From Paeniglutamicibacter quisquiliarum (GTDB taxonomy: Bacteria; Actinomycetota; Actinomycetes; Actinomycetales; Micrococcaceae): a stretch of DNA of 64,000 nucleotides. Position numbers and translations under genes: made by a program. This document shows positions 1-64,000 of this stretch, piece by piece (position 1 is the stretch's first letter; the number at the start of each line of letters is the position of its first letter). The notes under the pieces were generated by a model. The model worked only from the letters and a program-made list of their open reading frames with translations, made no database searches and was not told the DNA's origin. Where the stretch lies: assembly GCF_019084045.1 (NCBI RefSeq), contig NZ_JAHRED010000001.1:558001-622000 (forward strand). Direction: 5' to 3'.

Positions 1-105
1 GCTTGCTACGACTGCCTGGTCACCATCGACGGACAAGCCAACCAGCGGGCCTGCCTGGTCGAAGCGACCGAATCCATGACCATTGAAGGGGACTTCAACG
101 CATGA
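1..105 (+). CDS. (2Fe-2S)-binding subunit of an amino-acid dehydrogenase, C-terminal fragment
   Basis: Only the last 34 residues are in the window; the reading frame is open from base 1. They contain C-Y-D-C and a later C in the context Q-R-A-C-L-V, the end of a small ferredoxin-like (Fer2_4, HcnA/SoxA-type) electron-transfer subunit. Its stop overlaps the ATG of the FAD subunit by ATGA, so the two are translationally coupled. In such heteromeric dehydrogenases (hydrogen cyanide synthase HcnABC, D-hydroxyproline dehydrogenase, opine oxidases) this subunit passes electrons between flavin subunits. The semialdehyde dehydrogenase two genes down favours the hydroxyproline version. The start lies upstream of the window. 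Confidence 0.8.
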   Translation, partial: ACYDCLVTIDGQANQRACLVEATESMTIEGDFNA

Positions 106-1553
106 GCCCCCACGAGGAAATTGCCTTCTCCGTAGCAGTCATTGGTGCAGGCCCGGCGGGCCTGGCCGCCGCGGTTGCCGCGGCCGAACGAGGCGCCAGG
201 GTCGTCGTCCTCGACGCCGGCGCCCAGCCCGGCGGCCAGTTTTGGCGCCACCGCCCCGAGTCCGTCGTTACCGAATCCGATGGCCACGGCCACCACGGCT
301 GGAAGACCTACCTGGATTTGCGCGCACGCTTCGACGCGGCCATCTCCCGCGGCTTGCTGCGCTACTTGCCCAACACCCAGGTGTGGATGATCGAACGCGA
401 GGATGCCGGCCGCTTTGTGTTGCGGCTGACCCCGGCCACCGGCACCGCAATCGACACTGCAACGGTGCGCGCCGACAAACTGGTTTCCTGCAGCGGCGGC
501 TACGACCGCCAGCTGCCGGTACCCGGATGGGACCTGCCCGGGGTCATGGCCGCCGGCGGGATCCAGGCGTTCATCAAGGCCAACGGCGCCCTGCCGGGCA
601 AGCGCTTTGTGGTGGCCGGGACCGGGCCCTTCCTGCTGCCGGTGGCCGCAAACATTGCCGAGGCCGGCGGCAAGGTCGTGGCAGTGTGCGAATCCGCCTC
701 GCTGGCCAACTGGCTCCCGCACCTGGGCGCCGCAAGCGGCGTACCGGGCAAGGCCCTCGAGGGTGCGGAGTACGCTGCCGCCTTTGCCAGGCACCGCATC
801 CGCTACCGCACGCGCACGGTGGTCACCGAGGTGCTGGGGGAGTCCAGCGCATCCTCGGTGCGCATCGCCAAAGTCGACGCCGAGGGGGCCGTGATTGCGG
901 GAACTGACCTGCTGCTTGAGGACGTGGACGTCGTTGGTTTCGGCTGGGGGTTCACCCCTCAGATCGAACTTACCGTCGCCTTGGGGGCAGCGACGCGCAT
1001 CGATGCCGACGGCTCGCTGGTCTGCGTGGTCGACGGCCGGCAGGCATCCAACGTGCCCGGTCTTTACCTCGCCGGCGAGGTGACGGGCGTTGGCGGTGCC
1101 GTGCTGGCCGTGGCCGAGGGGCTCGTTGCCGGGGCCGCGGCAGCCAACGGCGAGGCACCGGGAGCCGGCACCGCGCGGCAGATCCGGCGCCACCGCCGGT
1201 TCGCCGGGGCCATGCACCGGGCGCACCCGGTCCCCGAAAAGTGGGACGAGATGCTGACCGACGACACCCTGGTGTGCAGGTGCGAGGAGGTACGCCATGC
1301 CGAGGTCGCACACGCCCGCGACACACTTGGCGCCACGGATGCACGCACCATGAAGTCCTTCACCCGCGCCGGGATGGGCTGGTGCCAGGGCAGGGTCTGC
1401 GGCTTCGCTGTCTCCTGCCTTTCCGCCAAGGGCACCGAGGATGCAGGGGCCGAAGCCGCATCGCTGGCGGCCATCGCCAAGCGCCCCGTCGCCGCCCCGC
1501 TGACCCTGGGCGAGATCAGCACCATGGACTCCCGGCAACCCCGGGACGCATGA
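102..1553 (+). CDS. FAD/NAD(P)-binding oxidoreductase with BFD-like [2Fe-2S] domain, probable D-hydroxyproline dehydrogenase subunit
   Basis: 483 aa. An N-terminal Rossmann motif G-A-G-P-A-G lies at residues 15-20 and a second dinucleotide site (G-T-G-P-F) at about 173-177. The C-terminal BFD-like domain has C392, C394, C428 and C433 (C-R-C-E-E and G-W-C-Q-G-R-V-C-G), which should ligate a [2Fe-2S] cluster. This order is that of HcnB and of the alpha subunit of bacterial D-hydroxyproline or opine dehydrogenases. The ATG overlaps the stop of the 2Fe-2S subunit. Family knowledge alone cannot separate cyanide synthase, opine oxidase and hydroxyproline dehydrogenase; the ketoglutarate-semialdehyde dehydrogenase that follows makes trans-4-hydroxyproline catabolism the best reading. 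The third (FAD oxidase) subunit is not seen and may lie to the left. Confidence 0.8.
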   Translation: MSPHEEIAFSVAVIGAGPAGLAAAVAAAERGARVVVLDAGAQPGGQFWRHRPESVVTESDGHGHHGWKTYLDLRARFDAAISRGLLRYLPNTQVWMIEREDAGRFVLRLTPATGTAIDTATVRADKLVSCSGGYDRQLPVPGWDLPGVMAAGGIQAFIKANGALPGKRFVVAGTGPFLLPVAANIAEAGGKVVAVCESASLANWLPHLGAASGVPGKALEGAEYAAAFARHRIRYRTRTVVTEVLGESSASSVRIAKVDAEGAVIAGTDLLLEDVDVVGFGWGFTPQIELTVALGAATRIDADGSLVCVVDGRQASNVPGLYLAGEVTGVGGAVLAVAEGLVAGAAAANGEAPGAGTARQIRRHRRFAGAMHRAHPVPEKWDEMLTDDTLVCRCEEVRHAEVAHARDTLGATDARTMKSFTRAGMGWCQGRVCGFAVSCLSAKGTEDAGAEAASLAAIAKRPVAAPLTLGEISTMDSRQPRDA

Positions 1554-1629
1554 CCGCCCACCCAAGTTTTCGACCCGCGGATTGCCTCCGCATCTCCATC
1601 TACTTCCCCGTGAAAGGACCACGCCAATC

Positions 1630-3093
1630 ATGACGACCACCATCACCGTCACCCCGACGACAGCCACCGAGCTCGAGGAAATCCTCGTTGCCGCCCAGCA
1701 GGCGGCGGCCCCTTGGGCCGCACTGCGCCCCTCCGAGCGCGCCGCCGTACTGGATGCGGTTGCAGACGCCCTCGATGCCGCGGCAGGCACCCTCGTCCCG
1801 ATAGCCATGGCGGAGACCAACCTGCCGCAGGCCCGCCTGACGGGAGAGCTCAAGCGCACCACCTTCCAGCTGCGCCTCTTTGGAGAGGTGCTGCGCGACG
1901 GCGCCTACCTCGACGCACGCATCGACCACGCCGATGCTCAGTGGCCGATGGGCGCACCGCGCCCCGACCTGCGCCGCGTGCTCGAGCCGATGGGCCCGGT
2001 CGTTGTCTTCGCCGCCAGCAACTTCCCGTTCGCCTTCTCCGTGGCAGGCGGCGACACCGCCTCCGCGTGGGCCGCCGGCAACCCCGTCATCCTCAAGGCC
2101 CACTCGGGCCACCCGGAACTCTCGAAGGCCACGGCCAACACCATCGCCGAGGCATTGGGGGCGGCCGGCGTTCCGGCCGGCGTCTTCGCCCTGGTCATGG
2201 GCACCGAGGCGGGCGCCACCGCGTTGAAGGATCCACGCGTCAAGGCGGCTGGCTTCACCGGATCCATCCCCGGCGGCCGCGCCCTCTTCGACATGGCCAA
2301 CGCCCGCCCGGAACCGATCCCGTTCTACGGCGAGCTCGGTTCCAACAACCCCGTCTTCGTCACCGCCGCCGCTGCGGCCGAGCGCGGCGTCGCGATCGCC
2401 GACGAATTCGTCGCATCCTTCACCATGGGCGCCGGACAGTTCTGCACCAAGCCGGGAACGCTCTTCGTCCCGCGCGGTTCGGGCATCGTCTCAACCCTGC
2501 GCGCCACGCAAATGCCCGCCGCAGCTGCCCTGCTCAACGGCCGCATCCAGGCTGGCTACGTCGAGGTGCTTGGGGCCCTGCAGGGCCACGAAAAGGTCCA
2601 GGTCCTGGCCCAGGGCTCGGACCCGCTGGCCGATCCGCCGAGCCCGACCCTGCTGCTCACCAGCGCCGAGGACCTGTTGGCACACCCGGAGTCCCTGCAG
2701 ACCGAGTGCTTCGGCCCGACCGCACTGGTCGTCGAGTACACCGACGAGTCGGAACTCGTTGCCCTGGCTGAAAGCTTCGAGGGCCAGCTGACCGCCACCC
2801 TTGTGGGCACCGAAAACTGCGAGGTCGCCGACCTGATCGAGGTGCTCTCCCGCAAGGCGGGCCGCGTGTTGTGGAACCAGTGGCCGACCGGCGTCTCGGT
2901 GACCTATGCGCAGCAGCATGGCGGCCCGTACCCGGCAACCACCTCCGTGGGCAGCACTTCCGTGGGCACCGCAGCGATCTCCCGCTTCCTGCGTCCTGTG
3001 GCATATCAGGGCTTTCCGCAGGGACTGCTTCCCGAGGCGTTGCAGGATGCCAATCCGCTGAACGTGCCGCAGATGGTCAACGGCAAGCGATAG
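1630..3093 (+). CDS. Aldehyde dehydrogenase (NADP+), 2,5-dioxopentanoate (alpha-ketoglutarate semialdehyde) type
   Basis: 487 aa. Family motifs are in place: N-F-P-F with N131, the loop F-T-G-S-I-P-G-G at 209-216, E235 in G-E-L-G-S-N-N, and the catalytic C272 in G-A-G-Q-F-C-T-K-P-G. The spelling (FTGSIPGG, GQFCTKPG) is typical of dehydrogenases that oxidise 2-oxoglutarate semialdehyde to 2-oxoglutarate, the last step of hydroxyproline, glucarate and L-arabinose routes. ATG 1630 is preferred to a frame-open ATG at 1582 because AAAGGA lies a suitable distance upstream. It follows the flavoprotein by 76 bp and is probably in the same operon. Together the fragment suggests a hydroxyproline-to-2-oxoglutarate pathway whose epimerase and deaminase lie off the edge. 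Confidence 0.88.
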   Translation: MTTTITVTPTTATELEEILVAAQQAAAPWAALRPSERAAVLDAVADALDAAAGTLVPIAMAETNLPQARLTGELKRTTFQLRLFGEVLRDGAYLDARIDHADAQWPMGAPRPDLRRVLEPMGPVVVFAASNFPFAFSVAGGDTASAWAAGNPVILKAHSGHPELSKATANTIAEALGAAGVPAGVFALVMGTEAGATALKDPRVKAAGFTGSIPGGRALFDMANARPEPIPFYGELGSNNPVFVTAAAAAERGVAIADEFVASFTMGAGQFCTKPGTLFVPRGSGIVSTLRATQMPAAAALLNGRIQAGYVEVLGALQGHEKVQVLAQGSDPLADPPSPTLLLTSAEDLLAHPESLQTECFGPTALVVEYTDESELVALAESFEGQLTATLVGTENCEVADLIEVLSRKAGRVLWNQWPTGVSVTYAQQHGGPYPATTSVGSTSVGTAAISRFLRPVAYQGFPQGLLPEALQDANPLNVPQMVNGKR

Positions 3094-3253
3094 CCCTCTG
3101 CCTGTCGGATTCCCCGAGGAACGAGCCGGCCAGCGGTTCGATTCTCGGGGCCGGTGCAAATCGCGGGATGAACCTCATAAGCGGTGCAGGAAGAACGTGA
3201 CTTATGGTCGGCATACGGTCACGGGATCGCAATCCAGCGGCCTTAACGCAGGT

Positions 3254-3297
3254 AGCGGTTCCGCGGTGCACGAATGCGTGCGGGCCGCGGAACCGCT
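3254..3297. terminator. Bidirectional intrinsic terminator
   Basis: Perfect 13-bp inverted repeat (AGCGGTTCCGCGG with its complement) whose loop contains a further short GCACG/CGTGC stem. It sits between the convergent semialdehyde dehydrogenase and lutC, with TTTC on its right side. The rest of 3094-3312 shows no gene. Confidence 0.7.
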
Positions 3298-3312
3298 TTC
3301 GTGGTTGGGCGC

Positions 3313-3951
3313 CTAGAGCCCCTTGGCGATGATGACGTCCAGCTGGCGCGGGCCATGCACGCCCTCGACGCGCTCGAGCTCGATGTCACTCGTGGCGCTG
3401 GGCCCGGAGATCCAGGTCAGCGGGCGGGTGATGTCCATCCGCTGCATCGCCTCGGGCAGCAGGCGCACAATGCTGGAGACCGGGACCACGCACACGTGGT
3501 GGTCGGGCACCAGGGAAATCGCGCGGCGGCCCTGATCGCCGCTGCCGTCGAGCACGATGGTGCCGGACTCGGCGATGGAGACGGCCGAGGAGGTCAGCAC
3601 CGCGTCGGTGCCGTCCAGCTCGGCCACGCCCAGCACGGCGCCGGGGGCATCGATGCGTCGGCGTGCATCGCCGGCCGGCGCGGCATCGGCCAACCAGGTC
3701 CCGTCGATGCCGTGCGGCACCACAAAGCTGGAGGCGTCCTTGAGGCGCTCGGCAATCGTTGCCGAAAGATCCGCGGCTTCCACGACGTCGACGTGGGCCT
3801 TGTAGTCCTCGAGGCGGTCCACCAGCAGTTCGATGAGTTCGGCCTCCGGCATGTCCGAGACGGTGCGGTACTCGCGGGGAACCGGCCCCGGTGTCGGGGC
3901 ATCGCGCAGGGCGGAGGTGATGCGGGAGAGGATTTCTTCCTTGGCGCTCAT
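3313..3951 (-). CDS. lutC: LUD-domain lactate utilization protein C
   Basis: 212 aa, the usual size of LutC/YkgG proteins. It consists of one LUD domain with the typical P-H-G-I-D-G-T region and the L-V-P-D-H-H-V-C-V-V-P strand. It is the last gene of lutABC: its start overlaps the lutB stop by ATGA. LutA, LutB and LutC together form an iron-sulfur L-lactate dehydrogenase that oxidises lactate to pyruvate on the cytoplasmic side of the membrane. The exact role of the C subunit is not settled. Confidence 0.93.
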   Translation of the reverse strand: MSAKEEILSRITSALRDAPTPGPVPREYRTVSDMPEAELIELLVDRLEDYKAHVDVVEAADLSATIAERLKDASSFVVPHGIDGTWLADAAPAGDARRRIDAPGAVLGVAELDGTDAVLTSSAVSIAESGTIVLDGSGDQGRRAISLVPDHHVCVVPVSSIVRLLPEAMQRMDITRPLTWISGPSATSDIELERVEGVHGPRQLDVIIAKGL

Positions 3952-5462
3952 TTGGTCAGCTTCTCCTGCTCATTGATGGGTGCAACCGGCTCGTGGTCCT
4001 TCTTCCACCAGTCGCGGAAGGACTGCGACGGGGGAGCGGGGATGTCGCGGGACTGTGTCCAGCCGGCCGCGATGCCCGGAAGGCGCTTGATCTTCTTGTC
4101 GCGCCCGCCAGCGAGCTTGCCCAGCGGCAGGCCCTTCTCCAGCAGCCCCAGGTGCTTGCCCGAGGAGAACGCCCAGGCCCCGCCCTTCATCATCAGGTCC
4201 ATTTGGCTGGGCAGCTTCTTTTCCCCGCGCTTGGAGTCCACGTCCTCCCCGCGCAGGTGCACGAGGATCTCGGGGATGTTGATCTTCACCGGGCAGGCGT
4301 CGTAGCAGGCGCCGCAGAGCGAGGAGGCGTAGGGCAGGGTGCTGTTTTCCTCGGACTTGATGCCGGTGAGCAGCGGGGTGAGGATCGCCCCGATCGGGCC
4401 CGGGTAGGTGGAGCCGTAGGCGTGGCCGCCGGTGCGTTCGTAGACCGGGCACACGTTCATGCAAGCCGAGCAGCGGATGCAGTTCAGTGCGGTGCGCCCG
4501 TATTTGTCGGCCAGTGCCGCGGTCCGTCCGTTGTCCAACAGCACCAGGTGCACGTTCTGCGGTCCGTCGCCCTCGGTGACCCCGGTCCACAGGGAGGTGT
4601 AGGGATTCATGCGCTCGCCGGTGGAGGAACGCGGCAGCAGCTGCATGAAGACCTCGAGGTCGTCCTTGGTGGGGAGCAGCTTTTCGATGCCCATGACGGT
4701 GATCAGGGTTTCGGGCAGGGTCAGGCACATCCGGCCGTTGCCCTCGGACTCGACTACGGCCAACGTGCCGGAGTCGGCCAGCGCAAAGTTGGCCCCGGAG
4801 ACGGCGACCTTGGCGGAGAGGAACTTGCGGCGCAGGTGCTCGCGGGCGGCCATGGCCAGCAGTCGGGGTTCGTCGGTGAGGTTCGGGTCGACGTTCGGCA
4901 TTTCGGCCAGGAAGATGTCGCGCACCTCGGTGCGGTTCTTGTGGATGGCCGGGACCAGGATGTGGCTGGGCTTGTCGTGTCCCAGCTGGACGATCAGCTC
5001 GGCCAGGTCGGTCTCGAAGGCGGAGATGCCCTGTTCCTCGAGGTACTCGTTGAGCCCGATTTCCTGGGTGGCCATGGACTTGACCTTGACGACCTCGGTG
5101 GTGTCCTGCTCGCGGATCAGGTCCGCGACGATTTGGTTGGCCTCCTGGGCGTCGCGGGCCCAGTGGATGATGCCGCCGCGGGCGGTGAAGTTCGTTTCGA
5201 ACTCCTCCAGCAGTGCCGGGAGGTTGGCCATGACGTGGTTCTTGGTGGCCGAACCCGCATCGCGCAGTTGTTCCCAGTCGGGAAGCTCGGCCACGACCTT
5301 CAGGCGCTTGTCGCGGATGGTGTGGGTGGCGTGGCGCAGGTTGGCGCGCATCTGGGTGTTGCCCAGTTCCCGGTGTGCCGCGGCCGGGAAGGGTTCTTCG
5401 ATGTGGAGGTTGCCGTCGCCGAAGACCGGGAGGGTCGGCATCCCCATGAAGACGTTGCTCAT
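3948..5462 (-). CDS. lutB: Lactate utilization iron-sulfur protein B
   Basis: 504 aa. The N-terminal two thirds is a LUD domain. Two ferredoxin-type [4Fe-4S] motifs follow: C-I-R-C-S-A-C-M-N-V-C-P at about 320-335 and C-G-A-C-Y-D-A-C-P at about 380-392. The C-terminal end (L-P-G-I-A-A-G-W-T-Q-S-R-D, then F-R-D-W-W) is typical of LutB. Start and stop overlap lutA and lutC by four bases each, giving one tightly coupled operon. It is the electron-carrying subunit of the LutABC L-lactate oxidation system. Confidence 0.95.
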   Translation of the reverse strand: MSNVFMGMPTLPVFGDGNLHIEEPFPAAAHRELGNTQMRANLRHATHTIRDKRLKVVAELPDWEQLRDAGSATKNHVMANLPALLEEFETNFTARGGIIHWARDAQEANQIVADLIREQDTTEVVKVKSMATQEIGLNEYLEEQGISAFETDLAELIVQLGHDKPSHILVPAIHKNRTEVRDIFLAEMPNVDPNLTDEPRLLAMAAREHLRRKFLSAKVAVSGANFALADSGTLAVVESEGNGRMCLTLPETLITVMGIEKLLPTKDDLEVFMQLLPRSSTGERMNPYTSLWTGVTEGDGPQNVHLVLLDNGRTAALADKYGRTALNCIRCSACMNVCPVYERTGGHAYGSTYPGPIGAILTPLLTGIKSEENSTLPYASSLCGACYDACPVKINIPEILVHLRGEDVDSKRGEKKLPSQMDLMMKGGAWAFSSGKHLGLLEKGLPLGKLAGGRDKKIKRLPGIAAGWTQSRDIPAPPSQSFRDWWKKDHEPVAPINEQEKLTK

Positions 5463-6259
5463 CGCACGCCCGCCTTTCCTACGAGGATTTCGCCGGTCAC
5501 CGAGACCGGCTCGTCAAGGGTGCTGGCCAGGATCTCGGCAAAGTGCAGCGTCGTAGCATCCGACTTGGTGCGCGAGAGGCCGCCGCCGATGTGCATGAGG
5601 CAGGAGGCGTCGCCGCCCGCGCACAGCGAGGCGCCGGTGGACTCGATGTTCTTGGTCTTGTCCTGGAGCATGGCGGAGGAAACGTCCGCGTTCTTCAGGG
5701 AGAAGGTGCCGCCGAAGCCGCAGCACTGGTCGGCCTCGGGCAGGTCGGCGACCTGGATGCCGGCCACGGACTTGAGCAGGTCAAGCTGCCGGTCGCCGAG
5801 TTTCAGCGAGCGCATGCCGTGGCAGGAAGGGTGGTAGGTGACCTTGTGCGGGAAGTGCGAGCCAAGCTGTTCGGCGGCGTTGGTGACACCCAGGACGTCG
5901 ACCAGAAGCTGGGACAGCTCGTACGTCTTGGCGCCCACGGCCTCGGCCCGCGCCTTGAGCGCGGAGTCCCCGCAGCGTTCGGCCAGGACCGGGTGCTGGT
6001 GCTTGACGGAGGCGACGCAGGATCCCGACGGCGCAACGGCCACGTCGTAGCTCTCCGCCTCGAAGGCCTTCACGTGGTTGGTCACCACGGGGAGTGCCTC
6101 GTCCATGTAGCCGGAGTTGATGTGCATCTGGCCGCAGCATGCCTGCCCCGAGGGGAAGACCACCTCGTGGCCCAGTCGTTCGAGGATCTTGACCGTGGCG
6201 CGAGCAGTCTGCGGGTACATGGCGTCAACGATGCAGGTGGCGAAGAGTGCGATTTTCAT
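5459..6259 (-). CDS. lutA: Lactate utilization Fe-S oxidoreductase A (CCG-domain protein)
   Basis: 266 aa with the two cysteine-rich CCG domains of the LutA/GlcF/HdrB family: A-C-C-G-Q-M-H near residue 41 and Q-C-C-G-F-G-G-T near 186, each paired with an upstream S-C motif (S-G-S-C-V-A and P-S-C-H-G-M). These bind a non-cubane Fe-S cluster. It is the first gene of lutABC, transcribed away from lctP. Its promoter lies 50-78 bp upstream with a regulator site over the -10, so it should respond to lactate with lctP. Confidence 0.95.
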   Translation of the reverse strand: MKIALFATCIVDAMYPQTARATVKILERLGHEVVFPSGQACCGQMHINSGYMDEALPVVTNHVKAFEAESYDVAVAPSGSCVASVKHQHPVLAERCGDSALKARAEAVGAKTYELSQLLVDVLGVTNAAEQLGSHFPHKVTYHPSCHGMRSLKLGDRQLDLLKSVAGIQVADLPEADQCCGFGGTFSLKNADVSSAMLQDKTKNIESTGASLCAGGDASCLMHIGGGLSRTKSDATTLHFAEILASTLDEPVSVTGEILVGKAGVR

Positions 6260-6298
6260 TCAGTGATCCTTCCGGCGTGCTCAGCCGAGGAATTGATG

Positions 6299-6337
6299 TG
6301 GTCTGACCATACTAGGACGTGATCGGGCCCACGTCCA
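6299..6337 (-). promoter_or_regulatory. lutABC promoter with LldR/LutR operator
   Basis: The 11-bp palindrome TGGTCTGACCA lies at 6299-6309 and fits the TNGTNNNACNA operator of FadR-type lactate regulators. Read on the minus strand it starts at the -10 hexamer TAGTAT (6309-6314), which is preceded by TGGACG at 17 bp (6332-6337), a 4/6 match to a -35 box. A bound repressor would cover the transcription start. Confidence 0.7.
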
Positions 6338-6407
6338 CCCGGCGGGCGAAGTAAAAAAATTCTGTGACCCCACTCACCATGGAGTTGAATTTTGGGTTAT
6401 GCTGGTG

Positions 6408-6432
6408 TGGTCGGACCATAGTGGTCCGACCA
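6408..6432 (+). promoter_or_regulatory. Tandem LldR/LutR operators upstream of lctP
   Basis: Two 11-bp sites, TGGTCGGACCA (6408-6418) and TGGTCCGACCA (6422-6432), have centres 14 bp apart, so they lie on nearly opposite faces of the helix. They match the lutA operator except at the central base pair. I could not assign the lctP promoter hexamers with confidence; TATGCT at 6398-6403 is a possible -10. Confidence 0.75.
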
Positions 6433-6502
6433 CGGATGTCTACCGGCGTCCACCAAGACCCACCCCTTATCCGCGCTCCACTCCCAACGCGAAGGACGCC
6501 CA

Positions 6503-8239
6503 GTGGACACCTTTACACCCACCACCGATCCGCTGGCAGGAAGCATTGCGCTTTCCGCCATCATTTCCCTGCTGCCCCTGCTGACGTTCTTCGTCATGCT
6601 GGCGGTCGTCAAGGCCAAGGCGTACGTCTCGGGCCTTACCTCCCTGCTTGTTGCCATCCTGGTCGCAATCTTTGTCTTCAAGATGCCTCTGGGCATGGCC
6701 TTGATGTCGGGGGTGCTTGGCGCGGTCTTCGGGGCCTTCCCGGTGGTCTGGATCGTCATCATGGCGATCTGGCTCTACCAGGTCACCGTCGTCTCGGGCC
6801 GGTTCGAGGACCTGCGTCGCGTCTTCGACGTGATCGGCGGCGGCGATATCCGCATCCAGTCCATCCTGATCGCCTTCTGCTTCGGCGGCCTGCTTGAGGC
6901 GCTGGCAGGATTCGGCGCACCGGTGGCCATCACCGCGACAATGCTGCTGGCCCTCGGCATGGCCCCACTGCGTGCGGCCGCCGCGGTACTGGTCGCCAAC
7001 ACCGCCCCGGTGGCCTTCGGCGCCGTGGCCATCCCCATCACCACCGCCGCCGGCCTGACCGGATTGGACGCCAACCACATCGGCGCCGTCGTCGGCCACC
7101 AGGCACCGCTGCTGGCCATCTTCGTCCCGACCCTGCTGCTGTTCATCCTTGACGGCAAGCGCGGCGTCAAGGAAGTCTGGCCCGCGGCGCTGGTCATCGG
7201 CGGTTCCTTCGCCGTGGCCCAGTTCCTCTGTGCCACCTACTTCTCCTACGAGCTCACCGACATCGTCGCCTCGCTCGCCGGCTTGGGCGCCGCAGTGATC
7301 TTCCTGCGGTTCTGGACCCCGAAGGGCCGCGACGAGGCACGCGCCCGCGTCCTGGTGGGCGAGGCAGCGCAGGGCGCACATGCCGGCCAGGGCGGCAACG
7401 CCCGCACCGGTTCGGCCGCCGCCTACCGCGGGCACGAACAGAAGCTGGAGGCCGGCCCGACCTTCCTTGCGCTCTTCCCCTACCTGCTGGTCATCGTCGT
7501 CTTCGGCATTGCAAAGCTCTGGAAGCTGGGCGTGAACGTCCCGGGAGCGCTGGCCGCGACCGACGTCAAGATCAAGTGGCCCATGCTCTACGGCCACGTG
7601 CTTGACGGCGAAGGAAACCCGGTTTCGTCGACGATCTACAATTTCCAGTGGCTTTCCAATCCCGGCACCCTACTGCTCTTCACCGGCCTGATCGTCGCGA
7701 TCGTCTATTCGCTGAACGACGCAGGCGGCAAGTACAAGATCAAGGTGTCGGATGCCGTCCTGGAAATCGGGCGCACGATCTACAACATGCGGTGGGCCGC
7801 CACCACGATCCTCTCGGTCCTGGCCCTGGCCTACGTCATGAACCTCTCGGGGCAGACGATCACCATCGGCACCTGGCTCGCGGGAACCGGCGCCTTCTTC
7901 GCGTTCCTGTCCCCGATCCTGGGCTGGATCGGCACGGCTGTCACCGGTTCCGACACCTCGGCAAACGCCCTGTTCGCGAAGCTGCAGCAGACCGCCGGCA
8001 TCAACGCCGGAATCGATCCGAACCTGCTGGTCGCGGCCAACACCTCGGGCGGTGTCGTCGGCAAGCTGATTTCCCCGCAGAACCTGGCCATCGCCGCCAC
8101 CGCGGTGGGCATGGAAGGCAAGGAATCGGTCATTCTGAAGAAGGTCGCCGGCTGGTCGGTGGGCATGCTTCTGGTGCTGTGCGTGCTGGTGTACCTGCAG
8201 TCCACGCCGATCCTGGGCTGGATGCTGCCGACCCCGTAA
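6503..8239 (+). CDS. lctP: L-lactate permease, LctP/LldP family
   Basis: 578 aa, rich in hydrophobic segments over its whole length as expected for the 12-14-helix LctP carriers. It contains the family signature G-A-L-E-A-L-A-G-F-G-A-P-V-A-I-type stretch (here E-A-L-A-G-F-G-A-P-V) near residue 135 and the S-G-G-V-V-G-K-L-I-S-P-Q-N motif near the C-terminus. The start is GTG 6503 with GAAGGA eight bases upstream. It imports L-lactate (and probably glycolate) by proton symport for LutABC. It is divergent from lutABC and shares its operators. A hydrophilic, Gly/Ala-rich loop at about 290-315 is the least conserved part. Confidence 0.93.
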   Translation: MDTFTPTTDPLAGSIALSAIISLLPLLTFFVMLAVVKAKAYVSGLTSLLVAILVAIFVFKMPLGMALMSGVLGAVFGAFPVVWIVIMAIWLYQVTVVSGRFEDLRRVFDVIGGGDIRIQSILIAFCFGGLLEALAGFGAPVAITATMLLALGMAPLRAAAAVLVANTAPVAFGAVAIPITTAAGLTGLDANHIGAVVGHQAPLLAIFVPTLLLFILDGKRGVKEVWPAALVIGGSFAVAQFLCATYFSYELTDIVASLAGLGAAVIFLRFWTPKGRDEARARVLVGEAAQGAHAGQGGNARTGSAAAYRGHEQKLEAGPTFLALFPYLLVIVVFGIAKLWKLGVNVPGALAATDVKIKWPMLYGHVLDGEGNPVSSTIYNFQWLSNPGTLLLFTGLIVAIVYSLNDAGGKYKIKVSDAVLEIGRTIYNMRWAATTILSVLALAYVMNLSGQTITIGTWLAGTGAFFAFLSPILGWIGTAVTGSDTSANALFAKLQQTAGINAGIDPNLLVAANTSGGVVGKLISPQNLAIAATAVGMEGKESVILKKVAGWSVGMLLVLCVLVYLQSTPILGWMLPTP

Positions 8240-8276
8240 GGCGGGCCCGGCAACACCGGCCGCGACGGCCGACAAG

Positions 8277-8320
8277 CGGCCCTGTGCATCGGCGAGGCGT
8301 ATCGCCGATCCACGGGGCCG
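8277..8320 (+). terminator. Intrinsic terminator after lctP
   Basis: A long imperfect hairpin: CGGCCC, TGTG, ATCGGCGA pair with TCGCCGAT, CACG, GGGCCG across one C-C mismatch and one G-T pair, with a six-base loop. No U-run follows, as is common in high-GC actinobacteria. Confidence 0.6.
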
Positions 8321-8362
8321 TCGCCGGCTCCGCAACCCATTAGGCTTGAATGATTCTTTGTG

Positions 8363-8376
8363 TGGTCAAGGGACCA
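8363..8376 (+). promoter_or_regulatory. Operator-like palindrome overlapping the ribosome binding site of the lactate regulator
   Basis: TGGTC-AAGG-GACCA has the same half-sites as the three lut operators but a four-base centre instead of one. AAGGGA inside it is the Shine-Dalgarno for the ATG at 8380. It could be an autoregulatory site or a decayed operator. Confidence 0.45.
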
Positions 8377-8379
8377 AAC

Positions 8380-9144
8380 ATGAGCAATGACCATGGGGGC
8401 AAGAAAGCAGTGAAAAGCACAGCCAGGAATTCGCCGCAGCCGGCCCGGGCCTACGAGACGGTCCTGACCACCATCGAGGCCGACCTTCGCGCGGGAAAGC
8501 TCAAGATTGGCGACCAGTTGCCCGGCGAGCGATCCTTGGCCGAGACCCACGGGATCTCCCGGGCATCGGTCAGGGACGCCATCCGCATCCTCGATGCCAT
8601 GGGCATGGTGCGCACCTCCACCGGGTCCGGGCCAAACTCCGGCGCCGTCGTCATTTCCGATCCCGCGGTGGGACTGTCGGCGACGCTGCGGCTTCACGTT
8701 GCCTCGCGCCAGCTTTCCGTTGCCGACATCGTCGAATCCCGAATCCTGCTGGAAACCTGGGCCGCCGAGTCCGCCGACCTGGGCAGCGACCCCGAGCGCA
8801 GCGCCGCGGTGTTGCGGCGGACGGCCGAGCTGCTCGAGGCCATGGACGAGCCGGGCCTTGACCGCGAGGAATTCCACGACCTCGACTCCCAATTCCATGT
8901 CCTGCTCTCATCGCTTGCCGGCAACGCCGTCATCGAGGCCATGATGGAATCGCTGCGCCTGTCGATCAGCGACTACGTCAGTGAGTCCGTGGCCAGCGAC
9001 GCTGCCTGGCAGAAGATCGCCAAGGTCCTTCGGGCCCAACACCACGGCATCCACCAGGCGGTTGCGGACGGTGACGGCCCGCTGGCCGCCAGGCTCCTGC
9101 GCGAGCACATCGAGTGGTTCTACACGGAATCCAGGCAGCTCTGA
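8380..9144 (+). CDS. FadR/GntR-family lactate-responsive regulator
   Basis: 254 aa. The N-terminal winged helix-turn-helix (about residues 15-85) includes G-D-Q-L-P-G-E-R-S-L-A and S-R-A-S-V-R-D-A-I-R-I-L. The C-terminal two thirds is an all-helical FCD domain, where lactate or another carboxylate with a metal would bind. ATG 8380 is chosen over ATG 8350 because AAGGGA sits seven bases before it. It is downstream of lctP on the same strand, and the FadR-type TNGTNNNACNA sites in front of lutA and lctP are its likely targets. Function as the lactate repressor (LldR/LutR type) is inferred from family plus context. Confidence 0.88.
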   Translation: MSNDHGGKKAVKSTARNSPQPARAYETVLTTIEADLRAGKLKIGDQLPGERSLAETHGISRASVRDAIRILDAMGMVRTSTGSGPNSGAVVISDPAVGLSATLRLHVASRQLSVADIVESRILLETWAAESADLGSDPERSAAVLRRTAELLEAMDEPGLDREEFHDLDSQFHVLLSSLAGNAVIEAMMESLRLSISDYVSESVASDAAWQKIAKVLRAQHHGIHQAVADGDGPLAARLLREHIEWFYTESRQL

Positions 9145-9160
9145 GCGGCGCCGGGGGCGT

Positions 9161-10171
9161 TTAGAGTTTGATGACCATTTTGCCGGTGTTGGCGCCGCGC
9201 ATCAGGTCCAGGAACCCCTGCACCGCGTTGTCCAGGCCCTCGACGACGGTCTCGTCGAAGACGATCTTCCCCTGCGCAATCCATTCGGACATGTCGGCCA
9301 TGAACGCCGGGTAGTGTTCGGCGTAGTTCCCCACGGTGAACCCCTTGAGGGTTAGCCCCCGGGTGACCATGTTGCTCATGTTTCGCGGACCCACGGGGGC
9401 CTCTGTCGAGTTGTAGACGGAGATGGCCCCGCACAAGGCGCCCCGGCCACCGGGGTTGAATGCATCCAGTGCAGCCTCCAGGTGTTCACCACCCACGTTG
9501 TCGAAATACACGTCGATGCCTTCGGGCGCCGCTTCGTGCAACTGCCCGCGGACCGGCCCGTTCTTGTAGTTGAAGGCGGCGTCGTAGCCGTACTTTTCGG
9601 TCAGCAGATCGACCTTGGCCGCGCTGCCGGCGGAGCCGATGACACGCTTGGCGCCCTTGAGGCGGGCAATCTGGCCTGCCGCGCTGCCGACGGCCCCGGC
9701 CGCGCCGGAAATGAAGACGGTGTCGCCGCCCTTGAGGCCGGCAATTTCGGTCAACCCGACATAGGCGGTGAAGGCCGTCATGCCCAAAATGCCGAGGTAG
9801 GCCGACAGCGGCAGGCCTGGAATGTCCTGGACCACGCGGAAGTTGCCTGCCGCGGCCTGGGAGCGGTCCCGCCATCCCAGTTGGTGAAGCACCGGATCGC
9901 CGACGCTAAATCCCTCGGCGCGTGATTCAACCACGCGGCCCACCGCTCCACCCGTCATGACCTCGTCGAGGGCATACGGCGCAGCGTAGGACTTGGTGTC
10001 GTTCATGCGCCCGCGCATATAGGGGTCAACGGAAATGAACTCGTTGGCCACCCGGATCTCGCCCTCGGCGAGGTCGGGCAGTTCCACCGCGACGGTGGAA
10101 AAATTCGCGTCCGTTGGCCACCCGGTGGGGCGGCTGGCGAGGTGGATCTGGGTGCTGGTGAAAGTGGACAT
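9161..10171 (-). CDS. NADP-dependent oxidoreductase, zinc-independent MDR family (CurA/PTGR-like)
   Basis: 336 aa, full length for the family. The N-terminal GroES-like domain carries V-D-P-Y-M-R-G-R-M, and the cofactor site is G-A-A-G-A-V-G-S-A-A-G-Q-I-A-R near residues 155-170. The tyrosine-bearing R-G-L-T-L-K-G-F region lies near the end. No zinc-ligand cysteines are present. Relatives reduce alpha,beta-unsaturated ketones and aldehydes with NADPH (E. coli CurA, prostaglandin reductase). ATG 10171 is chosen because AAAAGGAG precedes it. It lies 40 bp after the DUF1304 gene and probably shares its TetR-controlled promoter, suggesting an inducible detoxification role. Confidence 0.87.
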   Translation of the reverse strand: MSTFTSTQIHLASRPTGWPTDANFSTVAVELPDLAEGEIRVANEFISVDPYMRGRMNDTKSYAAPYALDEVMTGGAVGRVVESRAEGFSVGDPVLHQLGWRDRSQAAAGNFRVVQDIPGLPLSAYLGILGMTAFTAYVGLTEIAGLKGGDTVFISGAAGAVGSAAGQIARLKGAKRVIGSAGSAAKVDLLTEKYGYDAAFNYKNGPVRGQLHEAAPEGIDVYFDNVGGEHLEAALDAFNPGGRGALCGAISVYNSTEAPVGPRNMSNMVTRGLTLKGFTVGNYAEHYPAFMADMSEWIAQGKIVFDETVVEGLDNAVQGFLDLMRGANTGKMVIKL

Positions 10172-10211
10172 GAAGTCGAGGCTCCTTTTCAGAGAGGAAA
10201 TTTGGGGGGCT

Positions 10212-10601
10212 TTAGCGGGTGAAGGCAAACAGGCCAAAAATGATGGCCAGGGCCGGAGCCGTGAGCTGGAGGATGGCCGCGCGGGCAAGCTTGGGCGAGG
10301 ACAAGAGCAGGACCATCCCCGCCGCCGCCATCGAGCCGGTGCCTGCAAAGATCAACGTTGCTCCGGCAGTCGTGGACGAAGCAAGCGCCAGGACCATGCC
10401 CAGAACCGTGAGAACGGCCAGGAACAAGTTGTAGAACCCCTGGTTGAAGGCCAGCGGCTTGGTCGCGCTTGCCTCGGCGTCAGTCTTGATGCCGAACGCC
10501 TTGCGGGTGGAGGGGAGGTCCCAGCGCAGCGACTCCAGCACAAATATGTACACATGGATTGCCGCGGCCAGTCCGGAGAAAATCATGGTTGTCAGCAGCA
10601 T
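10212..10601 (-). CDS. DUF1304 membrane protein
   Basis: 129 aa with four predicted membrane segments. It starts M-L-L-T-T-M-I-F-S-G-L-A-A-A-I-H-V-Y-I-F, typical of DUF1304. ATG 10601, preceded by AGGGG, is chosen over ATG 10649. The biochemical role of the family is unknown. It is the first gene of a two-gene unit with the MDR oxidoreductase, divergent from a TetR gene. Confidence 0.85.
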   Translation of the reverse strand: MLLTTMIFSGLAAAIHVYIFVLESLRWDLPSTRKAFGIKTDAEASATKPLAFNQGFYNLFLAVLTVLGMVLALASSTTAGATLIFAGTGSMAAAGMVLLLSSPKLARAAILQLTAPALAIIFGLFAFTR

Positions 10602-10629
10602 CTGGTGCGCCCCTAGATTGAACGAGTGA

Positions 10630-10675
10630 TTGTGTAACGCTCGTTCCAATATATACTGGAATGACCGTTACACAA
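10630..10675. promoter_or_regulatory. Nested 46-bp palindrome carrying two overlapping divergent promoters
   Basis: The outer arms TTGTGTAACG (10630-10639) and CGTTACACAA (10666-10675) and the inner arms TTCCA (10644-10648) and TGGAA (10657-10661) share the same centre. Rightward, TTGTGT-N16-TATACT points to the TetR gene; leftward, TTGTGT-N16-TATATT points to the DUF1304 gene. Both -35 boxes lie in the outer arms, so one dimer or a pair of dimers could shut both promoters. A further AACGAG/CTCGTT repeat lies at 10621-10645. Confidence 0.8.
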
Positions 10676-10695
10676 AACAGGGGGATCCGGGTCTC

Positions 10696-11301
10696 ATGGC
10701 CAGAACGCAAGAATTCGATACCGGCAAGGCGCTTGGCGATGCCCGGCGCGTCTTTTGGGACAAAGGATTCGATGCCACATCGATCGCGGATCTTGAGGCC
10801 GCCACGGGACTGGGCCGTTCAAGCATCTATCACGGCTTTGGCTCCAAGCGGGGACTCTTTGATGCAGTGATCCAGGACTACATGGATACGATCCTGCGAC
10901 CTCGCCTGACCCTGTTGCACAACCCGGCACACCCTGCCGAGGGCATCTCGACCTACCTGACCTCGTTGTCCGATGCCTTGGTGAAGACGGCGGACCAGAC
11001 CACAAACCGAGGATGCCTATTGCTGAACACTGCGGCGGGCATCGCGGGAAACGACGAGGCGCTGAGGCTGTTGGTCGATGGGTACCAGGTCGAATTGCGG
11101 GACGGCGTTGCCGGCGCCCTGCGCGCAGCCGACCCAACGCAAACCGACGCGGTGGTTCTCGCCCGGGCCCGTATCCTAGCGGGGCTGACCATGGGCGCAC
11201 TGCTCATGGCGCGCGTGAATTTGGGCGAGGCACTGTCCACCCTCGAAGCGGCCGGGGAACAGGCGCGGCTGTGGCTTCCGGCGGGATCGCAAGCCCGGTA
11301 G
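10696..11301 (+). CDS. TetR/AcrR-family transcriptional regulator
   Basis: 201 aa. The N-terminal helix-turn-helix (about residues 10-55) has F-D-A-T-S-I-A-D-L-E-A-A-T-G-L-G-R-S-S-I-Y-H-G-F-G-type spacing, clear for the family, and the rest is the ligand-binding domain with a TetR_C-type C-L-L-L-N-T-A segment. ATG 10696 is used because GGGGGA precedes it; the frame extends further upstream but into the palindrome. It probably represses itself and the divergent DUF1304-oxidoreductase unit through the 46-bp palindrome. The inducer is unknown; reactive carbonyl or quinone compounds are possible given the MDR enzyme. Confidence 0.9.
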   Translation: MARTQEFDTGKALGDARRVFWDKGFDATSIADLEAATGLGRSSIYHGFGSKRGLFDAVIQDYMDTILRPRLTLLHNPAHPAEGISTYLTSLSDALVKTADQTTNRGCLLLNTAAGIAGNDEALRLLVDGYQVELRDGVAGALRAADPTQTDAVVLARARILAGLTMGALLMARVNLGEALSTLEAAGEQARLWLPAGSQAR

Positions 11302-11435
11302 GCCAGCTCCACGGGCCTGTTTCCGCGCGATTTCCCTTCGGGTCGAAACCCAAAGTAGGGAGCGCCGGGCCGATGTGAGCAACCTTGCCCCCGGTTCGCC
11401 GTCTCCCGCAAGGGCTTGCCCAGTAATCTGTGAGC

Positions 11436-12674
11436 ATGTCCAAGATGGAAAACCCGGCAGCCGACAATCCGCACACGGTTCCGCGGCCGGCGTCCCGTGG
11501 ATTCATGTTGCTGTCGCTACTCGCCGTGATTCTCGTCGGGCTGAACCTGCGTGCGGGCATCACCAGTGCTTCACCGCTATTCCTGGACCTGCAGGAATTC
11601 CTGGGCTATGGCCCGTTCGTCACGGCGCTGCTGCCCTCGATCCCCACCCTGGTTTTTGCCGTGGCCGGCATGGCGACGGCGTGGCTGGCCCGGCGCCTTG
11701 GCCTCTCCGGAACAATGCTGCTCGCACTGGGCGTGCTGGCCGCCGGGCTGGCGTTCAGAGCATTGCCGACCACGTGGGCATTGCTGGCCGGAACGGTGGC
11801 GGCCATGTGCGGCATCGCGCTGTGCAATGTTGCCATGCCGTCGTTTATCCGCGAGAACTTTGCCCAGAAGACCTCGATGATGACCGGTCTGTACACGATC
11901 ACCATGTCGGTGGGCGCCACCGCCGCCTCGGCCCTGAGCGTCCCCCTGGCGTTGGCCGCCGGCTCGCCGACCATGGGGCTTGCCACCTGGAGCTTCCTGG
12001 CGGTAGTCGCCGTGCTGGCGTTCCTGCCGTTCATGGTCATGGCCCGCTCGGACCGCGCCGCCACGCCGTCGCCGTCGGGCGTCAGCCCGCTCTCGCTCAT
12101 CCGCACCCGGCGCGGAATGGTCATCACCGGGCTCTTCACCGTCCAGGCACTCATGGCCTACGCCATGATGAGCTGGCTGCCCAGCATCCTGATCTCGCGG
12201 TCCATGTCGCCCGCCGATGCCGGGATCATCCTGGGGGCGCTGCAGGCCATGACGATCCCCGCAACCATGCTTTCCCTCTGGCTCGTCAACAAGCACGGCA
12301 AGCTGCGCGGCGCCTTCATCATGTGTTCGGTCATGGTCGCCGCAGGACTGGCTGGCCTCGTGTGGCTGCCACTTTCGCTCGCCTGGCTATGCGCGGTCGC
12401 CATGGGAATCGGGTTCTCCGTGTTCCCGCTGGTGCTGCTGGTGATCTCCCATAGCGGGGACACCTCCGAGGAAACCACCGCGATGAGCACCCTGGCCCAG
12501 TCGGTCGGGTATCTGGTGGCCACCAGCGGACCGTTCGGCATGGGCCTGTTGTACTCGCTCAGCGGCGACTGGACCCTGCCGTTGCTGCTGCTGATTCTCG
12601 TTGCCGGAATCCAGCTCTGGCTCGGTGTCGTGGCCAGCGGCTATCGCCGGGGAACCCCGCAACGCGTGCAGTAG
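11436..12674 (+). CDS. MFS transporter, CynX/NimT-like family
   Basis: 412 aa with about 12 membrane helices. The N-terminal L-V-G-L-N-L-R-A-G-I-T-S-A-S-P segment after the first helix is the hallmark of the CynX/NimT (cyanate or 2-nitroimidazole transporter) group. Substrate cannot be told from sequence. The start is uncertain: GTG 11430, ATG 11436 and ATG 11445 are all possible and none has a strong ribosome binding site. It is convergent with the amino acid permease, 22 bp apart. Confidence 0.85.
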   Translation: MSKMENPAADNPHTVPRPASRGFMLLSLLAVILVGLNLRAGITSASPLFLDLQEFLGYGPFVTALLPSIPTLVFAVAGMATAWLARRLGLSGTMLLALGVLAAGLAFRALPTTWALLAGTVAAMCGIALCNVAMPSFIRENFAQKTSMMTGLYTITMSVGATAASALSVPLALAAGSPTMGLATWSFLAVVAVLAFLPFMVMARSDRAATPSPSGVSPLSLIRTRRGMVITGLFTVQALMAYAMMSWLPSILISRSMSPADAGIILGALQAMTIPATMLSLWLVNKHGKLRGAFIMCSVMVAAGLAGLVWLPLSLAWLCAVAMGIGFSVFPLVLLVISHSGDTSEETTAMSTLAQSVGYLVATSGPFGMGLLYSLSGDWTLPLLLLILVAGIQLWLGVVASGYRRGTPQRVQ

Positions 12675-12696
12675 GTTCCCCGGCCGACGGGACCGG

Positions 12697-14250
12697 TTAC
12701 GCCTTGGAGGCTAGCTCGTCTTCGACATCCTGCGGCGCGGCCAGGTCCATTTCGAGCAATGGCACCACCTTGGACTTGGTGACAAGACGGTGGACGAGCC
12801 ACAGTCCCAGGAAGATCGGCAGGCCGATGTAGGAGGAGAGCACCTCCATGCCGCGCCCCGCCACCACCGCCTCGTAGTTCTGCCCGGCGATCACCAGGAT
12901 CAACACGGCGAATGCCAGCAGCGGCCCGATGGGGAAGAACGACGCCCGGTAGGGCAGGTCGCTGACCTTGTTGCCCTGGGCCAGGAAGCCGCGCCTGAAC
13001 CGGTAGTGCGAAATTGCGATGCCCGCCCACACGATGAATCCGCACAGGCCCGAAACATTCAGGAGCCAAGCGTAGGCGGCACCCTGGCCGACGATCGCGG
13101 ACAGGAACCCAAAGAGTCCAACCGCGGCGGTGGCCAGCAGCGCCGGAATGGGCACGCCGCGCGAGTTGGTGCGGCCAAAGACCTTGGGGGCCTTGCCGTC
13201 ATGGGCCATGGAGTAAAGCATGCGGGTCGAGGCATACAGCCCGGAGTTGCCCGCCGACAGGATCGCGGTGAGGATGACCGCGTTCATGAGCGACGCTGCA
13301 AAGGCGATGCCCGCACGCTCAAAGACCATGGTGAACGGGGAGGCTGCGACGTCGGCCTCGCCGGATGCCAGCAGGCTCGGATCGGCGAAGGGGATCAGGC
13401 AACCGATGATGAAAATGGCGCCAATATAGAAAATCATGATCCGCCAAAAGACGTTGCGGATTGCCCGGGGCACCTCGCGCCGGGGATTCCTTGCCTCACC
13501 GGCGGCCACGCCGACCAGTTCGGTGCCCTGGAAGGAGAAGCCGGCGATCATGAAGACTGAAATGATCGATACCCATCCACCGTGGAAGACGTCCTCGCGG
13601 TTTTGCCAGTTGCTGAGCCCGGGGGAGCTGTCACCAAGAATGCCGACGATCATCAGGACACCGGCGATCAGGAACAGCACCACGGCGGACACCTTGATCA
13701 GCGAAAGCCAGAATTCGCTTTCGCCAAATGACCTGGCCGAGAGCGCATTGAGCCCCGTCAACACGACGAGGAAGATCCCGGCCCAGATCCAGCCGGGGAC
13801 GCCCGGCAGCCAGAAGTCCATGATGATCCCGGCGGCGACCAGCTCCGCGGCCACGGTGATGGCCCAGTTGAACCAGTAGTTCCAGCCGATCGCGAACCCG
13901 AAGGAAGGAGAGACGAAGCGCGTGGCGAAGGTTTGGAAGGAACCGGCGACGGGGATCTTGGCCGCCATCTCGCCCAGGGACTGCATCAGCAGGAACACCA
14001 TCAGGCCAACCAGGGCGTAGGCAACCAGTGCGCCGCCGGGGCCGGCCTGTGAAATCGTGCCGCCCGAGGCGACGAAGAGTCCCGTGCCGATCGCGCCACC
14101 GATGGCGATCATCTGCAGGTGCCGGCTGCTCAGCCCGCGCTTGAGTTCGTTGTGATGGCTGGCAGGACCGGTGCCGGACGTGTTCGCGGTTTCCCGCGGT
14201 TCCGCCGCTTCGGGTTCGAGTGCTACAGAAATTCTGCTCATGGGTGTCAT
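12697..14250 (-). CDS. Amino acid permease, AAT/APC family
   Basis: 517 aa, 12 predicted helices. After a hydrophilic N-terminus it has L-K-R-G-L-S-S-R-H-L-Q-M-I-A-I-G-G and G-T-G-L-F-V-A-S-G, the standard first helix of amino-acid transporter (TC 2.A.3.1) proteins such as GabP, CycA and AnsP. P-R-R-E-V-P-R-A-I in the cytoplasmic loop is also conserved. The substrate is not determined. ATG 14250 and ATG 14241 are both possible starts. Monocistronic, with about 600 bp of noncoding DNA upstream. Confidence 0.9.
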   Translation of the reverse strand: MTPMSRISVALEPEAAEPRETANTSGTGPASHHNELKRGLSSRHLQMIAIGGAIGTGLFVASGGTISQAGPGGALVAYALVGLMVFLLMQSLGEMAAKIPVAGSFQTFATRFVSPSFGFAIGWNYWFNWAITVAAELVAAGIIMDFWLPGVPGWIWAGIFLVVLTGLNALSARSFGESEFWLSLIKVSAVVLFLIAGVLMIVGILGDSSPGLSNWQNREDVFHGGWVSIISVFMIAGFSFQGTELVGVAAGEARNPRREVPRAIRNVFWRIMIFYIGAIFIIGCLIPFADPSLLASGEADVAASPFTMVFERAGIAFAASLMNAVILTAILSAGNSGLYASTRMLYSMAHDGKAPKVFGRTNSRGVPIPALLATAAVGLFGFLSAIVGQGAAYAWLLNVSGLCGFIVWAGIAISHYRFRRGFLAQGNKVSDLPYRASFFPIGPLLAFAVLILVIAGQNYEAVVAGRGMEVLSSYIGLPIFLGLWLVHRLVTKSKVVPLLEMDLAAPQDVEDELASKA

Positions 14251-14825
14251 GCAACACCACCAAGGGGCCTTGATGCGAGCTGGCTCACATTCGCCGGGCG
14301 GCGCCCCGAACGTCCCTGGCACGGGGTCGACGCTGCGGCGCCCCCGCGTTCGGGTGCAGGGTGGACCCGACGCGGCGCTTCCAGGGGCGGCTCACCGTAC
14401 CCCAGGTCGTTCCGTGCTCCGAATTCGCCGTCGTGAGCCGTAGGGAATTGAATGTGTGACCTTACCCTTGCGTGTCCCAAGACACAGCGTTTCTGATGCA
14501 CGGATTGCTTCCCGGTTGATGAGCTGGCTGGATCAAGACCCTGCCGCGGTCGTTGGTCCGGGGTCTGGTGGACCCCCGGGCGTCGGATCTGGCCCCGGCT
14601 TGAAGGCCCCGGTTCCCAGAACAACACAGCTTATTATGACGTGAAAATGTCACAAAGAATGAATCCTGGCCCGCGGGGAAGCTGCATCGTCTGGCCGCGG
14701 CAACGATACCCCGCGATCGGACCCGGACGACCCGGGGACAGGGAAAGCGGGTTCGGTCCTCTCTCGTGGCTCGTTGTTCCAGGGGCTCGCATGACGTGCG
14801 GATTGCGGATGCTTGATCGCAAGCT
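14251..14825. other. Noncoding stretch upstream of the amino acid permease
   Basis: No open frame here looks like a protein. It should hold the permease promoter. GTGA-N5-TCAC at 14641-14653 is a small palindrome of unknown meaning. Nothing else stands out. Confidence 0.5.
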
Positions 14826-14868
14826 GCGACAGCGAACTTCCGCCTTGGGGGCGGAAGATCGCTGTCGC
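14826..14868 (-). terminator. Intrinsic terminator after the 5'-nucleotidase
   Basis: Hairpin with GCGACAGCGA pairing with TCGCTGTCGC, one A-A mismatch, then CTTCCGCC pairing with GGCGGAAG around a five-base loop. It begins 8 bp beyond the 5'-nucleotidase stop. Confidence 0.75.
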
Positions 14869-14876
14869 CGTGCCGA

Positions 14877-16622
14877 CTACTGCGCTATTTGGGCCCGGCC
14901 CAAGGGGGCCGGATCCACCAACGGGTGGGCCTGGAAATAGCCGATGCAGGCCACCAGGTCGATTTGGCCGGAATCCGCCATGTTGCTTCCCTGGGCAAAA
15001 GTGGAGAAGTTGTCTCCGCCCGCGGCCAGGAACGAGTTGGTGACGATGCGGAAAACCTGGTCGTTGGCGACCGGCTCTCCCTGGTAGGTCATCGACAGGA
15101 TGTGCTGGCCCCGGGCGGCGTTGGGGTCATAGGCGTAGCCGAAGCCGTCGGAAATCCCCAAGTGCAGCTTGGGCCGGCTGGACCCTTCGGGCTGCCACTG
15201 TTCCTCGAGCACCGCCTTGATCTGCGCGCCGGTGAGGTCCATCGTGAACAGCGTGTTGCCGAAGGGCTGGACCGACGCGGCGTCCTTGTAAGTGACCGTT
15301 CCGTCGGCCCCATAAATGAGGTCGGCGCGCAGCCCGCCGGGATTCATGAAGGCGATCTGGGCGGGAATGCCGCCGAAAGAGTCGTTGGAAGTGGCCCACA
15401 GGTGCATGTCGGCCACCAGGTTGCCCAACGAGGATTCGACGCCCCGGTCCGAGCCAGCGGTTCCGCCGCGCGTGATGCTCGCGCTGATCGCCCCGATCTT
15501 CTGGGCGCCGATGACCTCCGCCTGGGCGGTCGCGGCCGCGACGATCTCGGCGACCTTTGGCACCGCCTCGAAGCGCGGGATGACCTGTCCGTTCTCGGCG
15601 ATGGTGGTCAGCGAGACCAGTCCCGCGTCGAGTCCCACGACCTGTTTTTGCTGCTTCGACACCGTGATCTGCAGGTTGTCCAGGGTGGTGCCGTATTGGT
15701 GCGCCTGCAGCACGGGGCGCTGCAGCCCCTTGGCCCAGCCGTCCACCGGGTAGGAACAGGAGTAGCCCCCGTGGGTGTGGCCGGAGAGGATGGCGTCGAT
15801 TTCCGGCGACGCGCCGCGAACCAGCTCCCCGTAGGAGGTTTCCTCGGAGCCGATGGCGGCGCAATCGGTACTCGCCGACCCCTCGTGGGTCAACAGCACC
15901 AGCACATCGGCCTCGCCGTTGGAGCGCTTTCCGTCGCTCAATTGCGCGGCCACCCGGTTGGCGGCCTCCAGCTGGTTGCCGAAGTCGAGTCCGGCGACGC
16001 CCGCGGGGGTCACGAGGGTGCCCGTCTGGTCGGTGACGGTGCCAATGATGCCCACGGTGACACCGTTGAGGGTCCGCAGCGCGTATTCCTTCAGGGCCGG
16101 CTTCTTGGTCCCTTTTTCATAGACGTTGGCGCCCAGCGCGTAGTCGGCGCCCGCGGCGGAATCCCCGGCGCCGTAGCGCGGGATCACGCGTTCAACCAGG
16201 TCGGTGAAGCCCTGGTCGAATTCGTGGTTTCCCACCGCGGAGACGTCCAGGCCGGCGGCGACCAGCGCGTCGATGGTGGGGTTGTCCTGCTGTGAGAACG
16301 AGGTAAACGTGGAGGCGCCGATGTTGTCCCCGGCCGAGACGAAGAGCGTGTTGCGGTTCCTGCTCTTGTAGTCCTTGACGGCACCTGCCAGCACCGCGGC
16401 CCCGGCCTCGGCACTGTTGGCCTCGATGCGGCCGTGGAAGTCGTTGATGCCCACCAGCCCAATGGTCGTGGTGGGCGTGTTCTCCTCCTTGTTGGCCTGG
16501 CCCTGCGAATTCGGGTCGGCGGGCCGGGCCTGCGCGGGGGCGGCGACGGCAGCGGATGCAAGGAGCGTGAATGCTGCGGCGGCGGCCAATGCATGGCGCC
16601 GCAAGGGATGTTTCTCGGACAC
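14877..16622 (-). CDS. Secreted 5'-nucleotidase / UshA-type metallophosphatase
   Basis: 581 aa. A signal peptide of about 33 residues has L-R-R-H-A-L before an Ala-rich core and ends A-Q-A; the double arginine would allow Tat or Sec export. The metallophosphatase motifs are complete: N-D-F-H-G-R (about 55), S-A-G-D-N (about 97), G-N-H-E-F-D (about 125), T-H-E-G and G-H-T-H-G (about 285). The C-terminal 5'-nucleotidase domain (substrate recognition) follows, with N-P-G-G-L-R and Q-P-F-G-N. It should hydrolyse extracellular nucleotides or sugar nucleotides to supply nucleosides and phosphate. There is no LPXTG sorting signal, so the product is probably released. It is a single-gene unit. Confidence 0.92.
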   Translation of the reverse strand: MSEKHPLRRHALAAAAAFTLLASAAVAAPAQARPADPNSQGQANKEENTPTTTIGLVGINDFHGRIEANSAEAGAAVLAGAVKDYKSRNRNTLFVSAGDNIGASTFTSFSQQDNPTIDALVAAGLDVSAVGNHEFDQGFTDLVERVIPRYGAGDSAAGADYALGANVYEKGTKKPALKEYALRTLNGVTVGIIGTVTDQTGTLVTPAGVAGLDFGNQLEAANRVAAQLSDGKRSNGEADVLVLLTHEGSASTDCAAIGSEETSYGELVRGASPEIDAILSGHTHGGYSCSYPVDGWAKGLQRPVLQAHQYGTTLDNLQITVSKQQKQVVGLDAGLVSLTTIAENGQVIPRFEAVPKVAEIVAAATAQAEVIGAQKIGAISASITRGGTAGSDRGVESSLGNLVADMHLWATSNDSFGGIPAQIAFMNPGGLRADLIYGADGTVTYKDAASVQPFGNTLFTMDLTGAQIKAVLEEQWQPEGSSRPKLHLGISDGFGYAYDPNAARGQHILSMTYQGEPVANDQVFRIVTNSFLAAGGDNFSTFAQGSNMADSGQIDLVACIGYFQAHPLVDPAPLGRAQIAQ

Positions 16623-16807
16623 GTTGGTTCTTCTCCCTCATGAAAGGTGACGAGTTGATGTGGTCCCATCCCTGTGAACCGGTGGGGACACATGCGGCTG
16701 ATCCTACCCAGCGCCACGGCAGAGTCCAAGGGTTGTTGGGGCACCGGCATCCCGCGGGCGCAAGCGGGGCAGCCTGGCCCGCGGCATGCCTGTGGCACCA
16801 TGGGTCC

Positions 16808-17050
16808 ATGGCCAGTCGCGATGCAGAAAAGGCCTCCGGCCTGGAACCCTTCGAGAAGCTCCACAATGACGGCAGCTTGTGGGCGCGCGGGTTCACCCTG
16901 GGCGGGGAGATCCACGGGGACTGGGAATGGTTCAGGATCGACGGCACGATCATGCGCTCCGGTCGCCTGGACCGCGGGCGGCAGGTGGGAACCTGGACCA
17001 CCTATGACAAATCCGGGATCCCGTACAAGGACACCGACTACGGCGAGTAA
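16808..17050 (+). CDS. Small MORN/YwqK-like repeat protein
   Basis: 80 aa. It has two imperfect units of the form W-x-R-G, G-x-x-x-G-x-W-x-W-x-R and R-S-G, G-x-x-x-G-x-W-x-x-Y, as in MORN-repeat proteins annotated as YwqK-family antitoxin-like. No partner toxin is adjacent. ATG 16808 is the natural start; there is no strong ribosome binding site. Function unknown. Confidence 0.7.
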   Translation: MASRDAEKASGLEPFEKLHNDGSLWARGFTLGGEIHGDWEWFRIDGTIMRSGRLDRGRQVGTWTTYDKSGIPYKDTDYGE

Positions 17051-17141
17051 ATGTTGGCGGGCGGCCGTTCCGCGGGCCCCGATCTTGCGGATGCCGTTGC
17101 CGGGCACCTGCTCCACTGCGACACCAACCATCCAATCTAGA

Positions 17142-17208
17142 TGAGAAATGTTCTCAATAGCAAGGCTAGCGTTACGCGCCTTGGTCATTGTTGTGAATGA
17201 TTCTCATT
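17142..17208 (+). promoter_or_regulatory. Two Zur/Fur-like boxes upstream of aztD
   Basis: TGAGAA-ATG-TTCTCA at 17142-17156 is a perfect 6-3-6 palindrome, and AATGA-TTC-TCATT at 17196-17208 is a perfect 5-3-5 palindrome. Their AT-rich make-up resembles actinobacterial Zur sites (TGAAAATnATTTTCA). The second ends 18 bp before the aztD ATG, placing it over the likely transcription start. Assignment to Zur rather than Fur or MntR comes from the gene controlled. Confidence 0.7.
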
Positions 17209-17226
17209 TAATTTACGGTGATTCCC

Positions 17227-18537
17227 ATGTCACACGAAAAATCACTCACCAAGCGCCATGGCCAAGCCGACGCCACCCGCCGGTTGCGCATGGGCGCCGG
17301 AGCCCTGGCGCTCATGGCCGCCGGAGCCCTGCTGGCGGGCTGCGCCGCCAGCGCGCCAGGCCAGGCCGCACCGATCTCGGGAGCTCAGGCGGCGAGCCCG
17401 AGCGCGAAGATCGCCGAGGCCGGATCCGCCACTCCGCGGCTCGTGCTCACCTATGACGGGGGACTGCTGGTGGCGGACGCGCGTGACGGCGCAGTCCTCT
17501 CGAACCACAAGCTTGCGGGCTTCAACCGCGTCAACCCAGCGGGCGATGGCCGCCGGGTGCTCGTCTCCACCGCCGGGGGATTCCAGGTCCTGGACTCCGG
17601 TGTCTGGTCCGAAAAGCATGGTGAACATGCCCATCACTACACCTCAGATCCCTCGCTGACCGAGCTGGTGTTCCCGGCCGCCAAGCCCGGGCACGCAGTG
17701 GTCCACGCCGGGCACACCGCCCTCTTCGACGACGCCACCGGCAAAATCAACATCTTCGAATCCACCCAGCTGGACAACAGGGCCCTGCCCCGCACCGAGG
17801 ACGTGGCACTGCCCGAAGCGCACCACGGGGTGGCCGTGCGGCTCGCGGACGGGACCCTGCTGGTCACCGACGGCAATGCCGAGGCCGTCAACGCGGTGAA
17901 GCTGCTCTCCGCGCCGGATGCCGAGCACCGGCGAACCACCGTGGCCGAATCCCGGCAGTGCCCCGGCGTCCACGGCGAGGCGGTCGCCAAGGACGAGGCC
18001 ATGGTGGTCGGCTGCGAGGACGGCATCCTGGTCATCAAGGACAAGAAGATCGCCAAGCTCGAGGCGCCTGATGCTTACGGACGGATCGGAAACCAGGCAG
18101 GATCCGAGGTCTCGTCCGTGGTGCTCGGGGACTATAAGAAGGACAAGGACGCCGAGCTCGAACGCCCGCAAACCTTTTCGTTGACGGATACCGCGACCAA
18201 CACCCTCAAGCTCATCGACATCAACTACAGCTATTCGTTCCGCTCCCTGGCCCGCAGTGCCGGAGGGGACGCGCTGCTGCTGGGAACCGACGGCAAGCTG
18301 CATGTCTACGACGTGAAGAACGGGAAGGAAAAGAAGGCCATTGCCGTGGTCGGCGCATGGGAAGAACTGATCGATTGGCAGCAGCCGCGCCCGACTGTGC
18401 ACGTCTCCGGGGGTACCGCCTATGTCACCGAACCGGCCACCAAGGAGTTGCACTTCGTGGACCTGAAGACCGGCAAGGTCTCACGGAGCGTGACCCTGCC
18501 GGAAGTTCCCAACGAGATCACCTCGATCAAGGGATAG
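17227..18537 (+). CDS. aztD: AztD-like zinc metallochaperone lipoprotein
   Basis: 436 aa. The signal peptide ends in the lipobox L-L-A-G-C with C39, so it should be an anchored lipoprotein. The rest is a beta-propeller-like repeat protein. A His-rich loop H-G-E-H-A-H-H at 131-137 and C-P-G-V-H-G-E near residue 240 match the zinc-binding features of AztD, which delivers zinc to the AztC binding protein of the AztABC importer. Here no aztABC genes are adjacent. ATG 17227 is used, with GGTGAT upstream; GTG 17218 is possible. The Zur-like boxes directly upstream support zinc-starvation control. Confidence 0.85.
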   Translation: MSHEKSLTKRHGQADATRRLRMGAGALALMAAGALLAGCAASAPGQAAPISGAQAASPSAKIAEAGSATPRLVLTYDGGLLVADARDGAVLSNHKLAGFNRVNPAGDGRRVLVSTAGGFQVLDSGVWSEKHGEHAHHYTSDPSLTELVFPAAKPGHAVVHAGHTALFDDATGKINIFESTQLDNRALPRTEDVALPEAHHGVAVRLADGTLLVTDGNAEAVNAVKLLSAPDAEHRRTTVAESRQCPGVHGEAVAKDEAMVVGCEDGILVIKDKKIAKLEAPDAYGRIGNQAGSEVSSVVLGDYKKDKDAELERPQTFSLTDTATNTLKLIDINYSYSFRSLARSAGGDALLLGTDGKLHVYDVKNGKEKKAIAVVGAWEELIDWQQPRPTVHVSGGTAYVTEPATKELHFVDLKTGKVSRSVTLPEVPNEITSIKG

Positions 18538-18568
18538 CGGGAACCCGCGCCCCAAGGGAAACAAAAAA

Positions 18569-18613
18569 ATCGTGGGTCGGTGCCGTTCCCCTCGAACGGC
18601 ACCGACCCACGAT
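18569..18613 (-). terminator. Strong intrinsic terminator between aztD and the OsmC gene
   Basis: A perfect 20-bp stem (18569-18588 with 18594-18613) and five-base loop. On the minus strand it is followed by a run of seven T, so it terminates the OsmC gene; it may also stop aztD reading from the left. Confidence 0.92.
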
Positions 18614-18628
18614 CGGTTCATGGTGGCG

Positions 18629-19174
18629 CTAGCCGGCGGTAACCAGCTCGACGCTGACAGGGGTCGGGTTGCTGAAGATGTCCAGCACCGGGCAGCGTGC
18701 ATCGACGGTTGCCTGCAGCTCCTCGTAGCGCTCGCGCGTCTCCGGGCCATCGATCTTGACCGTCAGGCGCACCTCGCCGAAGCCCGGGCGGATGGTTTCC
18801 TCGATGCCGAAGAGACCGCGGACATCCAGGTCGGCCTCCGCGCTGATTTCCAGTGAGTCGATCTTGAGACCCAGCTGGTGTGCGTACAGGCGGTAGACCA
18901 CGACCTGGCAGGAAATGAGGGCGCCGAGGGCAAATTCCACCGGGCTGGCCGCCACGTCGTCCCCGGCCAGTGCCTCCGGCTCGTCGACGATGAAGCGGTG
19001 CTTTCCCGCGGTGATTTCGCTGGACACCGAACCGGTGGACACTCCGCTGGCCTTGAAGGTCAGCGCCGCGCTGGCCGTGTTGGCGGCAATGCGCTCGCCC
19101 CAGGCGGTGCCTGCCGCGGTGAGCTTTTCTGCGCGAATCTCATCAAGGGTGCTGTCGATCAGGGTTTCGGACAT
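18629..19174 (-). CDS. OsmC-family peroxiredoxin-like protein
   Basis: 181 aa. It contains the two conserved redox cysteines of the OsmC/Ohr fold, in A-L-I-S-C-Q-V-V and in D-A-R-C-P-V-L-D. Family members reduce organic hydroperoxides through these cysteines. ATG 19174 with AAAGGAT upstream is preferred to an upstream in-frame start at 19213. It is monocistronic with its own terminator. A MarR gene lies about 500 bp upstream but is not obviously its regulator. Confidence 0.9.
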   Translation of the reverse strand: MSETLIDSTLDEIRAEKLTAAGTAWGERIAANTASAALTFKASGVSTGSVSSEITAGKHRFIVDEPEALAGDDVAASPVEFALGALISCQVVVYRLYAHQLGLKIDSLEISAEADLDVRGLFGIEETIRPGFGEVRLTVKIDGPETRERYEELQATVDARCPVLDIFSNPTPVSVELVTAG

Positions 19175-19690
19175 GGAAGTTCGATCCTTTCGTGGTTGGC
19201 GCATGCCTTGCACAACGCCATACTTACGCCGATCCGGTTGGGTGGCGTCGAATCTTCACCTGGCGCACCCCGCTATGACGAAGAGGGTTGCGGTCCAATC
19301 GACCAGGGCCGTGAATGATTGGAGCTCGTGATTCTGTCTACGAGTGTTGCCGATTCCGTGGCGCCCGCGCAAAGCGCAGCCTTAACAAATCTTCACGATG
19401 AAACGCTCTTTCGTCGAACAAGTGCCCGTTCTTTTGCCGATTCGGGCCAATGCGGCGAATGGATCAAGGCGTTGGAGGCAGCATGGCGAAGAAACCACGC
19501 CGCGTGCCGGGGCCGATTTCACTGCCGGGAAACGCCATGGGAGCCCGTGCTATCCGGCAATCGGCCGGGTTCGGAACGGGCGGTCGTCCCGGGGGCGAAC
19601 AGGCGACATGGATGCGCCCAGACTCGCCGACGCCGTCGGCCCCGACCCTTCCAGGTGGAGGGCCGGGGCCGGGGAACGGTTTCGCGCCAG
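19175..19690. other. Noncoding stretch between the OsmC gene and the MarR gene
   Basis: No credible gene. It should contain the OsmC promoter and the end of the MarR transcript. CTCGT/ACGAG forms a small inverted repeat near 19325-19345. Confidence 0.45.
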
Positions 19691-20203
19691 TCAGCTTTCG
19701 CGTGCCGGGGCGTCGTTGGCGTTGAGCTTGGAGAGCAGGTCGGCGAAGCGCTTGATTTCCTCGGGGTCCCAGGAAACGAGCCGGTTCCTCAGCAATTGGC
19801 GCGACGCCGCGCTGGAGGCAAGATAGCCCGCACGCGCGGGTTCGGTGATGCTGACCAGCATGGCCCTGCCGTCGCGCGGATCCGGAACGCGGGTGACCAG
19901 GTCCTTGGCCTCGAGCCATTTGATCATCCGGCTCATGGTCGCCTTGTCCACCTGGAGTTCCTCGGCAAGGATGATCTGCTGCTGGGCGTGCTCGCGCGCC
20001 AGGATGGAGAGCACCTTGTAGCCCAGCGGCTGAAGTTCAGGATGGATCGCGGCGGCGCGCTTGCGGATGGCCTGGCGCGCCTTGACGACCATGATTGAAA
20101 ACTCTTTTTCCACGTCCTCGATCAATGGATCAAGGGTTTCGTGATCAGTTGCCGATCCCGGGTCGGGTCGGGATTCGGAGAACGGTGAAGTCATGGGAAT
20201 CAT
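19691..20203 (-). CDS. MarR-family transcriptional regulator
   Basis: 170 aa. The central winged helix has L-A-E-E-L-Q-V-D-K-A-T-M-S-R-M-I-K-W-L-E and the wing D-P-R-D-G-R-A-M-L-V-S-I-T, both diagnostic. There are no cysteines, which argues against an OhrR-type peroxide sensor despite the OsmC gene downstream. ATG 20203 and ATG 20194 are alternative starts. Target genes are unknown. Confidence 0.88.
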   Translation of the reverse strand: MIPMTSPFSESRPDPGSATDHETLDPLIEDVEKEFSIMVVKARQAIRKRAAAIHPELQPLGYKVLSILAREHAQQQIILAEELQVDKATMSRMIKWLEAKDLVTRVPDPRDGRAMLVSITEPARAGYLASSAASRQLLRNRLVSWDPEEIKRFADLLSKLNANDAPARES

Positions 20204-20470
20204 TTTAGTGGCGATCCGCCGATTCGAATCCTTCGCGACGGCGCGTTTGCCATTTCCGCGCGCCGGCGTTTTGCCTGCGTGGCGCCGCGCCGGCCCGGGC
20301 CTGTCCGCGGTGTTGACCTCGGCTGTTGCCCACGAACCCGATGCGGCAGTTCCCGCCGGGTTGGACGCCCAGCGAATTCACGGCAAACTATCGGTCCGAA
20401 GGCTTCACGGATCCGGTTGCGGCGGGCACAATTGCTAATTGTTGAACACCGCCAAACGATGGAGAACACC

Positions 20471-20902
20471 ATGGGCACGATTCTCAACCCCTACATCAGC
20501 TTCCGCGATACGGCGCGTCCCGCGCTCGAGTTCTACCAGTCGGTATTTGGCGGTGAACTGGATTTGCGCCCCTTCGCGGACTACGACTTCGCCAAGACCG
20601 GCAATCCGGAGGATGACAACAAGATCATGCACGGTCACCTGCGTGCACCCAACGGCCTGAACCTGATGGCGGCCGACACCCCTGCCTCCATGGAGTGGAA
20701 GGGCGGCACCGCCATCTCCGTCACGCTCAGCGGCGACGACAAGGACGAAATGACCGCGTATTGGAAGAAGCTCAGCGAGGGTGCCACGATCGGCGAGGAG
20801 CTGGCCGAGGCCCCGTGGGGAGACTCGTTCGGCATGCTCACGGACAAGTTCGGGGTTGACTGGATGGTCAACATTGCCGGGCCCGGGAACGCGGGGCAGT
20901 AA
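20471..20902 (+). CDS. VOC-family protein, PhnB/3-demethylubiquinone-methyltransferase-like
   Basis: 143 aa. The sequence opens P-Y-I-S-F-R-D-T-A-R-P-A-L-E-F-Y-Q-S-V-F-G-G, the standard N-terminus of PhnB-like vicinal-oxygen-chelate proteins, and ends with W-G-D-S-F-G-M-L-T-D-K-F-G-V-D-W-M. ATG 20471 has GGAG just upstream; ATG 20459 is less likely. Most proteins of this subgroup have no assigned reaction. It is followed by a strong terminator. Confidence 0.88.
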   Translation: MGTILNPYISFRDTARPALEFYQSVFGGELDLRPFADYDFAKTGNPEDDNKIMHGHLRAPNGLNLMAADTPASMEWKGGTAISVTLSGDDKDEMTAYWKKLSEGATIGEELAEAPWGDSFGMLTDKFGVDWMVNIAGPGNAGQ

Positions 20903-20948
20903 ACGCCCGTTCCGCAGGCGAGGGGGCCAACGTCACCAAGCCAGCATG

Positions 20949-20994
20949 AAAAATGCGTGGGTTAGACCCTGGGCGGTCCAACCCACGCATTTTT
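20949..20994. terminator. Intrinsic terminator after the VOC gene
   Basis: The stem AAAAATGCGTGGGTT pairs with AACCCACGCATTTTT, with a second GACC/GGTC stem inside. The flanking A and T runs allow function in both directions. Confidence 0.9.
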
Positions 20995-21293
20995 GCGTCA
21001 ATGGCGTGAGGGCGACAGCCAGCGAGCACGGGTGCGTCCTGGCTGCGGCCGCTTCGCCTGGACCACGCCCACCCTGCCTTTGTCAGGATCCGGTTTCCTT
21101 GGCCCTTCGACGGCGCTGCCCATATGTTTCCATGTCGTAGTCGTTGCCGAAGGCTGCACGAAATGGGTGTTCAATCCGGTCAAGGATGTGCGGCCTTCGG
21201 CCCGTTCGGCGCGGGCTTCCTTGACCTCCAATCCGCAGCGAACCAGACTCAACCGTAGTCAACACCGTATTTCCAGGAACAGAGGATGCCCCG

Positions 21294-22664
21294 ATGGAAC
21301 ACGAACTCGATCTCATAGTCATCGGCTGGGGCAAGGGCGGAAAGACGCTTGCCGGAACCATGGCCCGTGCCGGGCAGCGGGTGGCAATCATCGAGGCATC
21401 GCCTGATATGTATGGCGGCACCTGCATCAACATCGGCTGTGTTCCCACCAAGGCGCTGATCCATGACGCGGACATCCGCCCCGGTAACGGATTCGACCCC
21501 GACTACTTCGATGCGGCGGTGCTGCGCCGGGACAAGCTGACCGCCGCGATGCGTGCCAAGAACTTTTCCATGCTGGACGGGCTGGATTCGGTCATCACCA
21601 TCACGGGCAGGGCCAGCTTCATCTCGCCGCGCCGCATCAGGGTCGAGGCCGGGGAAGAAACCCTCGAACTTGAGGCCAAGCGGATCATCATCAACACCGG
21701 CGCCGTGCCCACGATCCCGGACCTTGACGGCGCGCGCATCGGCGGGCGCATCCACGACTCCACCACGCTGCAACACGCGCCGCTGCCCAAGACCCTGGTG
21801 GTGGTCGGCGGCGGATACGTCGGGACCGAGTTCGCCTCCATGTTCGCGCACTTCGGCTCGAAGGTCACCGTGCTGGACCGCGGGGCACGGGCACTGAAGA
21901 AGGAGGACGAAGACGTTGCCGCCGAGGTCCTCGAGGCGCTGAACGACGTGGGGGTGGAGGTGCGGGTGGGAGCCAGCGTGAAGCGCATCGGCCAAGACAC
22001 CGACTCCGCCCTGGTGCACTACGATCAAGACGGCCAAGTGCGATCAATCGAGGCCGACGCGGTGCTCATTGCACTCGGGCGAACCCCGGCCACCGGCGGG
22101 CTGAACCTGGAATCCGCAGGCATCGAGCTCACCGCATCGGGGGCCATCAAGGTCGATGGACGCATGGCCACGACGGCCGAGGGCGTATACGCGCTGGGGG
22201 ATGTGAACGGCGGGCCCCAATTCACCTACGTGTCCCTTGACGACAACCGCGTCGTCGCCGATGCAATCCTGGGAACCGGCAAGCGCACCACGGCCGACCG
22301 CGTTGCGGTTCCCCACACGATCTTCACCACCCCGCCATTGGCCCGCGTCGGGCTCAGCGAGGACCAAGCTCGGGCGCAGGGCCTGGAGATCAAGGTCGCC
22401 GTCAAGAAGGTAGCCGAGATTGCCGCGATGCCCCGACCCAAGATCGTGGGAGATGCACGCGGCATCGTCAAAATCGTGGTCGATGCCGACTCCGACCGGA
22501 TCCTCGGCGCGGCCCTGATGCACGTGGATTCCCAGGAAGTCATCAACCTTGTCGCGCTGGCCATGCGCCAGGGAGTCACTTCATCCACGCTGCGCGATTC
22601 GATCTTCACCCACCCCTCGTCGACGGAGGCGTTGAACGAGGTGCCCGGTTCGTTCGCCCGCTGA
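21294..22664 (+). CDS. rclA: RclA-like FAD-dependent pyridine nucleotide-disulfide oxidoreductase
   Basis: 456 aa. The FAD site G-W-G-K-G-G-K-T-L-A is at about residue 11, and the redox pair is in M-Y-G-G-T-C-I-N-I-G-C-V-P-T-K at about 40-54. The NAD site is G-G-G-Y-V-G-T-E-F-A-S-M-F. F-T-Y-V-S-L-D-D-N-R and the C-terminal T-H-P-S-S-T-E-A-L-N-E also match E. coli RclA closely, rather than mycothione reductase or dihydrolipoamide dehydrogenase. RclA is a copper(II) reductase protecting against hypochlorous acid. AGAGGATG precedes the ATG. No RclR-, RclB- or RclC-like gene is adjacent, so regulation and partners are unknown here. Confidence 0.85.
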   Translation: MEHELDLIVIGWGKGGKTLAGTMARAGQRVAIIEASPDMYGGTCINIGCVPTKALIHDADIRPGNGFDPDYFDAAVLRRDKLTAAMRAKNFSMLDGLDSVITITGRASFISPRRIRVEAGEETLELEAKRIIINTGAVPTIPDLDGARIGGRIHDSTTLQHAPLPKTLVVVGGGYVGTEFASMFAHFGSKVTVLDRGARALKKEDEDVAAEVLEALNDVGVEVRVGASVKRIGQDTDSALVHYDQDGQVRSIEADAVLIALGRTPATGGLNLESAGIELTASGAIKVDGRMATTAEGVYALGDVNGGPQFTYVSLDDNRVVADAILGTGKRTTADRVAVPHTIFTTPPLARVGLSEDQARAQGLEIKVAVKKVAEIAAMPRPKIVGDARGIVKIVVDADSDRILGAALMHVDSQEVINLVALAMRQGVTSSTLRDSIFTHPSSTEALNEVPGSFAR

Positions 22665-22729
22665 TTCCTCCTCGGTCACGCGGGGACCCGGATGCGGTGA
22701 CTGAAAGCCGCAGACCATAAGATAAAAGC

Positions 22730-23122
22730 GTGCAAGACCTGCTGACCAGCCTGGGCCCCGCACTCGACCTCATAGGGTGGGTGGCGCTCATTGCCGCGGC
22801 CGGATTCTATGCCTTTGCCGTGGCCGAACGTCGCCGGGATGCGGAATGGAAGACCGCCGATTATGAGATCGCCGTGCTCGAGGGGCAGGAATGCCTGGTT
22901 TTCCACACCGCGGACGGCACCATCCGCAGCGAGCTTCTGGTGCTCGAACACCCCCGCGCTCCCGAGGGCAAGGCGCTGGTGTACTACCGGGAAGACAAGT
23001 CCGGATCCTGGCAACTGGAAAAGCCGCGCTCAAACGTGCGCTTCCTGTATTGGACGGCGGCGGCCCTGGCGGCCGTCTTTGCACTCAGCAAGGTCCTGGG
23101 CATTATTGCCCACTGGGACTAG
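22730..23122 (+). CDS. Hypothetical membrane protein with two terminal helices
   Basis: 130 aa, starting at GTG 22730, 65 bp after rclA. One hydrophobic helix lies at about residues 12-30 and another at about 106-124. Between them is a soluble stretch of about 75 residues, charged at first and then strand-rich. I do not recognise a family. Codon use and position suggest it is real and may be co-transcribed with rclA. Confidence 0.65.
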   Translation: MQDLLTSLGPALDLIGWVALIAAAGFYAFAVAERRRDAEWKTADYEIAVLEGQECLVFHTADGTIRSELLVLEHPRAPEGKALVYYREDKSGSWQLEKPRSNVRFLYWTAAALAAVFALSKVLGIIAHWD

Positions 23123-23377
23123 CCAGCCCGGGAATTCACGCCAAAGCGCGATGATCCGGGAACCGGATTCCTCATTGGCCGCCATCCACAGGTCGATTCC
23201 CACCACCGGCGCATGGAGGTTCCGTTGCGCGCAGGAATACGCCGGCGAACCGACAAAGGGGTTTTGGATTCCGGGATGTCGACGTCTCGGCTGACCCGCA
23301 GGAGCTTCCCGTCGAGGCCCGCCGTGCGCCGGTGCATCTTTACGGCACGCGCGTGGTCCGCGCCGGCCCAAGACCAC

Positions 23378-23444
23378 AAAAGCGGCCCGTTTCTTCGGGG
23401 ACACCGCAGGAGATGCCGGTGACCCCGGAAGAACCGGGCCGCTT
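23378..23444 (-). terminator. Intrinsic terminator of the betaine transporter operon
   Basis: A two-part hairpin: outer arms AAGCGGCCCG-type and CGGGCCGCTT, inner arms TTCTTCGGGG and CCCCGGAAGAA plus CACCG/CGGTG. On the minus strand it ends in CTTTTG, just past the substrate-binding protein stop. The remainder of 23123-23377 shows nothing. Confidence 0.75.
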
Positions 23445-23459
23445 GATGATGGTGTGCGA

Positions 23460-24359
23460 CTACTTCGCGGCGGTCAAGGAATCGACCCATTCCTGGTTTT
23501 CGGAGATCCACTGGTCCACGATCGGGGCGTAGTCCTGGGTGTCGGCACCGTTGAACATCGCGTTTTCAAGGGAGAAGAGCTTCTCGTCATCGATCTTGAA
23601 GTCCTTCATCCAACCGGTGAGGGTCGGGAAGTCTTCCTTGAAGGTCAGGCTGCCGTAGGTGCTGATGTGCTCGGCGGTGCCCAGCGTGCCCTTGGGATCC
23701 TTGAGATCCTTGATCGGGAACGCATCATAGGCCCAGTGCGGACGCCACAGTGTCACCAGGACGTCGTCGCCGGCATCCGTGGCCTTCTTCAACTCGGTCA
23801 GCATGGCGGGGGTGGAGGAGGTCACGTAGTCCATCTTCTCCAGACCGTACTGCGGGATCACTCGCTCCTTCGTGGCCTTGGTCAGCCCGGCTCCCGGGTC
23901 GATGCCCACGATTCGATTGCCGAACATGTCGGCCTTGCCGGCGAGCTCATCCAGGGACTCGATGTCCGCGTCCTTGTTCACGGCCACGGTGAGCTTGGCG
24001 TCCTCGTACCAGGTGCCCAGCTCCTGGATCTTGTCACCATACTTTTCGGCCTGGGTCGCGTGGGTTTCCGGAAGCCAGACGTCCATGGCCATGTCGAAGT
24101 CGCCGGTGGAAATGCCGGAGAAGACCGGGGCCACGTCGGCGCTGGTCAGCGTGACGTCGTAGCCCTTCTTGGCCAGGATGCGCTCCCACAGGTGGGACAC
24201 GGCAAGGCCTTCGTCCCATCCGGCGAAGACACCGATGGTGACGTCCTTCTTGTCACCGTTTTCCGGGCCGGCGGCCGCGCCGCTGCCGGAACCGCACGCG
24301 GTCAGCGCCAGGGTCGAGGCCGCGGCCACTGCTATCAAAGATGCGAGTTTCTTCCTCAT
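23460..24359 (-). CDS. Glycine betaine/proline ABC transporter substrate-binding lipoprotein
   Basis: 299 aa. The signal peptide ends with the lipobox A-L-T-A-C-G. The mature part is an OpuAC-type domain with I-G-V-F-A-G-W-D-E-G and T-L-W-R-P-H-W-A-Y-D-A near the binding cleft; the tryptophans that cage a quaternary ammonium group (W in G-W-D-E and W-R-P-H-W) are visible. It is the last gene of a proV-proW-proX order, 54 bp after the permease. It captures glycine betaine or a related osmolyte outside the cell. Confidence 0.92.
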   Translation of the reverse strand: MRKKLASLIAVAAASTLALTACGSGSGAAAGPENGDKKDVTIGVFAGWDEGLAVSHLWERILAKKGYDVTLTSADVAPVFSGISTGDFDMAMDVWLPETHATQAEKYGDKIQELGTWYEDAKLTVAVNKDADIESLDELAGKADMFGNRIVGIDPGAGLTKATKERVIPQYGLEKMDYVTSSTPAMLTELKKATDAGDDVLVTLWRPHWAYDAFPIKDLKDPKGTLGTAEHISTYGSLTFKEDFPTLTGWMKDFKIDDEKLFSLENAMFNGADTQDYAPIVDQWISENQEWVDSLTAAK

Positions 24360-24413
24360 GATTCGTGCCTTTCTCGACGGCCCCGGTGTTGCGGGGCCGC
24401 TAATGGGGGGTGA

Positions 24414-25262
24414 TTACGCTGCAACGTGTTGCTTGGACCTGCTCAGCGAAGCGGTGACGCGATCAAGGAAGATCGCGAGGATGACGACGGAGAGACCCGA
24501 TTCCACACCCAATGGGGTGTTGAGGCCGGTCAACGCCGCGTAGACGGCGCCGCCGAGCCCTCCGGCGCCGACCATTCCGGCAATGACAACCATGGATAGC
24601 GAGAGCATGATGATCTGGTTGATGCCGGCCATGATGGTGGGCATGGCCAGGGGGATCTGGATCTGGCGCAGGATGCGCATCGGTGAGGCACCGAAGGCCT
24701 GGCCTGCCTCGACGACTTCGCTGTCCACGGAGCGGATGCCCAGTTCGGTGAAGCGGGCACCCGGTGCCAGGGCAAAGATGATGGTCGCCACGATGCCCGG
24801 GACCGGTCCAATGCCCAGCAAAAGCAGCACCGGGATCAGGTACACGAATGCGGGCATGGTCTGCAGGAAGTCCATGACGGGTTTCACGACGCCCGAGACA
24901 GCGCCGGACTTTGCCGCAGCGATGCCCAGCGGGACGCTGATGATCACCGCGACCACGGAGGCCACGAGCACCAAGGCCAGGGAGTGCATGGCGTTTTCCC
25001 ATTGGTTCATGCCGTAGATCAGCAGGAACCCGACGATGCTGCCCAGTGCCAGCTTCCAGCCCTTGAGCCAGAACGCCAAAGCCGCGAGCACGACGATGAC
25101 TGCCCAGAACGGCGGTGCCGTCAGGACCCAGTCGAGTCCTTCGTAAAACTGTGCGAAAAAGGCCTTGACGCCGTCGAAGAAAACTCCAAGGTTGTCAATG
25201 ACCCAGTCAAGGGCGCTTTCGGCCCATTTGCCGACGGGAATCCTGAATAAGTCGTTGGCCAT
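24414..25262 (-). CDS. proW: Glycine betaine/proline ABC transporter permease
   Basis: 282 aa with about six membrane helices and the BPD_transp_1 signature region (E-A-G-Q-A-F-G-A-S-P-M-R-I-L-R-Q-I, the EAA loop) near residue 185. Its ATG overlaps the stop of the ATPase gene by one base, so translation is coupled. It forms the membrane channel of the betaine importer. Confidence 0.93.
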   Translation of the reverse strand: MANDLFRIPVGKWAESALDWVIDNLGVFFDGVKAFFAQFYEGLDWVLTAPPFWAVIVVLAALAFWLKGWKLALGSIVGFLLIYGMNQWENAMHSLALVLVASVVAVIISVPLGIAAAKSGAVSGVVKPVMDFLQTMPAFVYLIPVLLLLGIGPVPGIVATIIFALAPGARFTELGIRSVDSEVVEAGQAFGASPMRILRQIQIPLAMPTIMAGINQIIMLSLSMVVIAGMVGAGGLGGAVYAALTGLNTPLGVESGLSVVILAIFLDRVTASLSRSKQHVAA

Positions 25263-26578
25263 TAGAGAGTGCCTCCCGCTTCACCGGATGGCTCCTGGGT
25301 GAAAATTTCTGGTCGTTGGCTGCCATCGTCGCTTCCGGCGGTTTGGCCCGGGACGACGATCTGGATCGCGTCGGTCGAAGAGGGAACATTGCCCAGCGCG
25401 GCCAGCAGCGTCGCACGCGCGACCGCGCCGACCAGCCTGCCCTTCTCATCGACGACCGGCAAGGGCGTGTTGCTTTCCACGGAACGGCCGAACAAGTCGT
25501 TGAGCGCGGTTTCGGTGGAAACCGCGTCGTCCGCCCGTGTCAGGATCTCGGTCAGGTCGGACCCTGCGCCGTCGACCAGGGCCATGACCTCGCGGTCGGT
25601 GACGATGCCGCGGAAGTTGCGGTGCCTGTCGATGACGAAGGCCCCGGAGGTTTGCTGCTGGCGCATCGTCAGCAGGGCGGCTCGCGCGCCTCCGCTGATG
25701 CTGACCACCGCACGAGGGTTCTCCATGACGCTGCCTGCGGTCAGCACGCGGGTGCGGTCCACGTCGCGTACGAATGATGCCACGTACTCGGTGGCCGGAT
25801 TCGTGAGGATTTCATCCGGGGTCCCGATCTGAACGATTTCGCCGTCACGCATCACCGCAATGCGGTCCCCGAGGAACATGGCCTCGTTGAGGTCGTGGGT
25901 GATGAAGATGATCGTCTTGCCCAGATCCGCTTGCAGGGAGGCGAGCTGTTCCTGCATATCGCGGCGGATCAACGGGTCAAGTGCAGAGAAGGCCTCGTCC
26001 ATGAGCAAGATGTCTGTTTCCGAGCACAATGCCCGGGCCAGCCCGACTCGCTGCTGCATGCCGCCGGAGAGCTGCCCGGGGTACTTGTCACCCCATCCGG
26101 TCAACCCGACGGTTTCGAGCATTTTTGTGGCCTGCTCGGTGCGCTTCTTCTTGCCTACGCCCTGGATCTCCAGGGCGTAGGCGGCGTTTTCCAGCACGGT
26201 GCGGTGCGGCAGCAGGGCAAAGTGCTGGAAGACCATCGAAACACTCTTCTGCCGTACCTGGCGCAGGCGCTTGCCGGAGATCTTGCTGATGTCGGTGTCC
26301 CCGACATGAACCGATCCGCTGGTCATGGGCAGCAACCCGTTGAGCATGCGGATCAATGTCGACTTGCCGGAACCCGACAAGCCCATGACAACGAAGATCT
26401 CGCCCGGCTTGACCTCAAACGAGGCATCAATGACGGCGGCGGTGCCCATGGGGGCGACATCCTTGCGGGATTTCCCGTCCTTGAGGGCCCTCACGGCTTC
26501 CTGCGGTTTGCGCCCAAATACCTTGAAGGCATTGGTGACACGCAGGGCCGGCGAAGGCGGTCCTGTTATTGAATTCAT
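25262..26578 (-). CDS. proV: Glycine betaine/proline ABC transporter ATP-binding protein with CBS domains
   Basis: 438 aa. The Walker A is G-L-S-G-S-G-K-S-T near residue 70, the signature L-S-G-G-M-Q-Q-R-V-G and the Walker B I-L-L-M-D-E-A. The C-terminal third contains a pair of CBS domains, which in OpuA-type transporters sense ionic strength or cyclic-di-AMP. It is the first gene of the operon. The stop overlaps the permease start. Osmotic control is expected from the family, not shown by the sequence. Confidence 0.94.
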   Translation of the reverse strand: MNSITGPPSPALRVTNAFKVFGRKPQEAVRALKDGKSRKDVAPMGTAAVIDASFEVKPGEIFVVMGLSGSGKSTLIRMLNGLLPMTSGSVHVGDTDISKISGKRLRQVRQKSVSMVFQHFALLPHRTVLENAAYALEIQGVGKKKRTEQATKMLETVGLTGWGDKYPGQLSGGMQQRVGLARALCSETDILLMDEAFSALDPLIRRDMQEQLASLQADLGKTIIFITHDLNEAMFLGDRIAVMRDGEIVQIGTPDEILTNPATEYVASFVRDVDRTRVLTAGSVMENPRAVVSISGGARAALLTMRQQQTSGAFVIDRHRNFRGIVTDREVMALVDGAGSDLTEILTRADDAVSTETALNDLFGRSVESNTPLPVVDEKGRLVGAVARATLLAALGNVPSSTDAIQIVVPGQTAGSDDGSQRPEIFTQEPSGEAGGTL

Positions 26579-27109
26579 GCGTCATTCCATCCACGTGCTG
26601 CGCGGGATATCCGGCAACACGATTTGTGCATTCTTGTTTCACTTTGCCGTTGCATTCGGCTGGTGAGCCTCGTGCAAACGGATGAGACTTAGGCCATCCA
26701 CGCTAACAGCCCGGCGACGAAAGGCAACAATTCCTCGGTGATTACCGGTTGATCCTGGACGCTTTCTCGGTGCGTTTGGCCCGTGATTTAGCCTCAGAAT
26801 CGGAGTTGCGACATCGTTATATTGGTGACCGGACAAAAATCAATTTTGGATCGTTTTGCGCCGGATGCTCCAGCCATCATCGATCGATGAATCCTGTGTT
26901 TTGTAAATATTATTTGGATGCTATTCGGTGATATTTACAGAATTAATCACGTCGGTCCAGGGTGTGGAACGGGGGGAGTGTCTGGACCTTGGAATGTTCA
27001 CCGGTTGGGTCGGAAGCGGAAAGCACGCGATGATGGGATTACACGATTCTTTTACTTCCACCTCCGACGCCAAAGGTGCGGCGGCGGTGAAACCCCAGGA
27101 GGCACACTC
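26579..27109. promoter_or_regulatory. AT-rich divergent intergenic region with a long inverted repeat
   Basis: This 530-bp stretch separates proV from the Rieske gene and is clearly richer in A and T than its surroundings between about 26750 and 26945. TGTAAATAT at 26902-26910 is repeated in inverse at 26931-26939, separated by 20 bp, a layout fitting a dimeric regulator or two half-sites. It must hold the promoters of both flanking genes; no gene is seen in it. Confidence 0.55.
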
Positions 27110-27448
27110 ATGAGCGAGGCCATCAACATCGGTTCCGTCGACAGCATCGACGAAGGAGAAGCCATCGTCATTCCGTCCGAGGACAACGGGACCAAGGAAG
27201 ACATAGCCGTGTTCCATGCCGAGGACGGCAACTTCTACGCCATCAACGACGAATGCACGCATGAGACCGCCTCACTGGCCGACGGCTGGATCGAAGGCAC
27301 CGAGGTGGAGTGCCCGGTCCACGCGGCCAAGTTCTGCCTCAAGTCCGGGGAGGCCCTCTGCCTGCCGGCCACCGTGGGAGCCCGGACCCACAAAATCGAG
27401 GTCAAGGACGGGGAGCTGTTGCTCTACCCCGAAACCCCTGCAGTCTGA
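27110..27448 (+). CDS. Rieske-type [2Fe-2S] ferredoxin (non-haem oxygenase ferredoxin component)
   Basis: 112 aa. The cluster ligands are complete: C-T-H at about residues 46-48 and C-P-V-H at about 64-67. Length and lack of a membrane anchor fit the soluble ferredoxins (BphF/CarAc/HcaC type) of ring-hydroxylating dioxygenases. CAGGAGG lies before the ATG. No oxygenase alpha subunit is in this part of the window; the ferredoxin reductase at the right edge could be a functional partner but is 36 kb away. Confidence 0.93.
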   Translation: MSEAINIGSVDSIDEGEAIVIPSEDNGTKEDIAVFHAEDGNFYAINDECTHETASLADGWIEGTEVECPVHAAKFCLKSGEALCLPATVGARTHKIEVKDGELLLYPETPAV

Positions 27449-27660
27449 CTGATGCTGCAACCCCGCTGATCGAGCGGTGCACCAGAGGATCACGCGACAT
27501 TCGTTCCCTGAGAACGGCCGTTGGATCTAGGTGATGCCGCTGCTGTTCGACGTCGAGACCGGTCTGACATCCGAAGTGACGCCGAGGTCGGGTTTGATTC
27601 GCCCGTGGGTGGACCGTCGCGCCACATGGGAGCCAATGCCTGATGCTGAAGCCTTGTCTT

Positions 27661-29985
27661 CTAGTCCGACCGGCCCATTGCAGTTGCCCACGACGCGATT
27701 TGGGAGCGGGTTCTAAAACTAAGCTTGGCCAGGATGCGCTCGACGTGGCCGTCCACCGTGCGCGGGGAAATTACCAACTGCTGGGCGATGAGCCGGTTGG
27801 TCAATCCTTGGGCAACAAGACCGGCGACTTGCATCTCTTTCTTGGTTAGCGGGTTATTCCCGGAGGAGTGCTTCGCTGGGCTAGTGGTCACGCCCAGGGC
27901 ACAGTCGATTGCTTGGGTCTTGGACATCCTGTGTTCGTCCTTGGTTTTCGAGACATAGCGACGGCCAAGGGCCTCGCGCATGCGACGGTTGCTAGTCAAC
28001 GAAGCTTTGTGCATGTGCGGACCAAAGGCCGCGACCGTGATGCCCAATTCGGACCAGACCGAGGCTACGGCATGTGCCAGTTCTGCGGCCCGATCGTAGT
28101 CGCCCATCGACACTGTGATCCAGTGCAACGTCTCAAGGCTTAGCGCCACGCATACGCCGTCTTGGAAAGTGTATTGCTGAATGCGTAGCGCCTCGGTGAC
28201 GGCGGTGACGGCCGAGGCATACTCGCCAAGCTGCCAGTAGCTGATCCCGCGGATCCAGTATGCATATGCCCGGTTCCATAGCTCACCGTGGGAGGTGGCG
28301 ATTTCGATGACCTGGCGGCACGTTTCCAGCGCCGCCTCGAGACGGTTGTCCAACGCCTGGGCCATGCCAAGCTGGAAGAGAGCTGTCAGCTTGGCCGCTG
28401 TATCACCATGGGCGTCATGTGCCTTGCTGACCTTCCGGTACAGCTCGATGGCTCCAACCAAATCGCCGCTGAACATTCGATGCAGGGCAAGCCAATGTTC
28501 GGCATGTGCCTCTAGCGCGGGATCCTCAAGTTTCTGGGCGCTTGTGAGGCACCGGCGGGCGTAGTCTGCTCCGGTGTCGTGATCTCCCTGGATGAGGCTG
28601 ACCCAGGCGGCGACCCACATGGCCGAGGCATAGCTGAGTGGATCGGCTTCCGAGGGCTTCGACAAGACCCTGTCGAGCAGCGCACGGCCTTCGGTGATGA
28701 AATTCCCGGAGACCCATTGGTAGCGCAGCAGAGAAGCCAGCCGGGCAGCAGTTGCGTGCTCGCCTGGAGCTTCCAGAGCCCAATCCATGGCCGAGGTCAG
28801 ATTTGCCCTGTCGCCTCGTGCAGCTTGAAGGAATCGGCTTTGGTGCGGACTGCACCAGTTTCGAACCATGGTGTCGCATCGTTCCACATAGTGGTGCAAG
28901 TGTCTGGTGCGCAAGGTCTTCACCTCGTCCGGATTGGCCAGCAGCTCCTGGCCGTATTCGCGGATGGTCACGAGCTGGTGGTAGCGCAGCACTTCGCCGT
29001 CGCGGCGAACCGAGAGAATTGACTTTGCGACGAGGGAATCCAGGAGGTCGACAATGTCGTCCGATGGCAGTTCGCCAAACCCGCAGACCGCTTCTGCCGC
29101 CTCCATGTCGAAGCTGCCGGGGAACACCGACAGCCTCCGCCAAAGCATCTGCTCGGAATCGGAGCATAACTCGTAGCTCCAGTCGATGAGGGCCCGCAGC
29201 GTCTGCTGCCGAGGCAGGGCTGAGCGGTCACCACGGTTAAGCAACTGGAAACGTCGATCCAGGCGATCGAGCAGCTGGGTTGCCGACAAGGAGCGCAGGC
29301 GGGTGGTGGCTAGCTCGATGGCCAGGGGCATGCCATCCAATTGGGTGCACAACTGCGCCACGACCGGGGCGTTGTCCACGTCCAGGGCAAAGCCCGGCAC
29401 CACATTGCGCGCCCGGGCCACAAACAACGCGACGGCCTCGAAACTTTCCAGCTGCTCGACCCGCACGGGATCATCGATTGGAGGGGTCGACATCGGGGGA
29501 ATGGCATAAAGGGTTTCTCCCGTAATGCCCACCGGTTCGCGGCTGGTGGCTAGAATGCGCACGTCGGGAGCCTGGCCAAGTATCCTGTGCACCAGCACGC
29601 TGACCTCGTCGAGCAGGTGCTCGCAGTTGTCCAGAACCAGCAACAGCTCCTTGTCCTGCAGGAAATCGGCCAGTCGGTCAAGGGCAGGGCGCTGCGACTG
29701 GTCCGAGACTTCCAACGCCGCTGCCACGACCGCGGCGACAGACGCTGTCTTGGTCAGTGGTGCCAACTCGACGATCCTGACCCCGTCGCGGTAGGCCCGG
29801 CGCGCCTGCTGGGTAATCTCCCCCGCCATCCGGGTCTTGCCCACGCCTCCCGCGCCCGTCAGTGTGACCAGTCGGGAAGTGGACATCAAGGCCTTGGCCT
29901 CCGCCATTTCGTGCCGCCGACCGATGAAGGAAGTCATTGAAAGTCGGCCCGCGGTGAATTGATGATCGATTGGTTGCCTAGTCAT
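27661..29985 (-). CDS. LuxR-family regulator with N-terminal NTPase and TPR-like core
   Basis: 774 aa. The Walker A G-A-G-G-V-G-K-T is at 44-51, followed by an NB-ARC-like region with L-L-V-L-D-N-C-E-H-L-L. The middle is helical and TPR-like, and the last 60 residues form a LuxR helix-turn-helix (L-T-K-K-E-M-Q-V-A-G-L-V-A-Q-G-L-T-N-R-L-I-A-type, ending R-T-V-D-G-H-V). Such regulators respond to a ligand bound by the helical core. GGAGAA precedes ATG 29985. It is divergent from hpaC and is the obvious candidate activator of hpaCB. It is convergent with the Rieske gene. Confidence 0.88.
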   Translation of the reverse strand: MTRQPIDHQFTAGRLSMTSFIGRRHEMAEAKALMSTSRLVTLTGAGGVGKTRMAGEITQQARRAYRDGVRIVELAPLTKTASVAAVVAAALEVSDQSQRPALDRLADFLQDKELLLVLDNCEHLLDEVSVLVHRILGQAPDVRILATSREPVGITGETLYAIPPMSTPPIDDPVRVEQLESFEAVALFVARARNVVPGFALDVDNAPVVAQLCTQLDGMPLAIELATTRLRSLSATQLLDRLDRRFQLLNRGDRSALPRQQTLRALIDWSYELCSDSEQMLWRRLSVFPGSFDMEAAEAVCGFGELPSDDIVDLLDSLVAKSILSVRRDGEVLRYHQLVTIREYGQELLANPDEVKTLRTRHLHHYVERCDTMVRNWCSPHQSRFLQAARGDRANLTSAMDWALEAPGEHATAARLASLLRYQWVSGNFITEGRALLDRVLSKPSEADPLSYASAMWVAAWVSLIQGDHDTGADYARRCLTSAQKLEDPALEAHAEHWLALHRMFSGDLVGAIELYRKVSKAHDAHGDTAAKLTALFQLGMAQALDNRLEAALETCRQVIEIATSHGELWNRAYAYWIRGISYWQLGEYASAVTAVTEALRIQQYTFQDGVCVALSLETLHWITVSMGDYDRAAELAHAVASVWSELGITVAAFGPHMHKASLTSNRRMREALGRRYVSKTKDEHRMSKTQAIDCALGVTTSPAKHSSGNNPLTKKEMQVAGLVAQGLTNRLIAQQLVISPRTVDGHVERILAKLSFRTRSQIASWATAMGRSD

Positions 29986-30229
29986 CGGTTGTTTTTCTCC
30001 AGTCTGCTGCCGCGGACTTCTGCCGTGCGCGGTGGGTCCTGGGGCGGTGCCGTGCACGCCCGAAACCCTATAGTTCGGATCCAAGTCTCTCACCCGGGGC
30101 TGGACGTTTTATGGCGCAGGCCACAAAGCAGGTAGCTGAGGGGGTGGTTCTACGCATGTGGCCGGGAGAAGTTCGGTCCAAGCTGGTGTGCATCCACCAA
30201 ACCGAGACCACGGAACCAGGGAGCGAACC

Positions 30230-30817
30230 ATGAGCCAGCAACCAGCCCCGACCGGCCAGCTGCCGGATATCGATCCGCGCCAGCTGCGTAATGCCTTCGG
30301 CAAGTTTGCCACCGGTGTCACCGTGGTCACCTGCCGCACCCCGGACGGCGTGCCGCACGGAGCCACGGTCAACGCATTCACTGCGGTGTCCCTGGATCCG
30401 CCGCTGGCCCAGGTCACCCTGATCCGCGGCAACAAGATCTCCGGGCTCCTCGAGGACTCCCCGTTCGCCATCAACATCATGTCCTCCGGACAAATGGATA
30501 CCTGCCTGAACTTCGCCGGCAAGCCGATGAAAGGCGAGGTGGCGTGGCGCCCGGATGCCGAGGGCATCCCGGTGCTTCAAGGCAACAGCGCAACTCTGGA
30601 ATGTGAGCCCTGGGCCATCTATGACGGCGGAGACCACCTTATCGTCGTCGGCAGGGTCATCGCACTGCACAGCAATGACGAACTGGACCCCCTGTGCTTC
30701 TTCGCGGGCAAATTCCGGGAGATCGGCGACCACGTGGGAGGTGCTCCCTGGGCCTCGTGCGGTGACAGCATGGCCACCGGATGGTTCGAGGGCAGCACCG
30801 ACTTCAACGCCTTCTGA
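30230..30817 (+). CDS. hpaC: Flavin reductase component of an aromatic monooxygenase (HpaC-like)
   Basis: 195 aa. The flavin-reductase-like domain starts F-A-T-G-V-T-V-V-T, continues [15 protein letters not shown] and contains G-R-V-I-A-L near the end, as in HpaC and other short-chain flavin reductases. It supplies reduced FAD to the oxygenase encoded 49 bp downstream. CAGGGAG precedes ATG 30230; the frame extends to 30158 but without a good site. The pair is divergent from a LuxR gene. Confidence 0.9.
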
Positions 30818-30866
30818 AAATTTCGTCCCACCACCATTTCAACCCCCAGCAAAGGAGCTGAACACC

Positions 30867-32462
30867 ATGACACAAGCACCAGAAGCCGAAAAGAACCTTG
30901 CGGACATGTCCGAACGGACCACGCCTGCCAATCCCAAGCTGCCGATGACCGGCGACGAATACATCGAATCGCTGCGCGACGGCCGCGAGGTCTACATACA
31001 TGGCGAGCGCGTCGAGGACGTGACCACCCACCCTGCATTCCGCAACTCGGTTCGGATGGCCGCACGCCTGTACGACGGTTTCCACGACCCGGCCACCTCA
31101 GGCAAGCTGCTTTCCCCGACCGACACCGGTTCCGGCGGCATGACCCACCCGTTCTTCAAGGTCCCCAAATCCGTTGAGGACCTGAAAGAATCCCGCACCG
31201 CCATCGAGACCTGGGCCCGGATGAGCTACGGCTGGCTGGGCCGCTCACCGGACTACAAGGCTGCATTCCTGGGAACCCTCGGATCCATGCCGGAGTTCTA
31301 CTCGCCATACCAGGAGAACGCGTTGCGCTGGTACAAGGAATCGCAGGAGAAGGTCCTGTACTGGAACCACGCGATCATCAACCCGCCTGTGGACCGCCAT
31401 CTGCCGCCGGACGAAGTGTCGGACGTTTTCATGAAGGTGGAAAAGGAGACCGACAACGGAGTGATCGTCTCGGGCGCCAAGGTCGTGGCCACCGGTTCGG
31501 CGATCACCAACTTCAACTTCATCTCCCACTACGGATTGCCGATCAAGAAGAAGGAATACGCGCTGATCTGCACCGTGCCGATGGACGCCCCGGGAGTGAA
31601 GCTGATTTCCCGCACCTCCTACGCGCAGAACGCCGCGGTGACCGGTACCCCGTTTGACTACCCGCTTTCCTCACGCATGGACGAGAACGACGCGGTGTTC
31701 GTCTTCGACAAGGTGCTGGTGCCGTGGGAGAACATCTTCGCCTATGGGGACCCCGACCAGATCAACGGTTTCATGCCACAGACCGGCTTTATCCAGCGCT
31801 TCACCTTCCAGGGCTGCATCCGCCTGGCCGTGAAGCTGGACTTCATTGCCGGGCTGCTGCTCAAGGCCCTGGAAATCACCGGCACCCAGGACTTCCGCGG
31901 CGTGCAGGCCCGGGCCGGCGAGGTCATCGGCTGGCGCAATCTGTTCTGGGGCCTAGTGGACGGGATGATGCTCAACCCGGACAAGGGACCGAACGGCTCG
32001 GTGCTGCCGAAGATGGAATATGGCCTGGCCTACCGCATGTTCATGGCCCAGGGCTACTCGCGCATCAAGGAGATCATCGAGCAGGACGTGGCCTCGGGCC
32101 TCATCTATCTACCCAGCGGCGCCTTGGATTTCCAGAACATGGAAATCCGCCCGTACCTGGACAAGTACGTGCGAGGTTCGAACGGCGTGCAGGCCGTGGA
32201 CCGCGTCAAATTGATGAAGCTGCTGTGGGACGCGATCGGCTCCGAGTTCGGCGGCCGTCATGAGTTGTACGAACGCAACTATTCGGGCAACCACGAGAAC
32301 GTGCGCGTCGAAATGTTGATGCACGCCAAGCAGACCGGCACCGCAGGCATGATGAACGGCATGGTCGAACAGTGCATGGGCGAGTACAACCTGGACGGCT
32401 GGACCGTGCCGGACCTTTTCAACAGCGACGATGTCAACGCATATATGAAGCGCGGACGCTAG
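30867..32462 (+). CDS. hpaB: 4-hydroxyphenylacetate 3-hydroxylase family oxygenase (HpaB-like)
   Basis: 531 aa, in the usual range for FADH2-dependent HpaB-type hydroxylases. The N-terminus has [17 protein letters not shown] and [10 protein letters not shown]. The flavin-side segment includes I-S-R-T-S-Y and [15 protein letters not shown]. It ortho-hydroxylates a phenol with O2 and reduced flavin from HpaC. Whether the substrate is 4-hydroxyphenylacetate, phenol or a chlorophenol cannot be told. No homoprotocatechuate ring-cleavage genes are nearby, so the product must be handled elsewhere. Confidence 0.9.
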
Positions 32463-32512
32463 CAGGGGCAGCCGATCGGCACCACCACGTGGTCGACCGG
32501 CTCGGGGAATGA

Positions 32513-32565
32513 AGATCTCCGGGCGGGATGGAAATCATCCAGATATTCATCCCGCCCGGAGATCT
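32513..32565 (+). terminator. Inverted repeat after hpaB, probable terminator
   Basis: A perfect 18-bp repeat (32513-32530 with 32548-32565) encloses 17 bases, and GGATG/CATCC could form an alternative inner stem. It lies 50 bp after the hpaB stop. Confidence 0.65.
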
Positions 32566-32660
32566 GTGGTTGCAACCATTGGAATGCGCAAGCATTCCAT
32601 GACCCAGCCGCGTGATGTGAAACCTTTTCACAGGCGGCGACATCGATTGGAAGGATCGCC

Positions 32661-33863
32661 ATGTGCGAGATTATGGGCCGGGCTGCTGCTGCGGGAGTTG
32701 CCCGACGGACGATGCTGGCAAGTTTTGGTCTCGGGGCCGCCGCCTTGGGAGTGGGCGCGTTTTCAGGCAAGGCGCAGGCCGCCGGGCCTCGCCCCGATCA
32801 GGTCCGAGATTTTGGGCCGGCACCACTGGGAAACCACCGGACACGACTGGTGTTGCTGGGGACCTCCGGCGGACCTCCGTACTGGCCGGGCGGTACGCGC
32901 GAGGGGATTTCCTCAGCACTCGTCGTGGGCGACAGATACTACTTGATCGATGCCGGCCACGGGGTCATGGGCCAACTAAGAAAGGCAAGGCTCGGTCCCA
33001 ATTTCGAGTCCGATATGGACGGCCCCTTGGATGTGCTGGCCGGGATCTTCCTGACCCACCTACACTCCGATCACGTGGTGGACCTGAACAACATCCTCAG
33101 CGAGGGAATTTTCAACGGACTGCAGCATGTGCAAGGGAAGGTGCCGATCTGGGGGCCCGGCAACCGCGGCGAGTTGCCCGAGCTCTTTGGTGATGGGAAA
33201 GCGCCGAAGCCGGTTAGTCCCAAAAACCCCACCCCGGGCACGAAGGAAATGACCGACCTGCTAGTTCAGGCCTTCGCCACGGACTTCAACGACCGCCTCT
33301 TTGACAACCGCAAACCGCGCCCGGAGGAACTTTGGGAGGCTTTCGATGTTCCAGTGCCCAAGAAGTACATGAAGAATCCGAACACCGATCCGTGCCCGGT
33401 CATGGAGCCATTCGTGTTCTTCGAGGACGACCGGGTCAAGGTCTCGGCCATTCTCGTCAACCACGCGCCGGTGTTCCCAGCCCTGGCCTACCGGTTCGAC
33501 ACCGAAGACGGTTCCGTGGTCTTCTCCGGCGACACGGGACTGACACCGAACATCATTACCCTGGCCAAGGGTGCAGACGTGCTGGTGCACGAGGTCATCG
33601 ACAAGTCCTGGCCTGAATCCCTCTTCCCGCAGCCACGAACCGACGCGCAGGAAGGCCTGTACCAGCACTTGATCCGATCCCACACCCTGATCGAGGACGT
33701 GGGAAGGGTCGCCCAGGAGGCAGGAGTGGGGACCTTGGTGCTTTCGCACATGGTTCCCGGCAATCGTCCGGACGAAGTCTGGGTGCCCTGCGGCGACGGC
33801 TTTGACGGGCGGCTGGTCATCGGACATGATCTGGACGTCATTGGCGTGGGTCAGCCGGGGTAG
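32661..33863 (+). CDS. Tat-exported metallo-beta-lactamase-fold hydrolase
   Basis: 400 aa. The N-terminus has A-R-R-T-M-L-A-S-F followed by an Ala/Gly-rich segment ending K-A-Q-A-A, a good twin-arginine signal. The MBL zinc motif is T-H-L-H-S-D-H at about 131-137, with later H and D ligands in V-N-H-A-P-V, F-S-G-D-T-G and L-S-H-M-V-P. The RNase Z/arylsulfatase-like arrangement is clear, but the reaction is not. A paralogue without signal peptide lies at 43956-45032. Position after hpaCB suggests a role with aromatic or ester substrates outside the cytoplasm, which is inference. Confidence 0.85.
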   Translation: MCEIMGRAAAAGVARRTMLASFGLGAAALGVGAFSGKAQAAGPRPDQVRDFGPAPLGNHRTRLVLLGTSGGPPYWPGGTREGISSALVVGDRYYLIDAGHGVMGQLRKARLGPNFESDMDGPLDVLAGIFLTHLHSDHVVDLNNILSEGIFNGLQHVQGKVPIWGPGNRGELPELFGDGKAPKPVSPKNPTPGTKEMTDLLVQAFATDFNDRLFDNRKPRPEELWEAFDVPVPKKYMKNPNTDPCPVMEPFVFFEDDRVKVSAILVNHAPVFPALAYRFDTEDGSVVFSGDTGLTPNIITLAKGADVLVHEVIDKSWPESLFPQPRTDAQEGLYQHLIRSHTLIEDVGRVAQEAGVGTLVLSHMVPGNRPDEVWVPCGDGFDGRLVIGHDLDVIGVGQPG

Positions 33864-33880
33864 TCGGCAATCGGTGTGGG

Positions 33881-33915
33881 AGCGGGGCGGAATCGAGGGC
33901 CGATTCCGCCCCGCT
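33881..33915 (+). terminator. Intrinsic terminator after the exported MBL gene
   Basis: A perfect 15-bp stem (AGCGGGGCGGAATCG with its complement) and five-base loop, 17 bp after the stop. No T-run. The following 34000-34170 shows no gene. Confidence 0.75.
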
Positions 33916-34172
33916 TCGATGTGTCCGGCCGAATGCACTGTGCAAAGCGGCCTCACGGTGGCCGGGCGCGGAATCGGCTCACAGTTTCGATGGGCCCGCG
34001 GCGCGAAAGGTTGAGGCGGAGTGGCGGGCGAATTAGGCGTATGCCGGTCGGCCCGCCACGCAGCCGGGAGTGAAGAGGCAGTTCCGAAGGAACACGGCCT
34101 GCATCAGTCTTTTCTCCCCGCATCGGGCGCACCCGAGCCGGGCGTTTATGGCCCATGCCTTCAGGCAGCGCG

Positions 34173-34230
34173 TTGAACGGTGTTCAAGATTGGGTGTACG
34201 GTGAATCCAGAATCTATTGAACGGTGTTCA
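34173..34230 (+). promoter_or_regulatory. Tandem BioQ-like operators and promoter of the biotin operon
   Basis: TTGAAC-GGT-GTTCAA (34173-34187) is a perfect palindrome and TTGAAC-GGT-GTTCA (34217-34230) nearly repeats it 44 bp downstream. They resemble the TGAAC-N3-GTTAC sites of the TetR-type biotin regulator BioQ of actinobacteria. TTGGGT-N17-TCTATT (34190-34218) is a plausible promoter, its -10 overlapping the second site. No bioQ gene is in the window. Confidence 0.75.
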
Positions 34231-34285
34231 GTTTCTCGTTGTGAGGCGCCTGGCACCGCTCCACCTCGGAAGGCCATCGATACCC

Positions 34286-35530
34286 ATGACCACGATCAAC
34301 ACCGTTCCTACAGTTGCGACTTCTCCGGGCAGGCACGTTTCACCCGCCGGGATCCCGGATGCCGCAAACCTTGCGGCGCGCATCGATTCCGGCCACCGTC
34401 TCACCGCCGCCGAGGCCCTCGCGGTTCTCGGCACCGAGGATGAGGCGACCCTGGCGCTGGTCGCCGCGGCCGGAACGCTGCGCCGCAAGCACTTCGGCAA
34501 CACGGTCAAGGTCAACTACCTGGTGAACCTCAAGTCGGGGCTCTGCCCCGAGGACTGCACCTACTGCTCCCAGCGGCTGGGATCCAAGGCAGAGATCCTC
34601 AAGTACACGTGGCTGAAACCGGAGGAAGCCGTGCGCCAGGCGGGGCTGGGAGTCGCCGGTGGTGCGTCGCGCGTGTGCATGGTCGCATCTGGCAAGGGTC
34701 CCACGGACCGGGACGTGGACCGGGTGGCCACGATGGTCGAGCAGCTCAAGGACGAGCATCCGCACGTCGAGGTCTGCGCCTGCCTGGGCATCCTCAAGGA
34801 CGGGCAGGCGGACCGGCTCAAGGCCGCCGGAGCCGATGCCTACAACCACAACCTGAACACCGCCGAGTCGCTCTACCCGGAGATTTGCTCGACCCACACC
34901 TTCGCCGAGCGCGTTGACACCGTCGGGAAGGCCAAGGGTGCCGGGCTCTCACCGTGCTCCGGACTCATCGTGGGCATGGGGGAAACCCCCGAACAGCTCG
35001 TCGAGGCTGTTTTCGCCCTGCGCGACCTGGCCGCCGACTCGATCCCCGTGAATTTCCTGATGCCCTTCGACGGGACCCCGCTGGCCGGAACCTGGCATCT
35101 GACCCCGATGGCATGCCTGCGCATCCTCGCGCTGGTCCGCCTGGCCTGCCCAGCCACCGAGCTGCGCATGGCCGGCGGCCGGGAAATGCACCTGCGCTCC
35201 CTGCAGTCCACGGCGCTCGCCGTGGCCAATTCCCTGTTCCTTGGCGACTACCTCACCAGTGAGGGCCAGGACGCGCGGCGGGACCTGGAGATGATTTCGG
35301 ATGCCGGGTACGTGGTGCTGGGCCAAGAGGACATCGACCCCGCGGAATTGGCGGCACGGCTGCGGCACCGGGCCGACGAGGCCCCGGCGCAGCCCGGGGC
35401 CACGGGGTGCGGCAGTGCGTGCGGCAGTGCCTGCGGCAGCGCCACCCAGGGCTGCGGGCCGGCCGGCGGGCAGGGCGAACCGGTGCTGCGCCGCCGCGGC
35501 GCCGGCACCCCGGAAAGCCCCAACGCATGA
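34286..35530 (+). CDS. bioB: Biotin synthase with Cys-rich C-terminal extension
   Basis: 414 aa. The radical-SAM motif C-P-E-D-C-T-Y-C has C87, C91 and C94, and Y-N-H-N-L-N-T-A and M-A-G-G-R-E are conserved BioB segments. It inserts sulfur into dethiobiotin. Ordinary BioB proteins end near residue 345-360. This one continues with a tail from about 366 containing C375, C379, C383 and C390 in Gly/Ser/Ala-rich sequence. ATG 34286 is used; GGAAGG lies 13 bases upstream. The stop overlaps bioA by ATGA. First gene of bioB-A-F-P450-D. Confidence 0.96.
35408..35443 (+). repeat. Three tandem 12-bp repeats in the bioB tail
   Basis: TGCGGCAGTGCG, TGCGGCAGTGCC and TGCGGCAGCGCC in direct succession encode Cys-Gly-Ser-Ala three times (residues 375-386). 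Confidence 0.9.
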
Positions 35531-36876
35531 GTTCCGCACCCCTCGGCCTGCTCGCCCGGGACTCGGGCCTGCTCTGGCACCCCTACGCGACGCTGGATGC
35601 CGGGGCGCACTATGCGGTGGAAGCGGCCCAGGGTGTCCGGCTATCGCTGAGGAATGAAGCGGGCACCCACGGGGTCATCGACGGAATGTCCTCCTGGTGG
35701 TCAATGGTGCACGGGTACCGCCACCCGGTGCTGGATGCCGCAGCGCACGAGCAGATCGACACGTTTAGCCACGTGATGTTCGGCGGGCTGACTCACTCGC
35801 CGGCGGTGGAATTGGCCGAACGCCTGGTGGCCATGGCCCCCGGGGACCTGCAACACGTGTTCCTGGCCGACTCCGGTTCCATCTCCGTGGAGGTGGCGCT
35901 CAAGCTCGCACTGCAATACCAGCACGCCCGCGGGCACGGCACGCGGCAGCGCTTCCTGGCCCTGCGCGGCGGCTACCACGGGGACACCTTTGCGGCGATG
36001 GGCGTGTGCGATCCGGTGGACGGCATGCACGCGGCCTTCGCCCCGCCGGGCCGCGAACAGGTTTTCCTGCCGCGCCCGCCGGCGGCCCGGCTCACCGCGA
36101 AGGGGCAGTGGGAGTCCGACGCCACGGAGCTGGCCGCGTGGGAAGCAGCGGCCAGAAACATCGCCGCCGCCCACGCCCCGGAGCTTGCGGGCATCATCTG
36201 CGAACCCGTCCTGCAGGGTGCAGGAGGCATGTACGTCTACGCGCCGCGCGCGCTGGCGATCCTCCGCGAGATCGCGGATGAACACGGGCTGTTGCTGATA
36301 GTTGACGAGATCGCCACCGGATTCGGGCGCACCGGCGCGCTCTTTGCCACCGAATGGGCACAGGTCGAACCCGACGTGATGTGCGTGGGCAAGGCGTTGA
36401 CCGGCGGCTACCTCTCCCTGGCGGCCATGCTGTGCACCGCCGAGGTGGCCGAAGTGCTGGGCGATGCAGGCGAGGCCTTGCTGCACGGGCCCACCTTCAT
36501 GGGCAACCCGCTGGCCTGCGCCGTGGCCAATGCATCGCTGGAGCTGCTCACCGGTGGTGGTGACCCGCGCTCGGCCTCCGCACCCTGGCGCGTCCAGGTT
36601 TCGGCGCTGGAATCCGGGCTGCGCGAAGCCCTGGCGCCGGCGCGTGCCCTGTCGTGCGTGAGGGAGATCCGCGTTCTCGGAGGCGTCGGCGTCATCCAGC
36701 TTTCCGAACCCGTGCGCGTGGCCGAGCTGACCCAGGCCGCGGTGCGCCGCGGGGCCTGGGTGCGGCCCTTCCGCGACCTGGTCTACGTCATGCCGCCCTA
36801 TATTGCCACGGCCGGGGACCTGTCGGTCCTGGGCGCTGCCCTGGTCGCGGCGGTGGGTGAAGTCCATGGAGACTAG
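35527..36876 (+). CDS. bioA: Adenosylmethionine-8-amino-7-oxononanoate aminotransferase
   Basis: 449 aa, class III aminotransferase. L-W-H-P-Y-A near the start and D-G-M-S-S-W-W are BioA hallmarks for S-adenosylmethionine and substrate binding. [11 protein letters not shown] precedes the PLP lysine in [10 protein letters not shown]. It converts 8-amino-7-oxononanoate to 7,8-diaminononanoate. ATG 35527 overlaps the bioB stop by four bases. Confidence 0.96.
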
Positions 36877-38077
36877 CCAGAGGCTCGCCGCCCCAACGCC
36901 GGGCGCGGCTGCGGCGGCACCGTGGGAACGGTGGCTGGGGGATCGGGCCCGGGTGCGCGCCGCCCGCGGACTGCACCGCGTGGAGAGCTCCCGCGAGAAG
37001 CTCATGGACCTGGCCTCCAACGACTACCTGGGGCTCAGCGGCCACCCGGAGGTGCGGGCGGCGGCCGCTGACGCCGCGCACCGGTACGGGGCAGGGGCCG
37101 CTGCCAGCCGCGTGGCAACCGGCACCCTTGAGGTGCATCGCGAGCTCGAAGCCGCGCTGTGCCGCTACACCGGTCGAAGCGCTGCCCTGGTTTATTCCAG
37201 CGGATACACCGCGAACCTGGGTCTGCTGCAGGCGCTTGGCGGACCGGGCAGCCTCTTCATCCTCGACGCCCACGCGCACGCCAGCCTGATCGACGGCGCC
37301 CGCCTCTCCGGGGCCAAGGTTGCCACCGCCGCGCACAACGACCTCGCGGATCTCCAGCGGCTGCTGGAGGAAAACCGGGATTCGGCCACCCCGGCCCCGC
37401 GCGCGGCGGTGGTCCTCGAATCGGTCTATTCGGTGCTTGGCGATGCCGCCGATCTGGCCGCCGCAGCCGAACTTTGCGCCCGCCACCGGGCATTGCTGGT
37501 CATCGACGAGGCCCACTCGCTGGCTGCGACGGCACAAGGCTCGGCGCTGCGTGCCGCGGGGCTGGCGGACTGCTCCCACGTGGTGGCCACCGCCACGCTC
37601 TCCAAGGCCCTGGGTGCCCAGGGCGGCGCGGTGCTGCTGGGCGGCGGGCAGGCGGGCGCGCTGCGCGAGCACCTGGTCAACACCTCGCGGACCTTCCTCT
37701 TTGACACCGCGCTTGCCCCTGCCGCCGCGGGAGCCGCCCTGGCCGCGCTGGGACTGGCCGACGCCGAGCGCCTGGCCAGGCTGGGGCGCAACGCGACGCT
37801 GGTCCACGACACCCTGGCCGCCGAACCGCGGCTGCTCCCGCGCATCGAGCAAGGGGCAGGCGCGGTGCATTCGGTCATGATGCCGGACGCGGCCTCGGCA
37901 GTCCGGGCGGCCGCATCCCTGCGCGCCCGCGGCATTGCCGTTGCATGTTTCCGGCCGCCGAGCGTGCCCGACGGGGTGTCGCGGTTGCGGATCACCGCGC
38001 ACGCCGACCACGACCCCGCTGACTTGCTTGCCGCCCTGCACGCCATTGCCCGGATCATCCTGGAGGAAGAATCTTGA
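36866..38077 (+). CDS. bioF: 8-amino-7-oxononanoate synthase
   Basis: 403 aa. The alpha-oxoamine synthase features are L-A-S-N-D-Y-L-G-L-S-G-H-P, V-I-D-E-A-H-S and the PLP lysine in T-L-S-K-A-L-G-A-Q-G-G. It condenses pimeloyl-ACP or pimeloyl-CoA with alanine. ATG 36866 lies 11 bp inside the end of bioA, so the genes overlap. Confidence 0.95.
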   Translation: METSQRLAAPTPGAAAAAPWERWLGDRARVRAARGLHRVESSREKLMDLASNDYLGLSGHPEVRAAAADAAHRYGAGAAASRVATGTLEVHRELEAALCRYTGRSAALVYSSGYTANLGLLQALGGPGSLFILDAHAHASLIDGARLSGAKVATAAHNDLADLQRLLEENRDSATPAPRAAVVLESVYSVLGDAADLAAAAELCARHRALLVIDEAHSLAATAQGSALRAAGLADCSHVVATATLSKALGAQGGAVLLGGGQAGALREHLVNTSRTFLFDTALAPAAAGAALAALGLADAERLARLGRNATLVHDTLAAEPRLLPRIEQGAGAVHSVMMPDAASAVRAAASLRARGIAVACFRPPSVPDGVSRLRITAHADHDPADLLAALHAIARIILEEES

Positions 38078-39243
38078 GTTGTCCCTTTGGCGCCACGCGC
38101 GCACCGCTCGCCGAGCTGGCGCCGCTGTCCGGGCCGCTGCCCGAGGCCTATCCCGAAGCGGTCAACCGCCGCTACCGCAACATCGAGGATCCCGGCTTGG
38201 TGCGCGCGATCCTGCTGCGCCCCGAGGACTTCACCCCGGCCAACGCCCTGGACACCGCCGTCGACCTGGAACCTGCCGCCCTGCGCATCCTGGCCGCCGG
38301 GCGGTTCTCCCTTCCTCCGGTGCTTGCAAGCGCCAGTGGATCCGAGCACCTGGCGGTGCGCCGGGTGGTGGCCAGGTTCTTCAGCCCCGCGAAGGTGGCA
38401 GCGCAGGCCGGGCCCATCCGGGCGCGGGTGGAAGGGATCTGCGCGGAGCTTGCGGAGCAATACCGCAGCGGAGAGCACATCGATCTGGCACACCATCTGG
38501 CTGCGGTGATCCCGCCTGAGGTCATGCAGCGGCTCACCGGGGTCCCGATTCCGCCGGCCGCGGAGCTCAAGCGCTGGAGCCAGGACTCGCTGGAACTCTT
38601 CTGGGGCTGGCCCGACGCACAGCGCCAGGTGGAACTTGCTGCAAGCGCCGCGCAATTCCATGCCTGGCTCGATGGCAGCGTGGCCGAGGCCGTGGCCCGC
38701 GACGATTCGAACCTCTATGCCGCGTTGCACCACTCCGGGGTGGACTCGGCGAGGATCCGCTCGCTGGGTTACTTCCTGATGATTGCCGGGCAGGAAACCA
38801 CCGCCATGCTCATCGCCACCGCGCTGCGCACCGCCCTGCGCGAAGGCAGCTGGGAGAAGTGCGCCGACGGTGAATCCACGGCGGAGCTGGTGCGCCAGGT
38901 GCTGGCGCAGGCCTCCTCGGTGCCGACCTGGCGCCGAGAGGTCGCCGCGGACATCGAGCTGGACGGGGAACACTTTGCCAAGGGGGAGCAATTGGTGCTC
39001 AAGCTCTCCGGCGGGGTCCTGGGGGAGGAGGAGGACGACTCGCTGGCCTTCGGCTTCGGGATCCACCGCTGCCTGGGCGCGGGGTTGGCGCGGATGGAAA
39101 CCGAGGTGGTCCTTGCCGCTGCGGCCCGCACCCTGCCGGGCCTCGAGCCGGCCGGCGAGGAACCTGACTGGATGCACCTCTTGTCATTCCAGGCACCCCG
39201 GACGGTGTGGGCCTCCCTGGCCATGGCGGGGGAAGCGGCATGA
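38074..39243 (+). CDS. Cytochrome P450, BioI-like, in the biotin operon
   Basis: 389 aa, a compact soluble P450. The I-helix oxygen motif is A-G-Q-E-T-T at 238-243, the K-helix E-x-x-R is E-L-V-R at 271-274, and the haem loop F-G-F-G-I-H-R-C-L-G has C333. The start is TTG 38074, overlapping the bioF stop, with GGAGG seven bases upstream. Its place between bioF and bioD points to a role like Bacillus BioI (CYP107H), which cleaves a long acyl chain on ACP to give pimeloyl-ACP for BioF. The overall sequence is divergent, so the BioI assignment is from motifs plus operon position. No dedicated ferredoxin or reductase is adjacent. Confidence 0.85.
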   Translation: MSCPFGATRAPLAELAPLSGPLPEAYPEAVNRRYRNIEDPGLVRAILLRPEDFTPANALDTAVDLEPAALRILAAGRFSLPPVLASASGSEHLAVRRVVARFFSPAKVAAQAGPIRARVEGICAELAEQYRSGEHIDLAHHLAAVIPPEVMQRLTGVPIPPAAELKRWSQDSLELFWGWPDAQRQVELAASAAQFHAWLDGSVAEAVARDDSNLYAALHHSGVDSARIRSLGYFLMIAGQETTAMLIATALRTALREGSWEKCADGESTAELVRQVLAQASSVPTWRREVAADIELDGEHFAKGEQLVLKLSGGVLGEEEDDSLAFGFGIHRCLGAGLARMETEVVLAAAARTLPGLEPAGEEPDWMHLLSFQAPRTVWASLAMAGEAA

Positions 39244-40004
39244 TCCTGGTGGTCACCGGGACCGACACGGACGTCGGCAAGACCGTTGTCACCGGCGCCC
39301 TGGCCGCCTGCGCCCTGGGGACGGGCGCGCGGGTTGCCGTGTACAAGCCGACCCAAACCGGCGTGGAACCCGGGCAGGGCGGGGACGTGCACTCGATCGG
39401 CGACTGGCTCGGGAATCCGCCGGCACTGACCCTGGAAGAAGGCGCCCGGCTGGCCGATCCCATGGCGCCGGTGGACGCTGCCCTGCACGCCGGCGGGATC
39501 GCCGCGGCCGAGGCACTGCCCACCCTGGCGGACCACGTGCTGCGCGTGCGGGAACTTGCACTGGAGCACGGGGTTGTCATCGTCGAGGGCGCCGGCGGCC
39601 TGCTGGTGTCCCTGACGCTTGCCGGGGAAACCATCGCCGACATGGCCCGCGTGCTCGATGGCCGGTTGGTGGTGGTCACCCGTCCGGACCTGGGCACGCT
39701 GAACCACACGGCGCTGACCCTGGAAGCCGCCGTCTCCCGCGGCTTTGCCGACGGCGTCTTGGCGCTCGGCAGCTTCCCGGCCGAGCCCACCGCCCTGAAT
39801 GAACGGAACCGGGGCAACCTGCGCGAACTGGCGGAGCGGAACAGGTGGACCTGGGCACCCGGCCCGCCGGCGGCAGCCGTCGCGGCGGACGTAGAAACAA
39901 CCCGGCGGATCCTGCACGCGGCGGGCCGGAAGCTGGCCCCGGTGTTCGAAGCTCCGCAGCAGGCTCTTGCCCATGCTGCATCCAGCCCGGGCACACCGGG
40001 CTAG
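39240..40004 (+). CDS. bioD: Dethiobiotin synthetase
   Basis: 254 aa. The N-terminal P-loop V-T-G-T-D-T-D-V-G-K-T and the E-G-A-G-G-L-L-V motif near residue 115 are diagnostic. It closes the ureido ring of dethiobiotin with ATP and CO2. ATG 39240 overlaps the P450 stop by ATGA. Last gene of the operon, followed by a hairpin. Confidence 0.95.
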   Translation: MILVVTGTDTDVGKTVVTGALAACALGTGARVAVYKPTQTGVEPGQGGDVHSIGDWLGNPPALTLEEGARLADPMAPVDAALHAGGIAAAEALPTLADHVLRVRELALEHGVVIVEGAGGLLVSLTLAGETIADMARVLDGRLVVVTRPDLGTLNHTALTLEAAVSRGFADGVLALGSFPAEPTALNERNRGNLRELAERNRWTWAPGPPAAAVAADVETTRRILHAAGRKLAPVFEAPQQALAHAASSPGTPG

Positions 40005-40045
40005 GTTCGGCACGCAGGGCGGGGCGGGGCCGGGTGAGATGAAAG

Positions 40046-40093
40046 CAGGCACGGTCCCCGCATCCGGATTGCCAGGTGCAGGGACCGTGCCTG
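40046..40093. terminator. Terminator between convergent bioD and mhpA
   Basis: A perfect 13-bp repeat, CAGGCACGGTCCC and its complement, separated by 22 bases, lies between the two stops. Confidence 0.6.
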
Positions 40094-40120
40094 TCGTGGG
40101 TGTTTGCTTGGGTGCCGCAG

Positions 40121-41851
40121 CTACACTGCCAGGGCCGAGTCCTGCGGCTTGGCCGGGGAATGGTCGGCGGCGCTGCCCATGGAATCAAGGATCGCCTGCA
40201 GCGTGGCCGGCCCGTGCTGGTGCAGGCAGGCCCCTGCGACGAAGCGGTCGGGGCGCAGGAAGATCATCGGCGTCGGGCGCTCGTTGAACCACCTCTTCAC
40301 CGTGCCGGTGTGGTCGCCGAGCACCAGGACGTCCTTGTCCATGTGTTCGGTGGCCCAGGCGCGCTGGGTTTCGGGGACGATGGCCACGAGCTTGGCACCG
40401 AGGGCCTCGAGCGCCTTGATGGAGTGGGCGGGGAGCACGTCCTTGGGGTCGTTGCCCCAGACCAGCACGGTCCACCAGTTGCCGATGACGTCATCGAGCA
40501 GCCGGTTCTCCCCGAGCTGCGAGTTCACCCGTGGCTGCGGGAACTGCACGCCCACCGGAGAGACCTTGTTGTTGGCGGTGAGCACCGGGATCAACTTGCT
40601 GGTGAGCTTCGCGGCGGCGTTGCCGGATGCCTGCGTGGTCGGGTCGGCCAGCACTCCGGCGGTGTAGCGCGGCATCGGCTTGAAGCGCATGTCGGAGAAG
40701 TAGCTCTTGGCAGAGGGGAAGAGGTTGAGCACCGAGGAGGCGGCGTCGCGGGCGGCGACCGCCAGCGGGTTGGTGAGCTTGATGACCGAGCCCAGCGTCA
40801 TGGACAAATCGACCATGGCCTTGGCGTGGTCCTTGCGCTCGGAGGTGTAGGTGTCCAGGATGTCCTCGCCGGCGGTGCCGGTCAGCACGCTGGTCAGCTT
40901 CCAGCCCAGGTTGGTGGCATCCCGCATGCCCGAGTTCCAGCCCTGGCCCATCCACACCGGCATCAGGTGCGCGGCGTCCCCGGCGATTAGCTGGCGGCCC
41001 TTGCGGAAGGATCCCGCCACGCGGCCGTGGTGGGTGAAGACGCGGCGGCGGATGTAGGAAAGGTTGTGCGGGTCCGGGACGTGGTCCTTGAGCATCTCGG
41101 CGACCCACTCCTTGGAGGTGACCACCGATTCGTCCTCGTGGTCGTGGAGCATGAACTCCCAGCGGCGCACAGCGTGGGGCAGGCCGATGGAGACGTACGG
41201 GCGCTTGGGATCCGCTCCCAAAAAGACGTTGGGGGTGCCCAGCGGGTCGTTGTCGACGTCGACGACCAGCCAGCGGGTGGAGGGGGAGTCCCCCTCGAAG
41301 CTCACGCCCATGCGCTTGCGGGTCGGGGACTTGCCGCCCTCGCAGCCCACCAGGTACTGCGCCGAAAAGCGGGTCTCGGTTTCGGTGCCGTCGGCGTTGG
41401 TGACGCGGGCGATGGCGGTGACGCCGTTGGCGTCCTCGGTGACGTCCTCCACCAGGTGGCCGAAGTGCACGTTGATGTTGGGATACTGGGCCAGGCCCTC
41501 GTAGAGTGCCTTGTCGACCTCGGGCTGGATGAAGGCGTGCTTGCGGTCCCAGCCGAATTCCTGGGTCTGCGGGTTGTTGATCATGATGGTCTTGCCCGAG
41601 CCGTTGACCAGGCGCATGATGTGCTGCGGTGCGGTGTGCGGCAGCACGGTGTCCACCAGGCCGACGGTCTGGATGGTGCGCAGCGACTCGTCGTCGAGGC
41701 CCACGCCGCGCGGGTAGTCGATGAGTTCGTCGCGGGCCTCGAGCACCGTGACGCTGCGGCCGTACATCCCCAGGATATTGGCGAGCATGAGGCCGGCGGG
41801 ACCGGCTCCGATGATCAGGACTTCACTGCTGGGGATGCTGTTCATGGCCAC
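40121..41851 (-). CDS. mhpA: 3-(3-hydroxyphenyl)propionate hydroxylase
   Basis: 576 aa flavoprotein monooxygenase. It has I-I-G-A-G-P-A-G-L-M-L-A-N near residue 12, the central G-C-E-G-G-K-S-P-T-R and the FAD-ribityl G-D-A-A-H-L-M-P-V-W-M-G-Q-G-W-N-type motif, all as in MhpA. It hydroxylates 3-(3-hydroxyphenyl)propionate to the 2,3-dihydroxy compound using NADH. GTG 41851 is favoured because GGAAAG lies six bases before it; ATG 41845 is the alternative. It stands alone, about 15 kb from the other mhp genes, with an IclR gene upstream on the same strand. Confidence 0.88.
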   Translation of the reverse strand: MAMNSIPSSEVLIIGAGPAGLMLANILGMYGRSVTVLEARDELIDYPRGVGLDDESLRTIQTVGLVDTVLPHTAPQHIMRLVNGSGKTIMINNPQTQEFGWDRKHAFIQPEVDKALYEGLAQYPNINVHFGHLVEDVTEDANGVTAIARVTNADGTETETRFSAQYLVGCEGGKSPTRKRMGVSFEGDSPSTRWLVVDVDNDPLGTPNVFLGADPKRPYVSIGLPHAVRRWEFMLHDHEDESVVTSKEWVAEMLKDHVPDPHNLSYIRRRVFTHHGRVAGSFRKGRQLIAGDAAHLMPVWMGQGWNSGMRDATNLGWKLTSVLTGTAGEDILDTYTSERKDHAKAMVDLSMTLGSVIKLTNPLAVAARDAASSVLNLFPSAKSYFSDMRFKPMPRYTAGVLADPTTQASGNAAAKLTSKLIPVLTANNKVSPVGVQFPQPRVNSQLGENRLLDDVIGNWWTVLVWGNDPKDVLPAHSIKALEALGAKLVAIVPETQRAWATEHMDKDVLVLGDHTGTVKRWFNERPTPMIFLRPDRFVAGACLHQHGPATLQAILDSMGSAADHSPAKPQDSALAV

Positions 41852-41874
41852 ATCAAACTTTCCGTGTGTAAATA

Positions 41875-41900
41875 GTGCACGAACTATTCGTTATATGCAC
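41875..41900 (-). promoter_or_regulatory. Imperfect palindrome in the mhpA promoter region
   Basis: GTGCA (41875-41879) and TGCAC (41896-41900) form inverted arms around AAC/GTT, 24-49 bp upstream of mhpA. The half-site resembles the TGCA-type palindromes before mhpB and mhpC. A likely target of the IclR protein encoded next door. Confidence 0.45.
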
Positions 41901-42000
41901 AACTGCTGAGTCCCAGTTCACCAGCACTTGTGACTCACGTCAAAGTCGGTGTGCCGTCAGTTGGCACGAATTCCATCCTGCGTTCACGTGGAATGGGGGA

Positions 42001-42720
42001 TCAGGCAAGCGATGCCTCGAGGGCTCGGGCGGCCTGCTGCAACACCGTGGTGGCGGAGGTGGCCTGTTCCCGGCGCACGGTGATCAGGTTCAGGCAGGCG
42101 GGGACGCCGCAGATGCCGCGGTCAAGCGGCACGGCCAGGCCATGCATGCCCGGTTCGACCTCGCCGAAGGTCTGCGCGTATCCCTTGGCGCGGGCGGTGG
42201 TGACGCGGGGGTCCTCCCCGGTGCGTGCCGCCTCGCTGGCCAGGATCGCGTGGCCCGCGGCGCCGAGATCCAGCGGATGCCGCGAGGCCTCGGCGAACGA
42301 CACGTGGTAGGTGCCGGAGGTCGGTGCTGTGACCCGCAGGGCGATGGCCTCGCCGCCCTCGCGCACGATCAGGGCCAGGGTGGCGCCGAGCTCGTCGGCG
42401 TAGCGGCGCAGCACCGGCTCGGCGGCGGCAAGCAGCGAATGGTAGGCCGAGGCCGAGAGGGCGAGCAGCCCCGCGGCACCGCGGTAGCGCCCGTCCGCCC
42501 CGCGATGCAGCAGCTGGGCGTCGCAGAGCGTGTTGAGCAGCCGGTAGGCTCCGGTGCGGTGGATGCCGGCATGCTCGGCGACCTCGTTGATGCCCAGCCC
42601 CGCAGGGGTGCCTGCCACCAGGCGCAACACTTCGAGTCCGCGGGCCAAGGTCTGGGACCCTGCGGTCCGGGACGTGGAGGGGGAGGCGGTGGTTGTTGGC
42701 TCGTTCACGCTCTTGATCAT
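42001..42720 (-). CDS. IclR-family regulator, probable control of mhpA
   Basis: 239 aa. The N-terminal winged helix (about 20-80) has G-L-E-V-L-R-L-V-A-G and H-R-T-G-A-Y-R-L-L-N-T-L, and the rest is an IclR effector domain with G-A-A-G-H-A-I-L-A. E. coli MhpR belongs to this family and activates mhp genes with the hydroxyphenylpropionate substrate. It lies 149 bp upstream of mhpA on the same strand. The link to mhpA is inference from position. Confidence 0.88.
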   Translation of the reverse strand: MIKSVNEPTTTASPSTSRTAGSQTLARGLEVLRLVAGTPAGLGINEVAEHAGIHRTGAYRLLNTLCDAQLLHRGADGRYRGAAGLLALSASAYHSLLAAAEPVLRRYADELGATLALIVREGGEAIALRVTAPTSGTYHVSFAEASRHPLDLGAAGHAILASEAARTGEDPRVTTARAKGYAQTFGEVEPGMHGLAVPLDRGICGVPACLNLITVRREQATSATTVLQQAARALEASLA

Positions 42721-42934
42721 GGCACAGTCACCGCCTCGGCACCGTCCGATGACGGGTCCCGGGGACGGGGGTCTGCGGGCACCAAGGATCGTTCATGTGC
42801 CCTCCCGAGACTGGCCCGGACCGGACGGCAGCGCGGGGCCCAAGGCAATCCCCTGGACGGCACCGGGGCGGGTTTCGGGGAGTGCATCCGGGGCGCGGCC
42901 CGGGGTCTTGGGCTGGTGATCATTGTCGACCCGG

Positions 42935-43837
42935 TTAGAAAGCGCTGAAATTCTCCCGGCCGAAGGCCAGCAGTTCATTGATTTTCCGGGTGGGTCCGAG
43001 GCCCGCCGGGTAGGCCAGGCCGAAGGCATTTTCCGGCACGGGTTCGGCAATGTCCTTGAGCACGAGGGGGAGTCCTTCCTGGCTGGTCGGTCCGGGCCAG
43101 ATGCTCAACAGGACCGAGTAGGCCAAGCCCCGGCCGACCATGGAGCGGATGGTTTCGGTGCTTGAGGAACGCCAGCGCACGTCCGGCTGAAAACCCATGG
43201 AACGGATCATTGCCTCGACCAATGTCCCGGCAGGCTTGACGTCGGAGAGCACGGCCGGAAACCCTGCCAGATCCTTGAAGGACACCGTCCCCTGGGAGGC
43301 CAGCGGATGATGCGCGGAGAGCAGGACCTTGGGAACGACGGCGGCGATCGGTTCGAAGGAGCTGTGTGACAGGACGTGTCCGCGGAGAATGAAGCAGGCA
43401 TCCAGGGTCCCGTCCACCATCTGCGCCTGCAGTTCCGTGGAGGAGCCCTCCTCGAAGGCGAGATCCACGTTTGGGTGGTTCTCGGCAAAATATTGGACCA
43501 TTTCCGGAATGATGCGCGATGAGTAGGCGCGGTAACAGCCCACGCGGAAGGTGCCGCTCAGCTCGCCCTGAAGGTCACCGGCAACACTGCCCAGTTCGGA
43601 GGCCTCGCGCAAGATCCCGCGGGCCCGGGCCGCCACCGTCGCTCCGGCGGGGGTGAGGACCGATCCCTTCGACTTGCGCCGGATGGCCAGCTGGACGCCG
43701 AGTGCGGCCTCGAGCTGGGTCAACGCGAGGGAGACCGCCGTTTGTGAGACGAATAGCTCGTCGGCCGCGGCTGCGAGCGATCCGGTTTCGGCAACGGAGA
43801 CCAAGTACCGCAATTGTTTGAGGGTCACATCATTCAC
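42935..43837 (-). CDS. LysR-family transcriptional regulator
   Basis: 300 aa. The helix-turn-helix is L-K-Q-L-R-Y-L-V-S-V-A-E-T-G-S-L and S-Q-T-A-V-S-L-A-L-T-Q-L-E at the N-terminus, with a LysR substrate-binding domain after about residue 85. GTG 43837 is chosen because AAGGA lies six bases upstream; an in-frame ATG at 43861 would add eight residues. Divergent from the MBL-MHS pair at 43956-46464, which it probably controls. Confidence 0.9.
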   Translation of the reverse strand: MNDVTLKQLRYLVSVAETGSLAAAADELFVSQTAVSLALTQLEAALGVQLAIRRKSKGSVLTPAGATVAARARGILREASELGSVAGDLQGELSGTFRVGCYRAYSSRIIPEMVQYFAENHPNVDLAFEEGSSTELQAQMVDGTLDACFILRGHVLSHSSFEPIAAVVPKVLLSAHHPLASQGTVSFKDLAGFPAVLSDVKPAGTLVEAMIRSMGFQPDVRWRSSSTETIRSMVGRGLAYSVLLSIWPGPTSQEGLPLVLKDIAEPVPENAFGLAYPAGLGPTRKINELLAFGRENFSAF

Positions 43838-43955
43838 AAGTTTTCCTTGGGTAGTTTGCACGAAACATGTGTTTTACAAAGGATATGGCGCGGCGCACAG
43901 TTGAGGGAAGCAAGTGAGCACCCTCACGCATGATTTATTCCAAAGGACTTCAGAC

Positions 43956-45032
43956 ATGAGCAAGCATTCGGGCCCCTACGTGGTGGCCCTCGGCACGGCG
44001 GGCGGACCCCGCTGGTGGACCGGGGCGGGCGCCGGTGAGCGCCAAGGCATCGCCACCGCCGTCGTGGTCAATGGATCCGCTTACCTGGTCGATTGCGGCC
44101 ACGGGGTGGGCCGACAACTCATGCTTGCCGGCATCGAACTCGGTTCGCTCAAGGGCATCTTCATCACCCACATGCACTCCGACCACACCGTGGATCTCGC
44201 ATCCATGACCGTATTCGGGACGCTGGCCCTGGCTGCGCAGGACGCGAAACCGGTCAAGGTCTTTGGACCTGGCGACCGCGGCATGTTGCCGCCGGTCTCC
44301 ACCCATGTTTCGGGCCGTGAACCCCAGGCCGTGGGCGGGAACGATCCGACCCCCGGGGTGGAAGGCATGTTCAGGTACCTGGTCAGTGCCTACGCCACCG
44401 ACCTGAACGACCGGATATTCGACACGCTGCGTCCACCTCCGCACGAGAAGTACACCGTGCAGGACATCGAACTGCCCGCGGATGTCGGCTACCACCCGAA
44501 CTCCAACCCGACTCCCGACATGGAACCGTTCCTCGTCCACGAAGACGAAAACGTGACGGTCACGGCCATCCTCGTCGAGCATCCCCCGGTGGCTCCCGCC
44601 TTCGCATTCCGCTTCGACACCGCCGAGGGCTCGGTCACGATTTCCGGTGACACCGCGCCCACCCGGAACCTGGTTCGCCTCGCGAGGGGCACCGACCTGC
44701 TCATGCACGAGGCCATCGACTTCGACTGGGTGCGCCGGGGCTACGCCCACGAAACCGAGCAGGCGGCCGAGGCCGGGATGGAACACCATCGCAAGTCCCA
44801 CACCTCGGCCCGGCAAGCAGGAGAACTGGCCACGCGCGCCGGAGCCGCCCGCCTGGCACTGCACCACCTGGTGCCAGGCACCGCGGACCCGGATGTCTGG
44901 CACCGGGCGAGGGAAACCTTCGCCGGGGAACTGTTCGTCCCCGACGACCTGGACATCATCCCGTTCCAACGTCCGTCCACCGAAGTTCCCCCGGTGATGG
45001 AAAAAAACTCACTACAACCCCTGAGCCGCTAG
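43956..45032 (+). CDS. Cytoplasmic metallo-beta-lactamase-fold hydrolase
   Basis: 358 aa with no signal peptide. The zinc motif is T-H-M-H-S-D-H near residue 71, with later ligands in V-E-H-P-P-V, I-S-G-D-T and L-H-H-L-V-P. The arrangement and the G-P-G-D-R-G segment match the Tat-exported protein at 32661-33863, so the two are paralogues. AAAGGA precedes the ATG. It is 37 bp upstream of an MHS carrier and divergent from a LysR gene, suggesting it acts on a compound brought in by that carrier. The reaction is unknown; lactone, ester or sulfate-ester hydrolysis would fit the fold. Confidence 0.85.
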   Translation: MSKHSGPYVVALGTAGGPRWWTGAGAGERQGIATAVVVNGSAYLVDCGHGVGRQLMLAGIELGSLKGIFITHMHSDHTVDLASMTVFGTLALAAQDAKPVKVFGPGDRGMLPPVSTHVSGREPQAVGGNDPTPGVEGMFRYLVSAYATDLNDRIFDTLRPPPHEKYTVQDIELPADVGYHPNSNPTPDMEPFLVHEDENVTVTAILVEHPPVAPAFAFRFDTAEGSVTISGDTAPTRNLVRLARGTDLLMHEAIDFDWVRRGYAHETEQAAEAGMEHHRKSHTSARQAGELATRAGAARLALHHLVPGTADPDVWHRARETFAGELFVPDDLDIIPFQRPSTEVPPVMEKNSLQPLSR

Positions 45033-45069
45033 GCGTTCTCAACCCCTCCTCCTGAGAGAAGCAGCAATC

Positions 45070-46464
45070 ATGACCAAGCATTCGTCGGTCTCCCAGCCCG
45101 CGTCCCATGATCCGCGGCAAATGCGCCGCGTCCTGTTTTCCAGCTACCTCGGCAGCGTCGTCGAGTTCTACGACTTCCTGCTCTATGGCATTGCAGCATC
45201 GCTGGTCTTCGGCCAGGTGTTCTTTGCCAACCTTGACCCGATGGTGGGCACCATCGCATCCTTCGGAACCCTGGCCGCGGGCTACATCGCCCGACCGCTG
45301 GGCGGAGTCATCTTCGGCCACTTTGGGGACCGGGTGGGCCGCAAGTCCATGCTGGTGATCACCATGACGCTCATGGGCGTGGCCTCCACCCTCATTGGCC
45401 TGATTCCCACCTACAACCAGATCGGCGTCGCCGCGCCGATCATCCTGGTCTTCCTGCGCGTGATCCAAGGCATTGCCGTGGGCGGCGAATGGGGCGGCGC
45501 CGCGCTGATGAGCCTGGAGCACTCCACCAAGCGCCGCCGCGGATTCTCCGCCAGCGTCACCAACATGGGCGGCCCCTCCGGCGCGCTGTTGGCCACGCTC
45601 ATCATGACCGCCTGCTCCACCATGCCGGAGGAAAGCTTCCTGGCGTGGGGTTGGCGCATCCCGTTCCTGCTCAGCGCCGTCCTGGTCGGGCTGGGAATGT
45701 TCATCCGCCTGCGCATCCAGGAATCCCCGGTCTTCGCCGCGGCCCAGGCCGCCGCGGCCGCGGAGCGGAAGTCGGCAACCGGGGCCAAGAAGCCATCGGT
45801 GCCGCTCTTCGAGGTGCTGCGCCACTACCCCAAGAACGTCCTGTTGGCCGCCTTCGGCGGGGCCGGGGCATTCGTCATCCAAGGCCTGCTTGCCACCTTC
45901 GCCATCACCCTCGCGGTGGGCGGCGGCGCCGACCGCACCTCCGTACTCATGGTCCACGGCATTGGCTCGTTCCTGCACATCTTCACCATCCCGTTCTTCG
46001 CCGCTCTCTCGGATCGGGTGGGCCGCCGCCCCGTCATGATCAGCGGTGCACTGGCCGCCGCGCTGATGGCCTACCCGCTCTTCCAGATGCTGGCTACCGG
46101 GGACATGGGATGGGTCCTTGCCGCCTTCCTGATCGGCAACCCGCTGATCCAGGCCTCGATGTACGGGCCGCTGGCGGCCTTCATTTCCGAGATGTTCGGA
46201 ACGACCTCCCGCTACACCGGCGCCTCGCTGGGCTACCAGCTGGCCTCGACGCTGGGAGCCGGGCTGGCGCCGCTGCTGGCCGCGACGCTGTTGACCGTGG
46301 GTAACGGGAACCCCGTGTGGGTCTCCGTCATGGTCACCGTGATCTGCGTGATCAGCGCGCTGGCCATCTTCCTCACCAAGGAATCGCACAAGCTCGACTT
46401 GGACGGGGACCGGCCGGAGCCCGCGGCACTGCCGGCGGGATCCGAAGCGGCAAACGCCGCATAG
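45070..46464 (+). CDS. MFS transporter, metabolite:H+ symporter (MHS) family
   Basis: 464 aa, 12 helices. It opens S-S-Y-L-G-S-V-V-E-F-Y-D-F-L-L-Y-G, has G-D-R-V-G-R-K-S after helix 2-3 and the G-G-E-W-G-G-A motif, all typical of the MHS group (shikimate, dicarboxylate and aromatic acid carriers). A second carrier at 58899-60230 is a clear relative. It is co-directional with the MBL gene and probably in the same transcript. Substrate not determined; an aromatic or carboxylic acid is likely from context. Confidence 0.9.
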   Translation: MTKHSSVSQPASHDPRQMRRVLFSSYLGSVVEFYDFLLYGIAASLVFGQVFFANLDPMVGTIASFGTLAAGYIARPLGGVIFGHFGDRVGRKSMLVITMTLMGVASTLIGLIPTYNQIGVAAPIILVFLRVIQGIAVGGEWGGAALMSLEHSTKRRRGFSASVTNMGGPSGALLATLIMTACSTMPEESFLAWGWRIPFLLSAVLVGLGMFIRLRIQESPVFAAAQAAAAAERKSATGAKKPSVPLFEVLRHYPKNVLLAAFGGAGAFVIQGLLATFAITLAVGGGADRTSVLMVHGIGSFLHIFTIPFFAALSDRVGRRPVMISGALAAALMAYPLFQMLATGDMGWVLAAFLIGNPLIQASMYGPLAAFISEMFGTTSRYTGASLGYQLASTLGAGLAPLLAATLLTVGNGNPVWVSVMVTVICVISALAIFLTKESHKLDLDGDRPEPAALPAGSEAANAA

Positions 46465-46486
46465 CCCTTCCGGCACCGAAGTAGGA

Positions 46487-46531
46487 CAGGTGTCCTCGGC
46501 ACACGCCACAAGCGTGTGCCGAGGACACCTG
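46487..46531 (+). terminator. Intrinsic terminator after the MHS carrier
   Basis: A perfect 20-bp stem (46487-46506 with 46512-46531), five-base loop, followed by CTTTT. Marks the left border of the CHAT cassette. Confidence 0.92.
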
Positions 46532-46629
46532 CTTTTCGCGTCAACGACCGCTCCCTTCCGTGGAATCAGGAGCCGCTTGCGCCAGGTCCCCGGAGCCGTG
46601 GCGGGACTCGGCGGGCCGGACACAGAGGA

Positions 46630-46673
46630 GGGGACCCGCCACACATCCCCCAAGGACTGTGTGGCGGGTCCCC
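46630..46673 (-). terminator. Intrinsic terminator of the CHAT-subtilase cassette
   Basis: A perfect 16-bp stem (GGGGACCCGCCACACA and complement) with a 12-base loop, 22 bp past the stop of the last cassette gene. Confidence 0.8.
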
Positions 46674-46694
46674 GTCCGGCCCGGGGGTGCCGGG

Positions 46695-48797
46695 TCAGCG
46701 CACGACGATCGTGATCGCCTTGCTTGCCCTATCGACGGTGATCCGGTCCCCGTCGGCGCCGTTGGGGGCATCCATCGGCGTGGTGCCTGTGCCCGGCCCG
46801 GCCTCCGGTGAGGCGTCGCCTCCGGAGTCCGCGCCTTCGATCGTCTGCGCAGTCTCGTTGAGTCCGCGGGCCTCGTCGAGCGCTCCGGCGTTGGCCGGTT
46901 CCTCGGCCCCGAGCGGATGCACGGGAGTGCCCGGCCGCCAGAACGTATAGCCCCAGTTCACCGACCAGTTGTACGACCAACGCGACCGATTCCCATTCGC
47001 CCTCAACAGCACGTTCGTGAAGCGCACGTCGTGACCGCTGCGGGCCAGCATCACCGGACCCGGGTTTCCCGCGAAGGTGAACTGGTCAAGCACGGATCCG
47101 TCCGGTGCATGCGAGCGGAACACCAACCCGTTGAGCCGCACCGTGTTGATGCCGGAGTTGTAGATCCGGATATTGGCGCGGATGAACGTGTCGCCGCCGG
47201 ATCCGAGGAAGACCGGGGAGACCTGGATCGAGTACCAGATCCGGGAGGCCGCCTCGAGCGCCGCCCGGGCGTCGATCCGGCCGAACCCGAAGTGCTGGTC
47301 CCTGCCCCCGGCACCCAGATCCCGCGCCGTCAGCTTGATGATGTCCTCGACCTCCCACGAGCGCAGCCCCGGATCGACGGCAAGGACCAATGCCATGAGG
47401 CCAGCGACATGCGGAGTCGCCGAGGACGTGCCGTTGAACGTGTTGACGTAGTTGCCGCCGGAGTAGCCGCCCGAACCCATCATGTCGGTGGTCGGGATCT
47501 TGACCCCCGGCGCCACCACGTCGACCTCCGGGCCGTAGTTCGAGCCCCACCAGGTCTCGCCGTCGAGGCTGGTCCTGCTCTTGCGCTGGTCCCATTGGTT
47601 GCTGGCACCGACGGCGAGGAATCCCGGGATCGAGGGGGAGAGGCGGGCGGGGTAGCCGACACCGAGGCTGTCGCCGTTGCCCGTGGCCGCCGCGATCGGG
47701 GTGCCCCTCCCGCCGCGCCCGTTGGTCTGGGCGTAGCGGAACGCGTTGGCCACCACGGTGCTGGCGCCGCTGCCCCACGAATTGGAGAGCACGTCGGCCC
47801 CGAGGTCGACGGCCTTGCGCACGCCTGCGGCGATGATGGCGTCGGTGGTTGACCAGTAGCCGCCGCCGATGCCGTAGGCGATGCGGATGTGCCGCACCCG
47901 GCTGTTCGGTGCGACCCCCGCAACGCCCCGCCCGTTGTGGGCCGTCGCCGCGACGATCCCGGCGCAGGCAACGCCGTGGCCGTCGGCCGGGTTGGGGGTC
48001 GGGTCCGGGTCGTTGAAGCGGGCGTCGAAGCCGGGGGCCAGGACATAGTCCTCGTGGGCGTTGCCGCCCTCGTCGATGACCGCAACCGAGATCGCGGAGC
48101 TGCCGCGGGAGATGTCCCAGGCCTCGGGGCAGCGGATCTTGGCGATTCCCCACTGCGCGGACAGCAGCGGGTCGTTGGGCGTGAACGCCGGTCCGGTGCC
48201 GTCCGGCGCTGCCGTTTCAACGAGCTCCTCGAGGGTGCTGGTGAGGCGCGGGGAGATGCGCACGAAGTTCGGCACCGCGTACTCGACGCCTGCCTGCTCG
48301 TGCAGTTCGTTGGCGATGGCCAGCGCGGAGTCCTGCCCGCGCGCGGTGCGGACAAGGCTCGCTCCCGGCTCCGGGTAGTCCTCCTGGACGGTCTCGAGGT
48401 GGTGCTTCTTGAGCAGCCGCGCCGCGGCGTCGGTGCCGGGTTCGAACTTGACGATGAGCTCGCCCTGGTCAATGAGTGCGCTCGGCACGTCCTCGCCCTC
48501 CCCGGCCGTGGGCTCGTAGACGTCGGGGCCCCCGGCGTCCCCGGCGGCCCGTGCCCCGGCGGGCAGGGCGGTTGCCGCTGCCGCGTCATCGACCCGGAAG
48601 ACCACGAGGTCCTGGTCGGTGACCCTGAGCACTTGGACCGGGTGCTGCGGGTCGGGTGAGGCCGCCGCGGATCGCGATGACAGCTCTTCGGCCTCCTCGG
48701 GGGTCGCCCGGACGGCGACGAAGTGGGTCGATGGGGCCAGCGGGACGCGCTCGCCGTCGGCGTAGTAGTAGGCCGTGGCCTCGGTGGTCTCTGACAT
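46695..48797 (-). CDS. Subtilisin-like serine peptidase (S8) of the CHAT cassette, large
   Basis: 700 aa. The catalytic triad is complete: D242 in V-I-D-E-G, H274 in G-H-G-V-A-C-A-G and S458 in N-G-T-S-S-A-T-P-H, with oxyanion N374. Residues 1-220 are an acidic N-terminal region lacking any signal peptide; parts of it look like a propeptide/inhibitor domain (residues about 107-180). The C-terminus (about 515-640) is a beta-rich domain. Without a signal the protein should act in the cytoplasm, unusual for subtilases. It has its own promoter-like element 54-82 bp upstream, shared with the other subtilase of the cassette. Substrate unknown. Confidence 0.92.
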   Translation of the reverse strand: MSETTEATAYYYADGERVPLAPSTHFVAVRATPEEAEELSSRSAAASPDPQHPVQVLRVTDQDLVVFRVDDAAAATALPAGARAAGDAGGPDVYEPTAGEGEDVPSALIDQGELIVKFEPGTDAAARLLKKHHLETVQEDYPEPGASLVRTARGQDSALAIANELHEQAGVEYAVPNFVRISPRLTSTLEELVETAAPDGTGPAFTPNDPLLSAQWGIAKIRCPEAWDISRGSSAISVAVIDEGGNAHEDYVLAPGFDARFNDPDPTPNPADGHGVACAGIVAATAHNGRGVAGVAPNSRVRHIRIAYGIGGGYWSTTDAIIAAGVRKAVDLGADVLSNSWGSGASTVVANAFRYAQTNGRGGRGTPIAAATGNGDSLGVGYPARLSPSIPGFLAVGASNQWDQRKSRTSLDGETWWGSNYGPEVDVVAPGVKIPTTDMMGSGGYSGGNYVNTFNGTSSATPHVAGLMALVLAVDPGLRSWEVEDIIKLTARDLGAGGRDQHFGFGRIDARAALEAASRIWYSIQVSPVFLGSGGDTFIRANIRIYNSGINTVRLNGLVFRSHAPDGSVLDQFTFAGNPGPVMLARSGHDVRFTNVLLRANGNRSRWSYNWSVNWGYTFWRPGTPVHPLGAEEPANAGALDEARGLNETAQTIEGADSGGDASPEAGPGTGTTPMDAPNGADGDRITVDRASKAITIVVR

Positions 48798-48820
48798 GGG
48801 ACTGCTCCTCTAGCGGGGAT

Positions 48821-48846
48821 GGGTGCGGCGCCCCTTTGCGCCGCAC
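48821..48846 (-). other. Hairpin in the leader of the large subtilase gene
   Basis: GTGCGGCG and CGCCGCAC enclose eight bases between the proposed promoter and the ATG at 48797. It could affect translation or mRNA stability; there is no evidence for ligand binding. Confidence 0.4.
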
Positions 48847-48850
48847 ACCC

Positions 48851-48879
48851 TAGGAGCGCCCGCGGTGGCCGGTGATACA
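48851..48879 (-). promoter_or_regulatory. Proposed ECF-sigma promoter 1 of the cassette
   Basis: On the minus strand the sequence reads TGTATCACCG, 13 bp, CTCCTA. The same two blocks at the same spacing occur at 53945-53973 before the other subtilase. It lies in the 105-bp gap between the CHAT gene and the large subtilase gene. Confidence 0.65.
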
Positions 48880-48902
48880 CCTCCGGCCAAAAAAGTTTCC
48901 CC

Positions 48903-51392
48903 TCAGCGGTTCGGACCCGCCCGCCAGTTTGAGCCGAACCAGGCGAAGCTGCGCTCCAGCAGCCCGTCGCCGGCCGCGGCGAGTGCCTCCGGTCCGTCCT
49001 GTCCGGCCGCGAGCCGCCGGTGCATCTCGCCCATGGTCCGCGACGCGAGGGCGTCGGGGACGTCGGTCAGCGGCGCCACCACGGCACCCACGCCCATGGC
49101 GAGCAGGCTCGAGGTCAGGCCCAGCGCCTCGTCCCCGGGCCTCAGCCGCCCCCGCCCGGCGCCGCAGGCGGAGAGCACCACCAGCGAGGCGCGGATCGGG
49201 ACATGTTCCAGCTCGTGGGCGAACAGCGAGCCGCCGTGCAGCCGCAGGGAGGAGAAGAGCGGGCTGTCCTCCCGGTGCTGCCCGTGGGCGGCGATGTGGA
49301 CGACGTCGTACGCGGCCAGCGCCTCCTTGACGGCGGCAGGTTCGGCGGGGACGCGCCGGGCGCCTGCCCAGCACCCGGCCACCGCGGTGCATTCCGCCTC
49401 GGCCAGGGCCAGCCCCGGACCGGAGGCCACCGCCACGCGGGGCGGTCCCGCCAGCCGCACGGCGCCGGCAGCCCAGGCGCCCACCGAGCGGCTGAGCGCG
49501 AGTCCGCGGTGCCGCAGCCTAGGCAGCATGCCCCAGGGCAGCCTGGCCAGTTCGCCGCTGGGGATGACCACCAGCGGCCCGGTGCCGAGCTCGACGGGCA
49601 GGATCAACTCCTCGAGCCGTTCCAGCGATGCGGCCAGGGAGGAGAGCACCGCCGCGGCCAGCGGGCCGGGCGGCGCGTGGCTGGCTGCCGACGCGTCGGC
49701 GAGCGCGCCGGCGACCAGGTCGGACACCTCCGCCCTGTCTCCCACGCGCAGCAGCCGCGCGGGAAATCCCGGCTCGACGTGCACCAGGTGCAGCGTGTCC
49801 CCGGACCAGAAGTAGCTCAGCACGCTTGCCGCCCCGAGATCGGCGCGGAGCAGCCGCCCGGGCAAGCGCACCGGGCCGCGCTCGCGCCGGGCCCAGTGGT
49901 GTTCGCGCAGCTCCCTCTCGATCCCGCCGATCTCCACCCGCAACGCACCCGCGCGCCCGGGGTCGGCCGTGCGCAGCTCCTCGTGGTGCCGGCGCAGGGT
50001 GGAAAAACGTGTGGCCGCCCATGCATCGGCCGGCGGGACGACCGAGGGCACCTCGGCGAGCGCCGCCCGCCAGCGTTCGGTCGCCAGCAGCGCCGCCCAG
50101 CCGTCCCCGCTCCCGGCCACCCGTTCCAGGTCCGAGCGCACGATGGGGGCCAGATGGATGGCCACGGCGGTGCGCAGGTCCAGGCTGGCCATGCCGGACC
50201 GGGCGGCGGCCGTGTCCCGCGCCGCGGCGCGCAGCAGCCTGCCGCGGCCCTGCTGGTCCGTGGTCGTGGACAGCTGCGCGAGGATGGCCAGCATCCGCGT
50301 GGACAGATAGGGGGACGCGCGCATCCGCCGCAGGCAGCGCACGGCCTCGACGTCGGGAACCGCCGTTCCGTGCCCGGCGGCGGCGATCAGGTGCAGGGCG
50401 GTGGCCCGGTCCGCGAGCCAGGGCCTGCGTGCCGCACGCGCCGCGGAGGCGAGCTCCGCGGCCTCCGCTCCGAGCCGGACATCCGGCATCCCGGGACCCA
50501 GGAGCAGCGCCTCGAGCCGCATCGACCGGGCCTCGTGCGCGCGTGCCGGCTCCCCGCGTGCCGTGGCGTCGCCCATGACCTCCGTGGCCAGGCGGACGGC
50601 GTCGGGCGTGTGGCCGGTGAGCGCGGCGCAGCGGGCCTGGTCCAGCCGGGCCTCGGCCCATTCCTCGGCCAGGCCAGCCAGGCGCAGTTCCTTCACGGCC
50701 GTGTCGAAGAGCTCGGCGGCCTCCTCGATCAGGCCCGCCTCCAGCAGCACGCGGGCGCGGTCGTGCCGGGCGACGGAGCGGTCCACGTCGGCCTCGAGCT
50801 CGTCGGCCTGCGCCATGAGGCGCAGGGCCGCCGGCAGGTCCCCGCGCAGGTACTGGACGAATCCGAGGTTGTGCAGCGCCATGAACCGGTACGCGGGCAG
50901 TCCGCTCCCCAGGTGCGCCGCGGCCCGCAGGTCCCCGGCGGCCTCGTCCAGTGATCCGGTCCGTGAACCGATCGTGCCCTTGTTCAGCAGCAGCCGGACG
51001 CGGTCATCGAGCGGGAACGCAGCCGAGTACTTCACGGCGGGCCGCAGCTGTTCCAGCGCCTCGTCGAAGTTCCCGGCGCGGGCGCCGAGCACCCCGGCCT
51101 GGATGTGGGCGAGCGCCCGGATGTCATCCCGTCCCGCCGCGACGGCTTCGCGCAGCACCGCGTCGATCTGGGCCAGGGCCGCGGGCAACCCGTGGTCATC
51201 GCAGGTCAACCACGACTCGGTGAGCCGGATCCTCAGGCCGAGCTCGAACCCCTCATCCCGGGGCAGCTGGCCCAGGTGGTGCCGGGCCGTCTCGATCTTC
51301 CGGCGTGCCTCGGCCAGCCGGTACGCGGCGATGGCCGCCCGGGCGTCGCTGTACGCGCCGGCTGCTGCCGTGAGATGGTCCGGTGCGGGCAT
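48903..51392 (-). CDS. TPR-CHAT caspase-like protease
   Basis: 829 aa. Residues 1 to about 450 are helical and Ala/Leu/Arg-rich with TPR-like pairs (for example L-A-H-I-Q-A-G-V-L-G-A-R-A-G-N-F-D-E-A-L-E-type units). The C-terminal CHAT domain, from about 560, has the catalytic dyad of caspase-like peptidases: H703 in H-I-A-A-H-G and C743 in V-L-S-A-C-G-A-G. It is 2 bp downstream of the small acidic protein gene. CHAT proteases are usually activated by a sensor module, here probably the TPR region, and cleave one specific partner. The partner candidates are the neighbours: the 157-aa protein, the sigma factor or a subtilase propeptide. Confidence 0.92.
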   Translation of the reverse strand: MPAPDHLTAAAGAYSDARAAIAAYRLAEARRKIETARHHLGQLPRDEGFELGLRIRLTESWLTCDDHGLPAALAQIDAVLREAVAAGRDDIRALAHIQAGVLGARAGNFDEALEQLRPAVKYSAAFPLDDRVRLLLNKGTIGSRTGSLDEAAGDLRAAAHLGSGLPAYRFMALHNLGFVQYLRGDLPAALRLMAQADELEADVDRSVARHDRARVLLEAGLIEEAAELFDTAVKELRLAGLAEEWAEARLDQARCAALTGHTPDAVRLATEVMGDATARGEPARAHEARSMRLEALLLGPGMPDVRLGAEAAELASAARAARRPWLADRATALHLIAAAGHGTAVPDVEAVRCLRRMRASPYLSTRMLAILAQLSTTTDQQGRGRLLRAAARDTAAARSGMASLDLRTAVAIHLAPIVRSDLERVAGSGDGWAALLATERWRAALAEVPSVVPPADAWAATRFSTLRRHHEELRTADPGRAGALRVEIGGIERELREHHWARRERGPVRLPGRLLRADLGAASVLSYFWSGDTLHLVHVEPGFPARLLRVGDRAEVSDLVAGALADASAASHAPPGPLAAAVLSSLAASLERLEELILPVELGTGPLVVIPSGELARLPWGMLPRLRHRGLALSRSVGAWAAGAVRLAGPPRVAVASGPGLALAEAECTAVAGCWAGARRVPAEPAAVKEALAAYDVVHIAAHGQHREDSPLFSSLRLHGGSLFAHELEHVPIRASLVVLSACGAGRGRLRPGDEALGLTSSLLAMGVGAVVAPLTDVPDALASRTMGEMHRRLAAGQDGPEALAAAGDGLLERSFAWFGSNWRAGPNR

Positions 51393-51394
51393 CC

Positions 51395-51868
51395 CTAGAA
51401 CTCGACCACCGGAGTCAGGACGGGCTTGGCCTCCGGGTCGTCGGGCTGGAGGAGGAAACGGATCGGGCCGTGGGGGATCGAGCGCCAGAGCAGGCGCCCG
51501 TGCGCATCCGAGGTGGCCCAGTGGGCGGTCCTGTCCGCGTAGAGGGCGACACGGAGGCCGCCGCCGGTGACCCAGCCGTCCACGCGCAGCCCGCCGTCCT
51601 GGTCCTCAGTGCTGCGCACCATCAGCTGCAGGGCCGAGCTGGTGAAGGTGATCGAGTCGGTGGGGCTGGCATCCACGGCGCGCAGCGCCGGCAGGTTTTC
51701 CTCCAGCGCCGTGGCGAGCTCCGCATCCAGGGCGGCGAGGGAGAGCGCGAACAGGACGCCGTCGTCCAGCGTGGGCGGCGGCGGGTCCATCGCGTCAAAG
51801 AGCTCGGCGACACTCTCCAGGATGGCGGCGTCCAGCCCGTCCAGGGGTTGCTCGTGGTTCTCGTTCAT
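51395..51868 (-). CDS. Small acidic protein between the sigma factor and CHAT genes
   Basis: 157 aa. Residues 1-55 are acidic and predicted helical, with a P-P-P-P break at about 29-32. Residues about 70-157 are strand-rich and look like a small Ig or carboxypeptidase-regulatory-like domain (V-D-G-W-V-T-G-G-G-L-R-V-A-L-Y). There is no membrane helix and no zinc-finger anti-sigma motif (HxxxCxxC). The ATG overlaps the sigma stop by ATGA. By position it is a candidate anti-sigma factor or the CHAT substrate. That is inference; I do not recognise the family. Confidence 0.8.
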   Translation of the reverse strand: MNENHEQPLDGLDAAILESVAELFDAMDPPPPTLDDGVLFALSLAALDAELATALEENLPALRAVDASPTDSITFTSSALQLMVRSTEDQDGGLRVDGWVTGGGLRVALYADRTAHWATSDAHGRLLWRSIPHGPIRFLLQPDDPEAKPVLTPVVEF

Positions 51869-52446
51869 GGTGTGCTCCAGGTGGGGTCGGAGGCGAGGAA
51901 AGTGCGCAGCGCGTCCAGGCAGCGGCCGCGGGTGGGGCCGATGGACCCGACCGGGATGCCCAGCGCCGCGGAGAGGGCGGCGTAGTCGGGCGGTCCGCCG
52001 CGGCTGACGACGCGCAGGATGGCCTGGCAGCGGGGGTTTAGCCGGGAAACGTGGTTCCAGAGCGTGCGCTGGGCCTCGTCGCGCAGCAGGGCCTCGGCCG
52101 GTCCGGGTCCGGGATCGCGGGGTCCGGTTCCGGGGTCCGGCTCCTCCCACGGCAGGGTGCGCCCGCGCTCGCGGGCCACGCGCCATGCCTCGCGCCTGAC
52201 GGTGGTGCCCAGCCAGGCGAGCACCGTCTGCGGGTCCCGGATCGTGTCCGCCCGGTCCACCAGCCTCAGCCAGGCGGTCTGGACGACGTCCTCGGCATCG
52301 GTGGGCTCGAGCCGGCAGGCGCGGGCCAGGTGCCACAGGGTGGGGTTCAGCAGCCTCACGAGGGGTTCAATCCGGCCGCGCCCGCCGTTGCGGAACTCCT
52401 CGAACAGCGTTGCGGCCTCCTCGACGAGGCCCGTGGCCCCGGTCAT
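51865..52446 (-). CDS. ECF-type RNA polymerase sigma factor
   Basis: 193 aa. Region 2 has D-A-E-D-V-V-Q-T-A-W-L-R-L-V-D, the -10-reading segment, and region 4 has Y-A-A-L-S-A-A-L-G-I-P-V-G-S-I-G-P-T-R-G-R-C-L, a clear sigma4 helix-turn-helix. ATG 52446 overlaps the stop of the upstream subtilase by ATGA; ATG 52458 is a less likely start. No membrane anti-sigma gene is present. It probably transcribes its own cassette from the repeated TGTATCACCG-N13-CTCCTA elements. Confidence 0.92.
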   Translation of the reverse strand: MTGATGLVEEAATLFEEFRNGGRGRIEPLVRLLNPTLWHLARACRLEPTDAEDVVQTAWLRLVDRADTIRDPQTVLAWLGTTVRREAWRVARERGRTLPWEEPDPGTGPRDPGPGPAEALLRDEAQRTLWNHVSRLNPRCQAILRVVSRGGPPDYAALSAALGIPVGSIGPTRGRCLDALRTFLASDPTWSTP

Positions 52447-53912
52447 GGCCGCTTCCATCCCAGCGTGCTCCCCAGCGCCGCCCAGGCGCTCTCGAGGCGT
52501 TCGGCAAGATCCGGTGCGGCGGATCCGGCCAGGGCGCGTGCGAGTTCGGCCGCGAGGACCGGGGCCGAGAAGGACGTGCCGCTCCAGACCCCGAAGCCGC
52601 CGGAGAAGTCGTCGGGGTCAAGCGTGGCACGCGGCAGCCCGGAATTCTCCAGCGCGGCGATCATCTGCCTGTCCCCGCGCAAGTGCGTGGGCATCGTGGA
52701 GACCAGTGCCGCTCCTGGCCGGTGGCAGCTCACCCACGGCCCGGCATTGCTGAAGTAGGCGACAGTGCCGTCCGGGTTCAGCGCACCGACGCCGGCGATC
52801 GGCAGCAGCCCGGCGGCCGCAGGTCCGGCGGCGAACCCGGCAGGGTACATCGGGGCGGTCGTGGAGTTGTTGCCGGCCGAGGCGACGACCAGGACGCCGA
52901 AGCGGCCAAAGTCCTCGAGCAGCGCGCGCAGCGGGGCGTCGGCGAGCCGGTCGGCCGGGGTCTCGTGGTAGTAGCCGAGCGAGAGGCTGAGCACGTCGAT
53001 GGGGCTTTCCTGGTCGCCTGTTGCAAGGGCGGAGAGCTGGCGCGTGCGCAGCGACTGGAGCGTTGCAATCAGGCACGATTCGGAAACCACGCCGTCGTCT
53101 GCCATGACGGGGATGCCGAGGATGCGGGCCTCGGGGCAGCGTTGGCGGATGATCCCGGCGATGAACGTCCCGTGGCCGGCGAAGGGCGGCAGCGTGCCGT
53201 CCAGCGGGTTGCGCACCGGTTCGGGGACCGCGGATCCGGGGACCGTCCCGTGGCGCCCGAGCAGGTGCCCGTCGACGTGGACCTCGGCGGTCGCGGTCGC
53301 CGGGTCCTGGAACCACGGGTGCTGCTCCAGGCCGGTGTCGGGCACGACCACCACGGGCGCCCGTTTGGTGCGCGGGCGGCCCACGAGCGGGTCCGGCAGC
53401 ACCACCGACACCGGGGTCCGGCCGCCCATGCCGGGCGATCCGTAGCTGGTGGCCGGGGCACCGGCGACGCCTGCGTAGTAGGGAACGCCCGCGTAGTAGG
53501 GCACCCCTGCGTAGTACGGGGTGGCGACCATCGCGTGGTCCAGGGCCACGCCGGCCTCTGCCCCTGCCCGGCGCAGCCTCCCGAGCACCTGCCAGGCGTC
53601 GACGTCCTCCGGTTCGCCGTGCAGGACGAGCCGGCCGATCGGCGGCGCGAGCTTCACCGGGGCCCGCTCATCCCCGGGCGCGATGCCCAGCGGCGTGGCC
53701 TCCACCTTGATCCCCAGCTCCCCTGCCACCTTGTTGATGGTGTCGAGACGGCCGGCGAGCTCGCCCGGCTCCGCGGAGATCAACAGGGAATCCGCCACGT
53801 AAGCGCTCGCCCCACCTCCGGGCGGGACCACCGCGCGAAGGTTCCAGGCCGCTGCGACCAGCGGGTCGATCTGCGGGAAGGGATTGCTGGCGACAGCCAT
53901 GGGCTCGGTCAT
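52443..53912 (-). CDS. Subtilisin-like serine peptidase (S8) of the CHAT cassette, small
   Basis: 489 aa. The triad is D192 in V-P-D-T-G, H247 in G-H-G-T-F and S447 in S-G-T-S-F-S-A-P, with oxyanion N348. Residues 1-130 precede the protease and include an alpha/beta region that may act as a propeptide. Between it and the protease lie three PYYAGV repeats (132-149) in a Gly/Pro-rich linker. No signal peptide or membrane helix is present, so it is probably cytoplasmic. ATG 53912 with GAGAGGA upstream is chosen over longer forms. First gene of the cassette; overlaps the sigma gene. Confidence 0.9.
   Translation of the reverse strand: MTEPMAVASNPFPQIDPLVAAAWNLRAVVPPGGGASAYVADSLLISAEPGELAGRLDTINKVAGELGIKVEATPLGIAPGDERAPVKLAPPIGRLVLHGEPEDVDAWQVLGRLRRAGAEAGVALDHAMVATPYYAGVPYYAGVPYYAGVAGAPATSYGSPGMGGRTPVSVVLPDPLVGRPRTKRAPVVVVPDTGLEQHPWFQDPATATAEVHVDGHLLGRHGTVPGSAVPEPVRNPLDGTLPPFAGHGTFIAGIIRQRCPEARILGIPVMADDGVVSESCLIATLQSLRTRQLSALATGDQESPIDVLSLSLGYYHETPADRLADAPLRALLEDFGRFGVLVVASAGNNSTTAPMYPAGFAAGPAAAGLLPIAGVGALNPDGTVAYFSNAGPWVSCHRPGAALVSTMPTHLRGDRQMIAALENSGLPRATLDPDDFSGGFGVWSGTSFSAPVLAAELARALAGSAAPDLAERLESAWAALGSTLGWKRP
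53466..53519 (-). repeat. Three tandem 18-bp repeats encoding PYYAGV
   Basis: In-frame perfect amino-acid repeats at residues 132-149 of the small subtilase. The DNA copies differ only at synonymous positions, so the peptide is kept under selection or the repeat is recent. Confidence 0.9.
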
Positions 53913-53944
53913 GGTGGTCCTCTCAAGATCGTGTTCCTGAGACT

Positions 53945-53973
53945 TAGGAGGGGCTTGGCTCGGCGGTGATACA
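53945..53973 (-). promoter_or_regulatory. Proposed ECF-sigma promoter 2 of the cassette
   Basis: TGTATCACCG-N13-CTCCTA on the minus strand, ending 33 bp before the ATG of the small subtilase, at the head of the S8-sigma-small-CHAT operon. Same blocks and same spacing as 48851-48879. Confidence 0.65.
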
Positions 53974-54139
53974 TCCATGGTGGAAGGGAACATCTCGGCG
54001 CCATTCCAACATGGTCGAATCCTACGCCCGATCCGGGCACCTTGCGCCGGTGAACCGGCGGGGAAAGACCTCGTTGCCGGCATTGCGGGAGGCCGGCCCC
54101 TTGCCGGGCAGAGGCCCGGCGAGAGTCGGGCAGCAAAAA

Positions 54140-54188
54140 GGTCCGCCCTGCGGGGTGCCACCAATGATGGCATCCCACAGGGCGGACC
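54140..54188 (-). terminator. Intrinsic terminator of the mhpBDFE operon
   Basis: GGTCCGCCCTG pairs with CAGGGCGGACC around an inner TGCCA/TGGCA stem. On the minus strand a run of five T follows, 19 bp after the mhpE stop. Marks the right border of the cassette. Confidence 0.9.
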
Positions 54189-54206
54189 CGTGCGTGTCGG
54201 TGGTGC

Positions 54207-55235
54207 TTAGCGGGCGCCGGCCAGCTGCACGGCGACGTCCACGATCATGTCTTCCTGGCCGCCGACGTAGCCAGCCTTGCCGATTTCCTCGAGGATGCGG
54301 TAGGCCGGGACGCCATAGCGTTCTGCCGCGCGCTCGGCGTGGATCAGGAAGGAGGAGTAGACCCCTGCATAGCCCTGCATGATGGAGGCGCGGTCCATGA
54401 CCGGCATGCGGGTGATGAACGGCTTGACGACGTCCTCGGCCGCGGCCATGACGCCCTGGATGTCGACGCCGGTCTTGATGTCCAGGCGGTCGAACGCTGC
54501 GGCGAGGACCTCGGTGGGGGAGTTGCCCGCACCGGCGCCCAGCGCCATCAGGGTGCCGTCGATCTGCTTGGCACCTGCACGTACGGCGAACACCGAGTTG
54601 GCCACGCCGAAGCTCATGTTCTGGTGGCCGTGGAAGCCGACCTGCGCGTCGTCGCCGAGCTCGGCGACCAATGCTGCAACGCGGTCCGAGACATCGTCAA
54701 GGATCAGTGCGCCGGCGGAGTCGACCACGTAGACGCACTGGCAGCCGGCGTCGGCCATGATGCGTGCCTGCTTGGCGAGCTCCGCCGGGGTGACCCGGTG
54801 GCTGAGCATCAGGAAGCCGACGGTTTCCATGCCGAGCTTGCGGGCGTGCTGGAAGTGCTGGATGGAGACATCCGCCTCGGTGCAGTGGGTGGCGATGCGG
54901 GCCACGGAGGCTCCGGCGTCGTACGCCTGGTTGAGGTCGTGGATGGTGCCCAGGCCCGGGAGCATCAGCACGGCGATCTTGGCCTGCTTGGCCTCGTCAA
55001 CCGCTGCCTTGATCAGGTCAAGTTCCGGGGTCTTGGAGAATCCGTAGTTGAAGGAGGATCCGCCCAGGCCGTCGCCGTGGGTGACCTCGATGACCTCGAC
55101 GCGGGAGTCGTCCAGCGCGCGGACCACGGAGCGGACGTGTTCCTCGGTGAACTGGTGGCTCATGGCGTGCGAACCGTCGCGCAGCGTGGTGTCGGTGAGG
55201 CGGATGTCGAAGGTGGTGTTCATGGGTGCAGTCAT
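54207..55235 (-). CDS. mhpE: 4-hydroxy-2-oxovalerate aldolase
   Basis: 342 aa. It begins with the HMGL-like motif [11 protein letters not shown], has V-G-F-H-G-H-Q-N for metal binding, and ends in the DmpG-type communication domain ([13 protein letters not shown]). It splits 4-hydroxy-2-oxovalerate into pyruvate and acetaldehyde and channels the latter to MhpF. The gene is 20 bp downstream of mhpF, the last of mhpB-D-F-E. Confidence 0.94.
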
Positions 55236-55255
55236 GATGTGCTTCCCCGTTCCTA

Positions 55256-56191
55256 CTAGTTGGCCAGCGCGTTGGTGCGCGCGGCGTCGATTTTGTCGGA
55301 GAGCAGGTCCGCGGTGCGCGTGGCTGCTGCGGTGATGATGTCCAGGTTGCCGGCGTATTCGGGCAGGTAGTCGGCGGCGCCCGCCACCTGGACCCAGATG
55401 CCGACGCGGCCAAAGCCGCCCCAGTCCTCGCGGGCTTCGTCGAATTGCGGTTCCAGGCGCAGCTCGTAGCCGGGGACGTAGTCGCGGATGGAGGCGGCTG
55501 CCTCATCGATGGCCGCGCGGATGGCGTCCTGCGTGGCGCCGGGTGCTGCTGCTTCGGCGGGGATCATGCAGTAGATGGTGTTGCGCATCATCATCGGTGG
55601 TTCCACCGGGTTGATGATGATGATGGCCTTGCCGCGCTTGGCACCTCCCACGACCTCCAGGGCCTTGGCGGTGGTCTCGGTGAATTCGTCCACGTTGGCG
55701 CGGGTGCCCGGGCCTGCCGACTTCGAGGCGATGGACGCGACGATCTCGGCGTACTCAACGGGAACCACGGAGGAAACGGCGGCGACGATCGGGGTGGTGG
55801 CCTGGCCGGCACAGGTAATCATGTTCACGTTCATGGTGTCGGTGAGCGTTTCCAGGTTCACCACCGGGGCGAGGTACGGACCCACTGCGGCGGGGGTCAG
55901 GTCGATGGCGTGGATGCCGGCGGCCTTGTATTTCGGGGCGTTGGCCTCGTGGGCCTTGGCGGAGGTGCATTCGAAGACGAAGTCGGGCAGCTCGTCCTGG
56001 GCCAGCAGCCAGTCCACGCCCTCGGCGGAGGTGGTGATGCCCAGGCGCTTGGCGCGGGCCAGCCCGTCGGAGTTGGGGTCGACGCCGATCATGTACTTGA
56101 CCTCGACGTTGGTGGAGCGGCGCATGATCTTGAACATCAAGTCGGAGCCGATGTTGCCGGAGCCGACGATGGCGGCTGTTTTCTTGGCCAT
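55256..56191 (-). CDS. mhpF: Acetaldehyde dehydrogenase (acylating)
   Basis: 311 aa. The NAD site is [11 protein letters not shown], and the catalytic cysteine is in [10 protein letters not shown] near residue 130. It converts acetaldehyde from MhpE into acetyl-CoA within the MhpE-MhpF complex. AGGAAG precedes the ATG. Third gene of the operon. Confidence 0.95.
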
Positions 56192-56239
56192 GGGGTTGCT
56201 ACTTCCTGAGAAAAGGTATCGAAGAAAAAAGGGTGGGGG

Positions 56240-57046
56240 TTAGACGAAGTTGATGCTCAGCGAGCCCAGGGGCCCGAAATCGGCGGTGGCCGACTGTCCG
56301 GCGATCACCGGCAGGGCGCCGGTGAAGGAACCGGGTAGGACGAGCTGTCCGGCTTCCAGGGAGACGCCCTGCTCTCCCAGCACGTTGGCCAGCCACGCCA
56401 GCGGGGCCACCGGATCGCCCATGACGTCGGTGCCGGTGCCGGTGGAACGCACTTCGCCGTCGATGAGCAGCGAGCACTCGATCGAGCCGAGGTCCTCGAC
56501 CTTCACATCCAACGGGGTGGTGCCCACGGCGATTGCGCCGCAGGAGGCGTTGTCCGCGACGGTGTCGACCAATCGGATGTCCCAGTTGGCGACGCGCGAA
56601 TCGATGATCTCGATGGCCGCGTAGACCTCGCCGATCGCGGCGGCCGCCTGCTCGCGGGTCACGCCCGGGCCGGTCAGGGTTTCCTTCAGGACGAAGCCGA
56701 ATTCGGGTTCAACCTTGGGGGAGATGAAGGTGTTGGCGGCGATCTGCGCGCCCTCGTGGTGCACCATGTCGGTGAAGAAGAAGCCGAAGTCCGGGGAGTC
56801 CACGCCGAGCTGCTTCTGCATGGCCAGCGAGGTCAGCCCGACCTTGCGCCCTGCCAGCACGCGGCCGGCGGCGAGGTGGGCGCGCAGCTGGGAGTCCTGG
56901 ATGCGGTAGGCATCGGTGACGTCCATGTTTTCCACGCGGTCGCGCAGCGGGGCGATGGGTTCAAGCGTTTGGGTGGCGGTCAGCAGGTCCGCGGCCAGGG
57001 ATTCGAGGAGTTGGGTGCGTTCGGTGCCCATGGTGGTTTCGCTCAT
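56240..57046 (-). CDS. mhpD: 2-oxopent-4-enoate hydratase
   Basis: 268 aa, FAH-family fold. It has G-R-K-V-G-L-T-S and the metal ligands in P-K-V-E-P-E-F-G-F near residues 105-115. It hydrates 2-oxopent-4-enoate to 4-hydroxy-2-oxovalerate. ATG 57046 overlaps the mhpB stop by four bases; longer frames upstream lie inside mhpB. Confidence 0.94.
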   Translation of the reverse strand: MSETTMGTERTQLLESLAADLLTATQTLEPIAPLRDRVENMDVTDAYRIQDSQLRAHLAAGRVLAGRKVGLTSLAMQKQLGVDSPDFGFFFTDMVHHEGAQIAANTFISPKVEPEFGFVLKETLTGPGVTREQAAAAIGEVYAAIEIIDSRVANWDIRLVDTVADNASCGAIAVGTTPLDVKVEDLGSIECSLLIDGEVRSTGTGTDVMGDPVAPLAWLANVLGEQGVSLEAGQLVLPGSFTGALPVIAGQSATADFGPLGSLSINFV

Positions 57047-57984
57047 TTCTTCAGTACCGCGGTGGTGACGCCAAAGCCGGCAATGTATTCCTTGATCGGC
57101 TTGTAGAACTCGTAGTTGACCTCGTATTCGCCGCAGGCGCGCAGCGCCGAGTAGGCGGCGACCCAGGTGCGGACCTCGTGCGAGGAGTGCCCGGCGACCG
57201 CGTCCATCTCGTCGGCGGTGTAGGCGTCGAAGCCCTCGACGTTCCCCGACTTGCAGACCTCGAGGAAGGCGCGGTCCCATTCGGGGTTCAGATCCATGAT
57301 GTCTGCCTCGCCAGCGGCGAACTTGATGGCCGTGTTGATGGTGTTGGCCTGGCGGGCGGCGCGGGCCTCCGGGGTGGGGTTGCGGCCGTTGGTCAGCATG
57401 GCGCGCTGTGCCTCGGTGGCGGTGGCGATCTGCGGGACCGGCGGGTCGTGGGACAGGCCGCCGGAACCGATGAACAGGACCTTCTTGTCGGAGTCCTTGA
57501 AGTATTCGCCCACGGCCTGCCCGAACTTGCGCACGCGGGAGACCTTGGTGAAGGGGCGGGCCACGGAATTGACGAAGATCGGGATCACCGGGACGGTGTC
57601 CAGCCCGCCGAAGATGATTTCCATGGGCTGCACGGCCCCGTGGTCGACCTCCATCTTGCGGGAGATTGCGGTGTCGATGTCCTGGTCGATGATGTACTGG
57701 GCCAGCTTCTCGGCCTCGTTCGTCGGGACGTTGATCGGCCCGGCCCAGGAGTCGTAGTCGCCGGTGCCCAGCGCTTCGTAGCCCACGCAGAACGGCGGCA
57801 TCAGGTCGTAGAAGAAGCCGTTGTAGTGGTCCGGGCCGAAATTGACGACCAGATCCGGGTTGAAGTCCTTGGCAAAGGCACGGACCTGCTCGAAGGCCGC
57901 GTTGACCGCTGCCTTGACGTCTTCGGGCGGATTCGTGTGCCCCAGCAGGGGCGAGTGCGACATGGCGATCAGTGCTTGTTGCAT
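57043..57984 (-). CDS. mhpB: 2,3-dihydroxyphenylpropionate 1,2-dioxygenase
   Basis: 313 aa class III extradiol dioxygenase. Conserved residues are visible in S-H-S-P-L-L-G, F-G-P-D-H-Y-N-G-F-F, M-E-V-D-H-G-A-V-Q-P and G-S-G-G-L-S-H-D-P-P. It opens the ring of 2,3-dihydroxyphenylpropionate next to the diol. GGAG lies eight bases before ATG 57984. First gene of mhpB-D-F-E, divergent from a TetR gene. Confidence 0.95.
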   Translation of the reverse strand: MQQALIAMSHSPLLGHTNPPEDVKAAVNAAFEQVRAFAKDFNPDLVVNFGPDHYNGFFYDLMPPFCVGYEALGTGDYDSWAGPINVPTNEAEKLAQYIIDQDIDTAISRKMEVDHGAVQPMEIIFGGLDTVPVIPIFVNSVARPFTKVSRVRKFGQAVGEYFKDSDKKVLFIGSGGLSHDPPVPQIATATEAQRAMLTNGRNPTPEARAARQANTINTAIKFAAGEADIMDLNPEWDRAFLEVCKSGNVEGFDAYTADEMDAVAGHSSHEVRTWVAAYSALRACGEYEVNYEFYKPIKEYIAGFGVTTAVLKK

Positions 57985-58157
57985 TCCTGGCGCTCCATTC
58001 GATCGGCGGCTAGAAGATCTTGCTTGCATTCATTCCATCCCATGCGCCGCACGAAGGCACGCCGATGTTCCATTCAGCGGCACGAAACATTTGTTGTCTT
58101 GCGGGCAGCGCCATTGAATCCCGCGAAAATTGCGCTCTGGTTCATCGAGCAAAAGCG

Positions 58158-58169
58158 TGCACTAGTGCA
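58158..58169. promoter_or_regulatory. Perfect palindrome between mhpB and the TetR gene
   Basis: TGCACTAGTGCA, centred 16 bp before the TetR ATG. It is close to TGCATTGGTGCA found upstream of mhpC at 62468-62479, so one regulator may bind both. Confidence 0.55.
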
Positions 58170-58179
58170 TAATTTAGGC

Positions 58180-58809
58180 ATGGAACAGATCAACGAGGGC
58201 GTCCGCTCCGCCCGGCGCGGCCGTCAGTGGACGCAAATCCACGAGGCGGCGGTGGCATTGGTGCTGGAAAAGGGCCTGGCGGCGACGACCATTGATGCCG
58301 TGGCCGCGGCGGCCGGTGTTTCGCGGCGCAGCTTCTTCAACTACTTCCCCACCAAGGAGGATGCGGTGCTGGGCACCCGCGATCCGTGGCTCCCGGAGGC
58401 CGACTGGGAGGATTTTGTTTCCTCGAGTTTGGCGGTGTTGCCGCGCACCGCCAAACTGCTGGCGGCCGTGCTGAACACCAGCACGCAGGCGGGGGAGGGA
58501 TTTAGGCGCCGGCGCGAAATGGTGCGCGCCTTTCCCGAGCTGCGCCGGCGCACCCACGTCCACGTGCAGGCGGCCGAGCAGCTGGTTTCCACCGCGCTGA
58601 TCGAGCGGCTCAAGCCCCACCAGGCGGCGCTGCTGGCCCACGAACTGCCGAACGATCCCGGCGCGCAGCACGCCCTGGTGCTGCTGGCCGGGACCATCAC
58701 CCGCTATGCGTTCACCGAGGACCCGGAGGAATTCGCGCGCGACTGGCAATCGGCAGTGATCCGGGCCAGTGCGATTTTCGGCGCCTTGCTGCATCCTGTA
58801 TCGCGCTAA
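58180..58809 (+). CDS. TetR/AcrR-family regulator next to the mhp operon
   Basis: 209 aa. The helix-turn-helix reads L-A-A-T-T-I-D-A-V-A-A-A-A-G-V-S-R-R-S-F-F-N-Y-F-type, textbook TetR. It is divergent from mhpB with a shared 195-bp promoter region containing a perfect palindrome. It most likely represses itself and the mhp operon, but mhp genes are usually under IclR control, and two IclR genes are also present; the division of labour is unknown. Confidence 0.9.
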   Translation: MEQINEGVRSARRGRQWTQIHEAAVALVLEKGLAATTIDAVAAAAGVSRRSFFNYFPTKEDAVLGTRDPWLPEADWEDFVSSSLAVLPRTAKLLAAVLNTSTQAGEGFRRRREMVRAFPELRRRTHVHVQAAEQLVSTALIERLKPHQAALLAHELPNDPGAQHALVLLAGTITRYAFTEDPEEFARDWQSAVIRASAIFGALLHPVSR

Positions 58810-58898
58810 TCCGCCGGAAATGAGTCCATGTGCAGAAGCGGCGGCCCCCCGAGAACGAATCGTCGTGTCGGGATGCCGCCGCCTGGAGCCTGGAGCGC

Positions 58899-60230
58899 CT
58901 AGTCGCTCGCGGCCCTGCTTCGGGTCTCCTTGGACAGGTAAACGCACACTGCGGCAACAACGATCAGGAAGATGAAGTACCACGCGATGTTGTTGGTGCC
59001 TCCGCCGTTGTCCAGGGCGATCAGCCACTGGGCCATCAGAGGCGCGGTGCCCGCCCCGAGGACCGATCCGACCTGGTAGGTCAGGGAGACGCCGGTATAG
59101 CGGGCGTTGGTGTCGAACTTCTCCGCCAGGAACGCGCCGACCGGTCCATACATCGAGGCCTGGATGATCGGGTTGCCGACCATGAAGCCCAGGGCGATCA
59201 GCCAGAAGCTGCCCGAATTGAACAGGGCAAACATCGGGAATACCAAGACCACCGAGATCACGGCCCCGGCGAGCATCACCGGGCGGCGGCCGAACCGGTC
59301 CGAGAGCCAGGCGAAGAACGGGATGGCGAAGATGTGCAGGAAGTTCGAGGCGGTCAACATCATCAGGGCCTGTTGCTGGGTCATGGCACCGGTGGCAACC
59401 ACGTGCGGGACCATGAAGACACCCATCAAGGCCTGCATGAACAGCGGACCGGCGATGCCGAGAATCCCCAGGACCGTTTCCCGCGGGTACTCGCGCAGCA
59501 CGCGGAGGATCGGGGCGCCGGTTGGCGCGGCGTTCTCGCCCTGGGCCTTGAGGAAGTCCGGGGACTCTGTCACGCGGTAGCGCATGTACAGGCCGATGAT
59601 GACCAGCACCACGGAGAAGAGGAACGGGATCCTCCAGCCCCAGGCCAGGAACTCCTCGCGCGGCAAACCGGCAAAAAGTCCAAGCACGAGGGTGGCGAGC
59701 ACCGCGCCGGCCGGACCGCCGGAGACTGCGACGGAGGCGGCAATGCCGCGGTTCTTTTCCCCGACGTGCTCGGCTGCCATCAGGGTGGCGCCGGCCCATT
59801 CACCGCCCACGGCCAGGCCCTGGATGATGCGCAGCAGCACCAGGGCGACCGGGGCGGCCATGCCGATGGTCTGGTAGGTGGGCATCAACCCGATGCAGAC
59901 CGACACCAGGCCCATCATCATCAGCGTGATGAAAAGGATGTTCTTCCGACCGAAGCGGTCACCAAAATGACCAAAAATGATGCCGCCCACTGGCCTGGCG
60001 ACGTAGCCGGCCAGCAGGATCACGAAGGAAAGGGCGGTTCCCACGGCGGGGTCCATGGTCTCGGGGAAGAACAGGTAGGGGAATACCAGTCCGGCGGCCG
60101 AGCCGTAGAGGAGGAAGTCGTAGTACTCCACTGACGAGCCCAGAAAACTGGAGACCAGGGCACGGCGGGAGTCCTTGCCGGAAGTGCCTGCTGCGGCCGG
60201 TGAATGAACGGGATGCGTGGTCTGGGTCAA
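58899..60230 (-). CDS. MFS transporter, MHS family, probable phenylpropionate-type acid carrier
   Basis: 443 aa, 12 helices, opening S-S-F-L-G-S-S-V-E-Y-Y-D-F-L-L-Y-G and carrying G-D-R-F-G-R-K-N and G-G-E-W-A-G-A. The start is TTG 60230 with GGAG six bases upstream. It lies between the mhp operon and an IclR gene, so uptake of 3-(3-hydroxyphenyl)propionate or cinnamate-type acids (MhpT role) is likely, though classic MhpT belongs to another MFS family. Paralogue of 45070-46464. Confidence 0.88.
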   Translation of the reverse strand: MTQTTHPVHSPAAAGTSGKDSRRALVSSFLGSSVEYYDFLLYGSAAGLVFPYLFFPETMDPAVGTALSFVILLAGYVARPVGGIIFGHFGDRFGRKNILFITLMMMGLVSVCIGLMPTYQTIGMAAPVALVLLRIIQGLAVGGEWAGATLMAAEHVGEKNRGIAASVAVSGGPAGAVLATLVLGLFAGLPREEFLAWGWRIPFLFSVVLVIIGLYMRYRVTESPDFLKAQGENAAPTGAPILRVLREYPRETVLGILGIAGPLFMQALMGVFMVPHVVATGAMTQQQALMMLTASNFLHIFAIPFFAWLSDRFGRRPVMLAGAVISVVLVFPMFALFNSGSFWLIALGFMVGNPIIQASMYGPVGAFLAEKFDTNARYTGVSLTYQVGSVLGAGTAPLMAQWLIALDNGGGTNNIAWYFIFLIVVAAVCVYLSKETRSRAASD

Positions 60231-60405
60231 CGTGTCTCCGAAAAAAGAAAAATTGCTGAGGGGGATGACACAACCATGGCCGCTGTGATCGGGCGCACCA
60301 AAACGGCGTTCCGTCAGGCGGAACGTTATTCAGAACACATGCAATCGAAGGCTGGCGGCAGAAGCGATTCGTTCGCGGGGAACGGCAGGAGCCGGAGTCG
60401 ACCGT

Positions 60406-61215
60406 CTAGGCCGTTTGCGCGTGGCGCAGTTGCTGGCGCTGGCGCGCGCTGACGGCGGCGACGGCACGCGAGGCCGCGTAGCAAACCTTGCGCAAGACCT
60501 CGGATTGGGAATCGGGCACGAACTTTCCGGTGGGGCCGGAGATTGACAGCGCCGCCACCGGTTTGCCTGCCGGGCCCATCACGGGCGCGGCGATGCAGTT
60601 CAGGCCGGTCAGTATTTCTTCCCTGTCGAAGCCCACATGCTCCTGGCGGATCGTGGACAGTTCCCGGCGGAGCACCTCCGGGTCGGTGATGGTGTGCGGT
60701 GTCCAGGCCGGCAGTTCGCCGCGCAGCACCTCGTCGGCGCTCGTGGGGTCGAAGGCGAGCAGGACCTTGCCCACCGCGGTGCAGTAGGCAGGCGCCTTCC
60801 CGCCGATCCGGGAGGGGCTGCGGACTTGGAGGTGCCCGTAGAGCTTGTTCAGGTAAATGACGTCGGTGCCCTGCAGCACCGCCAGGTGCACGGTTTGCTT
60901 GGTCAATTCATACAGATCGGCGAGATAGGGGGTCAGCACGTCGCGCATCCGTCCGTGCGTGGCCGATTCCTGGGTATCGCCGAGGCTTAGGATCATCTTG
61001 CCCAGGCGGTAGGCGTTGCCCGCCCGCTCCACGGCGCCGTTGCGCTGAAGCATCCCCAGCAGGCGGAACGCCGTGGACTTGGAAAGATCTGCACGCCGGG
61101 CTAGCTCGCTGACACCAACACCGCTCACCGAATCCGACCCGAAGGCATTGAGCAGTGACATGGCCTTGTCCACGGCGGTGCGTTCATCTCGCTGCGGTGC
61201 TGTGCTCAATGACAT
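60406..61215 (-). CDS. IclR-family transcriptional regulator, MhpR-like
   Basis: 269 aa. The winged helix has A-M-S-L-L-N-A-F-G and L-S-K-S-T-A-F-R-L-L-G-M-L. The effector domain has G-K-A-P-A-Y-C-T-A-V-G-K-V-L-L-A and R-E-E-I-L-T-G-L-N-C-I-A-A-P-V, typical of IclR. It sits between mhpC and the MHS carrier on the same strand, after a terminator. With the IclR at 42001-42720 it is one of two candidates for the mhp activator. Confidence 0.9.
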   Translation of the reverse strand: MSLSTAPQRDERTAVDKAMSLLNAFGSDSVSGVGVSELARRADLSKSTAFRLLGMLQRNGAVERAGNAYRLGKMILSLGDTQESATHGRMRDVLTPYLADLYELTKQTVHLAVLQGTDVIYLNKLYGHLQVRSPSRIGGKAPAYCTAVGKVLLAFDPTSADEVLRGELPAWTPHTITDPEVLRRELSTIRQEHVGFDREEILTGLNCIAAPVMGPAGKPVAALSISGPTGKFVPDSQSEVLRKVCYAASRAVAAVSARQRQQLRHAQTA

Positions 61216-61389
61216 GTTTGGGAACCTCCAACGTTTCCGCCCGGATGAATTGCCACGAGTTTGGGCGTGTTACAAGTGTCCCGGGGAAGTTCGGGTGGGT
61301 CAAACACCGGGGATGCGCACCCTGGCGGGTCTGCTTCCCCACGGGCGCCGCGATGTGGGCCCCGTTTCGGGCGGGTGCCGGGCAGGCGG

Positions 61390-61425
61390 AAGCCCCGCCG
61401 GTCCTGGTATGGACGGGCGGGGCTT
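61390..61425 (-). terminator. Intrinsic terminator after mhpC
   Basis: AAGCCCCGCC-G-GTCC pairs with GGAC-G-GGCGGGGCTT across one G-G mismatch, with a six-base loop. It starts 21 bp past the mhpC stop. Confidence 0.65.
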
Positions 61426-61446
61426 GCGGGCGGCTGCCTGGGGAAA

Positions 61447-62307
61447 CTACTTGGCCATGTGCAGTGCGAGGTACTGCTTGATGACCAGGTTGAACTCGTG
61501 GGCGCGCTCGACCTGGGACCAGTGGCCGCACTGGTTGAAGATGTGGGCATCGGCGGTGGGGATGACGGCCTGCAGTTCGTGGGTGCGGCTCACGGGGATG
61601 ACGACGTCCTGCATGCCGTGGACCAGGAGCACCGGGATCTCGAGCTTGCCCAGGACCTCGAAGTCCAGCGGCAGGGCGTCGCGGTCGCGGTCGCGGGCGG
61701 TGACGACCTCGACGAGGCGGTCGGAGGCGGTGTCGTTCAGCGCCGAGGCGTAGCGCAGGGAGACGAGTTCGTCGGTGACCAGGGACTTGTCCACGACGAA
61801 CTGCTCCAGGGTGCGGCGGATGCCGGCCTCGGAGAGCTCGGGCTTGGCGTGGCCGGAGAGCGCCGCGGTCTTCTTGGCGCCGCCGGTGCCCATGGAGACG
61901 ATGCCGAGCAGGCGCTCGGGGAAGTCGATGGCAAATTGCATGGCGACCCAGCCGCCGATCGAGTTGCCGACGATCCAGGTCTTGTCGATGCCCAGGGCGT
62001 CCAGGACACGGACGGAGTGGCGGACCCATTCCTTGATGCCGTATTCGATGCCCTCGGGCACGACGGTCTGGCCGTAGCCGACGGAGTCGATGGCGATGCA
62101 GCGGCCGGACTCGGCCAGTTCGGGGAGGTTCAGCCACCAGTTGGCGGCGGCGGTGACGCCGGTGCCGGAGCCGTGGAGGAAGAGGATCGGGGTGCCCTCG
62201 CCGAGCTCGTGGTAGTGGGTGATTTCGCCCGGGGCCGTTTCCAGCCACTTGTCTTCGAGGCCGAAGAAGGCGTCGGTCGTGTAGTCGGGGATCTGGGTGA
62301 CGGTCAT
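61447..62307 (-). CDS. mhpC: 2-hydroxy-6-oxonona-2,4-dienedioate hydrolase
   Basis: 286 aa alpha/beta hydrolase. The oxyanion region is F-L-H-G-S-G-T-G-V-T-A-A-A-N-W, typical of meta-cleavage hydrolases. The nucleophile is the serine in G-N-S-I-G-G-W near residue 114, with the acid in H-G-M-Q-D-V-V and the histidine in N-Q-C-G-H-W-S near the end. It cleaves the ring-opened product of MhpB to succinate and 2-oxopent-4-enoate. It is a separate transcription unit with an operator-like palindrome upstream. Confidence 0.93.
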   Translation of the reverse strand: MTVTQIPDYTTDAFFGLEDKWLETAPGEITHYHELGEGTPILFLHGSGTGVTAAANWWLNLPELAESGRCIAIDSVGYGQTVVPEGIEYGIKEWVRHSVRVLDALGIDKTWIVGNSIGGWVAMQFAIDFPERLLGIVSMGTGGAKKTAALSGHAKPELSEAGIRRTLEQFVVDKSLVTDELVSLRYASALNDTASDRLVEVVTARDRDRDALPLDFEVLGKLEIPVLLVHGMQDVVIPVSRTHELQAVIPTADAHIFNQCGHWSQVERAHEFNLVIKQYLALHMAK

Positions 62308-62919
62308 CGTGGAACTCCTGAGTCAGTCGGTGAGCCTTAAGGCGGTTTAGCTCCACCCTAGACGCGGGCCCGGGGACCGCGGGATGGCCTGTGCCGACCA
62401 GCGGCACGAAATCGGAGGTCGCGGGAACCGTAGTCTCCACAAAACTTGACCATCGTCCACCAAGACTTGCATTGGTGCAACTATTTTCCACTGGCCGGTG
62501 GGGCTTCCCCGCGGCGAAAGCGCGTGGGAAACGGTGCGAATGCCGCAAGGGCCGCGGGAGGACTCCGGGGTGGTGGAGCGTCGGGCGGCTACGCTGTTTC
62601 GGTTGCCGGACCAATCGTGGCAGATTACGAGGAAACTCCGCGCATCACCCGCCCACGTCGGATGGCGGATTCTCCGCCGGAGAATTGCGCTGGTACTTCG
62701 GCAGGAAGCCAGCCGTTGCACCGGTCCCAGACATTGCCGCCCATTGCGTGGAGCCAGTACCCGTTGGCCGGTCTTAGCGGGCGGCCGAATCGCTGGCCCC
62801 GCGCCGCGGTGTGGCTTTGTGTCCCGCGGTGCCCGCGCGGGATGATGGGAGGGTGAAGCGGCGCTCCGGGAGACCTGCGGCTTCCCTGGCCACTGACCTC
62901 CGACCGAACGGCAGCACCC
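62308..62919. promoter_or_regulatory. Divergent noncoding region between mhpC and the ferredoxin reductase
   Basis: I see no credible gene in these 612 bp. TTGCA-TTGG-TGCAA at 62467-62480 is a palindrome about 160 bp before the mhpC start and resembles the one before mhpB. The promoters of both flanking genes should be here. Confidence 0.5.
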
Positions 62920-64000
62920 ATGAGCATTGAATCCATCCTGATCGTTGGAGGCGGCCTGGCCGGGTTCACCGTGGCACAGAACCTGCGCGCCCGCGGCTAC
63001 GCGGGGAGCCTGCAGATCATCGACCCGGCCGGGATCCCGTATGACCGCCCGCCGCTGAGCAAGGGCTACCTGCTGGGGGACAAGGACGCCGCGGCCATCG
63101 AGTTGGCCCCCGCTTCCTGGTTCGCCGAACACCGCATTGGGCTCGTCCCGGCCACGGTCCGTGCCCTGGCGCTCGAGCCCCTGGGGGTGGAGCTGGAGGA
63201 CGGCGCAGTGTTGCAAGCGGACCGCCTGGTGCTGGCCACCGGCGGCTCCGCACGCCCGCTGCCGATCCCGGGCGGTGAGCTTGACTCGGTGCTGGTGCTG
63301 CGCGACCGCCAGGACGCGGACCGGCTGCGGGCAAGCATCGCCCCGGGGACGCGGTTGGCCATCGTCGGGGCGGGTCTCATCGGCGCGGAGGTCGCCTCCT
63401 CGGCGCTCGCGCTGGGTGCCGAGGTCACGCTGATCGACCCCGTCGAGACGCCGCTGGTCCCCGCCGTGGGCCCGGAGCTGGCCCGGCGCCTGCACGCCAT
63501 GCACGCCGGCGCCGGCATCACCGTCATCCACGGCACGCCCGCGGGCATCACGCGGACCGGGACGGGCCACCGGATCGAGCTGGCCGATGGCCGGGTGATC
63601 GAGTGCGACGAGGTGCTGGTGGGCATCGGCATCACCCCCAACACCGCCCTGGCCGAGGCGGCAGGGCTGCAGACCGACAACGGGGTGCTGGTGGATGAAA
63701 ACCAGCGCACCTCCCGCCCCGGCGTCTACGCGGTGGGGGACATGGCCCGCACCCGAAGGCCCGACGGGACGCTGGCCCGGCGCGGCGAGCACTGGGAACA
63801 CGCCATGAACACCGGGGCAACCGCGGCTGCCGCGATACTCGCCCAGGAGCCGCCGGTGCACGGCGCCTCCTGGTTCTGGTCGGATCGGCACGGCACCCAC
63901 GTCGAGGGCGTGGGGGACATGAACGCGGACGGCACCACGATCCTGCGGATCCACGACGGCGAGCCGGTGGCCGCCTTCCGCGTGGCCGCCGACGGGACGA
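62920..64000 (+). CDS. NAD(P)/FAD-dependent ferredoxin reductase (HcaD/BphA4 type), 3'-truncated by window edge
   Basis: The first 360 residues are visible and the frame is open to the end. The FAD site is V-G-G-G-L-A-G-F-T-V-A near residue 9, the NAD site V-G-A-G-L-I-G-A-E-V-A near 151, the second FAD motif G-V-Y-A-V-G-D-M-A near 269 and W-E-H-A-M-N-T-G near 290; F-W-S-D-R-H-G begins the C-terminal reductase domain. Such enzymes pass electrons from NADH to a Rieske or 2Fe-2S ferredoxin of a ring-hydroxylating dioxygenase or to a P450 ferredoxin. A hydroxycinnamate or phenylpropionate dioxygenase to the right would suit the neighbouring mhp genes. Confidence 0.93.
   Translation, partial: MSIESILIVGGGLAGFTVAQNLRARGYAGSLQIIDPAGIPYDRPPLSKGYLLGDKDAAAIELAPASWFAEHRIGLVPATVRALALEPLGVELEDGAVLQADRLVLATGGSARPLPIPGGELDSVLVLRDRQDADRLRASIAPGTRLAIVGAGLIGAEVASSALALGAEVTLIDPVETPLVPAVGPELARRLHAMHAGAGITVIHGTPAGITRTGTGHRIELADGRVIECDEVLVGIGITPNTALAEAAGLQTDNGVLVDENQRTSRPGVYAVGDMARTRRPDGTLARRGEHWEHAMNTGATAAAAILAQEPPVHGASWFWSDRHGTHVEGVGDMNADGTTILRIHDGEPVAAFRVAADGT

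Follow-up and report, generated by a model that had tools for sequence, protein, structure and literature searches.

The window analysed here, a 64,000-nucleotide stretch of the Paeniglutamicibacter quisquiliarum genome, contains a cassette of five genes, S8A, sigma, P157, TPR-CHAT and S8B in that order, all encoded on the minus strand (Table 1). The coordinates agree with the sequence-only reading, which had described five co-directional genes tightly spaced through the first four: P157 overlaps the sigma gene by 4 bp and is separated from CHAT by a 2-bp gap, and sigma and S8A share 4 bp if sigma starts at 52446. S8B lies 105 bp beyond CHAT and has its own promoter-like site. Searches of Pfam and NCBIfam matched Peptidase_S8 in S8A and S8B, Sigma70_r2 and TIGR02937 in the sigma factor, and CHAT plus a weak TPR in the 829-aa protein; they returned no match for P157. 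The active-site residues previously assigned to S8A, S8B and CHAT were correct on checking, and inspection by eye saw no signal peptide on the proteases, S8A included. Intrinsic terminators had also been placed on both sides of the block; strong hairpins are indeed present at both flanks, but a strict terminator scan reported none of them as terminators. The whole genome (4.44 Mb) has only five S8 matches and ten sigma-70 region-2 matches.

Table 1. Features of the cassette and its flanks (window coordinates).
Feature	Position	Strand	Properties
Hairpin pair 3' of S8B, terminator-like	46483-46534 and 46627-46677	.	z -8.5 and -4.2
S8B, 700-aa subtilase	46695..48797	-	triad D242/H274/S458; fervidolysin-type prodomain; accessory, lineage-specific
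GTATCA-N16-CTCCT before S8B	48852..48878	-	promoter-like motif
TPR-CHAT, caspase-like, 829 aa	48903..51392	-	dyad H703/C743
P157	51395..51868	-	two helices, disordered linker, seven-stranded beta-sandwich; model pLDDT 89
P157 Arg63 codon	51680..51682	-	invariant; candidate cleavage site
ECF sigma	51865..52446 (193 aa) or 51865..52458 (197 aa)	-	
S8A, 489-aa subtilase	52443..53912	-	triad D192/H247/S447; AlphaFold2 mean pLDDT 86.8
PYYAGV x3 array, S8A aa 132-149	53466..53519	-	predicted disordered; model 134-150 pLDDT < 50
S8A prodomain, aa 36-129	53526..53807	-	beta-alpha-beta-beta-alpha-beta (DSSP of model)
GTATCA-N16-CTCCT before S8A	53946..53972	-	promoter-like motif
Strong hairpin, neighbouring gene/cassette interval	54139-54189	.	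z -8.0

Conservation was assessed in two sets of loci, with two genomes common to both. Set A is a class-wide sample; set B was picked by a pattern ending in HG[RTQ]H that was derived from nine closely related CHATs, an alignment of 25 being too diverse to yield patterns. Because all loci were found via CHAT, that gene is present in every one. A search for related loci using P157 alone found nothing. The conserved unit, distributed in Actinomycetes, is four genes: S8A, ECF sigma, P157 and TPR-CHAT. All four occur in 80 of the 125 set A loci (also counted as 78 of 123), the others having CHAT with sigma and P157 (14), with S8A (22), with S8A and P157 (1) or alone (8), in a tally where contig ends cut off some incomplete loci. 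Of the 103 loci flanked by 5 kb or more on each side, 73 have all three partners. The linkage in other genomes on which the earlier reading staked itself was thus found, as a four-gene core, and so was the retention of catalytic residues: all 115 CHATs exceeding 650 aa in length, the window's included, carry H703 and C743, and the S8A triad is complete in 174 of 179 homologues, with a gap or, in a single case, a substitution in the remaining five. The second subtilase lost its place as a core member, its family occurring among 205 loci only in L033 (=L158), L159, L034 (=L160) and L162, which confines it to Arthrobacter relatives and one Tessaracoccus. A small protein behind CHAT in six loci, found by profile match and judged chagasin-like by eye, received no support from Pfam.

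The association of these genes is already known. An ECF sigma factor with subtilase and CHAT genes in a conserved context defines the resemblance to ECF54, for which subtilase, CHAT and carboxypeptidase domains were listed and proteolysis was proposed with no anti-sigma factor recognized; the review characterizes the group as devoid of an anti-sigma factor, and the part of it available to us mentions no promoter, array or cleavage site (PMC8999054). On that published view, drawn from gene context, the proteases act on sigma directly, and P157 would be structural or accessory. We consider this unlikely in view of how closely P157 is tied to sigma: it accompanies sigma on the same strand in all 170 sigma-bearing loci, lies no more than 60 nt away in 159 of them and is encoded directly after it, as an anti-sigma gene would be. 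These counts use a P157 profile rebuilt from the best domains, the first version having drifted into reading frames overlapping the sigma gene. The helix-plus-linker architecture, with an invariant arginine in the linker, also argues against direct control of sigma by the proteases. P157 has no significant match among solved structures, and a fold search yielded nothing for it within an E threshold of 0.001. Two of the four homologues scanned resembled CarboxypepD_reg below the cut-off; the ‘carboxypeptidase’ of the ECF54 context may be this sandwich. We propose, from its genomic placement and predicted structure, that P157 is a candidate anti-sigma factor.

The arginine in question, Arg63, is invariant in 174 of 174 P157 sequences and is followed by Gly, Ser, Ala, Thr or Asp in 169 of 174. 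It opens segment 63–67, the sole stretch of the model with pLDDT below 50, and this position in a flexible linker makes it a candidate CHAT cleavage site. Counted against cleavage there, the Craspase cuts given in the accessible text of PMC11106740 fall between A and S, L and D, and M and K, none after Arg. If S8A were instead the protease of P157, with CHAT acting elsewhere or only sensing, Arg63 would not be expected to persist where S8A is missing, yet it is kept in 23 of 23 P157s from loci without a detected S8A. That alternative, which we rate as improbable, also treats a repeat array in S8A as an auto-processing site, an idea favored by the array's location: it separates the prodomain from the catalytic domain, the point at which subtilisins process themselves.

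The best Foldseek matches of the S8A model are pro-subtilisins, and alignments to unprocessed pro-subtilisins cover about 450–480 columns. S8A shares with them a prodomain (which we take to be I9-like) and a catalytic domain, but it is apparently cytoplasmic and carries in its linker, after the subtilisin-type prodomain, a genus-specific hexapeptide array, here PYYAGV x3 in a disordered segment. Under a tolerant rule, arrays occur in 75 of 181 S8A homologues, with a sequence that varies by genus and a unit length that is mostly six. Their scarcity in set A, where 20 of 109 S8As have one and one of these (L112) is Gly-Pro low complexity, counts against a role for the array. Copies within one gene show amino-acid constancy (pS 0.44, pN 0.010, pN/pS 0.022), in a test whose conditioning on recognizable repeats lowers pN. 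Tandem units within a predicted disordered segment could be mere flexible linkers grown by replication slippage, but this is already very unlikely given that ratio and the 81 of 83 exact arrays in which at least two differing DNA copies encode one peptide. The motif also returns at irregular spacing (PYWKVP in L036, PYFTGPG in L176), and a similar P-F motif appears on another protease family: where S8A would stand, Cellulomonas has a protease that is trypsin-like by a weak Pfam match and bears PFTE arrays. Because that array is C-terminal to the protease domain, it is not simply at a prodomain junction, which also weighs against S8A auto-processing. Constancy within a gene and change among genera together point to co-evolution of a protease with its client.

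CHAT position 706 varies with the array in set A, to which this contrast, with its array list compiled by hand, is confined. His706 is found in all 20 exact-array and 3 irregular-array loci and in two loci without an array, while arrays occur in 0 of the 76 non-His loci, a count that would be 2 of 76 had the repeats without an aromatic residue in L097 (PQSK x3) and L112 (PGG x3) not been scored as non-array. Set B is unusable for this comparison because its selection pattern ends in HG[RTQ]H, and the contrast may be explained by relatedness. The hexapeptides might instead serve, once released, as signals for the TPR part of CHAT, with the genus-specific units as pherotypes. RRNPP-type TPR receptors recognize peptides of 5–10 residues, possess a DNA-binding domain and have exported peptide precursors. 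Units that are mostly six residues long, identical among copies and genus-specific, in an operon with a TPR protein, are in keeping with such signaling. We nevertheless judge it distinctly improbable: inspection by eye showed no export signal, the repeats are part of a protease precursor, and Pfam detects TPR and CHAT but no HTH in TPR-CHAT.

A motif, GTATCA-N16-CTCYT, is found upstream of many cassettes. At the one spacing scanned in the window's own genome, 16 nt, exactly two exact sites exist, one before S8A and one before S8B; allowing one mismatch adds three, against 13 for a reversed control. Across 3.56 Mb of loci, spacer 16 gives 106 sites and each of 18 other spacers 0–6, and the GTATC[AT] form precedes the first gene in 58 of 170 loci, against 0–4 at spacers 12–15 and 17–20. 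We infer that the predicted sigma sites in this genome are those of the cassette only. Against a general rule, the motif precedes the first gene in just 20 of 94 set A loci, and a crude gene caller assigns 45 of the 106 spacer-16 sites to ORFs other than S8A, sigma and S8B, so other genomes may have a wider regulon or differing sites. The Cellulomonas trypsin-like protease has a site with at most one mismatch facing the gene in 8 of 8 loci, a count made without a control. APH- and HopA1-like genes with the motif suggested a lanthipeptide link, but no paired pathway was seen.

The sequence-only reading had invoked CRISPR-free, Craspase-like logic, and the comparison bears this out in part, through the linkage, the retained catalytic residues, the kinship of CHAT to TPR-CHAT/Csx29 and the small sigma-paired protein with its linker arginine. 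A CHAT-domain profile matched solved chains of TPR-CHAT (7zoq, E 1.6e-4) and Csx29 (7y9x, E 0.04), among others. The type III-E Craspase/CASP system (Cas7-11, TPR-CHAT Csx29, Csx30 and CASP-sigma) likewise combines a TPR-CHAT protease bearing a His-Cys dyad with an ECF sigma factor and a small proposed inhibitor, cleavage of which relieves sigma; the subtilase tier and the arrays belong to the cassette and are absent from the portion of the Craspase description available (PMC10028731). We detected no RAMPs (PF03787) match for Cas7-11/gRAMP in the window's own genome and no array-like direct repeats of a CRISPR in window positions 40001–60000. A SAVED-CHAT/PCaspase cascade is also known. In the CalpL-CalpT-CalpS module of type III CRISPR, a protease cuts an anti-sigma factor to release an ECF sigma factor, according to the accessible text (PMC11417357), but it uses a Lon protease and a SAVED sensor, neither of which matched among the five cassette proteins. 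EACC2-caspase conflict systems place a peptidase of the caspase type near a TPR protein and an ECF sigma factor, and autopeptidase activation was proposed for them; the section available mentions no subtilase partner (PMC8195603), and EACC2, TRADD-N and DUF1822 are not among the matches of the cassette proteins. The available text of PMC7159879 does not contain the word CHAT. Our literature searches, which left most subscription papers outside the corpus, returned nothing on the cassette beyond ECF54 and these systems; as far as they show, the constant P157–sigma pairing, the invariant Arg63, the promoter motif and the arrays are new.

That the same homology marks a Craspase cousin without CRISPR, serving anti-phage defence or programmed death, is doubtful. 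Proteases as output would suit such a role, as would a patchy distribution (3 of 197 genomes of the family, the window's own included) and the differing genomic place of the cassette in three named Arthrobacter genomes. The flanking genes tested gave no specific sign of the defence or death role raised earlier: among flanking proteins (98 of the 164 collected), 11 PADLOC models were hit, by no more than 14 member matches and with no background rate, and by name these models are mostly generic enzymes and regulators. The cassette's own proteins matched only BovA, weakly (CHAT, E 0.0013), and a generic subtilase model (S8B).

Our preferred reading, to which we give an even chance, is that the cassette is an ECF54-kind, CRISPR-free, Craspase-like protease cascade that amplifies itself. 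At rest, P157 would hold the ECF sigma factor. A cue read by the TPR part would activate TPR-CHAT, which would then cut the P157 linker at Arg63, parting the helical region from the beta-sandwich and freeing sigma. The freed sigma factor would read GTATCA-N16-CTCYTA promoters; because the exact sites of this genome stand nowhere but upstream of S8A-sigma-P157-CHAT and of S8B, the circuit would amplify itself and its output would be protease. CHAT may also activate S8A by docking at, or cutting, its hexapeptide array, with cytoplasmic subtilases as the putative executioners. The 22 of 125 set A loci that pair CHAT with S8A in the absence of a detected sigma or P157 count against this switch. 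More tentatively, the cascade may have two tiers forming an all-or-none trigger, in which a lineage-specific code of tandem short peptides, portable between the unrelated subtilase and trypsin-like folds, tells TPR-CHAT which proteases are its clients, and TPR-CHAT cuts a dedicated anti-sigma factor at one invariant arginine, with sigma targeting only the genes of the cascade.

With this reading, what was a gene-context note on ECF54 becomes a concrete circuit that has a promoter, a candidate anti-sigma factor, a candidate cleavage residue and a peptide code. If true, it would place caspase-like control of an ECF sigma factor outside CRISPR, across Actinomycetes; it would provide a source of CHAT proteases with differing client specificities, and in ordinary laboratory strains the cue and purpose of such cascades would become testable.

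Gene calls, domain matches and residue checks agree with the five genes, their order and overlaps and the active-site residues that the sequence-only reading had described: a subtilase (S8A), an ECF sigma factor, a 157-residue protein (P157), a TPR-CHAT caspase-like protease (CHAT) and a second subtilase (S8B). We compared two collections of loci gathered through CHAT, whose universal presence in them is therefore a product of selection. The CHAT protein occurs in 113 of 394 genomes of a class-wide sample (124 matches, E of 1e-20 or better); set A comprises 123 class-sample loci other than the window's own and two from a family search (n = 125), and set B comprises 80 named loci, the best of 289 relatives confirmed in a pattern scan, with two genomes common to both. 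CHAT, S8A, sigma and P157 occur together in 80/125 set A and 67/80 set B loci, bearing out the expected co-occurrence for these four genes, which form the conserved unit. The further subtilase S8B stands outside this unit: it accompanies only two of the 80, both from the family search, so that all four genes are present in 78/123 class-sample loci. The remaining set A loci lack S8A (14) or hold CHAT and S8A only (22), CHAT, S8A and P157 (1) or CHAT alone (8); the corresponding set B loci lack S8A (9) or hold CHAT and S8A only (2) or CHAT alone (2). Some missing partners reflect contig ends, and with at least 5 kb on either side all three partners of CHAT are found in 73/103 (set A) and 56/60 (set B).

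Sigma and P157 are coupled, both present in 170 loci, on the same strand in all 170 and at most 60 nt apart in 159; across both sets, sigma is always accompanied by P157, and P157 stands without sigma at a single locus. A second, simpler type of locus consists of head-to-head CHAT/S8 pairs with no sigma, P157 or array detected (L065, L066, L071, L100-L102, L107 and L109-L111, all from sample family f27). One Nitriliruptorales metagenome-assembled genome (L195) carries two tandem S8A/P157/CHAT sets followed by a sigma-P157 pair, and the repeat arrays of its two S8A proteins differ (PFTSGG and HPLYDG).

Among same-family genomes, only 3/197, the window's own included, encode the CHAT protein (E of 1e-10 or better). 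Three named Arthrobacter loci align with the cassette DNA and not with its flanks in the window, indicating that the cassette moved as a block; its G+C content is 69-77% per kb, against 56-74% in the rest of the window. Among the loci compared, S8B is shared by the window, three Arthrobacter relatives and one Tessaracoccus. The sequence at residues 718-721 of CHAT, between the catalytic His and Cys, is LHGG in the window and two close relatives; 110/115 homologs have Asp at position 720 (LADG type).

Both S8A and S8B in the window are preceded by GTATCA-N16-CTCCTA. Across 3.56 Mb of loci, GTATCA-N16-CTCYT occurs 106 times at spacer 16, compared with 0-6 times at each of 18 other spacers (8-26). 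With a crude gene caller, 60 of these sites lead into S8A (27), sigma (27) or S8B (6), 45 precede other open reading frames, many of doubtful frame, and one precedes none; the other frames include genes for a trypsin-like protein in Cellulomonas, for a LuxR-type ATPase and for small uncharacterized proteins. GTATC[AT]-N16-CTCYT lies upstream of the first gene in 58/170 sigma/P157 loci (20/94 in set A alone), against 0-4 at neighboring spacers; the motif is thus widespread across cassettes and not universal. The window's genome contains exactly two exact sites, before S8A and before S8B, and three further sites with one mismatch, where the reversed control gives 13. In three other Arthrobacter genomes there are two or three sites each, always with two at the cassette, and seven further genomes searched have 2-6. 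The simplest reading is that the site is the sigma factor's own promoter, serving only the cassette in the window's genome.

Several neighboring genes carry the same motif. A family of ~100-residue proteins behind CHAT has its own GTATCA-N16-CTCYT site; Pfam gives nothing above cut-off, and by eye these may be inhibitors. In five loci, the motif lies only ~7 nt before the start codon of a gene adjoining CHAT, possibly giving a leaderless mRNA; the L062 gene encodes a LuxR-type ATPase regulator by Pfam, and the other four start alike. Elsewhere, an APH-type kinase-like or HopA1-like gene with the motif diverges from the cassette.

Coordinates of features in the window and in homologous loci
Feature	Locus	Coordinates	Assignment
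LHGG segment of CHAT	window	49230-49241	
~100-residue family behind CHAT	L204	12309-12656	
~100-residue family behind CHAT	L230	12450-12752	
~100-residue family behind CHAT	L226	2381-2686	
~100-residue family behind CHAT	L044	7558-7872	
~100-residue family behind CHAT	L052	7547-7861	
Motif near start codon	L062	10367-12304	Pfam
Motif near start codon	L080	10395-12602	
Motif near start codon	L081	10329-12299	
Motif near start codon	L105	5916-7727	
Motif near start codon	L117	10702-11739	
APH-type	L177	224-1219	Pfam
APH-type	L172	829-1911	similar-looking
APH-type	L178	2-493	similar-looking
HopA1-like	L183	5663-6412	Pfam
PFTE-array protease beside sigma-P157-CHAT	L201	6444-8288	
PFTE-array protease beside sigma-P157-CHAT	L182	6256-8493	
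PFTE-array protease beside sigma-P157-CHAT	L185	6415-8385	
PFTE-array protease beside sigma-P157-CHAT	L188	6312-8414	

An AlphaFold2 model of P157 from a 60-sequence alignment (mean pLDDT 89.1) predicts helices at 11-27 and 34-57, a low-confidence stretch at 63-67 and seven strands within 72-141. Scans of four homologs gave, for two of them, a sub-threshold resemblance to a carboxypeptidase regulatory-like domain, and comparison of P157 with solved structures by sequence and by fold gave nothing significant. Only R63 and G124 are invariant across 174 aligned sequences; R63 is the first residue of the predicted flexible stretch, and G, S, A, T or D follows it in 169/174. Such an unvarying Arg within a flexible linker is how a protease site would look, which makes R63 a candidate. 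Arg at P1 is common in clan CD peptidases, separase and metacaspase among them. The Craspase cleavage sites known so far are not Arg and are ortholog-specific, according to the accessible part of PMC11106740.

The S8A model (mean pLDDT 86.8) comprises a predicted beta-alpha-beta-beta-alpha-beta prodomain (36-129), a disordered stretch (134-150; PYYAGVPYYAGVPYYAGV) and a catalytic domain from 187; among its fold matches, unprocessed pro-subtilisins rank best, with alignments of 450-480 columns. An exact-repeat search found arrays at most 150 residues before the catalytic Asp in 84/181 S8A proteins, a few of them low-complexity; a tolerant rule that asks for three or more units found 75/181 (20/109 in set A, 54/71 in set B and the window). 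Units are mostly six residues long, often with an aromatic directly behind Pro or Gly (PYYAGV, PYLAGV, NPFTRT, NPYGRT, PFTRGA, GYWGGVG), and one array repeats PVTSGH 11 times without an aromatic. The same peptide is encoded by different DNA between copies, with at least two DNA versions in 81/83 exact arrays; pS between copies is 0.44, which speaks against recent slippage, and pN/pS is 0.022, although detection requires similar peptides and so lowers pN. The window's genome has three stretches of PYYAG-coding DNA, all inside the S8A array, and GYWGG[VI]G-coding DNA forms a single cluster in each of 10/12 genomes searched (reversed control, one match).

In eight Cellulomonas loci, S8A was not found, and a protease gene diverges from sigma that is trypsin-like and NAL1-like by Pfam matches under cut-offs in the three proteins scanned. 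Four of these proteases have long C-terminal PFTE arrays interrupted by spacers such as ALGAN; in a fifth copy the array is in frame, though the gene caller placed the start too far upstream, and in the three others the contig ends before the array part. PFTEPFTE-coding DNA is present in 7/12 genomes searched (7/8 Cellulomonas, 0/4 others), as one cluster in four; in the remaining three it lies at a contig break, spans one or sits on a separate contig. Counted without a control, sites that match GTATCA-N16-CTCYT with no more than one mismatch face the protease gene in 8/8 loci, one gene start being uncertain, and sigma in 6/8. Thus, a protease of another family, behind a similar site, bears an array of this kind as well. 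No other observation hints as strongly at a common partner that reads the array, and TPR-CHAT is the evident candidate for that role.

The gene association itself is not new, being described for sigma group ECF54 in the accessible text of PMC8999054; arrays, promoter and P157 found no mention in the literature searched, which included few subscription papers. With a CHAT-domain profile, the best matches among solved structures were a 991-residue CHAT protein (1.5e-10) and CHAT domain proteins such as 7x8a and 8d9f (2e-7), which we take to be Craspase entries, followed by TPR-CHAT 7zoq (1.6e-4) and Csx29 7y9x (0.04), with separases only above 0.6. In keeping with the proposed CRISPR-free character, the window's genome encodes no RAMP protein and the surroundings of the cassette show no CRISPR-like array; the system is therefore not Craspase. 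A defence role, also raised from the sequence, is a possible reading: of the PADLOC models, just BovA, weakly, and a generic one for subtilases matched the cassette's proteins. The set A flanking proteins (98 scanned of 164 collected) matched 11 PADLOC models with at most 14 member matches, counts that have no background rate, and include, by Pfam, members of varied metabolic and regulatory families.

As far as the accessible parts of these papers show, Craspase supplies the working analogy (PMC10028731), and CalpL/T/S (PMC11417357) and EACC2-caspase neighborhoods with an ECF sigma factor and a TPR protein (PMC8195603) are parallels. By that analogy, the cassette may work in a Craspase-like way. 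In the reading that we favor, whose binding and cleavage steps we infer, CHAT would cut P157, the putative anti-sigma factor, at R63, and the freed sigma factor would raise cassette expression; CHAT would also engage the S8A array, and S8A would turn active.
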